From the NCBI GenBank assembly GCA_030549335.1, contig CM060196.1, positions 72,500,139-72,564,138 on the forward strand: a stretch of 64,000 bases of DNA, given 5' to 3'. Position numbers and translations under genes: made by a program. Source of the stretch: Pontederia crassipes (lineage: Eukaryota > Streptophyta > Magnoliopsida > Commelinales > Pontederiaceae). The notes under the pieces are model-generated. The model saw only the letters and a list, made by a program, of their open reading frames with translations, was not told the DNA's origin and ran no database searches. This document shows, piece after piece, positions 1 through 64,000 of the stretch. Positions within the stretch are counted from its first letter, which is position 1. Every line of letters begins with the position of its first letter.

Positions 1-513
1 GAGTAGGAATTCTTGTACACTTCAAATTCTTCCAAAAATTCATGTCAAACTCGATATTGGGCTTCGTCACGACCTGTTATGGTGATTTAATGGCCTAAAC
101 AGAGTTCGAAGTGGATTGAAAATGAGTTTTCACGGTTTGTTAGAGGGTTTTGATGGCCCTTTCAGTGTGGAAATAGTGAATTTAATGGCCCGCGAAGACC
201 TGGTCACGACCGTAAGAAGGTTTTACGGGTCTGTTTCACGGCCCGTTAAAACTTCTTCATGGCCCGTGACAGCCATTTTCACTTCACTCTTTTTGACTTT
301 CTGACTCTGTTTTAACTCCGATTTGAGCGTGATTTACTCCGTTGGTTTCGTAATTCAGTTTTCTTGCTTCCTAGACAATAAAATACAACATTTTGATAGA
401 TTTATAGTTTTTTTAAAATTAATGTAAATAATCCAATGATGCATGCTATTAGAAAATGATTCGAAATGAGATTAAATGCATGGCTAAATATATGTTATAT
501 TTTGCATACATCA
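1..513 (-). mobile_element. LTR (TGATGC family), truncated by window edge
   Basis: The right end reads GCATACATCA at 504-513. It matches the ends of the two LTRs further right (GCATGCATTA at 4063, GCATGCATCA at 5849), and all three are preceded by a similar TATGTTATATTTTGCAT-like stretch. Read on the minus strand this is the start of an LTR beginning TGATG. Bases 60-290 hold scattered copies of a CGACCCGT / ACGGCCCGT motif like the cluster in the 1785-5849 LTR. The left part lies outside the window, so neither the TSD nor the promoter can be checked. No coding sequence is seen. Confidence 0.5.
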
Positions 514-1784
514 GTACACAAATTTATACATTTCTAACAGTTTTACTTCTTCGAACTTATAGTTTAAACATCTATATAGGTTGAGAACTAAGCTTAATCT
601 GTAAAAGCAATGAAAACCTTGAGAACATAATCTTTTGTGAGGATTGAAACCTGAACAATCCACCTACCTCTCAGTTACATATCATCCATGGAAAGCGAGC
701 AATGTAGATTAGAAACAAACAAATGAAATAGAAATAAAGGAGTTAATAGTTGTCGAGGATAATAGAACTAGTGAATGTGTCGAATATTAAATGAGAGCAT
801 CATAAATGAAATGTCAACTATTTATGGGTGAATTCACTTCATCCTAAGTCTACAAGAATGAAGAATCCAAACCATAAAACTTTTAATTCGTGAACTCTGT
901 TGTTGACTGAATAGAAAGAATTTTAGTGAATAAAATAAGAAATGATATAATCTAAAATATTCAATGTGAATAAATTACTAACTTTGAGTGTAACATAAAG
1001 ATCACAAGGTTGATTCATGATTGCCTTCGGGGACAGCTCCTCTGGTTCTGTAAATTAAAAGAATGGGGTGCAACACAAGACTATATGGATACCAATTGTC
1101 CTAAATGTAATATGCAAAAAAACAATAACAATAACATTACAAACATTTTATTGTCAGTTTAATATAAAAAAATTGAGAAACTTATCTGGAACTATAAAAC
1201 ACTTATGAAAGCTGAAATTTTATGCGCCTAATTTAAATTGTCGAGAGTGGTCAATGCATTGGTATGCTCCTTGGGCTTTCAAAATAGACTATTAAACATC
1301 TTCAGGGGTGAAACGTTATCTAAAAAAATTGTAGAAAAATTTGCAAACAGAAAGGACAACAAAACTAAGACCCTCAGACCTTCCAATACCAAATACAACA
1401 ACAATTCGGACTAGCAAATTCCTAATTCCACCCAATTAGTCAGGAGAGAATTAGAAGAAAACTTTGAACCATACATATAGAAAGGCCCTCAACATTAATC
1501 GAATAGAGACAAAAGTACCAAATATAAACACAGAATATCTAAAAAACTACAAAATGAAATAGTATCAAATCTTTTGAGAAGGGAATGACGCAAAAGTGGC
1601 CTCTCTAGCGTGCTCTCTATAGAAGGGCTGCAATGCGCCATCAAATCTTCTCCTAGGATTCTCACTAGCACAAATTGCAAGCTGAAAAAAATCTCCAATA
1701 CCCTTTGGAAAATGAAAGGGAGAATAGACGATGATGGTGAGTGGCCGTGAATGAAGATGGCCGATGGGTGAGAGGTGAGTTGGC
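514..1784. other. AT-rich spacer, no gene recognised
   Basis: About 1.27 kb between two LTRs of the same family. There is no purine-rich tract or primer-binding site next to either LTR, so it does not look like the internal region of a single element. Two overlapping minus-strand reading frames at 1495-1873 (about 100 codons) show no recognisable domain and I do not call them genes. Confidence 0.5.
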
Positions 1785-3171
1785 TCATGCAAAAAATATG
1801 TAACAACGCAATAGCTAGCAAGTGCATTAGTCGTATCAAGTAATAAAGTGAAGAGTAGAGTTGTCGATCTCACGAGGAACTATCTAAATCAATCATATCC
1901 TAGAGACCTATTAAGAGAAGAAAGGGTTTGGTATGTGTAAGACAAAAATATAAAAATTACAAAAAATAGATAATTGATGCGTAAAGATAAAGTGGTAATG
2001 ATATCTGAGAATCATGGATGATTAAAGTAAAGTTAAATATATATGAACGTCTGAACTAATCAAATTATGACAGAAACATTCGAGTCGATTCTTGAGATGG
2101 GTTAAGGGCACTTAAAATATTGACTTGTCTAGACGAGCAAATCAGACTATCCTAATTCCAAATATGATCAATAATTGATGCGTAAAATGATGTAGCAAAA
2201 TTAAATCCACTAACAAGTGCACTAGTCGCTCAAGTAATATAGTAAAAAGGAGTAAAGAGGGTCGAACCCACGAGGAATATTATTAATTTAATATCTAAAT
2301 TTAAAAATTAATAAGAAAAGAAAAAACATAGGTTTTGAAAATAAGGTTCGTAATTGTAAAATAAAATAGAGAAGATAAGATAATATAATGGTGTTGAAAT
2401 TGGTCTTAGGATGATAATGCATTAAAGATAAATATGTGAACCAGAAAAAATAAATTAAAGTTCTTAAGATGGATTATGAATTTTCTTAAATTATTAATTT
2501 ACAAGATTAAAATAACAATGTTCACAAACTGATAATTCTGCTATTTAATCGAGCAAAACTAACTATCTTAAATTTAATCAAAACTAAAGTCCCACAAACT
2601 GGTATTCATGTAAATAAAATTTAAATTAAAATGCATTAATATGAAAATCCTAGATTATTAATCACTCCACAAACTGGCATAGATTAACAGATCACACAGA
2701 TCTAATTCTCCACACACTAGTTATTAGACCTATGTCAAATTTTAATTTCACAATAAATCATTTAATTTAACTAAATAAAATATGAAATCAAGTAGTCCAC
2801 AAATTGATAATTACTTAACTAAGAAATTTAAATAATTAAATAAAAAGCACTAAACATAATTAAAAATTGATCAAAAAAAATTCAATAATAATAAAATAAG
2901 GGTTCATAGAATTTCCCTTCAATAATAATCTTCTAAAAATAAAATAACTAAAACATGAAATTCATCCTAGAATTGTAGATATAATAACAAAATACAAACG
3001 ATAATTGAAAGAATTACACCAAGAATAAATCAGCGCCCTTGCATGCATCGGAGCGTCTGGATCAGCCGTCTGATCAACTCTCTCTTTCTTGGTCGAAGCC
3101 TGCAAAGCTCACGACTCGCTGTGGAAGAAAATCAAACTTCAAGACACCAGTTGGATTGATGGTTTCGTCCT

Positions 3172-3181
3172 CTATTTATAG
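3172..3181 (-). promoter_or_regulatory. TATA box of nested LTR
   Basis: CTATAAATAG on the minus strand, placed within the LTR as expected for a U3/R promoter. A motif cluster lies about 230 bp upstream on the same strand. Confidence 0.5.
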
Positions 3182-3399
3182 AGTGCGAACGAGGTCTTCA
3201 TGTTGATCACGATCGTAAATCGTATGGCCGAATTAAATTCATTTGGATAAAATATGAGATGCTAAAATATATACGCCATCATAAGATCTTGGTCAATAAG
3301 ATTCGATTGCGGTAAGATAAAGTTGAACTCCTGTAAAATTTTGACTTGATAAAAAGTTGGCACCCATAAAACTACCCTTTGATTTTATTCACAGCCAAC

Positions 3400-3760
3400 A
3401 AATCCCCTGTAACAACTTTGTCTCCCTAATAGTAATATAACCAATTGCATTTTACTCACAAGATAAGCCTTTACTCCCAAGATGAGCCTTTTACTCCCAT
3501 AACAGAATTGATGAATTTTTACTCCCAAAATTGATGAAAGGTGATACCTTTGCTTTATCGTCCAATAAACTCCTCTCTCCAATAATGTTGATACCCAATA
3601 AAGATAAAGCATCAATTTGGCTCCTTAAATTTTACTCACGTGTTTGGCTACTTAAATTTTACTCCATGGATTTGGCCCCTTAGATTTTACTCCATGGATT
3701 TGGTCGCTATATAATTTTTAACCCCTTATATTTTACTCCATGGATTTGGCCCTACTTTCA
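3400..3760. repeat. Degenerate TTTTACTCC motif cluster in LTR
   Basis: The sequence TTTTACTCC(C/A) recurs about ten times. From 3640 to 3750 it forms a rough tandem array of about 33-bp units (TTTTACTCCATGGATTTGGC). It occupies the same position relative to the TATA box as the clusters in the neighbouring LTRs, but with a different motif. Confidence 0.6.
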
Positions 3761-4670
3761 TTGATGATGAATCACGTGCATGGATGATCAATTTTGGCGC
3801 CTTATCTTGTATTATAATCTGGGCTTTGGTCGTCGTAAAATTTTCATATTCATCTGAGATGGCAATTTTTTCCTTTTTCTTGTCAATAAATTAAAATAAT
3901 GAAGTTAATTTGCCCATAATTATAATACTTCGAGAATTAATACATAGAATCAATAAATTCAAAATTATGACTAAAATAGACTTAAAATAATGCATGCAAT
4001 GATCAAATTACAGAAAAATAATTAAAATAATAAAATAAAATATGTTATATTTTGCATGCATTAATAATCGCTTACGACGAGTTGATTACTGATTTTACAG
4101 AGAATCATGATGCAATAAAATGTGACTCTTAAGTTATTTATTCACCCATACTTCTGGACATAATAATAAATCGCACACTATTCAATATACACGACGAATT
4201 ATCGAATATGTGTTATATATGCTTCAACTTGAAAATAAAAATCGATTATCAGAATAATAATAATAATTTTTGGAATTACTCACTTCTTGTACAAGTTTGT
4301 GATCTAATTTCAGAAATCACTTTACTCATAAAAAAACATTAAAATTAACATATATAATCAAAAGAAATTTATTTAATAAATTCACATGAATAAGGACAAG
4401 ATCCAAACACTCTATCTTTTTTAGGCAAATATGAAATCTCTATTATAGAAATAATGGACTATGAAAAATAAGATAAAAGAGCATCCAAGTATACAAAGAA
4501 AGAGAGGTTTGTAGCTTCTAGGACCTCTAGATGATTGTGCAGCACTAAGCGACGAGTCGCTGTGCAATCATTCTCCTGCGGTGACCTTCTGACTTCAAAT
4601 CTCCTTCTTTACAATGAGGCATGACTTCACAGGGCTCAAGCATGAAATTTTCAAGTCTTCTGAGGTCTTT

Positions 4671-4679
4671 TATTTATAG
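4671..4679 (-). promoter_or_regulatory. TATA box of outer LTR
   Basis: CTATAAATA on the minus strand, about 1.17 kb from the LTR start at 5849 and about 210 bp downstream of the CCCGT motif cluster. Confidence 0.5.
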
Positions 4680-4889
4680 TTCTAAGGTTCCTGATGAGTT
4701 TTGATAAATTGGGTGTCCAAAACTTATCCAAAGTATAATTTGTAATTTAAAGTCCTCTTTGACCCAAGAATCTCATGATTTATCTCCAATTCAGAACTCT
4801 TATCATAAAATAAGTCTTCTAGAAGGATGGGCACCATCTTGACATCTTGATTCAATCAAAATTTATTCGGTAAATCAACGATCCGCAAA

Positions 4890-5610
4890 AATCAGCACTC
4901 CTAACGGCCTGTGAAGAGATGTTCCTATATTTGGCTTCAGTATGTGCCGCAAAGATTCAATGACGGCTCGTAAGTTAGACCCGTGATCTATATCTACCGA
5001 CTCATAAGGACTTTGACTTGTTCTTTTGCAGGCATAATTCGCGATAGTTGTCCGGTCTACTAATATAACGGGTCATTAGGTACCTATTACGACCCGTAAC
5101 ATTTTTGGCAAGATTACACCTCTTCTATGTGCATTGTAATGGCTGCATTACGCCCGTAATATAACTATGCTCAATTTTCCTCTAATTCTCTATAGGTCAT
5201 TAACCCAATGTTCCGGCCGAGAAAGGAGGGGATCAAAATTTAGATGCGAATTGTAATTCCATATGATGACCTGTTAAATTATTCTTCGGCATAGCTCTTC
5301 AATCTGTGAGACCCGTTACAAATGTGTTACGACCCGTCATGAGATATGTCTTCGTTTAAATAAGATTTCTATTTGTAACGTGAAAGCTTCATAATGACCC
5401 GTAATGATTTCATGAGGGATGAATGGCTCTCTGAAAGGTCATTGAAATGTCCCTAACGGTCCATGTCTTCACTCTGGAGAGCCGTTAAACTGCTCTTACA
5501 GCCGGTGACGAATAAGATGGCGTCTGGTATTCTTTATGTGGGTCGTGAGCTGAGAATTGAGGATCATTAGAATTGGCTGAAGGGGCATTATATACTCATC
5601 ACGGCTCATG
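4890..5610. repeat. CGACCCGT motif cluster in LTR
   Basis: At least ten degenerate copies of ACGACCCGTNA or its complement are scattered over about 700 bp, separated by unrelated 20-80 bp spacers. They are dispersed rather than tandem. Copies are clear near 5090, 5150, 5310, 5335, 5395, 5480 and 5600. Confidence 0.65.
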
Positions 5611-5854
5611 AGAAAAGTCTGTTTTCTCCTTCCAAAATTGATTTCTTTCTTCTTTTCTCTTCGGGTAATTTTCTTTGATAATTTCCACTAAAATTAGAGA
5701 TATTCTTGTAAAATCATGCACACCTAGGTAGTTGGAGAGTTCAAGAAAATAATTGTAATAAATGAAACAAAATGGATGCATGTCATGAGAAAAATACGGA
5801 AATAAACCTAAATGCAATTTAAATTAAATGTTATAAAATGCATGCATCATTAGC

Positions 5855-7280
5855 TGACAGCGTAGATGTAGCAATGAACAGAGGTAGACAACAACAAACC
5901 AGCAAGCGATAGCAGGCAGACAAGTGTGGCAAATCCAATCCAGTTGAGGGGGGAGAAAGAGGGTAGTCGACTAGGTGAAGTTACAGATATGAAGAATGGA
6001 CCATCCTGATTAAAATATTTAAATATGAAGGTTTTAGCCTTAATCCTTTAGATGCACCTGTTATTATTAATCACATGTCACTAATTACTGGTTATTAGTG
6101 ACATTTGTTAGTTGTTACGGAAGGCCTTAAACGTTGGTGACTTTTCTCCTTTTATGCAAACGTCAGTCTGACTTTATTTAGCTCCATTGATAAGGAAGAT
6201 TATTATAGTCATCGTTTCCATTCTATTCATAATTAACATAATAGTGAATTATCCTTTTCATTCTAAGTGTGGGATTTTGACACAATTGTGAGAACTCAAT
6301 CCGTAGACGTCGCACATCAATACTTTGATGAAGGAAAAAGAAAAAAAATGAAGTTAAAAAAATTGTAGTCATTAGGCAGGAAAATGCTAAGTTTCCAATT
6401 AGCCATGTCAAGATACACTACATTGAAACAAAACATGAATGCAACTAGATAGATAGTCCCTCGATCGTACTAGAAACTACAAAGATTTAACAACTGCTAC
6501 TACCAAAATTGGAAGAAAAATAAGAAAACAAAATACATAACGCGCGACCAGTAAGAAAAGTGGGCTGAATAGATTCCACTTGCAGGTGTTTTGGTCCAAT
6601 GACAGGTGTCGAATGTCGATGGTCATTTTTGTCCTTGTTGGTCTATTGTCATCGAATGTTTGATAGATGCCTCCTCAAACCTCCTGCTTCTCTTTGCTTC
6701 AATCACATCAAGGTCAGGTGGGTTGGGGGAGGAGAGCCGTAGAGAGGATTGTCACTGGTTGTAGGGATGGCAATTATCTCTTACCCCTATCGGTTTTGGT
6801 CTGAGATTATATCTTCCTTATGGGGCCGCGGAAAATTTTTGATCGGGTCCAAATTTAGAGAATTTTTTAATCATGGGATGGAGGATGAAGGCAAATTTTC
6901 TCTGCATCCTCTTTCTAAGGATTGGAGCGGAGGAATTGCTCTCGCGCCGTCGTATTTTCGAATTCCAACTTTTATTATATAACTAAATTACTTTTTGAGT
7001 TCAACTACCCAACTAAAAGATTTAATTTTTTAAAGTTTGTAAAATTATAATTTTTTTAAATGGTGTCTTTTAGTTATTCAAATGATGAGTTTGTGTATGA
7101 GTTTTAAATTTGACAAATATTAAAAAAAATTAATGGAGTGATAATGGTGGGAGCTTTTGAATTCAAGATATGAGATGAAATTATTGAATTACTTTTTTCG
7201 ACAGTTATATGAAACCAAATCAACAATGATAATAGAAGTTGTGTGAATTGGAAAAGGTAAAAATAAAACTCAACTCAAAC
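5855..7280. other. Spacer without recognised gene
   Basis: Mostly AT-rich. It contains a short perfect inverted repeat at 6075-6104. At 6762 there is a TAGGGATGGCAA string of the kind found at ends of some plant hAT-like repeats, but I found no matching right end. The open stretch at 6749-6982 looks like that repeat rather than a gene. Confidence 0.5.
6075..6104. repeat. 11-bp perfect inverted repeat
   Basis: ATGTCACTAAT and ATTAGTGACAT are separated by an 8-base loop. Function unknown. Confidence 0.7.
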
Positions 7281-7339
7281 AAGTGTGTAGCGAATCAGAT
7301 TTCCTTAACTTTGATGCAACTTCTCAAGCAAGGGTCCAA

Positions 7340-8096
7340 CCAGCCATGGCGGATAAGAAACACCCTCGTAGGCATTTGCCTGTTCAGCATGTACCTCTAG
7401 TATTAAATACCAACTACAATGACCAAGACATTTACTTACTTAGTTACGAGAGACAATTGGGCAAACTTAACCTATCTTTCCTTTGGATCATTAAAATAAT
7501 TCGTGTGTTCAAAATGGCGATTGAGAGAATTTCTACAAAGTTTCACTCAAAACACCCTTGGTCAATTGGTGATTCTGCAAATTCCTCTCAAATTATAATC
7601 AATTGGCGATACAGCGAGCTGGCGCCGGGAGAATCGCGAGGGACGCGTGGTTCCATGAGTGCCTGCTGAACGATACATGGCCGACGGAGTCGTCCTCGCC
7701 CTTCCACGTATCAGTCAACGAATCCCGCTTCCGTCGACGGGGAAATGCATGGTGCGCATTGTGGCCGAGGAGTACCAGCTGTTGGCATGTCCCACGATTG
7801 GGAAGTATGACCAGCGGGAGATGTACTACGTTGGGGCAGCATTTGAGGGTGGAGGAGGGTGTGTCGCACTCCTATGGCATGGCATCTGGCATCAAAAATT
7901 CCACGCCAGCGCATGCAGCGAACTTTATCAAGATTGCTGCCCTCCCCATTTTGTGGGTCCTTTTTCTCCGTCGTCTCTGATTCGCCTTGCTTTTCACTTG
8001 CTCTCCTGCTGATCGGACAGGGCCAAAGTTATCAGCGTTTTCTATGATTCGTTCTCTCCAATTATTTGTGCCCTTTTCTGCATTTCCGATGAGGTA
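7340..8096 (+). other. GC-rich exon-like island, unrecognised
   Basis: From about 7600 to 8030 the base composition rises sharply above the AT-rich surroundings, as in plant exons. Several plus-strand frames are open: 7603-7980, with a run RIARDAWFHECLLND, and 7659-8012, with a run KYDQREMYYVGAAFEG. I recognise neither protein. The ATG at 7346 has a good plant context (GCCATGGCG) but its frame soon stops. A donor-like GAG|GTAAAA occurs at 8096. It may be the first exon of a decayed gene continued at 8424-8491 and 11308-11407, or a captured gene fragment. Confidence 0.35.
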
Positions 8097-8423
8097 AAAT
8101 TTTTCTCAGCTTGTTCTATCCTTGTTCATGAATTTGCTTTTTCTGGAGTATGTGTGGAATTTGAATGTTTTCTATCGATTCCAATATTTATAAAACAAGT
8201 GAAGATTATTGTTGCCACTGATTGATTATTCCTGTAAGGATGATTACGAGTTGTCATCAATTCACAAAGTTTGCCAACAAGGACTAATGCATTTGCAGCC
8301 ATAATCCACCCCTCTCTTTCCTACTAGAAGCTAAAGGTTTGGACATCAATTCTTCGTCTTTGTATGATGACATATTTAGCCAATTCCTATAACTTTTTCC
8401 ACTTTTTTTTCTTTGACTCATAG

Positions 8424-8491
8424 GGAAAGAAAGATGCTTGGCTGAAAATACTAGAAGAGCAATCAAATCTTGTTCCAATTTGCACTGAAAG
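8424..8491 (+). CDS. Putative internal exon of unrecognised gene
   Basis: Bounded by an acceptor (CATAG|GG at 8423) and a donor (AAAG|GTTAGT at 8491). It encodes 22 codons starting GKKDAWLKILEEQ and ends with two bases of a split codon. If spliced to 11308 the frame stays open for 33 more codons to a TGA at 11405-11407. The putative intron would contain the solo LTR at 8511-11035, beginning 19 bases after the donor. No family is recognised; the evidence is splice signals and frame only. Confidence 0.3.
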
Positions 8492-8510
8492 GTTAGTCTT
8501 ATGCAACTTT

Positions 8511-11035
8511 TGTAACGGCCAGAAATCCAACCTAAAAGCTTTATTCTTCAAAGCAATTTTACACCGTTAGCCCATTTACCATACATCATTTAACAGCGAA
8601 AGACTTGACAATTTTGAAAAAATCATAATAGATAAAAGCTTTATAATAATCAAATCATAACTAATCTCTCAAAAAATATCAAATGTCTAAACCATCAGTA
8701 CATCATTGACCTCAATGTTTATATAGAACTAAAGGACTTATTTACACACCTATGCATGTGTAATATTTCGTCATGAGCTACCATCCATTACTTAATTATG
8801 GTTATCTACACGGATCCAGAGTGCAAGATTTCTCAGTTAGAGCATGTAAAAGTCATGCATGCCATGATATCCTATTAGATGCGATGCATCATCATCATAA
8901 TAATAATAACATATGAACATGCATGCCGTGAACTATATCATAAACCTACATCATACTGCATCATGCTTGCAATCATTCTTCATATAATATTTATGAAATA
9001 TAAACATTGTATCATACATGTTTACTTCCAATTCATCATCTATAACAAGTTTCACTTCATTTCCATTGTCATGTACAACGAGTTTCTTCATAATTTATTG
9101 ATCCTTACTTCTTGACTTCTTTCATGTTTTAGATCTCCTGAGGGTTGTTTTATAATCCTTTGGATCCTTTTTTATCCTTCTTTTTTTTATCATGTGATCT
9201 TTCATGTGTCATCTTCATCCTTCGTCTTTTGTCACATAATAACATCTTGACTTTCATTTCATATCATAAGTCATACTTTGAAACACACATCATAATAACG
9301 AAAGACTTTATTTCTAGTCATATTTAGCAATACACACACTTTATGTTGAGGGGCATTGTTCCTTGAAAAGTACATACACAAATGCAGAACTTTATTTCTC
9401 AGACTTAGGTCTCCTTGAAGTACATACATAAGTGTAAGACTTTACTTTTCATTTCTATTCATCATTATCTTAACCTTCTTTCTTTGTTATAAGATACTTT
9501 TAAGTTTTCGCTTTCATCTTTGATCTTAACATAGTTGAAGAAGCATATCATATCATCACATTAGCTAACTAGGCCACATCCTTGGGAACACGCACATCAT
9601 AATATTGAGACTTTATTCTAAGAAATACACACACTATAATAGTGAGGGTCTTTATTTTGGTGCAATATTATAATAGTGAGGGAATTTATTCTACAGAATA
9701 CATACTTTTTGATGAGGGATTTTGTTCCTTAAGAAACACATACACAGATGTAGAACTTTACTTCGCAGGCTTAAGTCCCCTTGAAGTACATACATAGGTG
9801 CAAGACTTTACTTCTCATCATTGATGGGTGATAAGGACATTCTTCTTCAAGTTTAGGTACATTATGCTTTGCAACATAACAATCATTCATATGAATCATT
9901 CTTCATCTTTTAGCCTAATTACGATTGAGCATGTCTAAACACGTGTCTAGATAATCATTAATACATCAATTAATGGTTCATGAATAACATCATATACAAA
10001 ATGTATGAAACATCAGAAAACATTATACATCAACAAATAATTTTTTTGGGAATGTATATAAATATTTAAATAAAATGCATAGTATTAACATAACAATTGT
10101 TGACATAAATAATAATATGCCAACCTTCCTTATTTGGCGATTCTGACACATCATCAATAAAAAAATTATAACTCAATAAGTAGATGTTCATTTTGATTGA
10201 TTCTAATTTTCTTTCAAACTATACTTTTATAGGAATCACAAGTAAAATTCATGGATTTTATCTTTTTGGCGTGTAATTTAATAAATTCATACAACTATCA
10301 AGATCTATTCTTTACATAGTAATATGATAGTAGATATTAAAATATTAATAATTTAATTTATAATTGTTCTTTTCAAATGATTCTAATTTTCGTAGAAAGA
10401 TAATATGAACCTTTAACTTGTGAATAAATTTCAAATCCTAGTTTAGTATTTTCAATTTATGATACTTTTTATAATTTCGTCTCGCTGTTACCTAAGACAA
10501 CATAATAGTAGTTCGATGCTGGATCATAATTATTTTTATACATCTTCAAAACAGATGAAATAAATTTCTCTAAAAACTAGACTTTGAGAGCTTTCCATCC
10601 ATATATTATTTGTAATTTTTGGATAAGAAACCCAAATAATTATTACAAAATAGTCATGAATTTAACTGATTATACAACATAAATCAAGCAGCATTCATTC
10701 ATGCAATCCTCATTTATGTAACCCTCAATAAAAAAAACATCATTGAGAAGGGAGAGAAGGGTTTGTATATCCTTTACATACCTTTAAATTTTAGTTCTAA
10801 AATTCCCATTTTTCTAATCATCTTGTCTTTTTTTCTTTATCGTCTAAAAGCCGCTATGTCTTCTTCCTTTCCCTTTAAATCTTAATCTCCTTCTTCATGT
10901 GGATTTTAAAGTAGTCATCATGAAGAATATGATTCTAGGTCTCCTAACGTTAGAATTTTCTTTGTAGAGAAAAAAAAAGAAAGAGGATGAATGATTGACA
11001 ACTAGATTTGTGAGGAGACTAATAGAATTGTTACA
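8511..11035. mobile_element. Solo LTR (TGTAACG family)
   Basis: Begins TGTAACGGCC at 8511 and ends GAATTGTTACA at 11035, 2525 bp. Flanks ACTTT (8506-8510) and CCTTT (11036-11040) form a 4/5 TSD. Length and terminal inverted bases match the 39684-42281 and 12292-14676 LTRs. The interior is AT-rich and non-coding. 9330-9480 and 9700-9830 are two diverged copies of a block containing AAGTACATACATA. Orientation not determined. Confidence 0.6.
9330..9830. repeat. Duplicated block inside LTR
   Basis: Two imperfect copies about 370 bp apart share the order: TTGTTCCTT, ACATACACA, AGACTTTACTT, CCTTGAAGTACATACATA, then AAGACTTTACTT. Between them are further ACTTTATTCT-type short repeats. This parallels the 157-bp tandem duplication in the related LTR at 40575-40870. 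Confidence 0.6.
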
Positions 11036-12291
11036 CCTTTATAGTTCAAAAGACCCAAATATTCTTGGCCCAAAATTGGAGTATGTTTCAACTTTAGGAG
11101 CAATCAGCCAAGTGATGCAAAGAGATAGTTGTGCCATTGATTGATTTAGTTATTGCTGTCACAAGCATATCTGAGTTACAAGAAAGATTATTATACATGA
11201 TGTGGTGTGATAATTTAGCCAAATCGAATTCAATTCCAACATAATTGAATTACATCTGTTAGTTTAGAACAAGCCAATAAACTTATATCTGCTTCATTAT
11301 ATTGCAGGAAGGCTTCAATTTTTCCCATGCAGATTCATGCTGTCATGCTAATGCACCGACTCCTTGGTGGACCTAGCTTGTTCGCTTCCTTCCACAGCAA
11401 CACATGAAATTGATGTGGGTGCATTTGTCATCAATGAGAACATAGAAGTTGTTTTCATATTCTTCATATTATGTAGTGTTATATAAATACATCACTAGAT
11501 CTGCAATTCAAAAAAGAATTCTGGTAATGGAACTCTATTTTTCTGTGATCACCATAGGCATATGAAAGCTACCAATTAGCTAGGCAGGAGAAATATTTTT
11601 TACAGCTATAAATTAAAGAAGAAACTGGGATAAGGCCACTTTTCCTTGTATTATATTTGTACACAATACCTTATGGAATCTTTAATTTCTTTAAATAGAC
11701 CTACGTACATTCATGGAACTTCTTACTTTCAGGTATGTTTGACATAGAAGATTGTGAAACATTCTTAACTTATGATGAATCATAACAGTTACTTGTCAAT
11801 AACTTCACCAATACTGTGAGAATCTTTTTACTAGCATTTTCCATTTTCATATGATTTAGCATAAGATTTTTTTGATAATTTTGTTATATTCTTATTACAT
11901 GTGACAAATTATTTTCAAGGAGAAATTGATATGGAATTGGACACGCCACATGTTCTGAAAATTTTGAATCGATTTGGAATGTGATGCTGTTGAGTGGCTG
12001 AACAATTTATCCTAGGCCTTATTGTATCAGGACGACAACCTCTGAGTTGTATAGAAGAAAATGTTTCACATTTTTGTTATATTAGTTAGGAAGAATTGTA
12101 TTTTTAATTGTCAATTCGTTATTATTGGATAGTTTGAAAATTACCTTTGTTATTAGTGAACAATTGTTTTATTGTTAGGCATAATTTGAAAGTCAATTTT
12201 CTTATAAATAATTTGTTTATTGTTAGACATTTGAAAATTAATCTTGTCAGTGGGGCAACAAGTTAGTGTTCTAAACTTGTGAGTAACTTTT
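11036..12291. other. Low-repeat spacer between two LTRs
   Basis: About 1.25 kb without terminal motifs of mobile elements. Contains the putative last exon at 11308-11407. The rest is AT-rich, with no long frame on either strand; it may be intron and 3' flank of the same decayed gene. Confidence 0.4.
11308..11407 (+). CDS. Putative 3' exon of unrecognised gene
   Basis: Follows a clean acceptor (ATATTGCAG at 11307). Spliced in phase with 8424-8491 it gives 32 open codons (starting KASIFPMQIHAVM) and a TGA at 11405-11407. In the unspliced frame a stop occurs earlier. The product is not recognised. A chance open stretch of this length is possible. Confidence 0.3.
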
Positions 12292-14676
12292 TGTAATGCT
12301 TCCAAATTTTATTTCGTCACGTGGCAAATTTTCTTTTTTCAATTGTTACTTTGGTCCTTCTTTGACTTTTTTATTGACCTGAATAAGCGGAAGACTTAAA
12401 ATTAAAATATTACAACATTTAAAATAAGAAAATGCAGAAGCTACAATGAAATATAAGAGTAAATCATAATGTCTCAACATGAGGCATATAAAGTTCATGT
12501 CATATACAACTCAATAGGTCCCATAATAATGCAAATACAACTCGATGAATAAAGGATAAAGAGACTTCATGTAGACTCTATGATAACTATGTGCACACAT
12601 CACCCGAACCGTAGTTGTCGCACACACCTCAACCAGACACGCATCCATATCATGTACCTATGGGGATCACACATGGGACAAACTCAACCGTTAGCATAAT
12701 GCTATGTGTGAATGTGTATAAGTCATAATTTAATTCCATCAGAATAAGCACTAAACAAACATAAATAGGCTATAATAATAAAATCATCATGTAGGACCGA
12801 TCGATTTGGTTCATCATAGTTCCATTTCGTTTCATGTTTATGTTCATTGTTCCATAGTCATTTGTTCATATTCATGGTCATAAGAACAAAATCTTTCCAT
12901 TCATCTTAAGCCATTCATAATTTTTCATCTTATCCTTGGGTTGAAATATCTCTTCACTTTTATGGAATAGTATTGCAAACACACAAGTGTGTAACTACCT
13001 AGAGCATGGTGGGCCACATGGCAGGTGCCCCATAAGGAAGGATGACCTCGTACTAAGCGATAATATTCCTTGGTGGAGATAACCTCTCACTACACGGTAA
13101 CATCTGTAGGAGGAGTGCCTCACAAAAGATTGTCAATAACTCCTCAAGAAAATTGTCTCACACAAGGTTGTCATAACTTTCCATCTACTTTTATCTTTAG
13201 TTAAATCATAAATCTTTCTTTCGATCACTTGGATCAATCAAGGTCGTAGGGAGTAAAGGTGGCTCCGAATCATCTTTAGTTTCACATTTCTAGTAAATAG
13301 AAACATGTCAAATCGATGGTTTATACTAAGGTCATATTCTTTCTATCCATAGATCGGAAGTCCAAATGGATCATTTGATTGATGAGAAATTTAGCGGTCG
13401 TTCGAAAGAGTGGCGAACACTCGTCTCTTTTGTATCCATCAGTGGATCGAAAAGGGTGCGGTCGTCCGTTCTGAATTCATCTGTCGATCGTTCCAAGGCC
13501 ATATACGATCGGTCAACTGGAAATGGTTTGATCGATCGAAAGAGGTTCGGTCATCCATTATATAATGAAGAGGTTTTTGGACTTCTGATCAAGCATTTTG
13601 CCCGACCAAAACTTAACCGGTTGTCCGCTAGAACCTATTATGTCTTCCTCGATCAAGTGGAGATCTTCGTCAACCTTTGAAAGCTTTTTCGTGATAATCT
13701 AGATCGGTCCGACTAGTTATTGCCATCATTTTTGTGTCTCGACATTTTCTAATTTGGTCATCCGAAAGAGTTTCGGACTTCCGCTCTGGTCTATATATCG
13801 GTCGTCCAATTAAGTTTCAGACATTCAATAGAGCTGGATCGGACGCCCAGAAGGAGTTCGATCGCCCGCTTCAGTTCAACAGAGCCACATATCATTGCGG
13901 AATCCTTACATTTTCAATCAAATTTTTCAATACCAACAAGATCAAACACAATCTAACATAGTGTCTAACACATAGTTTGATTTCAGAGACATCATGAATC
14001 TCATTTTCTTTCATATAATATAACTTGTTGATTTCTTATGTTCTAGCATAAATCGATTCCCAATCTATCTTATTTCCAGTCAACATAGACCATCAATTTA
14101 AAGATATGAAATCAATCTTCAAGTAACTATCTAAGTTATGCACTAACAGACCTAATCATTCAACATATTACCAACTCATGTATAACATGCAAAGCATTCG
14201 ACCATGTTCAAGAAATCAGTGGAAAACAGATCTATAGTTCTACAATAAGACTTGATCTATACCCTTAATAGCATGAATCTTAACCACCAATCAATCCTTA
14301 AAGCATGCATAATACATCTAAACTTATCTCATGACCCAGATCTCAAAAACACTTTTATAGTAGTGACCTTCAAATCATAGGTTTTTATGACCTTCAATTC
14401 ATGGGGTTTCGTGCCATAAATGCCTTCAAATCATATGTGGAGGAGTTATAGTCTACCATTATGGTAGTGAAATGGGGAGAGGAAAAGATCAAAATCGAGA
14501 TGTTCTCATTTCTATCTGTTGCACTTCCAAACGTCCAAAGGTGTTTCGATCGTTCAGTGGAGCTTAGGTTGAGTTGTCATCAACGTCACGAGCATATGTT
14601 CCAGTTTCAGACGTCCGAAAGTCCAACGTTAGGAATTTAAAAAGTTTTAAATTCTTTGAATTTTTGGTGTGTTACA
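12292..14676 (-). mobile_element. Solo LTR (TGTAACG family)
   Basis: Runs from TGTAATGCTTCC at 12292 to GGTGTGTTACA at 14676, 2385 bp. Flanks CTTTT (12287-12291) and CGTTT (14677-14681) form a 4/5 TSD. Near 12385 it has the same GCGGAAGACT box seen at 26047. A minus-strand CTATAAAAG near 14354 suggests the promoter points left. A GGTCGTCCGA cluster lies at 13370-13890. There is no protein-coding content; the open frames at 13366-13680 and 13734-13961 are by-products of the cluster. Confidence 0.65.
13370..13890. repeat. GTCGTCCG / TCGATCG motif cluster
   Basis: CpG-rich strings such as CGGTCGTTCG, GTCGTCCGTT, TCGATCGAAAG and GTCATCCGAAAG recur about every 20-40 bp in otherwise AT-rich DNA. 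One or two further copies occur at 14545-14630. Spacers are unrelated to one another. Confidence 0.6.
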
Positions 14677-15509
14677 CGTTTGATGTTGAATTGATGAAAA
14701 ATTTTATATTTTAAAATATTTTAAATAATGATGGTGTATATTTAGTCACTCGGAATAAATGTATACATGATTTAGATTGTTGACTAGATAGAGTTTTAGT
14801 GACCAAGGGCATTGATTCCTTTAAGTGTAATGTTAACCTTCTAACCACCACTTCATATGATCACTTTATGCATTTAGGGTCCGTTTACAATGGGAACTAA
14901 GCTGGAATTAAGGGCTAGTTTCAACTTAGTTTCTCAAATAGGGGCGGTGGAACAAGATCACTTTTTGAACTTGGAACTAGAGTCAAGTGACTCTGATACC
15001 AGTTGGTTTATTCCACCTTTTTTATGGAACCGTCCACCCTTTTTTTTGTTTTCTATTTTTTTATTTGACATTTCATTTTTTCTTTTCAAGTTTTTTATTT
15101 TTTATTTTTTTTCATTTTTTACCTTTCTTCTATAAAATAATTTATTTATAAAATATAAAATATTTATAGTAAAGTATTAATATAATATAATTTTTTACTT
15201 ATTGTTTTATTTTAAAACAATAATATTTCATTAAATAAATTATTGTAAAAATGATTTTTTATAATTAAGTAATATATTTTTTAACACAAATTTTCATAAA
15301 AAAATTTATTTATATTTTAATTTTTATTATTTAATAAAATTATACTTTATGTATATAATAATTATTTTTAATTTAAACATTCACTAAAAATTAATCCATG
15401 GCATCAATTTTTTCTTATCACATTATCTCTTACTTCCATCATTACGTTCCACTTTCATCCAAATAGATCTCGAACTAATATGTCGTCAGAAGTTCGATTT
15501 TATTTTTAA
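14677..15509. other. AT-rich spacer, no gene
   Basis: Contains a GGGTCCGTTTACAA string at 14878, of the type found at ends of PIF/hAT-like elements, but I found no convincing opposite end. The open stretch at 14890-15135 is a T-rich artefact. Confidence 0.45.
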
Positions 15510-15745
15510 AGACAGTCTTAGTGACCAATATGGTGAATTGATGACCAATCGTATCAAACCATAGATTGACAATAAATAGGTGATGCATTCATGACCAACT
15601 CAATTTTTAGTCGCAAACAATCTTTAGCGACTGCGCTATAGGGACCTGTGCGCGACTAACTCAGGATTGGTCCCTAAAACCTTTTAGGGACCGCTTGCAA
15701 TTTCTTACAGACCGAGAAGCTTAGTCTATCATTTTTGTTGTAGTG
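15510..15745. mobile_element. CACTA right-end remnant
   Basis: Ends TTTGTTGTAGTG at 15745, the inverted form of CACTACAA. Before it lie subterminal AGCGACT / TAGGGACC repeats of both orientations typical of non-autonomous CACTA elements. I could not find the left end or a TSD, so it may be truncated. Confidence 0.45.
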
Positions 15746-16162
15746 GGCAAAATTATTCGATTATTTCACTGTGTAAAAAAATTTAATTAAATCATTGCAA
15801 TTAAATTAATAATTTGGTAAACGAGGCAAGTCACTGGTGCATGATGTGGACTTGCAATTTTGAGTCAAGTCATTGCAAATTAATAAATTAATTGATGGAC
15901 AATGTTAGATTAGTCAATATCACTGGGGGCAAATTGAGGCAAGTGCAGTGGACGAGAATAGTCTTAGCTCGTGCAGGATAAAATATCAATTGACGAAGAG
16001 AAAATACGTGAATACAAAACTTTTACTCATGCGGAAAAAAGAATACATTGCGTGTGAAAAAAGAAGAAATTGATGAATGACTAATTATTACATGGAATGA
16101 TAAAACACAAGTTAGAAGAGGATTGTCACTTTTTTTTTCAAAACAATTTAAAAAATCAAGAG

Positions 16163-16880
16163 TAAATTGCATAAAAATGTTTCAACTTTCAATTTATTCT
16201 CAAATATAGTCTGAACTTTTATTTTTTCGTAAAAAATCACGAACTTTGATGTTGTTCTCAAATTTAACCTAAACTTATATTTTTATATAAAAAATTATGA
16301 ACTTTAATTAAAGTCTCAAATTTAACCAAAAGTTTTATTTTTAAAATTTTAAAAATAGTTCTAAATGTAGCCTATTATTGTGTTATTATAAAAAATTATA
16401 ATTCAGTGATCGTTACAAATAGACAAGTCATAAAAAATTAAAAATTAAAATATTTTTGACAACTTTAATAATAATCTAGTTTAAATTTTTAGACTACTGT
16501 ATTAGATATTTTAAATCAACTAAAAAATAGTCTAATTATAAAATAGGTTTAAAAATTAAACTAACTTGCTATCAAAGTTGTCAAAAAAATTTAATTTTTA
16601 ATATTTTGTTTTTTATGACTTATCTATGTAATGATCTGAATTATTATTTTTAATAATAACACAATAATATGCTACATTTACAACTATTTTTAAAATTTTA
16701 AAAATAAAACTTTTGGTTAGATTTGAGACTTTAATTAAAATTCATGATTTTTATGCAAAAATATAAGTTTAGGCTAGACTTGAGAACAAAATCAAAATTC
16801 ATGACTTTTTATGTAAAAAATAAAAGTTCGGATTAGATTTGAGAATAAATCGAGAGTTGAGATTTTTTTATGCAATTAAC
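16163..16880. repeat. 718-bp fold-back (long inverted repeat)
   Basis: The left arm starts GTAAATTGCATAAAAA and the right arm ends TTTTTTTATGCAATTAAC. The arms correspond inward for roughly 300 bp each (for example GTCTGAACTTTTATTTTT against AAAAATAAAAGTTCGGAT) with a centre near 16520. The transcript of either strand would form a long hairpin. No TSD is clear. Probably a fold-back MITE; the arms are diverged. Confidence 0.75.
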
Positions 16881-17872
16881 TTGTTCATTTTTTAAAAAAA
16901 ATCATGAATATATATGTTATTTCTATTAGCAAAAAATATCTCTCTTTTAATAATTTTCAACCACATTTCATTCTGTCTGCATATTATTATATAAATGACT
17001 CTTGCTAATTTTTTATAATTAAATATTTTAGTTATATTGTGATGACGTAAAGAAACATTATACTATTAATTAAGTAATAAATCAAATAATTGTTATTTGT
17101 AAAATTAAATAATAACTAATAATTAAGTTTTATTAGTAAAAAGGAAATATATACATATTAATATTTATCAAAGGATACGTGCACTAATACAATGAAATTA
17201 CTTATTTTTAAAGATATTATATTCTAAATTTTTATTTAACTTCAATCCAAATATAATATGTGCAATAACAAAATAATGCCGTTTTAAAATAGAGAACAAT
17301 AGTATATGCTCAACTATTTTCTAAAAAAATTAATCTTAAAAAAACACAAGTGAAATTTTATAAAACCACTGGGAAGCCGAGACAAATAGATCATCGCTAT
17401 TGCTTAACGTGTACGGTCGAGCGGTATACGTGAACCGCTCTAAGAAAAAGCCTAATAATTATAAAACTCTGATATACATGTTCTGAAGTCTGTGAAAACT
17501 TTGTAAAACCAGTAAGAAAAGCAATATATTAATGATCAAAAGAACTATATTCGCATATGTTAGATATCTAGTTATCTAGTGTGTTACATGATTAACTAGA
17601 TGCATAGTTCTTCACATTGCAACATTCATCTTTATCTTTTTTTCTAAGTACTTCAGAGTTTTTATTCTTTTATCTCATCCCTTCTTTCTTTTCCATCAGA
17701 ACATGAAGTTAATTGGCTTATATTAATTGGCATGGTTGCATTTTTATTCAGTGGAAACATGAAAGGATAAATCTATTTCTGGACAAGAAACTCTTTGAAT
17801 TCTCTTTTTTATATTATTAAAAAATCAAGATAATATAAAGACATAATTAATGCACAAATTTACTTAACGTTA

Positions 17873-17875
<3 letters not shown>
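16881..17875. other. AT-rich spacer
   Basis: No gene or terminal repeat seen. A small hairpin lies at 17419-17440. Confidence 0.5.
17419..17440. repeat. Small GC hairpin
   Basis: GAGCGGT and ACCGCTC pair around an 8-base loop, followed directly by TAAG. It resembles a Helitron 3' hairpin, but the base after CTAA is G rather than the expected T. Confidence 0.5.

Positions 17876-17910
<35 letters not shown>
17876..17910. repeat. (TA)17 microsatellite
   Basis: A pure TA run followed by AAAGCTGAG. The same TATAAAGCTG string recurs at the putative Helitron start near 18327. Confidence 0.9.
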
Positions 17911-17913
<3 letters not shown>

Positions 17914-18539
17914 TGAGAAATTGGATGGTAATTTCAAAGTCTTAATCTTAAGACATTGCTATTTATCTTTTTTCTATTTCTTTTATAGTTTATATATATT
18001 GTTTGTCTCTGCATAATTTACAACATTTTTTATCTTATTATTCACGTGCATTTATTCTCCCCACTATTAGTATCATTAATCATCTGTAACCTATTGTTAA
18101 CATTTATTAGCACATCTCTTCTCTAATAAAATCACACATATCTCTATTTCATATTTATTTCTATCTATTTCCTCTCAAGTGTAACCTCCATGACCATGAC
18201 GTTTCCATGTGTAACCTCCGCCCATCAATTTATAAATTCAGTTAATTTCTCCTGAGCTTCTCATCTATAACATCCTCATAAATTTAGTTAATCTTTCAAC
18301 TTCTTATCTCTTATATTTATATAAATATAAAGCTGGTCACAAAAAAATGTTTTAAAATGTTCTCCATTGAGCTTGGTTCCTATCTTTTTTCTCAATTTTT
18401 GTACTTATCTTTTTTACATATTTTTCTATGGAATATGAAGCAATGTCCTAATGCACAGAAGTTATTTTCTTCCAATTTATTTGGCCTCCAAACGTGGAAA
18501 TCCCAAACGACATTTGTTTTCTAGAAAGAATTTTAAAAG

Positions 18540-19140
18540 AGCAACAATGACTTCATCGCTGTGGCTGTAACATGGAGCAGCATCTACACCTCCACAGTGC
18601 CTCGAGTAGGGCGTTCATCGACTTTCACAGCAACCTCCACAGCGGTGAATGCTTCACATCCTACCGTTTAATTTATTTTTTTACTATTAATGCATCACCC
18701 CATTCGGAAGCATGCCACCTCTGCCCGGCCCGGAGATCGTCTTCTTTTTCAATGCCTTCATACCGGAAGGCCACAAGATACACGTCGTTTATTGATATCA
18801 TGAGGATGTACAGAACAGGGATGAAGCAACGCGACGAGGCCACGAGAGATTTTGAGAGTTCCTTTCCCAGCTCTAGCGAAGGCGGTGGTACTCTTAACAC
18901 GGATCATGTCCAATAACCCTCGGCAACGGCGGCGCAATCGAAGGCAATAGTACTGTTGCTACCTGCGACCATGAGCAACAACCCATGGCAACGGCGGCTA
19001 CAAGGTGCAACACTGATCACGGTGTACATTCCTCATGGCCGCCCGCATGAAAGCTCCCGCGCAGCTGTCCAGCTTCCAGTGCGGCACAAGTTCACATCTT
19101 TGAAAACATACGTATGTGCCTAGCTACGAGCTAAGTTTGA
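18540..19140 (+). pseudogene. GC-rich gene fragment(s) inside Helitron
   Basis: A GC-rich island in a very AT-rich element. It contains an open frame from 18572 to 18916 (starting MEQHLHLHSASSRAF) and, on the other strand, 18673-18900; neither is recognised. Blocks such as 18730-18780 and 19030-19090 look like separate exon scraps. Helitrons commonly capture such fragments; which gene they come from is unknown. Confidence 0.35.
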
Positions 19141-20589
19141 TCGATCATGTTCTTCGAAAAGATTTTAATGTTCTTTTGTTTTGGATAGAAGTTTGCAAGA
19201 CTTATTTTCCTTTTCCTGTATTTTACATAAAATGACCCTTTGCATTCAGTGATAAGAATCGTAAGCTTTTGTTATCTCAAGTGCAGCTCTTTTTTATGCA
19301 TTCCAACATTTTTATGATCCAAATCGATTATGTATATAAATGATAATTAACATTATGAATTGGTCATTTCTTTTTTCTTGCTCTGTTATTATGTTAATGC
19401 ACCCTATAGTTGCGATGGTTTAGGTGAACATACTCCCTAATTATATTAGTGACTTCTGAATTGAATTTGTCTCTCGCATATGCCCGAAATTTGGCTTTGT
19501 AACATGAAATCAATAGGAAATAGAAAAGGATGACAATTTTATGATCAGTGAGACGTTATTGTCTGATCCTTCATAGTTTATTTAGTATATAAACTTTTTG
19601 TGTGAGTCAATGATCATGTCAAACTATAGAAATAAGAGAAATAACAAATGAAGAGCCACACATCAATATTGTTCAAAGAAATTGCTTCAAGATGATTGCC
19701 ATAAAAATTAAGGAGTTCTTTGGGATTTTTTTTTCAAATATCTGCTAATGTCATTAGTCTATTAATTTATTTTAGTGCAATTATAGATCATTTTACATCC
19801 ACCATCATTCATCAAGCAAGGAGCTTATTCTCATTAAACTTCCATATTGCAGGTTGCATTGTTTCAGTTGAATAAAAAATGTAATGAACAAGATATGTTT
19901 GCAAAAGATATTTACAAGCATTAACACATTTATGAGCTTTATTTACGTCGTTAAAAGCTGAAAACAAAATAATAGGTAAGAAAAAAACTTTAACCTTTTA
20001 TAATTTAATATTATGAAACATACGAAAATTATTATGAAATAAAATTTCACACATATCTAAACAATAACTGAAACTTCAGCTCCTAAATGTGGTCTCGTAT
20101 CATTTTTAAACATAAGTTATCATGGTTGAATACACAGAAGCAAATGGACTTTCAAATATTTATTTTTCTCATTAGTTTTTAGATGAACTTGATGATCATT
20201 TAACTTGAACTTTCAATTACCTAAATGTTATATATGTTTCAAAGATTCATTTAAGATGTGGAAACTCTTCTCATCTTCTAATCATAAAAATTTGGTTAAG
20301 GTGCCAATAATATAAAAACTTCTCACCTTCTAACAAAAAAAGCAAATATATATTAACATATATATAATCATCCGTATTCCCTGCATTATTTACACTTTTA
20401 AGAAATTTTATTTACATACTTAAATGTTATCATTTAAGATGCTAATAATATAAACTTCTCACCTTCTAGCTATAAAAGCAAATCTTTGCTATTAACACTA
20501 TATAACCATTCATATTATTCAATTTTTTACACTATTCAACAATTTTAGGTACTTATTTAAATGCTATATATGCTATAATGATTCACCTA

Positions 20590-20650
20590 ATTCCTTATAT
20601 ATGTATGTATGCATCTATGTATGTATGTATTGTATGTACGTATATGTATT
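20590..20650. repeat. TATG microsatellite
   Basis: Imperfect ATGTATGTATG repeats within the Helitron. Confidence 0.7.
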
Positions 20651-22257
20651 TTTTTAGAATAATTAGAATTGAGTATGAGACATTGGATTTCTCAATATAC
20701 ATTGCACATATTCATATTTAATCACACTTATATATACACACACACACACAAACATATGAATATGAAGATATAAAAACTATAAAGATTCTTCAATAAAATA
20801 CTTAAAATATTTTAAATATATATAAAAAATTAATATCCTTATGGTAAAGGATTTATAAACTAATTTAAGGACATAATAAAGGTGTCCCCCTTTTTAAAGG
20901 AAGAACATTATGTACCTTATCTTTTTATTTATCACATCAAAATTATATAGATCAGATTAAAAGTCTTGAAATGAAAATAAATTAAATAATATTCATAGTT
21001 TTTCAATTCAATGATTAAAAAATTAAGGGATAGGACAACTTCATTTTATCCTTAATTTAAAAAAAATTAGATTAATGTATAGTTAATTAAAAAATATCAA
21101 TGTATAGTTAACTGAAAAATAAAACAAAAACTAAATCAACATCACTAAGCCATTCAACTGAGTTGGAAACATAGAACGACTCACAGAAAGACAAACACAC
21201 AGATAGAGAAAGAGAGAATGACAGTTGGTGATCAGCTACACTTCGCAAAGAGATCATGCATTTGCATGAACAAGCCGATCAATGGTAGCAAAACCTTAGC
21301 AGGCTAATTCTTATTAGTAACAATAAAAAAAAGAAAAGAAAAAATATATTAAGAATTTGCCACGGTGGGTGGAGAAATTAAAATAACTCTTACGACTATA
21401 CGAACAAAATCAATCAAAATAACAAACAATAATAAATTATTTTCTGGAAAAAAAGATTAGATGGCTTGATGATTAGAGGGGGAGGACTTCTTAACACCAT
21501 AAAAATTCAATTATTCTGTCACAAGAACATAATCTTGCATAGGAGTTCAAAATGGATTATGTAGGGAGAAAAAATGAATGGACTAAAGACAAGTCACAAG
21601 AAAATAACTGAACTCCTAATGGGTAAGAATAATATTTTTTTATAAGAAATTTCAATAAAAAAATTAGCAATGTTAAAATCACAAGGTTTAAAAATAGAAA
21701 ATGTTATTTAGAATTTAAAACATTAAACGACTATTTCACTATTGTATTTAGATATAGTATGAAAATATTTGGAATTTATGTGAAACAGGACACCATGACA
21801 CAAGTTGATGTTTTTCATCCAAATATATGCAAAAGAATGTAAAAGTGCATTTTTCAATTAATATATAATTGATCTTCTTTAAAAAAATGTTCTTATTTTT
21901 TATGTATTAGTTCACTTTTGTTTATTTCTCTTAACTTAACAAAAAACATTATAACATTTCAATTATCATTTCTTATTCTTAGGTATGTTACTACTAATTT
22001 AATATCATCTCTATAATTTAACAAAAAATAACTTTCATCATTACTTAATTATTGTTAATACAATAAATAAATAAATTATTACTTTGTTTTAGCTATTTCT
22101 TATTTTTTCATATTTAAATTGATAAAAAATGATTTAAAATTATTTATTCATTTTAATCTATTTTTTAACGTTAATATATATCTCAATATTATATATGTTT
22201 TGTATATTTTTTTACTAATTTATTTTTAATCGCGCTGTGCGCGAGAGGGTTCCCTAA

Positions 22258-22488
22258 TACATATAATATATATGGCTTAGTTAAATTTGTCAATTATAAA
22301 ACTCTTGCAGGGTCTCATGCTGCACAGATGCAAAAAGGATAAGTGTCTTTTACTATTTTATTTCAAACTAATCGATCATCATCCAATACATATATGCCAC
22401 ATAAAAAATGAGACAAATCACACCATAAGAATTGAATCTATCTCAAACTTCACGGCCCAGTAGTAGTACTGTTCTTTGCCTCGGGATA
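22258..22488. other. 3' flank of DUF247 gene
   Basis: A short AT-rich interval between the Helitron end and the DUF247 stop codon. Likely the 3' UTR of the minus-strand gene; no clear poly(A) signal was chosen. Confidence 0.4.
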
Positions 22489-23846
22489 TCACAGACCATT
22501 GGTGTAGCTCAAAGCCGAAAAGATTGTCTGAATTAAAGTGAGGATCAAGAGAAGAATTGCAGCCAGAAGGGATATGACGGACCATGGATTGCTGAAGTAG
22601 TCACCCACCAACTTCGCCCTCCATGCATGCCAAAATATTCTGCTGTATTTGTTGATATCCATGAATTCCTTCACGAGCCTGTGGTCTTCAATGTCGTTCA
22701 GGCGGCAGGAGTTGCTGAGCAGGTTGAAGAAGCACGCCACCGCCTCATTGCTGGGCATCATCCTCTCCACGATCCCTCTGCGTACGAGCAGTTCGACGTC
22801 CTCCGGCGTGTCCACCAGATGATCACCACTTGTTCCCTGTTCCCCGTGCACTGCTCGAAGGCCACGAGGTTGGCCAAAAGACAGCTCATCTCGTCGCTGA
22901 GGGTGATCGGCGGGATCTCAAGAACACCGTCGACCCAGCTGAATGTTAGGCCAAATATGCTGTCCATTGGTGACATCGATTTCTTCCGGAACGCCACGCC
23001 AGCCGCATGAAGTCTTGTAGCGGATGGTATCGAACAACGGGAGTAGCTAAGATTGTTATTACTGAAGTGCTTCATGAATATGAAAGAAAAGACGGTAGAA
23101 ATTAATTTTAAAGGGTTCAGGAATCTAATCAGTTGGTAGCTGAGTGACACCGGGGAGTTCTTTGTGGTCAGCTCCTTGGGACGGCAGATACACTGGTGGT
23201 AGACGTGGACAAGATGGTGGTAATTCAAAGTTATGTCTATGGTTGGGACATAATGATCATCCGTATGCAGCCTTGTGCTGAGGAACAATTCACATATCAA
23301 ATTAAATATGTTAAGACGTTGGATAGGAAGGCCAGAGTTTCCCAGTCTACAAAAATGATCATACAAAGTTTGTAAAACAAAGAAAGGTATCTGGTTTTCC
23401 AGCAGTAGCAGATCGTGGATTATCATATGCTGAATCCATTTCGTCCCACAAAATGTGTTGGTTGACTTACGTGTTTTGATTGTAATCAGGAACTGAATAA
23501 TGAAACAGCAATCTCTCAGCAACATCTGGAGGAATTCCTCGCTGCCGAGGTTTACGCTGTGGAAGTAGCACCTTCTTGCTCTCTCCTCCAGCGACCTCAG
23601 CATCGAGATACAGCTCTTTACCTGCGTCTCGTCGCGTAAGAGTTCACCTTGGAACTCAACCTTCACCCTCTCCATGGTTGCGAACTCGGATTTGCCGTGG
23701 TGATAGGGCCCGATGGAGACGATCTCAGGGTGGAACAGCTGTTCCCGTCCTCGACAGACGTTTGCCGGGATCCGGAAGATGGTGCACCCTGACTCCGATG
23801 GTTGACGCAAATCATCAATCACTATCTTGTGTGTGAAAAGCTCCAT
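22489..23846 (-). pseudogene. DUF247 protein gene, frameshifted
   Basis: Plant DUF247 family (UPF0481), usually about 400-550 residues, single-exon, with a C-terminal membrane segment. Function is mostly unknown; some grass members sit at the S and Z self-incompatibility loci. From ATG 23846 the first frame reads about 330 family-like residues: IFRIPANVCRGREQ, PEIVSIGPYHHGK (about 40-52), LEERARRCYFHS, HDLLLLENQIPFFVL, SATRLHAAGVAFRKK and GVLEIPPITLSDE. After LVAFEQCTGNREQ (about 22835) the frame shifts. The rest is in another frame ending at 22489: DTPEDVELLVRRG, then the hydrophobic tail NPWSVISLLAAILLLILTL. The shift fits a small deletion in the conserved region before DTPEDVELL. Both halves are otherwise free of stops, so it is young, a polymorphism, or an assembly error. 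Confidence 0.85.
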
Positions 23847-23954
23847 GTTCCTTCACAAATTTTCACCACGGCAGAAAAGATCTCTCAGCACCCTCTTTAG
23901 TTACTTTTTTTCTCTCTCAAACGTTTTAGTTGGCTTCGTTCCATCAAAGCATCA

Positions 23955-23964
23955 CTATATATAG
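23955..23964 (-). promoter_or_regulatory. TATA box of DUF247 gene
   Basis: CTATATATAG lies about 110 bp upstream of the ATG at 23846, leaving a normal 5' UTR of roughly 80 bases. Confidence 0.6.
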
Positions 23965-25271
23965 AGAATAAACATCCTGACTTTGAATTAAAAAAGAGTT
24001 GAACTTCCTAGTACACACATATTAATTATAATAACTCCTTGATTCCAAAATATTATGGTATGTATCGGGCTTGATGATCTATATGATAAAAAATAGGTAT
24101 GATGTGCACTTTACAAATATCTTATTGAAAAATAATAATTATATAAGTGTACTGTGATAATAATCATAAGTAACATGCATGTTTTGATAACTAAGTTAAT
24201 TATAGGGAAACATAAGTGAAAAACATCTCAATGTTTATTTTAATTAAGAATACCATAATTCTTACTTTACATTATGAAACATTCATTTCATTTACTCTTC
24301 TTCTATTAATAAATTTTAAATACGTTAATTGATAAAAGAAAAAAAATGAGTGTGCGACGTGCATGCATCCAGCTAAGTCCTCCCTAATGGTCCTCGAGGA
24401 CCTGTAGTAATCCGGAAGTCAGCAACGCTATCGTAAATTTTGAGGACACTATTTTGATCAGTTTCCATCTTTTTTCTGCTGACCAGGTCATTTCTAATAC
24501 CAAAACTTAACACTAGTGAAGTGACGTGACGTATGAAACAAGGAATTAGGGTACGTCTACTCTACTACGTGACCAGTAAACTAACACTTAAAAAGGACCG
24601 AAACCATTAACTTAAGTCTAATTACTAAATAAAACAAGACAAATATAAAGATGATCCTCTTTTTAACATCGAATTCTTTTAAGATTGTTCATAGTTACAA
24701 ATTAGACATACACTACCCCAATTTTTTTTATTTTCCCATATTATATTATATAAAAAATAGAAATATATATATACTTTTCCCCAATAATCATCCTAGCTCC
24801 GTTACTGGATCCAACACTCCGCATTTCCTTCTATATCTAAAGATCATGACTTTTGTTAGACGTATGGTGTTTGATAAATTGGATGAGTCAAAATTTAAAA
24901 TGTATAATATCATACGTGATAAAATGTCATATTTGATATCAGAGTGGTTCTTTATGTGATAAAATGTTATATTTGATATCAGAGTGGTTCTTCATATATA
25001 TACAACATGAACTCTAGTAAGTGTAATACTCAAAAACTGAAAAAATTAAAATATAAACTAAAACAAGAAATTTTTAAAAAAAATTCAAAATTTAAATTAA
25101 TATAATATTATTTATAATTGGTTTTTGGATTTTCTCATATCTACTATTGTTCTATCATTTAAAGTTTAAAATATAAAATTAAAAAATATATAACATAATG
25201 CAATTCATTTATGTTCGGAATTTTCTCAGCAAATAAAAAATCTTATAACAAAAGTTTGTTTATAAGACTAA
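23965..25271. other. Upstream intergenic, no gene
   Basis: AT-rich. At 24917-24995 a block of about 39 bp (TTTGATATCAGAGTGGTTCT) is repeated twice in tandem; part of it resembles the retrotransposon primer-binding string TGGTATCAGAG. The open stretch at 24651-24959 shows no domain. Confidence 0.5.
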
Positions 25272-25589
25272 CACTACAAAAAAATTATGATTTATTGACT
25301 AATTTTTAGGGACCAATTATATTTGGTTCTTAAAAGTATAAATATTAAAGACTAATGTGATACTAGTCCCAAATTTTTATCCATTTGAAATCAAAATTTA
25401 ATTTGTGGTCACTAATAAATTATTCTTTAAGGACTAATGGAAAAATTTTGATCATTAAAAATTTTTAATGACCAGCTTATAGAGACCACGAGGGATCAAG
25501 ATATTTTGGCCTAAAAAAGTATTAAAGACTAAAATTGAGGTTTTAAGAACTAATGTGTTTAGTTTCTAAAATTTTTTTTTGGTGTAGTG
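25272..25589. mobile_element. Complete mini-CACTA, TSD TAA
   Basis: 318 bp. Left end CACTACAAAAAAATTATG, right end TTTTTTTTTGGTGTAGTG, flanked by TAA on both sides (25269-25271, 25590-25592). The interior has AGGGACCAA / TAAAGACTAA subterminal repeats in both orientations and no coding capacity. Confidence 0.85.
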
Positions 25590-25663
25590 TAATAATAAAA
25601 TATTAAATCTAAAAAATAAATAAAATTCGACTACGAGTAGGAATCTTTGTTTGTAAATAAAGG

Positions 25664-25686
25664 ATATATATATATATATATATATT
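25664..25686. repeat. (AT)n microsatellite
   Basis: A pure AT run about 75 bp downstream of the mini-CACTA. Confidence 0.85.
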
Positions 25687-26719
25687 AAAATTTTCATTAG
25701 ATAATAAGATTTGTACAGACAGATCTATTGTCAATCTTATGTGTTAAATAAATAGTTTTGATTATTCTTAAATTATTGTCACCGATGATTATTATAATTT
25801 ATGTATTATTTGTGCATTGCATGTGGTATCAGCACTAGTATATATTCCAAGAGTTTATGCTTTTTATAACTTTAATAAAAATTACTATAAAAAACTTTTT
25901 GGCTTCTTACAATTTTATATACGTTAACTTGTAGTTTTTGAATCAACTAGAGATTTTTTTTCTTTTGTCTGTCTAAAAAATTATCTCGGCAATATTAGTC
26001 AATTCTGTTTTTTGACTTTGACCAATTAATAAATTGACTTACATAAGCGGAAGACTAATTTACAATACCATATTACAATATGCGAAAGATATTTATACTA
26101 TATCCAATAACATGTGGATTATGGCCCATGTCCATACAATAATGAATCCTATATTCATATGCATGTCATCCGTCAAAGGAGCCATCAATCATCTCACCAT
26201 CGTCATCACGATTACCTCTATGGATCCAAATAAAGGGGCAAAGCTTAATAAAATAACTCAGTACGTAGGGTCACTCATAAAAATAAATAATATGAACCAT
26301 GGTCAATATCAACATCATACCACCGATAAACAATTATACAAAATAATATATAATTGGTCAGAATAGATAACATTTAACAATAATCGATAAATCATAAACA
26401 ATATGACCAATCATAATAATTATTTATATCATCAATTATTGATGACCAATATCCATTCAATTCGATTCAATTATCATAAATCAATTGTAAAGGCCATAAT
26501 AAATAATTATCAATTATCCATCATCCACTAGGACATAAAAAATGTTCCATCAATCATTAGGGAACAATTCAATTATCAATCAACTATTAGGGTGAAATCA
26601 ATTATCTATCAGCCACTAAGGCACAATTCAATTAACAATCATCCACTAGTCGCAATTCAATTAACAATACAATATTATTAATGATTCAATAATTCAATTC
26701 AATTAATCATTCCATTTAA

Positions 26720-27240
26720 TTATGAAAACATCCATCGATCATAACGGTCTCCATCCACCACAATGGGCCTCAATCGATCACAAGGATCTCCATCGATCAC
26801 GAGGGCTTCCATCGATCATAACGATCTCCATCTATCACAATGGGCCTCCATCGATCATAATGGTCTCCATCGACCACAATGGGCCTCCATCAATCACAAG
26901 GATCCCCGTCGACCATAAAGGTCTCAATCGGCCATAAGCGTCTCCATTAACAATTATGCATTCAACAATCGACTCCATGAGCCTTCATACACTCAATGGG
27001 TCTCAATCGATCACAAGGATCTCTATCGACCACGAGGGCCTCCATAGACCATAAATGCCTCCATCGACTATAATGACTTCCATCGACCACAAAGGTATCC
27101 ATTAACAATTATGCATTCAACAATTGACTACATAAGCCTCCATCGATCTAATGGGTCTCAATCGATCACAAGGATCTCCATCGATCACGAGGGCCTCCAT
27201 GAATCAAAAAGGTCTCCATCGACTATGAAGGTCTCAATTA
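26720..27240. repeat. CCATCGATCACAANGG minisatellite
   Basis: Units of about 20-21 bp, consensus CTCCATCGATCACAAGG, are repeated more than 20 times with divergence. A higher-order repeat of about 146 bp is visible: CATTAACAATTATGCATTC occurs at 26946 and again at 27090, followed by matching unit series. The open frame at 26722-26937 is a product of the repeat. Confidence 0.8.
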
Positions 27241-28129
27241 TTAATTTATCAATTCAATGGTAACAATTTTTCATATCGTCACTTGGACGGTGCACAATCA
27301 ATATTAATAATCTCATTATCTATCAATTTATGCCAATTGAACAATAGGCCATGAATCCATAATTAATTATTTGATTAACATCAATCAACATAACAATCTG
27401 TACTACAAGAAAATCGTCTAATAGCGAAGGCATAATCCCTCGCTAAGACAAGGTAATCCCTCGCTATATTGAATATAGCAAGGTATTTGCAAGAGACACG
27501 TTTCCCTTATAGTTCAGGCCCTTGCATATTTTTGCGAGGATATTGATCTCTTGCTGATTTTTAGCATGAGTATAGCAAGGGCTTTTTTTATCTCGATAAT
27601 TATCAAGGGATATTGCTCCCTCATTAGTCCTCATTAATATTCCTTGCCATTTTGTTAGCAGATTTGCGATAGACTAGCCCTCGGTGGTCCTCGCAAATGT
27701 CTCTCACTAATTCTCTAATTTATTCTTCTATTTGCGAAGGAATTGCCCTAGCTAATTGAAATCAAATTCCATATATGAAATTTTTTTAATATTTGATTAT
27801 TTTAAAAGTCCTATTTGATTGATATTTCAATTATAAATGTTCTTTTTAACTAAAAAAAACTATAAAATGTCTTAGGTAATAACTTAATTAATTTGCCACA
27901 TATATGGTATACAACCAATATGTAGAAATGATACTTCTTTCTAAAGTAATCAAACTTAGCATTTAACAAAATTTGTACAAAACATTCTATGATGTAAGTT
28001 ATAAAACACCAAAACATAAGATGCTAAGCCATCATCAAAGTATAAGATGTAATCATAAAATGCAATCTCCAAAAGACTACATCTACATGCTTAAGGTTGC
28101 TGTTACATGAATGCTAAGGTCATCATCCT

Positions 28130-29335
28130 GAGACATAGAGCCATTGTTAGCACATGTTGATGAGTGTCTTGGTGAGCAGATTGAGGCATTGAGGGAGTAG
28201 ACATCATCTTTTTCATTTGCATTTGAAACTATTGTTGTATTTGCGAAAATCATGCTTCAAAATCCTCTCATAATTCCTCAATAACAGATGCACGTATCTC
28301 TAACTCGCGCTGATGCATCCTTACGTTGACCACGTCCTCAACCCGTTGCTCCATGTCGACATGCATAGAAGATAGCGCAGCTTGCATTTGTTCATTAACC
28401 TCTCGAGCATTTTGCGCATCAACCTTACGTGACGCAGAAGTAGAAGCCTCAGTATAATAGTAACTTGCATGTGATCCCAAGCCATATACTCGTTTCTTAT
28501 ATGCACCCCCGACTACATCATAATATATACGATTTTCATCCAAAGTAGCACCATCAGCTATTCTCTCCTCTCTTAAATAGGAATCGATCCTATACGAAAA
28601 GGTAATACAACAAATTACATATAATTTTAATAATGAATTCAGCAAAGCACATTAGTTAACTTACATTAATTTTGCGGGACTTGTCATTTGTGAATGTTTG
28701 ACCATCTCCCTTCTTTGTATGTGTATGTTTGAAGACCTCAAATGATGTTGGGGGTCGTTGTAATTGTTCTGCCTACGTAAATTAGTTTACATCAACCAAC
28801 AAAAAAATATGATTTTAATATAAATATCAAGTTCTTCAATTGAAGGGGTGATACTTTGAAATAGTGACAATCTGACAACATCATCACTTATAAATACATA
28901 ATGAATTCAATTGCAAGTGCAAATTGGTTAACATTTTACTTATCAAAGAAAATTTTTAGCATTTTACTTATAAAAAATATCTATTATTAACCTACTAATA
29001 CATTTTCTAATATATTATCGGATATAATCATTTAACAAAATAAGTTGTATGGTAAACATAAAAAGTATTACAACTTACTAATCGTTTTCCATGCTCAGAA
29101 TGGGAGATAGAACCTCCATTATGTGTAGAGGTACAAGACCCATCCTCCATCCCACCACGACGATTCTTTGCATTTTGCTTACAAATGCGCACAATATCGA
29201 TGTCTTCCTCCCATGCAATAGACCAAGACATCCATACAGATTTAGGAACATATCTAGGGCGATTTTCTTTCTTCTTCAATCTAGAAATCATGTCTCCATA
29301 GCGGACAACGACCTTCTTTAAAAAAGCCTCCTTTA
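28130..29335 (-). pseudogene. CACTA second gene (En/Spm TnpA-like), decayed
   Basis: Three exon-like blocks in order on the minus strand. Block 1 (29079 to about 29335) reads RPRYVPKSVWMSWSIAWEED, then QNAKNRRGGMEDGS and GGSISHSEHGKRL, ending at a donor GTAAGT. Block 2 (28675-28772) lies between acceptor and donor and reads PTSFEVFKHTHTKKGDGQTF. Block 3 (about 28130-28589) reads DENRIYYDVVGGAYKKRVYG and a helical Q/R-rich tail. The GGSISHSEHGKRL and EVFKHTHTKK boxes are hallmarks of the plant En/Spm second-gene product (Transposase_24 / Ptta type), which binds subterminal repeats. Stops appear after 28268, so the tail is broken. Confidence 0.7.
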
Positions 29336-29471
29336 CTAAGTGATCAATTGTTGGATTTCAATGAAAAAATTTATAGTGTGTAAGAAATATTAATTATGGA
29401 CAAATAAATTATTCTAGAAAAATCGTGACATAAGTTTCAATTAAAGTAGACAATGCTTCATATTTATAAAT

Positions 29472-30250
29472 CTAACAAGTTGTATGAATTTTCAAAGTAA
29501 AACTAAAAGCAAAAACATGTATGATTTTTTGTTTCGAATTATGTGGACCTGGTACAATTATTGTTAAAAACATGTATGCTTCCTCCATGCACATAGAAGG
29601 AGGCAAATTATATGGTGTTGATGAATATTGTTGTCCAAATTGATCAAATGGTTTAAAGCCATCAGTGCATAATCCCAATCTTACATTTCTAGTTTCATTT
29701 GCAAACTCTGGATGAATTTCATTGAAATGCTTCCAAGCTTTTGCATCTGATGGATGAGACATTTCACCTGAATTAGTAATGTGCTCAGCATGCCACCTCA
29801 TTGAATTTGCTGTTGATTCAGATGCGTATAAACGTTGCAACGTATTAGTTAATGGAAAATAAAACATTTCCTTGTAAGCTACATCTTTGTGCTTGGTGGA
29901 TCCTCGTTTTATTTTATATCTATCATTGTCATAGAACTTGCAACTTCTAAGATCTTTGTCCACACCCCAATATATCATGCAACCTAGTCTACAACAATCA
30001 ATCTTTTCATAAGGCAAGCCTAAACTTCTAACAAGCTTTTTTGTCTAACAAAAATTTTCCACCATTTTGTTGCCAATAGGTAAAGTTTCACGCATCAATT
30101 GACATATGCGATCATAACACTTTTCCGATAAATGATGCTTAGACTTAATATTAAGTATCCGAGCAACGGCTGAAAGTATAGAATGATTTTCACATCCAGG
30201 ATATAGATCCTCATCCACAGCATTTAGCATTGAAAAAAAATGTTCAGCTT
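29472..30250 (-). pseudogene. CACTA transposase (TNP2-like) fragment
   Basis: The first part (30250-30045) reads AEHFFSMLNAVDEDLYPGC and then the SAVARILNIKSKHHLSEKCY region typical of the TNP2 N-terminal part. After a break near 30030 a second frame (30017-29472) reads MPYEKIDCCRLGCMIYWG, MRWHAEHITNSGEMSHPSD, NVRLGLCTDGFKPF and PYNLPPSMCMEE, then VPGPHNSKQK. This is the start of the Transposase_21 catalytic domain. About five residues are missing before TPYNLPP, and homology stops after KQK, so the rest of the DDE domain is absent. Not functional as read. Confidence 0.85.
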
Positions 30251-32032
30251 GTATACATCCAAAGTCGACTAGGAGTATTCATTCTCCTAATATATCTTCT
30301 TTATGAAAGGAAAGAAAAAAAATTAAAGTAATTAACATAATAAAATCGAGAAGTTGTTTATAAACCTAAAACTAAATGTATAATGTAAGAAACATAACAA
30401 CTCATTTGTGCTTTATGATGCCCTACTTTTTTATCACTACGAGTATTATATATATACACTAATTGCTTCACAAAAAAATATGAATTATTGTTCCATATAT
30501 AGAAAATAAAAATATAAAATAAACTACAACTAGAGTTACAAAGCTAAACATGTATAAAAATAAAAAAATATGCATAAGAACAAAAAATTTCTCCTCACAT
30601 TGAAGATCAAAGAAATGTCTCAATTAATTCGACTAAATAGAGTTACATTTGAGCATATACTACATAAGTTAATCATATCATTTTTCAGCATATATAAATA
30701 GCTATAGAAATATATATATATATATATTGTAGTACCTAATATGATCACTTAATTGTTTTAGAATTTTGGTTGTAAGAGAACACTGTCATATAATACATGT
30801 TGACTTCTTGTTCCTTAATTAGTGCACATGTACAGCCTATAGTCAAATATAGTGACAATAATTTTACGTCAAGTAAATCAATTGAAAGAAATACCTTATG
30901 AAGTTTGGATCTTATACCATAACGTCTTCAGAAAAATTAAGGTAAACTGCAATGAATTAAAATGTAAATAATTAATGTATTTATTCATTAAGTACAATGA
31001 ACAATTAAAGTCTAAAAAAGCATAGGTTATGATGTGAAGGAGACAAGCTTCCATCCTCCAACAACACAAAAGAATATACCTAATAGTTCTTCAGGGGGCA
31101 AAGGCAAAGCAGAACGGCTCTATGTCTTGCCGTGATGAGTCTTGCAAAAATATGAGGGGGGCAAAAGCAAAGCAAACATAAAAGCTGAGCAAAATAAAAT
31201 GTCCCAATAAGTGGGAAAGAGAGAGTCGGAGTTAAAAAGTGAACAAAATTACACGCCCCATGCCCAGGGGTCTCAAAATAACCGAAGGAAAGCACTCCCC
31301 TACGACAAGTTTGCTGCCACCACCCACACACCTCTCATTCTCTCTCCTTTTGTGCCACCTCTATAGCAAACCAGTTTGCAGAATATGCTCCTCCTGCCAC
31401 TGCTAGGGCAGCAGGCAGCATAATAGACCGATAAAAGCCAAAAGGTGCAGCAGTGATAACTGAGCAATGAGGTATTGAAAATAAAAGAGATAGAGAGAAG
31501 ACAAAAGAGAGACGATGTGTGAAAATCAGAGAGAGAGAGAGAAGACAGTGAGAGAGGGGCAAGGAGAGAGAGAGAGAGGAAAAGGACCATCCATGAAAAA
31601 AAAATGCACAATGCAATGGAAGCCACCACCGAGAAAGAGAGGACCACATAAAGAAAAAAAACTACAGGATGTTGCACAAAGATCAGATAGAGAAAGAGGA
31701 TCACATAGAGAAAAATGCACAATGTCATAGAAAAAACTATAAAGAAAGAAGGAGGGAGGGAGAAAGAGAGAGAGAGGAAAGTGGCCAAAGCAATGCAATC
31801 ATATTAGGTTAAAACCTGTGCCTATTTTCTTTGTGAAAGGGAAATTGTTGCCAGAAGAACCTTACCAAGTTGAAATGCTAAAGATTGATGGGGAAGCTTC
31901 AGCAAAATGGAGATTGATTTTGATACAAAGAGCAAGTGAACGGCTGCAATTTGGGGAAGGCTTTGGTGGGAAAAAAGTGATTACGGTGGGAAAGAGGGAA
32001 GGTGAATGGTTTTGGAGACTCGGGAAAGAAAA
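30251..32032. other. CACTA non-coding interior
   Basis: AT-rich to about 31.0 kb. From 31.0 to 32.0 kb it is richer in G/A, including the GA tract at 31490-31785. The minus-strand open stretches (31080-31788) and 31818-32051 come from composition bias and show no domain. Confidence 0.5.
31490..31785. repeat. Purine-rich (GA) tract
   Basis: Long GAGAGAGA runs and GGGAGGGAG-type strings on the plus strand, so CT-rich on the strand that carries the transposase fragment. It may be a former pyrimidine-rich leader. Confidence 0.75.
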
Positions 32033-32699
32033 TGTTGGGAAAAAAGGCTGAACTGATAGTTGAGGAATTATCTTCTTTTTTCCTTTTAATGCGCATAATA
32101 ATAATGGGATGATGACAATAATATAGCGGAATTAAATCAGACCAAAGACGCAGAGAATTAACGTGGAAAATCTCTCAACGTGAGAGAAAAAACCATGGGA
32201 GCAAGGAAATCTTCCACTATGAAATAATAGTAGGTTACAAAGTATCTTCTCTGAACTACGCAGAGGATTACAATAATAATCTCAAGAATTAATCTTGAAT
32301 GTCATAGAATAAAAGTCTCTCGAAACTGAGGATAAAAGTTAGAACGATCTCATCAGAATATGAGGAATAGATGAGAAGGCTGCTGAGAAGTAATGTATGA
32401 AGTTTCCTCGAGAACGGATAAGAACTCGTTCCCGAAACGAACCCCGAAATTCTTTTCTCTCTCTTCTCTTTTTCTCTCTCCTCTCGGTGGCTTTCGTTCC
32501 GCTGTTGCGCACGGCGCTGTACATCCTAGCATGAAGGGATGTCATCCTTTTATAGCTTCTTGAGAGGACAACTTGTATGTCTTCAACTCGGATAGGAATA
32601 CATTTTCTTCCCTTTTTTTATTTCCTATTCGACGTCGGCTTTGTTTTTTTTTTCCTTCCTACTGGTTGTCGGACACGCATAAGCAAGAAATGTCCACCA
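32033..32699 (-). repeat. Copia 3' LTR
   Basis: Runs from TGTTGGGAAAAAAG to TGTCCACCA (the inner end is mutated from TCCAACA). Matches the LTR at 36765-37430. Confidence 0.9.
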
Positions 32700-32712
32700 A
32701 ACTCCCCCTTCT
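32700..32712 (-). other. Polypurine tract of copia element
   Basis: On the minus strand AAGAAGGGGGAGTT directly precedes the 3' LTR, the expected plus-strand priming site. Confidence 0.8.
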
Positions 32713-32715
32713 TGT

Positions 32716-33000
32716 TTATGCGAAGGAATCCACCAAGCCTGCATGCTCCCTACAGAACTCGGTCTTCTCTCTCGGTAGAGGCTTCGTCATCATATCTGAC
32801 GTATTCTTGTCAGTATGAATCTTGCGAAGAAAGAATTTCTTTTTCTTCGTCTCATCACGAATCCAATAATATCGAACATCAATGTGCTTGAACTTAGAGT
32901 GAAAATTAGAATGCTTATTCAGATGTATCGCACTCTGATTATCGTAGTGAATAATATACTTCTCCTGCATCAAACCTAAGTCCCTAAAAAATTGTCTCAT
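32716..33000 (-). pseudogene. Copia RNase H C-terminal part
   Basis: Reads HYDNQSAIHLNKHSNFHSK, KHIDVRYYWIRDE and TSDMMTKPLPREK, the standard end of a copia polyprotein. It is out of frame with the upstream reverse transcriptase block: the join near 33000 needs a frameshift. It ends 16 bases before the 3' LTR. Confidence 0.9.
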
Positions 33001-34130
33001 CCACAGAATTTCCTTGCCTGCTTCAGTAGCTGCGATATATTATGCTTCAGTCGTTGATATGCAACACACTTCTGTAACTTGGATTGACATGAGACTACTG
33101 CTCCTGCAAATGTCATCAAGTAACCAGAAGTTGACTTTCGACTATCAATGTCTCCTGTCATGTTAGAGTCGTTAAATCCTTCCAACACTGGCTCAGCATT
33201 TCCGTAACATAAGCATATCTTAGACATGCCTCGAAGATATCTGAGAATCCACTTGACTACATCCCAATGCTCACTACCAGGATTTGATAGGAATCGACTC
33301 ACCACACCAACTGCATATGCTATGTTTGGCCTTGTGCAAACCATTGCATACATCAGACTGTAAACTGTAGATGCACATGGGACGTTCTTCATCTTCTGCT
33401 TCTCGATTTTGTTCCTCGGACACTTTCTAGAACTCAACTTGAAGTGACCTACAAGTGGCGATGTAACTGTCTTTGCGTTCTTCATGTTGAACCTCTCCAA
33501 GACTTTATCGATGTATGCTTTTTGGGATAACCATAGCTTGCGCTGCTCTCTATCACGGGTGATCCTCATGCCGAGGATATTCTTTGCTGTGCCTAGGTCT
33601 TTCATGGAAAAGCATTGACTCAGCTCCTGCTTTAATATGTCAATCTTGCTTTTATCCCGACCTACAATAAGCATGCCATCAATATATAACAATATGATAA
33701 TAAAATCATCGTGTGAAAAATATTTAACGAAGACACAATGATCTGATATGGTCTTATTGTATCCTTGCTGCGTCATGAATGACTCAAACTTCTTGTACCA
33801 CTGACGAGGTGCCTGTTTGAGTCCATATAAGCTTTTCTGCAATTTACACACCAGGTTTTCTTTTCCTTTCTCTTGGAAACTCTCTGGCTGTTCCATGTAA
33901 ATCTCTTTTTCCAAGTCACAATGGAGAAAAGCTGTCTTGACGTCGAACTGTTGAATTTCCAAGTCCTTGGTAGCAGCTAATCCAAGAACCACTCGAATTG
34001 ATGATATTTTGACCACTGGTGAGAATATCTCGTCAAAATTAATTCCTTTCTTCTGACTGAACCCCTTGACAACTAATCTTGCTTTGTATCTTGGGTGTGG
34101 ATTATTCTCTTCACTCTTCAGTCGAAACAC
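32997..34130 (-). pseudogene. Copia reverse transcriptase
   Basis: 377 codons. Contains RYKARLVVKGFSQKKGI, the QFDVKTAFLHCDLEKEIYM motif, LVCKLQKSLYGLKQAPRQWY and the active-site block LLYIDGMLIVGRD. In active copia enzymes the last motif has two adjacent aspartates (YVDD); here the second is glycine, so the enzyme is predicted dead. The N-terminal part lies in another frame (34118-34759). Confidence 0.95.
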
Positions 34131-34759
34131 CCACTTGTTCTGAGTGCCATCTTCCCTTTAGGAAGCTTCACCAGTTTGTAAGTGTTGTTCTCATGCAGAG
34201 ATTGCATCTCGTCCTGCATGGCTTTCATCCACTCATCCTTCTGCGCATGTGACAAGACTTCTTGATAACACACTGGTTCTCCCCCTTCAGTTAATAACAC
34301 GTACTCAATCGGGGAGTACCGCTTTGACTCTTGTCTTTGTCTGTTCGATCTTCTCAATTGAGACTCTTGTATTGGTGCATCATGCTCGACATGTGGCTCA
34401 TCATCACTATCTTGGCTATCCGAAGTTATATCTGAATTATATGAGCTGCTCTCATTGTTACTGTCATCTTGATCAACTTCTAGAACAATATCATCTTCTG
34501 TCGGTGCATCAACTGAACTCGGTTCAGCTAGATAATCAGTGAAGGTAGTTGGCTCTTTGTCCTTCGACAGATCTTCAATTGTTTGGTGTTCCATGAACAC
34601 AACATCTCTACTTCTGATAACCTTCTTGTTAATAGGATCCCAGAGTATGTAGCCAAATTCTTCACCTGCATATCCGAGGAAGATGCATTCTTTCGATTTG
34701 CTGTCAAGTTTTGACCGCTCATCACTGGGGATGTGAACAAAGGCTCTGCAGTCGAACAC
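34118..34759 (-). pseudogene. Copia integrase C-terminus and RT start
   Basis: Reads KECIFLGYAGEEFGYILWDP (integrase C-terminal region), an acidic linker, RRSNRQRQESKRYSPIEY and WMKAMQDEMQSLHENNTY, the usual start of the reverse transcriptase region. It ends by frameshift at about 34135, where the next frame takes over. Confidence 0.9.
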
Positions 34760-34817
34760 TTTGAAATGCTTATATGAAACATCCTTCCCTAATTAGACTT
34801 TCAGAGGTATGTCACCA

Positions 34818-35366
34818 TCAGAGGTATTGATGGTGAGTGATCAGTTCGACTACAGTCATCATTGCTTCACCCCAAAATCCCTTCGATAGCTTGGCATGTA
34901 GAAGCATACATCTGATGCGTTCCTCAATTGTTCTGTTCATTCTCTCAGCAACACCGTTTTGCTGAGAAGTCTTGGGAACTGTCTTCTCAAGCTTGATGCC
35001 ATAGGTGTTGCAGTATTCTTCAAAAGGTCCTCTGTATTCGCCGTCATTATCTACTCGAATACACTTGAGCTTCTTGCCAGTTTTTCTTTCGACTTTGGCA
35101 TGAAACTTTTTGAACTCTGCCAACACGTGATTTTTGTGTGCTACAGGAAAAGCCCAAACTCTTCTAGAATGGTCATCAATAAATGTAACAAAATAAAGTG
35201 CACCACCTAGAGTTTTATCCTTCATATAGCAGACATCAGTATGCACCAAATCAAGTACGTGTGAACTTTTAGACGAAGAAGTTCTATTAAATGTAACTCT
35301 AGTCTGCTTACCAGCCAAACAATGGACACATACGTCAATTGAAGTGTCTTTCATACTTGGTAGCAA
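34818..35366 (-). pseudogene. Copia integrase core
   Basis: Includes the end of the zinc-binding region (VCVHCLAGKQ) and the DDE core: LVHTDVCYM (first D), RVDNDGEYRGPF (second D; usually DNGGEY) and SQQNGVAERMNRTI (E). The upstream HH half is in the interrupted stretch 35366-35398. It ends at 34818 by frameshift, shortly after the GFWGEA motif. Confidence 0.9.
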
Positions 35367-35397
35367 ATTTCGTTGAGTTAATATCTGAAGTCCTTTC

Positions 35398-35838
35398 TCA
35401 CCTATGTGACCAAGCTGCTTGTGCCATAACTCCAGAGGATGACATCTTTTGAGTCACGTTTATCTCCTTGGTGCAGTGTTGTGCTTCAGCCTTGTAGAGT
35501 GTACCATCTTTGTTTCCTTTCGCCAATAGGAGTGAACCTCGCATGAGTTTCCACACTCCTCCTTTGAAGTTGCTTTTATAGCCGTCATCGTCTAATTTTC
35601 CAACTGAAATTAGGTTGAGACGGATCTCAGGTACATGTCTCACATCTTTGAGCACAATCTTGCATCCGGTATTGGTCTTCAACTGAATGCCTCCGACGCT
35701 AGCAATTTGGGACTCCGACTTGTTCTCCATCTTTACTGACCCGAATGCTCCCTCTCTGTATGTTGAGAATACATCTCTGCGAGGGGTAACATGGAATGAA
35801 GCTGCAGTGTCTAAGATCCAAACTGAATATTGACTCAC
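35398..35838 (-). pseudogene. Copia aspartic protease region
   Basis: Contains WILDTAASFHVTPRR followed by KDVRHVPEIRLNLISVGKLD and FKGGVWKLMRGS, typical of the protease and the start of integrase. The catalytic motif, normally D-S/T-G, reads DTA here, another likely inactivating change. Confidence 0.9.
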
Positions 35839-36119
35839 AATATTGACACATCTTCTTCCTCTTCTTGAGTAAGAAAGTATACATCATCTGATGTAGCCAC
35901 TGCAACGTTGTTTCCACCACTGCCCTTCTTCTCCTTTTCAGCATCTTCAGACCCTTCATGTGATTGATCACGCTTTAATTTTCTGCACTTCTTCTTGAAG
36001 TGTCCTGGCTTGCCACAATGATAACATGTGATCTCTTTTCTGGACTTCGATTTGCCTCTTGACCTTGATCTAGCGTGACTGTGAGAGTTTCTCTGTTTGT
36101 TTCTCCCATGATCTTCCAC
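35835..36119 (-). pseudogene. Copia gag C-terminus with zinc knuckle
   Basis: Has a CCHC nucleic-acid-binding knuckle CYHCGKPGHFKKKC at about 36026-35985, after an Arg/Ser/Lys-rich stretch. Then an acidic tail ending DVYFLTQEEEEDVS. Confidence 0.95.
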
Positions 36120-36715
36120 GATGAATGCCTCTGATTTATTGTTGAGATTCTGCTCTTGCTTCTCGTTTCTTCATTGAACAAACTATCCTTGATAGTTTCT
36201 AAAGATAGTTGTCCACCTAGAGCAGAGTTGTTCAGAAAGATAACGAGCGTTTCCCAATTATCAGGTAAAGAACTCAGCAGTAGTAGTGCTTGGATCTCAT
36301 CTTCAAACACAATCTTCACTGAGGACAACTTATTAATTAATTTCTGAAAACTACCAAGATGTTCTGCAACAGAATGACCATCCTTGTACTTCATGTTAAC
36401 AAGTTTCTTCATCAGTAACACCTTATTCTGCGACGATTTACCCTCATACATTTCTTGCAATTTTTTTCACACTTCATCGGGTTCATCGATATTTGTAATA
36501 TGATGAAACACCTTGTCGTCGACCCATTGTCGAATTTGTGCGACTGTCTTGGTCTTAATCCTCCCCCACTTTTTATCATCCATGTCCTCGAGCTTTGTAG
36601 CATCACCTTCGATTGGATCATAAAGGTCTCTGGAATTTAAGTAATCCTTCATCCGAGGCTTCCAGATAGAATAATTTGTTCCTGTGAGCGAGCACAGGCA
36701 TTCGACTAGGGGCAT
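35975..36715 (-). pseudogene. Copia gag N-terminal half
   Basis: Starts at 36715 with GTNYSIWKPRMKDYLNSRDL (the usual W-K-M box). A frameshift near 36464 separates it from the next block (36460-35975), which reads LVNMKYKDGHSVAEHLGSFQ and LLLLSSLPDNWETLV, standard UBN2/gag features. A further frame change leads into the zinc-knuckle block. Confidence 0.9.
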
Positions 36716-36750
36716 TATTGTCCTCCATTATAATGTGCACTTTATGACTA

Positions 36751-36763
36751 GGCTCTGATACCA
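36751..36763 (-). other. Primer-binding site (initiator tRNA-Met)
   Basis: TGGTATCAGAGCC on the minus strand, one base inside the 5' LTR. It matches the 3' end of plant initiator tRNA-Met, the usual copia primer. Confidence 0.95.
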
Positions 36764-36764
36764 C

Positions 36765-37430
36765 TGTTGGGAAAAAAGACTGAATTGATAGTTGCGGAAT
36801 TATCTTCTTTTTCCCCTTTTAATGCGCACAATAATAATGGGATGATGACAATAATATAGCAGAATTAAATCAGACCAAAGACGCAGAGAATTAACGTGGT
36901 AAATTCCTCAACGTGAGAGAAAAATCACGGGAGCAAGGAAATCTTCCACTATAAAATAATAGTAGGTTACAAAGTATCTTCTCTGAACTACGCAGACGAT
37001 TACAATAATGATCTCAAGAATTAATCTTGGATGCCACAGAATAAAAGTCTCTTGAAACTGAGGATAGAAGTCAGAACGATCTCACCGGAATATGAGGAAT
37101 AGATGAGAAGGCTGCTGAGAAGTAATGTTTGAAGTTTCGTCGAGAATGGATAAGAACTCGTTCCCGAAACGAACCCCAAAATTCTCTTCTCTCTCTTCTC
37201 TTTTTCTCTCTCCTCTCGGTGGCTTTCGTTCCGATGTTGCGCACGACGCTGTACATCCTAGCATGAAGGGATGTCATCCTTTTATAGCTGCTTGAGAGGA
37301 CAACTTGTAAGTCTTCAACTCGGATATGAATATGTTTTCTTCCCTTTTTTTTGTTTCCTATTCGACGTCGGCTTTGTTTTTTTTCCTTCCTACTCGTTGT
37401 CGGACACGTATAAGCAAGAAACATCCAACA
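36765..37430 (-). repeat. Copia 5' LTR
   Basis: Runs from TGTTGGGAAAAAAG to CATCCAACA at the outer end, 666 bp, with intact terminal inverted bases TGTTGG/CCAACA. Confidence 0.95.
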
Positions 37431-38159
37431 GAAAATATTACTTAGAGTTAGAAAGAAATTTTATATTTTTATGATTTTTTTTAAATATGGTAACCTTATT
37501 CATCACTTAGAAGTCAAATAATAATTATTAAATATAATATTTATTATAGATTATATTTATTTTAAACATAAAGTATAAAAAATTTAGCTGATCTATAATA
37601 AAGTAAGTCAATGTAATATATTAATGTAAAAACATTTAATTATATTTTTCATTTTTTTAGTAAGCGACTAATATATGTCATAGTCATGTTAGCAAGGGAT
37701 TGCTTCCCTTGTTAGATTGCAAGGGATATGTTTCCTCGCTAATTTACAAGGGATGCCACCGTTTGCAAGAGATCTGCACTCGCTATAATTTAGTGAGAGA
37801 TTTTTCTTGCTGTCAATTTATATTCCATTTGTCCTGTTGCAAAGTTCACGCTAACTTTTAGTAGCACAATTTTTTTCCCATATTTTGCAAGCCCATCTAA
37901 AAGTCATCGCCAAGTCCTCGCTATTTAGCAAGAGGAAGCATCTCTTTCAATCGGGCATTGTTGTGCATCAAATCTGTTGCAAGGTTCTCGCTAATTTGCG
38001 AGTGCACATAGCACTCGCGAATATCCGTTGCTATTTCATCATTTTCTTGTAGTGATAGTCACTAGACCGATACAATGCATGGTCATGAACAATCAATGCT
38101 CTTAAACAATAGTTAACCTTAAATAATTATTTGAAAATATACTTTAAACCCTCGAAATT

Positions 38160-38540
38160 TGACCTGCACTAGGACAAACCCGGGGCTATTTCACTTTCTC
38201 CAATTTCTATATCAAAATCCGGATCGGGTCCGGTAAAACTCGAGTCCTTGTCCAATTTTATATCAGTCATTCAAATCGGGCCGGGTCAAGTAGAACCCGG
38301 GCCGGATCGGCTCGGTTTCAATCTATTGTCAGTAAGACTTCGAAATCCGAGCCGAATAAGTCAGAACTCGATCCGGTTCTATTGATTCAATTTTGCATCG
38401 CACTCAAGTAAGGAACCTTGGCCGTACCTATGGGAACCCGAGCCGAGTTCATGGAACCCAGTCCGATTCCTACTATTTTTGGTCCGAATTCTATTGAACT
38501 CGGGCCGGGTAAAATAGAACCCGAGCCGAGTTCTGTCGTC
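38160..38540. repeat. TCGGGCCGGGT motif cluster
   Basis: In the right part of the split LTR, CCCGGGCC, TCGGGCCGGGT, GAACCCGAGCCG and TCCGGATCGGGTCC recur every 15-35 bp, separated by unrelated AT-richer bases. Confidence 0.6.
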
Positions 38541-40574
38541 ATCAAAAGATTGTGTTTCCGATAACTTTTGGTCATCCTATTTATGCCATACGATATCTAA
38601 TGAATGCAAATAATATATCAATGTAATATCTATATAACGGAGAAGAGCCTAGGGGTCCATGTCGCGGAAAACCGATGCCATGGGAATCTCCCACGTACCT
38701 TAAGTTGGTTGAAAAATCATGTTCCTGTTGTCTATGGACTGCATGGACGTCGCGATTTTGGCCTACGATTCCTCCCTATTGATGTTCATAAACCTTAGGC
38801 TACCACTTGGATCTTATTCTCCTCTGTCAGGTGTTTCGATTTGTGAGAAAACGGAGAAAAAAGAGTAGGCTCTCATGCAGAAATTTTGTGGAGGAAAATA
38901 TTATTTTCTAGTCATTCTTTAGACCTTATTTATAACTCTCAACTAGAGGTTTTGACTTCTATTGGGCCTTGAACTATTTTTCCATCAATCATGACCATCC
39001 ATCATTAATTATCATTTCTTAAATATTCATATTTAATTAAATTCGAATTTAATTAATTATTTCATAATCATACTTATCAAAAATTCATTTCTATTCAAAT
39101 TTCTTTTTATCTCTTTCATATCTTCTTTCCATCAAACTCTACTTTTATTTTATCCTTTTTTTTTTCTTTTCTCTAATTTTCGTAATTATTTAATATGATA
39201 AGATTTTATCATATAATTTTCGAAATTATTTAATTCCACTATATTTTATAACTTAATTTTTGGATTAAAATAATAATAAATATTTGGATTAAATATTATT
39301 TTAATATTTTTAAGATATAAAACTCTCAATCCTATCTTATTTGAGAGTCCTATATCCATAATCTCAAATCAAATTGAAATTCCTAATCTCAATCTAATTA
39401 TAATTTTTACTCCCAAGAAGATTTAATCTTTCTTTTTTTCACCAAATACTCTAATTGAATTATAACATTACTATATTGTCCTTGATAAAATCGTGGGGTG
39501 TTACATTATACTTTTCCAAGATCATATCCTTAGACAAGTGTTTAGAGTTGACTTGTATTTTGTACACTTTCTCTAGTATTACTTTTGTTTTTACAGTTTT
39601 TGTCAAAGTATTATTTTTCCATCAATAATTATTATAAATTGCTTTGAATCCATCTCTAATACGTATTTATTTTAGGTCAACTTTGTAACGCCTCCAAAAT
39701 CGTCCCTCCTGCCACGTAGTCAGGTTGACCCCGGGAGCACTACACTGCCTGCTACATTATTGACCATAATATGATCTTGACCATTCAACAATTTGGATAC
39801 ATGGCAACAAATATAATAATAAAATATAATCAAAGACTTTATTGCAGAAGCTTAAACATCAGAATATCAAAGGCATAGATTATTAATGTAATCTATAGTA
39901 AGGAAGGAAAAGACCACGATCTCTAACAAGTTCAACATTTGCAAATAAGTTCGACAAGCGAAACAACATAATGTTTTTCCAAAACAAGAATGGATATTAG
40001 AATAGATGCAATGAAGAGAACTAGATTATATAAGCAAGTCATGTGCAGCATTCTCCAAGCCCTGTGCCCTCCAACACCTCATCAAGTGGAATTCTCACCT
40101 GCAAAATTCCAATGCAAGGGAATCGAATACCCATGAGCAAAGACGCCCAGTAGAATAGAAGCATAAATAATGAAATAATAATTCAATGATGGATGTATCA
40201 CAAATAGACGAGCAATGAATAATGTGCCATGGATTTATATACTTTGATTGTAACAAATGATAGGTCATGCTTTAATCATATCAGTACATGTACTCTATTC
40301 TTTACCATGACTATGCCTTGTCTTTACTATGCCTCGCCTTGGACTTTACTAATCAATGTGTTAGCTTTGTCATGCTATGTTTCGTGCTTTACTATACCAT
40401 GTTTTGTACTTTTCTATATTGTACTTTATTGTGCATTACTTTACTGTGAGTTGCACTATGACTTTTACATTACTATATTGTCCTTAGAGTTAGTTATTCT
40501 ATGCGAGTTTGACTTTATTAGGTTGGGATGCTAGAGGTGCCTCTCTGAATCTGTAAATATAGTTAGCCCACTTT

Positions 40575-40870
40575 GGGAAAGGAATGTGTCAATACATCAC
40601 CCTTTTCGGAATACAAGTGGGAGAGGACCTGTACTCCAGGAACAGTGGTCATTTAAGAGTTTGTAGGTTCACTGTCTCCTCAGCTAGCTACCTGACATTC
40701 TGGCTCGGTACTATGAAATTATGTTTCTATGGGGAAAGGAGTGTGTCAATGCATCACCCTTCTTTGAGACACAGGTGGGAGAAGACCTGTAACTCAGGAA
40801 GAGTAGTCATCAAAGATCAATAGGTTCGTTGTCTCCTCAGCTAGCTACCTGCCCCTTCTATGCAATACTG
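40575..40870. repeat. Tandem duplication, 157-bp period
   Basis: Copy 1 (40575-40731) and copy 2 (40732 to about 40870) both begin GGGAAAGGANTGTGTCAAT and share CATCACCCTT and GTCTCCTCAGCTAGCTACCT. Confidence 0.85.
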
Positions 40871-41199
40871 TGATCTTTGTTTTATACTTTGGGGCGGCAC
40901 ATAGCAATCCCGTAGTTTCATTTTTGTCTTACTTGTCTTTGTTTATCTTTACTGGAATTTAGAATCATAGGTCAGAACCCCAGAAAGGTACTTATGTCCT
41001 TTATAATAGAACTCGACCGGTTGAAGGTAATCCAGTTCGAGTCATCTGTTTAGAGTCAAGAGCGTGACTCGGGCTGAGTCGAAGTTCGATTCTGGCCATG
41101 TCAACATTTGTACATTGTAATCGGTTCAAGACCTACCTATTGGTTTGGTTGGTCCAAATCTATTAGTTTGAACCGACCGGTCTGAAGCGATTGGTTTGG

Positions 41200-41710
41200 T
41201 TAAACCGGTTGATCTGAACCGATTGGTTCACCTGAACTAGTTGGTTCACCTAAATCGGTTTGTTCGCCTGAACTGGTCGATCGTCCTCTGGACCAGTCGA
41301 CCATTTCTTCGTGGTCCAATCGACCTAAACCGATCGACTTGGGTCGGTCGACCGTTCCTTCTGAATCGGTCGACCGTTCCTTCTGAATCGGTCGACCGTT
41401 CGATGAGACCGGTCGATCGCTCTTTTTGGACCAGTCGACCATCTTCTTCGTCACCATCCTGTCGGATCGGTCAACCGCATCCATGGGACCGGTCGATCGA
41501 TCATCGTAGGGCCTTCACGTCTTACCGGATCGGTCGACCCCTCCACTTGGATCGGTCGACCGATTGAAAGATCACAGCGGTGCATTGCGCTTGCTGGATC
41601 GGTAGACCGATTAGCTTGAATCGGTCGACCAATCGTAAACAAAAGCTTGTCCACCAACTCTAAGATCGGTCGACCGTTCATGATGAATCGGTCGATCGGT
41701 TCTGCGGCTA
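41200..41710. repeat. CGGTCGACCG palindrome cluster
   Basis: About 20 copies of the palindrome CGGTCGACCG or one-mismatch forms (GGTCGATCG, AGTCGACCA), spaced roughly 15-40 bp. A short tandem part near 41340-41400 repeats CCTTCTGAATCGGTCGACCG. The open frames at 41200-41567 and 41451-41801 are artefacts of the repeat. Confidence 0.85.
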
Positions 41711-42286
41711 AAACAGAGCCGTCGGCCTTCTTTTCCAATTTCGGCCGGCCTTCGGCCATCAAATCACAACGATAATAATATAAAAGATGTAGCTTAGGCA
41801 ATCATGAACTTAATAGGTTCCTTGTACGCATCAAATGATCAATATTTCATCGTCTAAGGGATTAAATTTTCTAAGGTACCTTTCTCATCGTTAGGAGTTC
41901 GTCGGCGGTTTGTTCGTCGTCCTCCGACCGTCGGTCGTTCCTGGCCAGTGGGGATGGTACGCCTGGTCCTCGTGAACACATCGGGGATTGTCTCGTGCAC
42001 GCCCGTCGTCCACTGTTCGTCGCTGTCGTCGTGCCCTACTTCGCCTTTGCATCGTTCGTCGGAGGAAACGAAGAAGGAGAAGAGGCAACAGGCGACGGCT
42101 GGTCGGGGTTTCCAAGGGGGCGCGAGGGCTCCCCCTCGCGTCCCTTTTATAGCCTCGGCCGGCCCTTTGGCCAGCCGAATCCGAGACGCCATCGGGGGAG
42201 GAGATTCCTTATTTCTTTCATTAATTGAGTATGATTTGATTTTCAAATTCTTTCCTTATATAGAATTTGTGAAGCGTTACAAACTT

Positions 42287-42631
42287 GATCGTTTATTTGT
42301 GTCTTTTAGCAATTTAATCAACCAAGAGAATGACATCCCCATCATGATTAGAAACCATATGTTCGGCACATATTAAAATCTTTTATAAAATAAGAACCAT
42401 CATGACCCATGCACCTCATTGGAGATGACTCCTCAGATAAACTTGGTGGACGCCCTTTGAATTAAATTGTTGGTTCACAATTCATAGCATATTTTCTATG
42501 TATGGATGCATATTGGTTGATCTTGGGAGCTCACGACCAAAACTTACTAGGCATGCAGGACACTATAACGGACTTGACAGAATATGGGAGCGCCGATTTT
42601 GTAACCCTGCTTTCATTTGGACCACCACCCG
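42287..42631. other. Host spacer between LTR and CACTA
   Basis: Has a short open run continuing from 39672 across the LTR site (LDRLFVSFSNLIN) and another at 42553 that continues across the CACTA site at 46561. Neither is recognised, and either may be chance. Confidence 0.3.
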
Positions 42632-44144
42632 CACTACAAGAATTTTACGACCAAAATCTTTGAAATTCGTTGCAAATATACCTTTGCGACTGATTTTTGA
42701 GGGATAGTAGTTTGTTGGAAATTAAACTACTAGAAAGAATTATCGACGGTCCTAAAATGTCCCTTCGGTAATTTCGATGGATGTCTGTGATGGATAACTT
42801 GCCTTCAAAATTTTCTGCGGATAGAATCCGTCAAAAGTTCTGAAGGAAATGTCATCCTTTGAAACTTCCAACGGATTTTTCTATCGAAAGCTCCTAATCG
42901 CGCCGCCGAAATCGGATGAGGGAGTGTTGACCCTTCGCAGGTTCCAATGGGTTTCGAAGGGAGAACTGGTCGAAACCTTCGACAAGAGAGCACCCGTCAA
43001 AGCCTTCGAGGGGTGAGCGACCCATCGAAGCCTTCAACGAACGATACCCATCATAGGCACCGACGGAGTGTGATGGATACATTCGTCAAAAAGTTTTTTA
43101 AAATATTAAGAAATAGGTTGCCTACTGCCAGATAGGCGCTAGCGATCCGAAGCATGCGGTCGAAATCAAGAAAGAGAGAGGGAGAGGGGATGGGGAGGCG
43201 CCATCCAGCCCAGGGTCGCGGCAGCTAGCCGGCCACGGGTGTGAACAACGTCGGGCGCCCCGATCCGACCGTAAATAGATGCCAGGCGACCTGATCCGGC
43301 CACCACGGCAATCTGTTGCTAGGCGGCCAGATCCGATCATCACGGCCATGAACAGACGCCAGGCACCTCAATCTGGCCTGCGCGCTGGAACCTCCACCTG
43401 TGCGTCGGATATGCCATCCACGCGCTAGATCCGCTGCTCGCCCGTCGGATCCGCCGCCCGCGCACCGAAGATTATCGATAATAAATTATATTATTTTAAT
43501 TACTAATGGGTAGTTCCTTCTAAATTATCGATGGATGCTAAATCATTTGATATTTTCGAAGGAATTATCCTTCGGTAAATAAAATAATAGTATATTATTA
43601 ATGTCTATAATATAATACATATCTCTCTTCCATTTACTTAAAATATTTATAATATGATATTATATTACTAATGTTTATAATCATGTATATTAATACATAT
43701 AATTAATATCAATATATATACTATTATTAATGTTTAATAATATTATTATATATAAAAATATGGATAAGAAATGATGTTATTTTAATTTCCGACGGTTAGT
43801 TCCTTCGAAATTACTGACGGATGCTAAATGCTTCGATAATTTCGAAGGCACTATCCTTTGGTAAATAAAATAATAATTTAATAATAGAATTGTGAATATA
43901 TACTTATATTATATTAAATATTTATTATTATAAATATAATTATTGATGCACGAAAAATCATGCATTAGTTTAGGCCATTTGGTTAGCATTTTAGAATGTT
44001 TTTATGTTTAGAAAATGGGGAGTTTTGATTTGTTTTCATATAATTTCACAAAGATTTATTACTACCTAAGCTTGATTAAATTCATAACAAGAAATGGAAA
44101 TACGCTGGAATTTGGATGAAAAAGTCACAGAAAACAACTTTTAG

Positions 44145-44325
44145 CAGCTGTCACGGCCATGCAAATGGATGTCACGCCCGTGCGATGAAGAATGCCTACC
44201 GAGCGGTTCGATCCTTCTGTCACGGCCGTGCGGTATGTCGTCACGCCTGTGGAGCGCAAGACCAAAAATTCATGTTCTGTCACGGCTGTGCCAGCTAAAT
44301 TTCACGGCCGTGAAGGCGGTCTGTT
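44145..44325. repeat. CACGGCCGTG palindrome cluster
   Basis: Six or seven near-copies of GTCACGGCCGTG (GTCACGCCCGTG, GTCACGGCTGTG, TTCACGGCCGTG) at about 20-40 bp spacing, ending about 70 bp upstream of the TATA box. Confidence 0.85.
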
Positions 44326-44398
44326 AGGCCGTTTTAAAGCGGTTTTTATTCACTTTATGAATATATTTTCGATTTCTTTCCTTGGGAGACGAGAAAAC

Positions 44399-44408
44399 CT
44401 ATAAAAGG
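44399..44408 (+). promoter_or_regulatory. TATA box of solo LTR
   Basis: CTATAAAAGG, followed by a purine-rich leader as in LTR promoters. Confidence 0.6.
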
Positions 44409-45669
44409 AGGCATAAGAGGACCTGGAAAAGCATCTTTGGAGGGCAGAAATCATAGGTTCAAGGCTTGGTGAAAGAGATCCAAAGGCTACAACGAAGTTC
44501 TGCCGAAAACTCGAGAGAGGACGGTAGAATTAGGAGTAGTTCTTCTTGTTCTCTATCCTTTTCCTGAAATATTATTTAGATTGATGTACCCTAGTTTATT
44601 AGAGTAGTTCTTTAGGATTTTCTTGATTGAACCATATTTTTTGTGAATTTTTCATACAATTATTTGATGGATCAATAGTTTGAAGATTTGATTAATTGTT
44701 ACCCGAGATTTATTCTTTTGAATCTTTTGATTATCTGAAAAGAAGTTTTTCGATTCTCTAGAGTTTTTCTCTGATTTTTCCTCTTACATGCCACTCTTGG
44801 GGAAATCGCAAGAGACCCAATTGTGTTGTTGTTAAGGTGACTTGAGAAAGCCCTTAACTTTATATTCCAGTTGAGTGCATTTTGTAATATAATAAATTAG
44901 ATTAAAAACTGAGAGGGTTAATCTCTTTTGTTGACTTCAAAATAGAATTTAAAGCATGAAATATTTGTTAAATCAATTTGGGAATTTTACTTTATTAATT
45001 CATCATCTTTTGTCTAGAATTCGTACATAAAGTAGTGGTATTAATTAAGTTAATTCTTATTCATCAATTCTACAATTTTAAACCCCATTGATCATAACTC
45101 TATATTTATATTATTTACTTTTCTTATTTTTACAAAACACAGAGTTATTATTTCTTCTCAATTTCTAAGTAAGAGAAGTTATTAATTATTTATTGTCCTC
45201 GTGGGAACGATACTTTATACTCATCATTTTATTACTTGAACGATTAGTGCGCTTGCTAGTGTTTCTAAGTCCGCATCAATTACTAACGGGTCTAGCCTTC
45301 GAAATTACTAACAGATTTAAACCCTTCAGTAATTTCGAAGGTTATACTCATCGAAAATGTATCGACGAGGATTTGTCATCCATAGTAAAGAAGGACTTTT
45401 TGGCCTTTGGTGTTGGGTCAAAGTTTTAATACCATATAAAATTATATTTTAATGATACAAAGCTCAAAGGATTAAAGTTAAATGCTGAGAAAATTTAAAT
45501 AAAATGGATAACTTTATGCACTACACTTTGATTAAATAATTGACACTGGTCTTATTAGATTCTGAATGAATCATGAATATCAAAGTTGTAGAGAATCTTA
45601 TTAAAAATCCAAGATTATCTAATTTGGATAATTATGCAAAAAGTTATGCTCAAAATAGTGCATGATGAT

Positions 45670-45850
45670 CAACCTGTCGGTCGACGCAAAGAAGGTCGAT
45701 CGAAGATATACCGGTCGACCTATTGAAGATGACAGTCGATCGACAAATACATGAGTTTTCTCGGTCGCGTCGAGACAATACCGATCGACCGACCATGGGC
45801 AGAAGTTGAAGAAATGAGTGCAACGGTCATATAGATTGGTCGATCTGTTT
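45670..45850. repeat. GGTCGACC / GTCGATCG cluster
   Basis: About eight copies (GGTCGACGC, GGTCGATCG, CGGTCGACC, GTCGATCGAC, CGATCGACCGACC) end about 85 bp upstream of the TATA box. Confidence 0.8.
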
Positions 45851-45934
45851 ATTACTCAAATGAACAGTAACTGTTATATTTCAAGGAGAAAAATGTGGAA
45901 TAAATTCTGGACAAATTTTCCACATGCTAGAGCC

Positions 45935-45944
45935 CTATAAAAGG
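45935..45944 (+). promoter_or_regulatory. TATA box of solo LTR
   Basis: CTATAAAAGG, the same decamer as at 44399 in an unrelated LTR. Confidence 0.6.
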
Positions 45945-46560
45945 AGTGCCAAAGCCAGAAGCAAAAGTATCTATCCAAGCATTGAAACAAAACTTCAGGA
46001 AATCAAAAGATCATTTCTCTTGGAGTTATCATCTAGAGCTTTCTTTCTTTCTCCCTTCTCTTCTTGTGAGTGTTCTATTATGAAAGAGAGAAATTATTTT
46101 TTAGAAAGATTGTGAGAGCTCTTGTGTAAAAGAGGTTCCAAATCTTACCTCTTGAGCGAGAGAAAAGATTAGCTTCTTAGGATGAGAGATTACCTTGTCT
46201 TTCGAGGTCGAGAAGTCAGAGTGGAGACGTAGACCAAGGTGCGGCCGAATCTCATCAATAACCATCGTATGTTCGTGTTTGATTTTCTCTCTCTCACTCC
46301 CTCTCATATTATGTTTATTATCTGAATTGCTTTGATTTAAAAAATTAACTAATTAGTTTTGTGCTTCCGCGATGGTTTTCGTGAAATCGATATTTTCAAT
46401 AGAACACCAATTCACCCCCTCCCCCTCTTGGTGCCCTTTGGGATCCTACATTCGGTAATTCAGAAGAATCTTCCTATCCGTCGCAATTGCCATAAAAAAA
46501 TGCGAAGGATTCGTGTGCTTCGAAAAATGTCCATCGCAAATTAGGCATTTTCTTGTAGTG

Positions 46561-47498
46561 CCGCTTCTTCTCAATGTCTATCTCAGTTATATCACAAATG
46601 GGAGTTAAATTTCACTAAATGCTTTCCAATGCCACTTTTCAGTTCTATCCTTTATTTTTATTTTGTAAATACGATCCTTCAACTATGAATTTATTTCATC
46701 AACTATCCTTTTTACCTATTATAGTCTGTTTCGACTTGTCAGGTCTACGTGGCAGTCACACCTTGTGCATATCTCTCCTCGACGTGTCTGTCTATGTGAC
46801 ATGGCACCATAACAAATAATACAAATATAAAAATAATATTATAATACAAAATAAAAAAGAGGAGAGAGGCACAAACTACTAATAATCGCCAGAGATGGAA
46901 AGCCAATGGCCGAGGGGGAGGGGGGCGATGCCTCTTGTCAGCATAGTCGACGAGCTTGCCAGTGACGCAAAATGAGGTGCGCCACCCCCCTCTGTTCGCC
47001 GGTGACACAACGAAAGAGGGGGCATTTCACATCGTCGGCAATGCAAAAAATGGGGGTCGTCGCCCCCATTCGATGTGTCATTGGCAACGTGCAAAAAAGG
47101 GGGCCACTATAGCATCCTCGGGGACTCGCAGCAGATGCAAGATTTGTAATGCCCAGGGCACGGGAACACAATGGAACACAATAACGATGACCATAATAAC
47201 AATAGAATCCATAATTGTACATGGCCAACATCATACACAATTTGAATGAAATGTATATGTATTTTTAATTTATTTATGTTTACCTATTGAGCTGTGTCAC
47301 TAGAAATTAAGTTAAAAGAAATATTGTTGTCACTGCATTGGACCTGTGTCAAGCAGTGAAATAAAGGATATTGATGTGCTACTATGATGTTTGGGTGCTG
47401 CTTTGCTTTATTATCATTTGCTTTCTTTCAAGCTTATCGGGATTAATAAGGTTAACAAACTTTTTTGTGATAGAATATTTTTATTATGAGAGATTCTA
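46561..47498. other. Spacer; start of duplicated unit A
   Basis: 46.69-46.80 kb resembles dispersed plant repeat text; 46.87-47.12 kb is GC-rich, with open frames in several phases but no domain. From about 47260 the sequence matches 61430-61690 (for example GGATATTGATGTGC against GGATATTGACGTGC), showing it belongs to an old tandem duplication. Confidence 0.6.
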
Positions 47499-47773
47499 TG
47501 TGATAACTCAAAAAAAAAAAAAACAACCATCTAAAAGCCCATCAGCTAGAAGCCGAGCCATGGACAATAAACTCACGTAAACCCACCTTTTCCTATCCCT
47601 AAACTCTTTTCTTTGTGTCCATGCCTTCCTCCTCTCCACAAGCTCCGCACAGCAAGATGTCCATCCATTTCCCCACCAGTTCAAGCAAATTCAGGCACAC
47701 ATCTTCGCAAGTGGAAACATAGGAGATCGGCGGCGTAAAGGCAATGAGACGAACAACAATTGGTTTCTCCTCT

Positions 47774-48610
47774 CACTACAAGAAAATTACCATTTTTCGA
47801 CGGACAATTTCCGACGGATAAAAATCCGTCGCAATTTGCAACGGATAGAAATCCGTCGCAATTTGCGACGGATTTTGCGACGAAAATATTTCCGACGGAT
47901 TTTCCGACGGTTACGATCGTCGAAAATAAAAATAATAAATTATGTAATTTGTTATATTATTATTTTATTTTTCAACGATTAGAAATGTCGATATTTCCGA
48001 CGGATACGCATCTGTCATAATTTTCGACGGATTTTCCGACGGTCGTGGCCGTCAGAAATGAAAATACTAAATTATGTAATTTGTTATATTATATTTTATT
48101 TTTCGACGATTAGGAACGTCGATATTTCTGACGGATACCCATCCGTCGCAATTTTTGATGGATTTTTCGACGGTTAGGACTGTCAGAAATTAAAATACTA
48201 AATTATGTAATTTGTTATATTATTATTTTATTTTTCGACGATTAGGAACGTCGATATTTTCTACGGATATCAATCCGTCGCAAAATCCATCGTAATTTCC
48301 GACGGTCATAACTGTCGGTAAATGTATAATAATATAATATGAGGATTATTTTATTAATATAATTTGCAACAGTCCAAATTGTCGTAATTTTCGTGGGTTC
48401 CAACCGTCGGTAATAATAAGCGACTGTTCAAATCGTCGGTAAAATAAAAAATAAATAGTATATATAACTAAATATAAATTAAATAATTTTTGACGGTCAC
48501 AACCGTTGATAACTTTAAAAATAATTCATATTTGTATTTCCGACGGTCAGAGCCATCGGTAATTAAAATTCCGTTATCCCGCTTTTTTTTCGTTTTCCCG
48601 CTTTCTCATC

Positions 48611-48648
<38 letters not shown>

Positions 48649-49372
48649 CCCCATCTCCTCTCTCCCTCTCCCGGCCCGCGAGCACCGGACGTCATCGACC
48701 GCCGACGACCCTCTCCCTCTTCCTCTCCCGGGCGACGAGCCTCTGACCATACGTCATCGACCACCGGAGATCCTCTACCGCGCCGGCGTCTCTCTCTCGG
48801 CCCCTGCAGGCGGCCGGATCCGGCCGCGGGCGTTCGGATCCAGCCGCGGGTCCTCGGCTGGCTGGCAGTCGAGATCGTGGCGTTGGCCGCCGGCCGGCTA
48901 ATTTTTTTAAAATTATAAAAATTCTTAACGATGATTTTGATCATCGAAACTTTGGTGGTCACCGGACGACCACCGAAATTTTTGGGGATAGCAACCGCCG
49001 CGAATATCGGCGGTCACGACCACCGAATTATCGACAGTTTTGTAGACCGTCGCAAATATTAGCGGTCGTAATCGTCGGCAAATGTATAATAATATAATAT
49101 GAGGATTTTTTTATTAATATAATTTGCAACAGTCCAAACTGTCATAATTTTCATGGGTTCCAACCGTCGGTAATAATAAGCGACTGTTCAAACCGTCGGT
49201 AAAATAAAAAATAAATAGTATATATAACTAAATATAAATTAAATGATTTTCGACGGTCACAACCGTCGGTAACTTTAAAAATAATTAATATCTGTATTTC
49301 CTACGATCAGAGCCGTCGGTAATTAAAATTCTGTTATCCCGCTTTTTTTCGTTTTCCCGCTTTCTCATCTTT

Positions 49373-49409
<37 letters not shown>

Positions 49410-50006
49410 CCCCATCTCCTCTCTCCCTCTCCTGGCCCGCGAGCACCGGACGTCATCGACCGACGACGACCCTCTCCCTCTTCCTCTCCCGGGCGACGAG
49501 CCTCTGACCGGATGTCATCGACCACCGGAGATCCTCTACCGTGCCGGCGTCACTCTCTCTCTGGCCCGGACCGCAGCGGCCAGATGGGCTGCCTGGCGGC
49601 CGGATCTGGCCGCGGGTGTTCGGATCCGGCCCTTGGGGGCCGGATCCGGCCGCCGGTCCTCGGCTGCTGGCAGTCGTGATCGTGGCGTTGGCCGCTGGCC
49701 GGCTATTTTTTTTTAAATTATAAAAATTCTTAGCGACGATTTTGACTGCCGAAACTTTGGCGGTCATCGGACGACCACCGAAATTTTCAGAGATAGCAAC
49801 CATCGCAAATATTGGCGGTCATAACTGTCGGAAATCCATTTAAATTTATGGCGGTTCTTTCCCAACTGTCGGAAATGATTTGCGACGAGCATTTTTCGAA
49901 TGTTTTTTATTCCGTCGAAAAAACCGTCAGAAATGCCATTGTCGACAGTTTTACGGGAAATTACAGACGGTTTCGACCATCTGTAATTCCCCTATTTCTT
50001 ATAGTG
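47774..50006. mobile_element. Non-autonomous CACTA, TSD TCT
   Basis: Left end CACTACAAGAAAATTACC, right end CCCTATTTCTTATAGTG, TSD TCT on both sides; 2233 bp. Both ends carry dense CGACGGATTT / CCGTCGGAAAT subterminal repeats. The interior has a direct duplication of about 760 bp. No transposase coding; the minus-strand frames at 48606-48962 and 49334-49803 are composition artefacts. Confidence 0.9.
48321..49800. repeat. Internal 760-bp direct duplication
   Basis: AATGTATAATAATATAATAT starts at 48321 and again at 49081. Each copy has CGACGGTCA repeats, a (TA)n run (48614-48648; 49374-49409), then a GC-rich block with GGCCGGATC strings and TCGCCGGA-type repeats. Confidence 0.9.
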
Positions 50007-50439
50007 TCTTCTCTCCTTGCGTACAAGATCCAGACTCCCTCTCTCCTTCCTCTCACAGGCTCCTTTTTATGGCCGATCTATTGCAGCAAGAGACCCGTCA
50101 CCAAGAGAGGAAGGACAAGCTAGTGCATGGATACTGAGAAGGATGACTGATCAATGAAGAATGGATTAACTATATGAAAAAAGGTGGGTGAATTTAAATC
50201 ACCTTGTATAATTTTTTATAGGATCTGATTAGAACTCTGCTCCAATTGATTACGTTAATGAACCGATGATGATCAAATGAACGAAAGTCGAATCGATATG
50301 TTTTCTTCCTTTTTCCTGATTGTAATTGCTCCTTGGTTAGTCTAGGAATTGGATTCTGCTTATTATTACCTTGCTTGATGACTGCTGTAATGTGATAGTG
50401 TGTCTAGGATAAGGATCTATGAATTATTTGTGATTTTGT

Positions 50440-50790
50440 TATGCTGAAATCGAGCGTCGAACCCCCGTCGGCACGTCCGTGATCTTTTCTTCACAGCCAT
50501 GCCAATACTAATACGCCTGTACATTCGGTAGCACGACCGTGCCACCTCTCCTGTACGTCCGTGCCAATTTGCAGGCACGCCCGTGCGGTCAGGCCAAGGG
50601 TATGCGGCTAAGTAAAAATCCGGTCGACCGACCCAAATGGATCGATCGACCGACGTCCTGTTTGAGCACACTCGTGACACTACATGGGTACGCCCATGCA
50701 GCTGCCTTTCCTTGTAACAAACTAGCACGCCCGTGCCAAGCCACAGATCAGTCGATCGATATATGGAATCAGTCGACCGAGAACCTCGAG
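50440..50790. repeat. Mixed CACGNCCGTG and TCGACCGA cluster
   Basis: GCACGTCCGTG, GCACGACCGTG, GTACGTCCGTG, GGCACGCCCGTG and AGCACGCCCGTG alternate with CGGTCGACCGACC, TCGATCGACCGA and CAGTCGACCGAG. It combines the motif types of the 44145 and 41200 clusters in one LTR. Confidence 0.8.
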
Positions 50791-52079
50791 TGTGACCCTT
50801 TCATTTCTTTATTATTAAATCTGGGTTTTCATTTAATTAGTACTTGCTTTCTCTTCTGACTGATTGTTAATGTGACTGAATCTAAAGGCATGATTTAGTT
50901 AAGATCCATTCATACTCTACGCTATGAACCATTTTACTGATTTACCCCTCTATTGATTCAATCACTCTATAGTATGAATGATAAGATGTTAAAGTGACTA
51001 ATGAGTAAAGATGAAAGATAAGTGATGGGTTGCCAGTCCATGCCACGTGCTTCAAGATAAGGGTCGCTCCCTTGGTCACGGCTTGATCACCCATTGACCC
51101 GCATAAGGTTGTATTATTTTGCTCGGCATAATTCTCAAAAGTTAAAGGCACCTTAAGTCACTTAAATTATAAGCAAAATTCAAGGTAAAGAAGAATGTCC
51201 AAATGATATAAGTATAATGACAAGTCAAGTATGGTTATGATTCCTATATGATAAATGAGTTTTCACATGATTCCAAGTTTACTAAGTATGATCATGATGT
51301 TACTGCTCATCATTATCCATTGATCTGTAGTGTTCTCATGATTCTATTCTCAATATCTGCTCAAGGTAAATTCTTTGCCAATTCTGACTTGTCTTATTTA
51401 ACAGTTATGCATTGTATATTTATATTGATTCCCTACTAGGCTGCAAAGCTTACGGGAGGATCTCTTTCCCTATGTTTGATTTCCACAGGGCCAGGTCACT
51501 GATGGTGTTGAGGTCATGTGTTGCGATTGAGCTCAGGCGATGATATAGCATATGAACCAAAGGGCCTAGATATTTAGTTATTTCTTTCCGCAATTATGAA
51601 CTATGATGTACTTTTGAATTTATGTCATTTCAATACGTTCCTTTTATTCTATTCTATTTTCTTTTGCTGATGTGTCGTTTTACTGACTGACATTACAAAA
51701 AAATGGGTTATTGGTGACTCAATGTAGCGTCTCAAATTTGGTGATGCTATAGAGACGTCACTAGCGCTTTTACGGCGTCTACCTTGTGTTTCAATAACGA
51801 GACGCTATTTGCCTCTCGATAGCGTCTCATTAGCGTGTTCTTAGCTATACAAAAAATAGACGCTATAAATGGCGCAATGGAGACGCGACGTAGACGCTAC
51901 CATTGCGCGCCGCGAAGCGACAAAGCGCGGGAGAATCTAACGCCGTTCTCGCTCGACAATCAGCGACGCTACGCTCGCGTCTCACCGTTTGCGGCTCTAA
52001 AGAGACGCTATCTGGCGTCACAAGCTCACGCAACGCTATGTAGACGTGGATGTCATTACTTCACGACTATTCCTAGCTT

Positions 52080-52960
52080 ATCTACATTTATATCTCAATT
52101 TGTTTTATATTTAAACCTAAACCCTATATATTATATATACTATATGTTAATCAATAAATTATTAAATATTTATATTAGTATTATCAACATATATATGTAT
52201 TCATACATGATTACCCATATTATATATATGTATTACACGATAATATATATATGTATGTATTATATATATTATTTATGTTATTTATACATACTAAATATAT
52301 ATAGTTAATCATGAAATTATGGTGGTTGAATTAAGAGAGTGATTCAAATTATCCCTTTTTAGCGTCATCGTTGAGACTCTATAGTGTCACCTTAGCGTCT
52401 AACTAGAGCCGCAGCTTTCGTCGACGCCATGGTGACACTATTGGCGTCTCTGTAGCGTCGTCAAGTTTAGACGCCACGAGGTCTGAGACGCTAGTTCGGC
52501 GCTACGTGGTCGCTAAATGACCCTAGCGACTCAATGGTGTCTGTATTGCGCCTCCTTAGCCGACTTTTTATCCCCCTCGCTTAATCGGGCATATATAGAC
52601 ATATAAATACGCGTATATACTTATACTTATATATAATAAGTACATATATACATATTATTATCACTTAATCTCACACATATAAACATATACACATATATAT
52701 TCACTTCGAATACATACATATACACGTTATATGACTCGCACATGTATAGACGTATACATACACATATATTTTTATAATACATATAGACATACATACATGA
52801 TAGATTTATAATACTTAATCTCCCACATGTAGACATATACATACTCATATTATAGGTATATATTATAGACACATATACATACGCATATATTATAGACACA
52901 TATACATTTAGATTTATAATTTTATATACATGCATGATAGATTGTCGGAAGGAAATAAAA
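52080..52960. repeat. TATATAC-rich simple-sequence region
   Basis: Two long ATATACATA-type stretches (52090-52320 and 52600-52960) flank a block of GACGCT repeats. Open frames here encode only Tyr/Ile/Met-rich text and are artefacts. Confidence 0.7.
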
Positions 52961-53284
52961 TAATTTGAACGGGGCACAATGCGACGAGATGCTATATTGA
53001 TAAATAAAATATCATACTAAAAAATTTGAAAAAGACTTTTAATGAGCGTCTCAATGACGTCGCATCCTTGGGACGCTACCACTGTGGAGACGCCCCGCTA
53101 TAGTGTCTCTACGTTGGCTTAGCGACACATTAGCTTCTCCATAGCGCCGCACTAGCCAAATTTTGATAGAAACGATGCCTACATTGCGTCTACGTAGCGT
53201 CACGTTCTTGGGAGACGCTAAAAAATTTACTTAAATCCCTAACCCCTCTTCTTCGTTTTCACTTTTACTATTTTACTCGCGCCC

Positions 53285-54110
53285 CTCCGACGCCTGACCT
53301 CCGACCTCCGACGCCCGACGCCCGACACTCGACGCCCGACCTCCGACGCCAGACCTCCTCCTCCGCCGCGCCGACGTCCGCCTCCGCGGCCCTCCGCCTC
53401 CTCCTCCACCGTGCCCCTCCGCCGTGCCGACGTCCGCCTCCGCGGCCCTCCGCCTCCTCCTCCACCGTGCCCCTCCGTCTTCACCACCTCCTCCTCTGAC
53501 GTGCTCCCTCCGTCTTCGCCTCCTCCACCGCGCCCCTCCGCCTACTCCACCGCCTCCTCCATCGCGCCCGTCCGCCACCTCCACCACGCCCCTCCACCAC
53601 CCTTCACCGCCTCCTCCGCCTCATCCACCGCCCTCCGCCACCGCCCTCCACCGCGCTGACGTCCACCTCTGCCTCCACCGCCGCCTCCTCCTCCTCCTCC
53701 CTCCGCGCTGACGTCCACCTCCGCCGCCTCCTCCACTGCGCTGACGTCCGCCCTCCGCCGTCGTCTGCCTCCACCGCATCCTCCTCCGATGTCCGCCCTC
53801 CGCCTCCTCCACCACGACCGTCCGCCTAGTCCACCGCGCCCATCCGCCACCTCCACCGCGCCCCTCTGCCGCCTCCATCGCGCCCCTCCGTCGCCCTCCA
53901 CCGCCGCCTCTGCCTCGTCCATCGCCCTCCACCGCGCTGACGTCCGCCTCCGCCTCCACCACCGCCCTCCGCCACCGCCTTCCACCGTGCCGACGTCCTC
54001 CCTCCGCCTCGTCCGCCCTCCACCGCCGCCTCCTCCTCCACCACCGCTCCTCCTCTGTCGGTCGTCGTCTACCACTTTCCTCCACCGTCGTCTGCCACCA
54101 TCCCTCACTA
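53285..54110. repeat. CCGCCTCCTCCACC minisatellite, strand-skewed
   Basis: About 825 bp, almost only C/T plus CG pairs on the plus strand. Units such as CCGCCTCCTCCACCGCG and CTGACGTCCGCC recur throughout. All six frames stay open for long distances (Pro/Ser-rich on plus, Arg/Gly/Glu-rich on minus), so the frames are not evidence of genes. Confidence 0.9.
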
Positions 54111-54340
54111 GTTAAGAAGGTACTAGCCCGCCGCCACGTATGTTAAGTTAATTATTAATGCATGAAGTTAAATACTACTTAATTACTTAAAAGTTATGAA
54201 TTAATGCATGTTAAGTTAAATATTACTTGATTACTTGATTGTTTTGCTGTTAAGTTAGTTAGTAATGCATGTTAAGTTAAATACTACTTAATTACTTGAA
54301 AGTTATGAACTAATGCATGTTAAGTTAAATATTACTGACA

Positions 54341-54891
54341 TACACCAATTGGTTCTTTCATGGTGAAGAAAGATGGGCTAAAGAAAGAAGTAATGTAGAT
54401 ACCGTTGCGGGCGACTCGAGCAATCCGTACAGGACATGATACGAGATGCAATGTTAGGAGAAAATGTTGGCGAAACATTGATTGAAGAAGACCCGAATCC
54501 TTCGGTTTCTAAGTTTTATAATCTTCTCGAAGAAGTAGATGAACCTTTATGGGATGGATGCGTAAAGCAAACTACACTTTCTGTAGTGGCACAACTAATG
54601 AACTTAAAATTAGAATTTAATATGAGCGAAAGTTGTTTTGACCGGATGCTTGCCATTATTAAGAGTATGCTTCCAGCTTCAGAGAAATTACCGGGACATT
54701 TTTACAAGTGCAAACAGTTGATGAGAGATTTAGGGTTGAAATATCAGAATATTGATGCATGCCGCAATCATTGCGTGTTGTACTACAAGGAAAACAACTC
54801 ACTTATGAGTTATTTTATTTGTGGCGAGCCCAGATTCAAGCCGAAAAAGAAATCTCAAAGTTCGAGTAAAAATGTGGAAAATAGAATCTAA
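54341..54891 (+). pseudogene. CACTA transposase (TNP2-like) N-terminal part
   Basis: 54341 to about 54435 reads YTNWFFHGEERWAKERSN, the H-G-E box at the TNP2 start, then shifts frame. 54436-54891 continues with LEEVDEPLWDGC, LMNLKLEFNMSESCFDRM and MRDLGLKYQNIDACRNHC, then LYYKENNS and a CGEPRFK motif. This Cys/His-rich region normally precedes the Transposase_21 catalytic domain. Here that domain is missing: by 54896 the sequence is already in the C-terminal DUF4216 region. Confidence 0.85.
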
Positions 54892-54895
54892 CAAA

Positions 54896-55333
54896 GTCGT
54901 GGTGCTAAAATGCCGTTAATTCGATCTAGAGAAAGGAGTTCGGATCGATCAAAAGTTTAAATTAGTGGATATTAACCCTCGGTCGAGACTTCAGTCATAC
55001 GATCCATTCGTATTGGTGGAACAAGCACAACAAATGTACTACACTAAGTATCCATCGAAAAGAACTAAGGATGAATGGTGGGCGTCATGCAAAGTAAGGA
55101 GTAGACTATTCTTAGCAGAAACAATGGTAGATGACAATGAAACATCATCCGTACACAATGATGTGCACATGGACGATTACTATCAAGAAGATGGAGTGAA
55201 TGAGACGATTGATGTGGCCAATGGAGTTGAGAATTTTCAATTGATCGATGATGGTGAGCCAATGGAAGAATTCAATTCAAATGACCTCTTGGATGTGAAC
55301 TTTGATAGTTTTGTTGACGATGACTCGAACTAA
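54896..55333 (+). pseudogene. CACTA transposase C-terminal (DUF4216) part
   Basis: Reads KVVVLKCR, an in-frame TAA (54917) where Trp is expected, then FDLEKGVRIDQKFKLVDINP, YDPFVLVEQAQQMYYTKYP and KDEWWASCKVRSR, ending in an acidic tail rich in Asp/Asn/Glu. The block from WFDL to W-W-C-K is the DUF4216 region of plant CACTA transposases. The nonsense codon and the missing catalytic domain show it is dead. Confidence 0.85.
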
Positions 55334-55486
55334 GATTATAGTGACTATGATGAAAATGAATCAGAATACAAAACAAGCGAATGAATCCCGTAGTTATTCT
55401 AATGACATAAGTTTTTTACTTCTTTTTTAGGTTATATATGATTACCGATAATAAGAGAAACTTCTTTCTTTTTTTTCGGTCATAAA

Positions 55487-57578
55487 ATGAGGGGTCGAGC
55501 ATCTGGGTCATCTCGCTCTTCCAGGCGTTCACTCCAGATGAGTCAAACATCACAACCACCAGGTAATATAATTATTGTCAGCTGCTTATTTATAGTTGAT
55601 TATAATAGTTAATTTGATTTTTTAATAATATCAGTTCCTCCGCTGTCGACGGGGCACGTAGCCAGATCGTCATATAGTAGTCGATCCATTGGTGGGTCTG
55701 CTTCGCATATCACTCCAGGTACGTGACACATTGTAGGCAATATACAATTTTAAATAGGAGTCAAATTTTATGTATTTTCTTATGATGACAGTTGCTACCC
55801 CACTGCCACCGGCGAGAGTACCGGACGCATTACCACATTCTAGCATTGGTGAGCGACATCTTACGTCAGGTGATATTTTATTATTTTTTACATTTATTAA
55901 TTAATTATATTAATTATTTTTTAATAATGTCAGTAGCTACGTTGCCGATAGCACAAACAGCTGGCTCAATACATCCAGACGAGCGGACTGTCATTGATCA
56001 TGCTGCGGTACATATCAATCGAGGTGAGAATATTACTTTACATCTATGAATTATCACAATTTTAATTTAATATGACACTAACGATTTATTATGTATTAGG
56101 TCCCGTAGATGACGTTGAACCTTCACAGCCTACCCCAGCTGTACCAGATGATGATTCCTCTTCGAGTGATGAAGGGGGTTACACGATAATGGGGTGGTCA
56201 CTGTGAATAATATTGCTCGACCGTAAGTTAAATAAGTTGTACAAATTTTCTTCTTTCTAATTGGCTGGCCCACTTTCATACCCGTTAGTACCGTGCTGGA
56301 TGTTGGAAAGATGTCCCAATTCAAGTACGGGATGACATCTTTCGAGCATTTACAGTACGATCTTCTATTTGGGTTACATAATTCGATTTATATTTATTTT
56401 AAAATTACTAAGTTTTAACGTTCTATTTGTAAGAGGCAAATCATTTTCATCCGGATCTTAGTTTAGGGACGATTCGGAGAGCTTTTGAGGAGGTCGCTGC
56501 GAAATGCCTCTGAAATCGATTATACAGGTTTCGCAAGGTCGTCACATCCGCGGGTCTCACTTTGGAGCAGGGCATACAAAGATGCCCAAGACATATTTGA
56601 AGTCCCTCTGTAGGAAGTTGTAAGTATGTTTACTTTTACATTATTTTTATGAAAATTATAGTTTTTTGAAAGTGTAAGTATTTGATGTTCACAAAGGACG
56701 GATGAATGACGGCAAAAGAAGTCGGAAAAGGTAAGAGTTAATCATCTTTCGAAGCCCGAGGCCCACATCCACATAGGGGGATCGATGCGATTTGACGAGC
56801 ATCGACGGCGCATGGTAATTTACATATAAATTCAATTTATCAAACTTTTGACTTATACTTACGTTATCAAATTTGAAACTTTATTGTAGGAGGAGAAAGA
56901 AGGCAGTCCCGTAGACTTTCGTATGGTCTATGAGGCCACACATAAGAGCCAGAAGACAAACGACCTAATCACGCACACTGCTCGTAGGCTTCTGATAAGT
57001 CTCATGATATGATCATTTGGTTGTTGCCGTTAGTGCACTATTTTTTAAATACATAATGTTTAAATTTTATAGGATGAATATAATGCAAAAATGGCTGAAA
57101 AGTATGGAGATGATCCGAGTACTCAACCACCAAGTAATATTTCTTCGTTGGTTTTGTCATGTTTTTAATTTGTGTTTCTTGATATATAATTTATATATTA
57201 AATGATTGTATGATTTTTCTATTTCGTAGAGGACCCTGTTATTTAGGAGGAGGTGGCCGGCACGACACGAGGGGTACTTGCGTGGCCTCGGCACAGCCGC
57301 TCAGATACCTAGGAGATTGGAGGATATGCAGGCGGTCCATCTACTGCGAGCTCATCCACTGCACTTGATGTGACGCAGCTATCACAGCAGTTATCGGAGC
57401 AGATATCGCGGCAAGTGTCAGAGTAGTTGTCGCAGCAATTGGCTCCGCTATTGCAGGTGATTCAGAGATTGATCCTGACGCAAAATCCATCCTCGCGAGG
57501 CCATGGACCGAGCACGTCTGGGTCGAATGTTCGGAATGATAATAATAACTCCCAAACCTAGAATAGAAACAACTCATG
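55487..57578 (+). pseudogene. CACTA second gene (En/Spm TnpA-like), multi-exon
   Basis: Exon-like blocks with good splice sites: 55487-55562 (MRGRASGSSRSSRRSLQMSQ), 55635-55718, 55792-55869, 55934-56023, 56100-56222. The three middle ones are 84, 78 and 90 bases, all phase 1, each ending in a Gly-split codon. Later blocks: about 56286-56351 (CWKDVPIQVRDDIFRAF), 56440-56620 (FARSSHPRVSLWSRAYKDAQ), 56699-56816 (NHLSKPEAHIHIGGSMRFDE), 56889 to about 56993 (DFRMVYEATHKSQKTNDLIT), 57073-57133 and 57230-57578 (a Gln/Leu/Ser-rich helical tail). The GGSMRFDEHRRRM and ATHKSQ boxes identify the family. A frameshift near 56183 and stops in the last exon break it. Confidence 0.8.
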
Positions 57579-59197
57579 AATACAAACAATGCTTTTGGTA
57601 CTTATAGATCTAGATATACATATAGTTTGTTAGTTCGGTTTATTACTTTTCGTATTCTTATGTTAAATATTATGCCTATGATGCTTTTATATTGCCTGTG
57701 ATGCTCTTATATTACATGTGATGCTCTTATACTGTCTGTGATGCTTTTATATTGTTTGTGATTAATATCAATGCATTTTTATATGCATTATATAATTGTA
57801 TGGTCAGTGAAGGAAAAAAATGAGGATTGAATGAGTAAAAAAAATATGTAAATAGTGACTCCATAGCGTCTCATTCGCGTCGTAAAGAATGTCCACGCTG
57901 AGTTAAATATATCGTCCTTAGCGCCATAGTCGCGTCTTATTGGCGATGCGTACACCATCATATTGCGTCACTTCAGCGCCTTGCTAGCGCCTACAATAGC
58001 GACTCTTGGGCACCGGAATCGCATCTCAGATCTTGCGCCCCTTGCGCGTCGAGTCGGGGTGCTAGTAGCGTCTCATTTTCTTTGACTCCATTGCGACGCA
58101 GTAGCTACCGATATGTAGCGTCCCATTTTTGTGGCGCTAGATAGACGCGAGACGCTCTTCACTGCAGAGACGTAATAGCGCCACCCTAGTGTCGCTTATC
58201 ATGGGTCGTTAATCGCCCATTTTCTTATAGTGTGAGTATTAGTCAAAGAAATGGTCAAGTTGTAGTATTCGTAGCGCGAAATCTTCGTCGCATGATGTCG
58301 GTCGATTTGGGGGCGTTACATTTTATTTTAAACATTATCTCAAAATTTCAAGTTTAATGATATTGTTATTCACGTTCAAGCTTTTCACATTTTTTATATT
58401 TGGTCAAATGACCGTTCAAGATTAATATTATAGTCAAGGTATTATATAATTGATAATCCCTTATATATATTATATTCTGTATCTATGACAGCTTTGTATC
58501 ACTTAATTAAGTGTACACTTCAAATTGCTATATATTAATCAAGTCAACGCAAATCAAGAATTAATCAAGTCCTTGTTATAAACAAATTAAGTCGCTCAAA
58601 GTATTATAGTCAATAGTGGTCAATGCACAATTAACATCGATCAAGTATGTTGAATGATAGATTGACGTAACTTCTTGCATAATATATATAGTGATGACTG
58701 GAAAATTAGATTAATTTATCACCACTATTCGAATAGGGAGAACAGCCCCAGTTACAATGATTGGTCACTGTAGGCAAAAGGTCAAATGGTTGCATTTGCA
58801 TACATTTACGAGATAATTTAAGACAAAAAGTTCAAGCACGTCAGAACTCAGAAGCATCCGGTGAACGCTTCTACCAAATACCAATTGGAGCCCAACGATA
58901 AATTTATACCAAATATGTTTAAAAATAGATCCCACGTGAATTATAGTTTGATCCGTACAATTGAATGAAATCTCATTTGTTATTAAAATAATATTTTCGT
59001 TAGTGACTTTGAAGATGTAATATAGAGATGGAATTTCGGACGAGTGCATCTTTGGCATTTGAAATTGATCGTAGCGAAATACTAAAGAAGTGATACTGAG
59101 TTTTCACTCAAGTATAAATTTTTTGTGAGAATGCTATCTTAGTTGCAAGAATACAAGGTTAATTAGTATATATTAAATTAGACCTTAATTATTGACA

Positions 59198-59558
59198 CTA
59201 CTAATATTATAGTCTTATATTAATATGATATTCTACCATTATGTATTATACAACTGAGTTATAAGTTATAAGTAATTAGTAAATTAGTATATAAATTATA
59301 ACTAAGTTATAAGATAGTTAAGTATTAATTTACTTAGTATAATTTACTTACAAATTAGTATTTAGTGACTTAGTTATAGGTAGTTAAGTACTAATTTACT
59401 AGATATAACTTAGTTATAGTAACTTAGTTATAGATAGTTAAGTACTAATTTATCGGATATAACTTAGTTATAACTTAGTATATAGTAAATAAGTAGTATA
59501 CTATCTATAGTACTATACTACTAATACTATAGTCTTATACTAATATCATATTCTACTA
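59198..59558. repeat. AT minisatellite between 41-bp direct repeats
   Basis: A 41-bp block (CTACTAATATTATAGTCTTA at its start) occurs at 59198-59238 and 59518-59558. Between them, imperfect units of about 30 bp with CTTAGTTATAGATAGTTAAG recur about eight times. Confidence 0.8.
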
Positions 59559-59639
59559 CAATGAGTTACCGAGTAGGATTTTTCTACTTCCAATGAGTGC
59601 ATTTATAAGGGGTCAAGCCAAACCCAAGGGTTGGGTCCA

Positions 59640-59895
59640 CCACCTAAACATTCATAAACCGCTTTACCATAGTTCCATTTAATTTAGGTTGAAGGCCGAA
59701 GGTAGACCTAAAAATGTAGCCTCCGTTCCTTTGGGTAAGATCTTTGAGGAAAGAAGTGCCTGTACTCAGCTACAAATGGTTTGTTTCAATAAAGATATCC
59801 TCTTGGATACTCCTTTATCTAGAAGCCTCCGGGAAGTCGCAGGGATGACAAAAAGAGGGTCGGAACTACGAGATCACCCCAAGGACGCCTAAGGT
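59640..59895 (+). other. Unrecognised open stretch in the unit A insertion
   Basis: 67 codons at 59689-59892, less AT-rich than its surroundings, reading VASVPLGKIFEERSACTQ and REVAGMTKRGSELRD. No family recognised. An organelle-derived or transposon-captured fragment is possible. Confidence 0.2.
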
Positions 59896-61429
59896 GCAGC
59901 TGATGCCAAGATATTAGTATCTTTGATTTTATCTGCATGAGCCCTTCCCGCATGCCACAAATGCCCTATTATATTTATTAAATGGTTACCAATTAATTTT
60001 ATGTATAAGGTTATAACTTATAATCTATTAATTATTAATCATTTATTTATTTTATAAATATGTTTACTTAATAATTATGAATCAATGACTTAATTATTAT
60101 ATAATAATAAATGTAGTCACTATAGTCATATATTATATATTATAGAATAATACTAATTATATTATATAAAAAAGTAAATTAAAAATTAAAAAGTTTGAAA
60201 AAAAAATAGGCTATCCGACCCGGCACGACTCGACCCGACCTGATCGGGCGCGGACTGTGTCGGGATAAAAAAATTTCTTATTGGCACATGATCATCGGCA
60301 TAGATACGATACAACCCGTTTTTCATTTCTAGTGTAATATGGTCATTGTCATTTTATTATTTTATCCTTTAAAAATATGTGAATGTTCAATTTTTATCAT
60401 CGTTATATTTTTTTTCATTTTCTCCACCCTTCTTCTTTAAATATTTTCCATATATTCACTAGTTTCAGTTTTTAAAAAAAACATTATGTAACTAAAATGG
60501 CTATCCTTCCAATATTTTTCCTTATTTTCAATATATGCACTATTTTTATATTTTTAAAAACGGATAATTAACTTGGTCCTCCGAATCTCTCTGTGTGACA
60601 AGTCAAGATACCATGTAACTTAACTTCTCATTATTGTTGGCTTATTGTAATACGCAGACAAAAAGAAAATGTATCGGTCAACGTAGGCAAACGTGCAAAT
60701 GGATGCATGCAAAATATTTATGTTAATGCTGACAAAAAACTTTACGCGTAAGATGTTTGAGAAGACCATAACAACTCTTAACACTATTAGCATGTTGCTT
60801 ATAGTAAGTGCCATATTGTGGGAGCCCTATCATTGAACTCTTAACACTATTAATAACAACTCTAATTCATCAACACCTACGGTCAACTATCATACAATTG
60901 TATATATTTATTTGCGATATGAAAAGGTCAGACTTTTTCAAATTAGTAAGAGCTGAGATAATCTTAATAAAATAAAATTTAAAGTTTTAGACCAGTTGTC
61001 TAATTGATTAATAATAGTTAACCTATCACAAATTATGAGAGAAGTGAAAGTACCACGTAAATTAAGTTGTCACTATATAGTATTGGGGCAAAAGAAAGTG
61101 TATCTGTCAGTGTAGGCAAAGTGCAAATGGATGCATGCAAAATTTCTATGCCAACGACCTTGTTTTAAAAATCGAACCGACCGGTTGGATCGATTTAATC
61201 GCGAACATAAACTAATTAAATTAGAGCATCATATTGATCACACCTAACAGTATTAGCAAAAATTTTCTTGCATGATGAATACCCTTTGGTATAATAACTT
61301 TTTAAATTATTATATGACCCTTGCATCATTTCATTGTTATATTCTCAAGTATTATTGTGCACTTTTATGCTCGTTAATCTCTACATCTACAAGATGTCGA
61401 TATATGTATGTCATGCTTACCAATGATTC

Positions 61430-63330
61430 ACTTTTACTTCTTAAATTTATTATTCACCTACGGAGTTACGAAGGTTAAACAAATAATTTTCTCACTGTAT
61501 TGGTCCTGCGTCCCTAGTGGAATAAAGGATATTGACGTGCAACTGTGATTATTCGTGATAACGATGATGTTGTAAATGGATAATCCTTGGGTGTTGCTTG
61601 TCTTTATTATCATTTGATTTCTTTAAACTTTATCAGGTTGCAATAAGTTTAACAAACTTTTACGCTAAAATAAATTTTTTTATTAGGGAGACTTTATTTT
61701 CAAGATTATGTCAACTTTTTTAGTTTAATGATCTTTTTATTCATTTTCAAACTTTTCACATTCTTTATATTTGGTCAAATGACTATCCAAGAGTAATACT
61801 ATAGTCAAGGTATTATATAATTGGTGATGTCCCCTGGATTAAGTATATTTTCTAATATGGCAAAATTCAATTTGGGATGTATTGATAGTGTGTATCTATG
61901 ACAGTTTTATATCACTGAAGTGTACACTTCACGTTGCTATATACGTAAACACTTTGGCTATGCCATGCAAGTCAATCCAAATTAAAAATTAATCAAAGGC
62001 CTTGTTATAAATAAGTCGATCAAAGTATTATAGTCAATAGTAGTCAGTGCACCATTAACATCAAGTATCGTGAATAATTTAGAATATGGAGAAGAGCCTC
62101 AGTTACACCACCCCAAGTATTGGTCACTGCAAGCAATTGAATCAAATCCCATTAACATCAAGCACTTCAGAAGCACCCGGTGAACTACCAATTGGAGCAC
62201 AATGATAAATCTGTGCCAATATGTTTAAAAATAGATCACTCGTGAGTCATAGTTTGATCCGTCCAATTGAATCAAATCCCATTTGTTATTAAAATAATAT
62301 TATCCGTAGTCACTATGAATGGAAGTGTAAAACTATTTAAAAAATATAGTTGAATAATAACCTATTAACAATCACTTTAAAAAAATTAAAAAAAAAGAAA
62401 AAATGCTTTGTTATTTTTTAAATATATTTATTATGATCATTTTCGTTTTATTATTTTCTTATTTAAAAGTTTTGTCAACATTCAATTTTTTTTCTTCTTT
62501 ATATTTTTTTCCATTTTCATCACCTATTTCGTATCGACTTTCCTTACTATTAATTTACTTTAGTCCTTATTTTCCTCCACTTTCCTATCTTCCACCTTTC
62601 ATCTTTAAATATTTTCCATATATTCACCAGTTTCAATTTTTTAAAAAAAAAATGGGATTAAAGTGGCTATCCTTCTTGTATTTTCAATATATTCAGTAGT
62701 TTATATTTTTTTTAAAAATGGATAATTAAACTGGTCATCTGAATCCTACTATGTGACAAGTCAAGGTACCATGTAAGTTTAACTTATCACTATTATTGTC
62801 TTATTGCAATACGGCGACAAAAAGACAAGTATCGATCATTGTAGGGAAGGTGCAACTGGATGCCTGCAAAATTTCAATGTTAGTGCATGATCCCGAGAAA
62901 GCAAGAACAAGTCTTAATTAACACTAATAGCATGTTGCTTATAATATTATATTGTGGGAGAGCCGTATCATTGAACTCCAAGAAAAGCCTTTATAATATT
63001 GGTTGTCGTGGAGTCAACATGTACAGTCAACTATTACACAATTGTATATATTTATTTGTGACACAAAGATGTTTCATAAAAATGTTAATGTTTTTTAAAT
63101 TAATAAGGGTTGACAAAATTTTAGTTATTTAAAATTTAAATTATTAGACGACTTGTCTAATTAACTATATAATAATAGTTAACTTGTCGCAAATTATGGG
63201 ACAAGTCAAAGTAGTGAAGTACCATGTAAATTGACTTGTCACTATATAGTAATGAGACAAAAGAAAAAGTATCTGTCAGTGTACGCAAAGTGCAAGTGGA
63301 TGTATGCAAAATTTCTACGTTAATGACGGC
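61430..63330. repeat. Tandem-duplication unit B
   Basis: The second copy of the duplicated non-coding block. Inside both units a sub-repeat of about 440 bp occurs twice, marked by GCAAATGGATGCATGCAAAA at 60695 and 61123 in unit A, and by diverged forms at 62852 and 63292 in unit B. No gene; the T-rich open stretch at 62403-62699 is an artefact. Confidence 0.8.
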
Positions 63331-63913
63331 AAAAAGCTTTCGTAAGATCTCGAGGAAAACGAGATAAGCATTTAACACTATTAATATTGTACTGTTGGAG
63401 CTGTTGAAACTGCAACAAAGCTTTTATATAGTACCTGTCGTGGCTGACCGAAAAGAAAAAATTACTTGTCGTGGAGTCCATGTACAGTCATGTCCAACAA
63501 CTGCATATGATCACTCAAAGAAAACAAAACGGAATAAAAATCTCATCGCCGTACTATGAAGTCCTTGTCCACGCAGTAAATAGGAAATGGCAACCATTGC
63601 ATATTGCTACAAAGACAAGTGATTCTCCGACGAAAGTGTATTTTGACAACTAGAGAAAAGGTTTTATTGTACTTTGCTCGATTGACTAAATGAGCTACGT
63701 GTTGTATTTGATGCTCTTTTTTATTTTAAAAAAGAACTATTTTTTATTACAATTTTTAGCAACTAAATGTTCTACATGTATTTGATGTTTTCAACTTCCG
63801 AAGAGTTTCAATTTTTTTTTCTAAAGATCCACTTGCAACTAATTTTCTACCTTCGGATAATCGTATGAGAGGCATGTTTCATTTATGTGGATAAACTTTC
63901 TTTACCTATTATC
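63331..63913. other. Spacer before DUF247 fragment
   Basis: The first 150 bases still resemble the unit A/B sub-repeat (GTCGTGGAGTC, ATGTACAGTCA). The remainder has no match that I could see; the 60-codon open stretch at 63471-63653 is unrecognised. Confidence 0.4.
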
Positions 63914-64000
63914 TTTCAGCAACATCTGCACGAACTCCTCACTTTCGAGTTTTGCACTGTGGAAGTAGCATTTTCTTGCTTTGTCCTCCAGCTCCTTCAG
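63914..64000 (-). pseudogene. Second DUF247 gene fragment, cut by window end
   Basis: Minus strand, reading into the window: LKELEDKARKCYFHSAKLES, then EEFVQMLLKD, after which similarity stops at about 63914 with a TAG/TAA. It aligns with LRSLEERARRCYFHS...EEFLQMLLRD of the gene at 22489-23846 (its bases 23514-23600). The following downstream part of the family domain is absent, so this copy is truncated; the upstream part lies beyond the window. Confidence 0.8.

Follow-up and report, generated by a model that had tools for sequence, protein, structure and literature searches.

Short CpG-rich dyad boxes form arrays in LTRs of a Sirevirus and of Ty3-type families of Pontederia crassipes

Introduction

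Do LTRs of different retrotransposon families in one plant genome carry the same kind of short CpG palindrome cluster, and what might such clusters do there? The question is raised by a 64,000-nucleotide stretch of Pontederia crassipes DNA (the window, to which all positions refer). A sequence-only reading had described motif clusters in several of its LTRs and had proposed that they were repeatedly acquired as protein-binding or methylation-recognition arrays. In the excerpts of Bousios et al. (2010; PMC2829016) consulted, palindromic repeated motif (RM) boxes are described before the TATA box in the LTRs of 13 Sireviruses, with CGGTCGACCG listed as the RM of a Vitis element. The same excerpts term these boxes Sirevirus-specific and absent from classic Copia elements, and leave their role open.

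Results

Motif clusters in the window

The clusters are listed below (arrays without strand), each with the number of shuffles that reached the observed value in two tests. In the 8-mer test, the commonest 8-mer, with one mismatch allowed, was compared with 200 dinucleotide shuffles. In the palindrome test, the best palindrome of 5+5 bases (gap 0–3, at most 2 mismatches) was compared with 200 shuffles, the maximum being taken over all palindromes.

41274..41698, array A: 15 boxes CGGTCGACCG at up to 2 mismatches, 5 of them exact; 0/200 in both tests
44152..44312, array B: boxes CTGTCACGGCCGTGACAG, core CACGGCCGTG; 0/200 in both tests
45678..45846, array C: degenerate boxes CGGTCGACCG; 8-mer test 0/200, palindrome test 3/200
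50440..50790, array D: GGCACGCCCGTGCC-type and CGGTCGACCG-type boxes jointly; 0/200 in both tests
13370..13890, array E: degenerate CGGTCGTCCG / CGATCGATCG dyads; 8-mer test 8/200, palindrome test 0/200
38160..38540, array G: GAACYCGG-CCGRGTTC dyads (by eye); 1/200 in both tests
4890..5610, array F: loose TTACGACCCGTAA-like dyads, weak; 8-mer test 12/200, palindrome test 7/200
60..290, cluster F0: CACGGCCCGTG-like dyads; 8-mer test 7/200, palindrome test 31/200

The proposed clustering is thus upheld for six of the eight clusters, and in A, B, C and D no shuffle attains the observed 8-mer count; the cluster at 4890-5610 is weak, and that at 60-290 is not significant as palindromes. As a control for the palindrome test, 25 random window stretches were compared with 20 shuffles; five beat all of them, each by an AT-only palindrome.

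Exact strings were counted on the plus strand of the whole window. CGGTCGACCG occurs six times (five in cluster A, one in D and none in C, which contains one GGTCGACC), CACGGCCGTG twice, both inside cluster B, GTCGTCCG once, and CGACCCGT and TCGGGCCGGGT twice each. Since the majority of the motif copies are degenerate, the strings given earlier for E, F and 60-290 represent fragments of looser dyads; the exact counts and the palindrome test led to rejection of their literal reading in favor of degenerate dyads. The description of the motifs as dispersed rather than tandem holds in part, as cluster A contains a perfect 22-bp tandem of 2.6 units.

Three solo LTRs, the hosts of clusters A, B and C, could be bounded, and the LTR starts TGTAACG, TGATGC and TGTTGG were confirmed. 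The sequence following array D matches at ~70% the LTRs of a ~1940-bp family (L003, L004, L006, L007). No ORF longer than 101 aa was found in the 2.7–2.9-kb middle parts of the D relatives L075 and L076, so that the lineage of D rests on its termini. For array G, an LTR-like end, GGGGTGTTACA, lies at 39505; an LTR start was looked for and not found.

Host families and position of the arrays

The bounded LTRs and their surroundings are as follows, the CACTA-like element and the TATA boxes of A, B and C having been read from the sequence.

39684..42281, probably minus strand: solo LTR A, ends TGTAACGC...GCGTTACA, TSD AACTT/AACTT, labeled Ty3 chromovirus-like
42143..42151, minus strand: TATA box (TATAAAAGG) in LTR A, ~130 bp from its 5' end
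42632..46560, without strand: CACTA-like element, ends CACTACAAGAA...TTCTTGTAGTG, TSD CCG/CCG
43944..45278, plus strand: solo LTR B, TGATGC...GCATCA, TSD ATTAT/ATTAC, Ty3 family
44400..44408, plus strand: TATA box of LTR B (TATAAAAGG), 87 bp past the last box
45411..46450, plus strand: solo LTR C, TGTTGG...CCTACA, TSD TTTGG/TTCGG, Sirevirus
45936..45944, plus strand: TATA box of LTR C (TATAAAAGG), 144 bp past the last box with at most 2 mismatches and 89 bp past a weak box

LTRs B and C are nested inside the CACTA-like element, whose right end is one arm of inverted repeat I5. By its junctions and gag, family C is a Sirevirus. The defining traits given in the excerpts of PMC2829016, a PPT AGGGGGAG followed by AT/TG and a 5' LTR junction CA/ATTGG followed by TATCAGAGC, are both exact in L073 and differ by one change each in L074. 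The gag is of Copia type (PF14223, 1.4e-21, in one copy, L073), and the internal parts of both copies read span 2.1–2.6 kb. In family B, Copia-type gag and Sirevirus junctions were not found; its gag is of Ty3 type (PF03732, 3e-17, in one copy, L069), and PBS and PPT are different. The PBS TGGCGCCGTTGCCGGGGA, which we take to be of Athila type, is present within 1–3 changes in L069-L072, four copies with internal parts of 1.2–2.8 kb.

LTR A ends in an 8-bp terminal inverted repeat, and its two TSDs (AACTT) are identical. In this family, Copia-type gag/pol and Sirevirus junctions were likewise not found; instead, Ty3-type protease, RT and RNase H (RVP_2, RVT_1, RT_RNaseH) lie between two A LTRs (L089). 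Judging from position and strand, these pol ORFs probably belong to the flanking LTRs, and their strand, together with a PBS-like stretch beside the LTR of a relative (L088), points to a minus orientation of LTR A. The gag types of C and B (one copy each) and the Ty3-type pol between two A LTRs bear out the earlier statement that the host families differ.

Further copies were read among the 40 best-scoring first-look candidates of each family: 10 for A (of 4491 candidates), 30 for B (of 2488) and 30 for C (of 7432), of which 29 were used, L028 being without a left anchor. The array is kept in 10/10 A, 30/30 B and 29/29 C copies, with boxes in all 29 C arrays, so that copies lacking the clusters, which would have spoken against the sequence-only reading, did not turn up. 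Array length varies from 68 to 298 bp in B and from 204 to 421 bp in C.

In B and C, the array precedes the TATA box, which most often stands about 86–88 bp past the last box. By regex, a TATA-like site lies 75–90 bp past the last box in 25/30 B copies; in C it is detected in 23/29, at 87–89 bp in 19 and at 2, 3, 107 and 144 bp in four, with none in six. Among eight TATA misses shown for B and C copies, the sequence is TTATAAAAGG in five and altered in other ways in three (TATA is lost in L011). Array C of the window has five boxes at up to 2 mismatches, the last at 45782-45791, and a final weak box, TGGTCGATCT, with 3 mismatches at 45837-45846. The averages in the excerpts of Bousios et al. 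(PMC2829016) place the island edge ~45 bp past the last box and TATA 37 bp past the island, a sum of ~82 bp.

Array A lies ~445–870 bp downstream of TATA on the element's own strand; this TATA box is also found in L005, the sole relative checked. The expectation of a fixed place across families is not supported, and upstream promoter action alone does not account for every family. A position of array A before a plus-strand TATA (41779) was considered and dropped, because the PBS-like stretch and the pol strand indicate a minus orientation of the element and because only one of the 10 further A copies shows a TATA-like site in the plus-strand stretch concerned.

Box spacing and comparison between families

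Genome-wide, pairs of CGGTCGACCG (box 1) 12–42 bp apart number 6587 versus 3 for the reversed pattern, and close pairs of CACGGCCGTG (box 2) number 688 versus 0 for the control; a control CpG palindrome, CGCTCGAGCG, gives 3 close pairs and its own reversal 91. In the 50 pairs listed per box, which come first in order along contig C1 (box 1) or contigs C1–C3 (box 2) and are not a random sample, the spacing is 20–23 bp in 44/50 pairs of box 1 and 21–22 bp in 37/50 pairs of box 2. Among these listed pairs, the spacers between close neighbors are largely unrelated for both box types: when like spacers are grouped, 18/23 groups (box 1) and 12/20 groups (box 2) have the ~21-bp spacing, and a coarser grouping of box 1 gives 9/15. 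Within C arrays, 20–22 bp accounts for only 54/194 gaps, and other gaps are not helically phased (24, 45, 55 and 12 bp in C; 37 and 45 bp in A).

Close pairs of mixed type number 67 (control 0), against 6587 and 688 unmixed ones. Given this small number and the few spacer kinds among the mixed pairs shown, box mixing is an exception, and a mixed box vocabulary was rejected as a rule; both box types share one LTR in D, L001 and L008.

Unmasked arrays match each other by BLAST between A and C (97 matches), A and D (94) and C and D (50), B giving none (at most 10 arrays of each family and two of D). With the boxes masked, all six pairs of families A, B, C and D give 0 matches, whereas 12, 13 and 30 are obtained within A, B and C, from six arrays per family under different scoring. 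The families thus share boxes but not spacers.

Conservation of boxes between copies

Boxes with at most one mismatch are confined to the array in B and C: B arrays hold 120 over 6165 bp and C arrays 145 over 9229 bp, versus 0 in 20.4 and 19.7 kb of flank. Transversions and CpG changes were compared only in arrays of similar length (13/29 C, 14/30 B). By transversions alone, identity between copies is higher in boxes than in spacers (98.3 vs 95.5% in C, 97.6 vs 92.9% in B); with all changes counted, C boxes are hardly above spacers (85.1 vs 84.6%), and transversions are no more frequent in C spacers than in the left flank (identity 95.5 vs 93.9%). As to whether arrays diverge faster than the remainder of the LTR within single insertions, the picture is mixed: the array is less alike than both flanks in three of the four B pairs compared and not in the fourth, nor in the C pair L033/L035 (though it has 93 gapped bases) or the D pair L006/L007.

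Discussion

Proposed role and alternatives

The observations show that the boxes exist, that the copies examined retain them, that in B and C they are confined to the array, and how neighbors are spaced; they also show that the arrays can fold as RNA and vary in length. On this basis, the clusters are interpreted as RM-kind arrays of short CpG-rich dyad boxes, in Sirevirus C and at least two Ty3 families (A, B), which most likely (rough probability 0.6) serve as sites for dimeric host factors that influence LTR transcription and which also fold as RNA. Each box would be bound by a dimeric host DNA-binding protein, and neighboring boxes ~21 bp apart could bring two dimers to the same face of the helix; the array may in this way drive or open the LTR promoter. 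Palindromes copied into RNA would pair with each other and might feed small-RNA silencing, as a result of which arrays would grow, shrink and change.

A broader proposal is more tentative: unrelated superfamilies in one plant may share a host-read code of a few CpG dyad boxes, paired two helical turns apart and each read by a dimeric host factor, with LTR families converging on boxes or trading them. Recurrence of the same boxes and spacing in Ty3 elements would make it more likely that they are read by a host factor than by something peculiar to Sireviruses. The 21-bp register offers a concrete probe for finding it (paired boxes vs shifted pairs), and with more than 6500 close pairs of one box type in the genome, any such factor would touch many LTRs.

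An unlikely alternative is a role in RNA, in which paired boxes fold into hairpins that template small RNAs, without the participation of any DNA-binding protein. The arrays do fold far better than shuffles, with a mean z of -8.1 in B and -3.8 in C (flank controls -1.2 and -0.05) and z < -2 in 28/30 B and 27/29 C arrays (flank controls 6/30 and 1/29). Furthermore, maize Sirevirus palindromes are small-RNA hotspots (2016 study, as summarized in excerpts of PMC5311732 and PMC10760457). Silencing hosts should, however, favor loss of structure, yet the boxes are retained, and hairpins do not need a 21-bp register across largely unrelated spacers. Complementary double changes show no excess, in a test limited by the mismatch filter, which leaves RNA-stem covariation without support.

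It is somewhat less probable that the CpG dyads attract or repel methylation and thereby set LTR chromatin. CpGs differ by transition less often in boxes than in flanks, with rates of 0.270 versus 0.339 (right) and 0.750 (left) in C and 0.258 versus 0.371 and 0.464 in B; in two D pairs, arrays show 1/33 and 3/30 CpG transitions versus 6/42 and 7/48 in the rest of the LTR. This is expected if boxes are less methylated or better kept, but the difference is modest, the copy pairs are not independent, and selection on the box acts in the same direction.

Still more doubtful is neutral growth, by which slippage and unequal exchange would spread a functionless CpG-rich unit in fast-changing LTR regions. 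The perfect 22-bp tandem in array A and the wide variation in array length are in its favor; against it, boxes and spacing persist while spacers are largely unrelated, boxes show fewer transversions than spacers, and the same decamer is published for a Vitis Sirevirus (excerpts of PMC2829016). Fragments of one satellite inserted into several LTRs, the other outcome that would have contradicted the sequence-only reading, were rejected for A–D and deserve hardly any credence, since the mutual matches of the unmasked A, C and D arrays vanish between families, though not within them, once the boxes are masked.

Relation to known systems

Like the Sirevirus RM boxes in the excerpts of PMC2829016, those described here are palindromic, CpG-rich and present in many copies, with a CGG-CCG core, and they lie within the LTR before TATA in B and C; the Vitis RM CGGTCGACCG is the box of families A and C. 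Unlike the published boxes, the arrays are also found in the Ty3-type families A and B, so that restriction to Sireviruses does not hold for RM-type arrays, and in A they lie past TATA. No statement on inter-box distances was found in those excerpts (PMC2829016). What is new here is the presence of arrays in Ty3-type families and the ~21-bp neighbor spacing, the kind of array itself having been known since 2010 for Sireviruses. A search of the open-licence literature found no description of like arrays in Ty3/gypsy elements. Cotton gypsy LTRs contain CpG-rich repeated motifs.

As far as the excerpts go, the maize Sirevirus arrays resemble those described here as variable LTR palindrome arrays with strong predicted RNA structure; their motif, CACCGGAC-GTCCGGTG, differs from the present boxes, and small RNAs were measured in maize, whereas folding is predicted here. 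The maize palindrome is also the commonest motif of Helitron structured regions (PMC10760457, excerpts), so that there is some precedent for different TE types having a motif in common. Several TE families are known to carry repeated cis-regulatory arrays, some of them palindromic (older studies, via excerpts of PMC10760457). These share with the present arrays, as far as described there, the occurrence of short repeats in regulatory regions.

In Arabidopsis, the VANC/VANDAL system involves short motifs that are dispersed in non-coding TE DNA and differ by family, VANDALs being Mutator-type DNA transposons that encode their own binding protein. Their motif arrays are similarly short, dispersed and family-specific, but belong to DNA transposons. 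CACTA subterminal repeats, presumably read by the element's own transposase, resemble the boxes as short repeated CpG dyads and differ in lying at DNA transposon ends; in the window, such dyads, TCCGACGGA, are repeated from 47801.

Palindromic Clusters and Their Repeating Unit

The sequence-only reading had described clusters of short CpG-rich motifs in the LTRs. Each cluster was compared with 200 dinucleotide shuffles in two tests, the first based on the commonest 8-mer with 1 mismatch and the second on the best 5+5 palindrome. On the shuffle counts in both tests, six of the eight clusters are upheld. No shuffle reached the observed value in either test for A, B and D (50440-50790), and the counts in the first and second test were 0 and 3 for C, 8 and 0 for E (13370-13890) and 1 and 1 for G (38160-38540). 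Cluster F (4890-5610; 12 and 7) is weak, and the cluster at 60-290 (7 and 31) is doubtful. The strings originally quoted are not the repeating unit, which is a dyad. In profiles of copies it is CTGTCACGGCCGTGACAG for B, sharp-edged, and CGGTCGACCG for C, where the edges are looser; by eye, D has GGCACG-CC-CGTGCC and G has GAACYCGG-CCGRGTTC. The clusters followed to other loci, and the element that contains two of them, are as follows.

41274-41698: cluster A, in a bounded LTR (39684-42281, minus) with a target-site duplication
44152-44312: cluster B, in a bounded LTR (43944-45278, plus) with a target-site duplication
45678-45846: cluster C, in a bounded LTR (45411-46450, plus) with a target-site duplication
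42632-46560: CACTA-like element with TSD CCG, clusters B and C nested inside, read from the sequence

The stretch at 2173-4066 (minus) is LTR-like and by eye similar to the LTR-like stretch around F; a 28-bp tandem unit (3615-3703) lies at the place where F carries dyads. The palindromes at 3400-3780 are not significant (53/200 shuffles).

Host Families and Copies Elsewhere in the Genome

The host LTRs belong to different families, as first proposed. In family C, Sirevirus junctions occur together with a copia-type gag; in family B, the gag is of Ty3 type and the PBS is taken to be of Athila type; and Ty3-type protease, RT and RNase H lie between two family A LTRs on one contig. The family D termini are presumably chromovirus-like; a long ORF is absent from the inner parts of two copies. 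Between families A to D, the arrays are alike in nothing but the boxes (the short dyads). The Copia element at 32076-37219 (minus), in which a dyad peak was sought and none found, serves as a negative example; its LTR parts are 94% alike, and it retains gag, integrase and RT pieces.

The genome (1.13 Gb, 43 contigs) was searched for box pairs and, with array-free LTR parts as queries, for copies. The first look gave 7432 candidates for C, 2488 for B and 4491 for A, of which the best 40 per family were scored. Copies without the clusters were not encountered among the loci read: conserved flanks enclose the array at 29 of the 30 loci for C (the remaining locus being without one anchor) and at 30/30 for B, and the array was found in all 10 further loci for A. 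At up to 2 mismatches, arrays hold 4-11 (C), 2-8 (B) and 9-17 (A) boxes; the B and C flanks contain none at 1 mismatch. Of eight places fetched with CGGTCGACCGN6CG, one belongs to family A, one to C and four to two family D LTR pairs; the other two (L001 and L008), unassigned to a family, mix box types, judged by eye.

Spacing of Neighboring Boxes

Gaps of 20-22 bp between neighbors account for 52/123 in the fetched A arrays, 75/129 in B and 54/194 in C. Genome-wide, pairs 12-42 bp apart number 6587 for CGGTCGACCG (box 1) and 688 for CACGGCCGTG (box 2), against 3 and 0 for the reversed patterns; another CpG palindrome, used as a control, gives 3, and its reversal 91. Among the first 50 listed pairs, drawn from the first contigs, 44 of box 1 lie at 20-23 bp and 37 of box 2 at 21-22 bp. 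When like spacers are grouped, 18 of 23 groups for box 1 and 12 of 20 for box 2 keep these spacings (9/15 for box 1 with coarser grouping); equal use of all spacings would give 4 in 31. The spacing rule is common to two different dyads, although their spacers are largely unrelated. Longer gaps are not phased; therefore, the rule concerns close neighbors. Mixed pairs of the two box types are rare (67), mostly 24 or ~41 bp apart. The description of the motifs as dispersed rather than tandem is only partly right: array A contains a tandem, which shows that duplication also contributes.

Position Relative to the TATA Box

In B, a TATA-like site (regex) follows the last box by 75-90 bp in 25 of 30 copies, 22 of them at 86-87 bp. 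Among the 29 C copies, 23 have such a site (regex) after the last box, at 87-89 bp in 19 and at 2, 3, 107 and 144 bp in the outliers; in the C copy of the window the distance is 144 bp if the weaker box at 45837 is disregarded. Array A lies 445-870 bp downstream of the TATA at 42143-42151, with the element on the minus strand. That orientation is derived from a single PBS-like stretch together with the direction of the pol ORFs, and the TATA was checked in one relative. The expected fixed place across families is therefore not supported, with the array before the TATA in B and C and downstream of it in A.

Sequence Change and Possible Function

Between copies, transversion differences are fewer in boxes than in spacers, and transition differences are fewer at box CpGs than at flank CpGs; when all changes are counted, the advantage of boxes over spacers almost vanishes in C. 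Copy pairs are not independent, and these differences are accordingly given without significance. In some LTR pairs 1.3-4.2 kb apart, array length differs by up to 93 gapped bases, and in others there is no difference; each such pair is not necessarily one insertion, L029/L030 resembling a local duplication.

RNA folding of the arrays is far better than that of shuffles, as expected from many mutual palindromes, and compensating changes in the boxes, looked for in the copies, were not found. Maize palindrome arrays are likewise described with strong RNA structure in PMC5311732 and PMC10760457. DNA binding by dimeric factors, which we infer here, is favored by the register of neighbors, by the retention of boxes and, in B and C, by the distance to the TATA. 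The placement of array A warns that an array need not lie upstream.

The kind of array is already known, as Sirevirus repeated-motif boxes were described in 2010 (Bousios et al., PMC2829016); in that paper, the Vitis motif is CGGTCGACCG, the same as the box of A and C, whereas the carriers here include Ty3-type elements. According to PMC10760457, several TE families are known to carry cis-regulatory arrays, which are sometimes palindromic, and Helitron structured regions also have the maize Sirevirus palindrome as their commonest motif. As far as the literature searched shows, the Ty3-type carriers and the 21-bp register are new.

Window Setting and the Second CACTA-like Element

The window has a GC content of 0.35, and its coding content is of plant type, with a DUF247 gene, Copia proteins and a piece of a tnp2-type transposase. 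CpG observed/expected over the whole window is 0.95, seemingly high for a TE-rich plant stretch. The DUF247 gene lies at 22761-23852 (minus; 2.4e-69), and 63911-64000 is 81% like part of it and continues past the window end. A stretch of ~770 bp at 53284-54055 is rich in CCTCCGCC, with many overlapping tandem periods. A further transposon was also delimited.

47774-50006: CACTA-like element with TSD TCT

Its subterminal TCCGACGGA dyads are seen from 47801 on, and it has a 131-bp tandem repeat at 47888-48283. The left arm of this element shows 77% complementarity to the right end of the other CACTA-like element (42632-46560).
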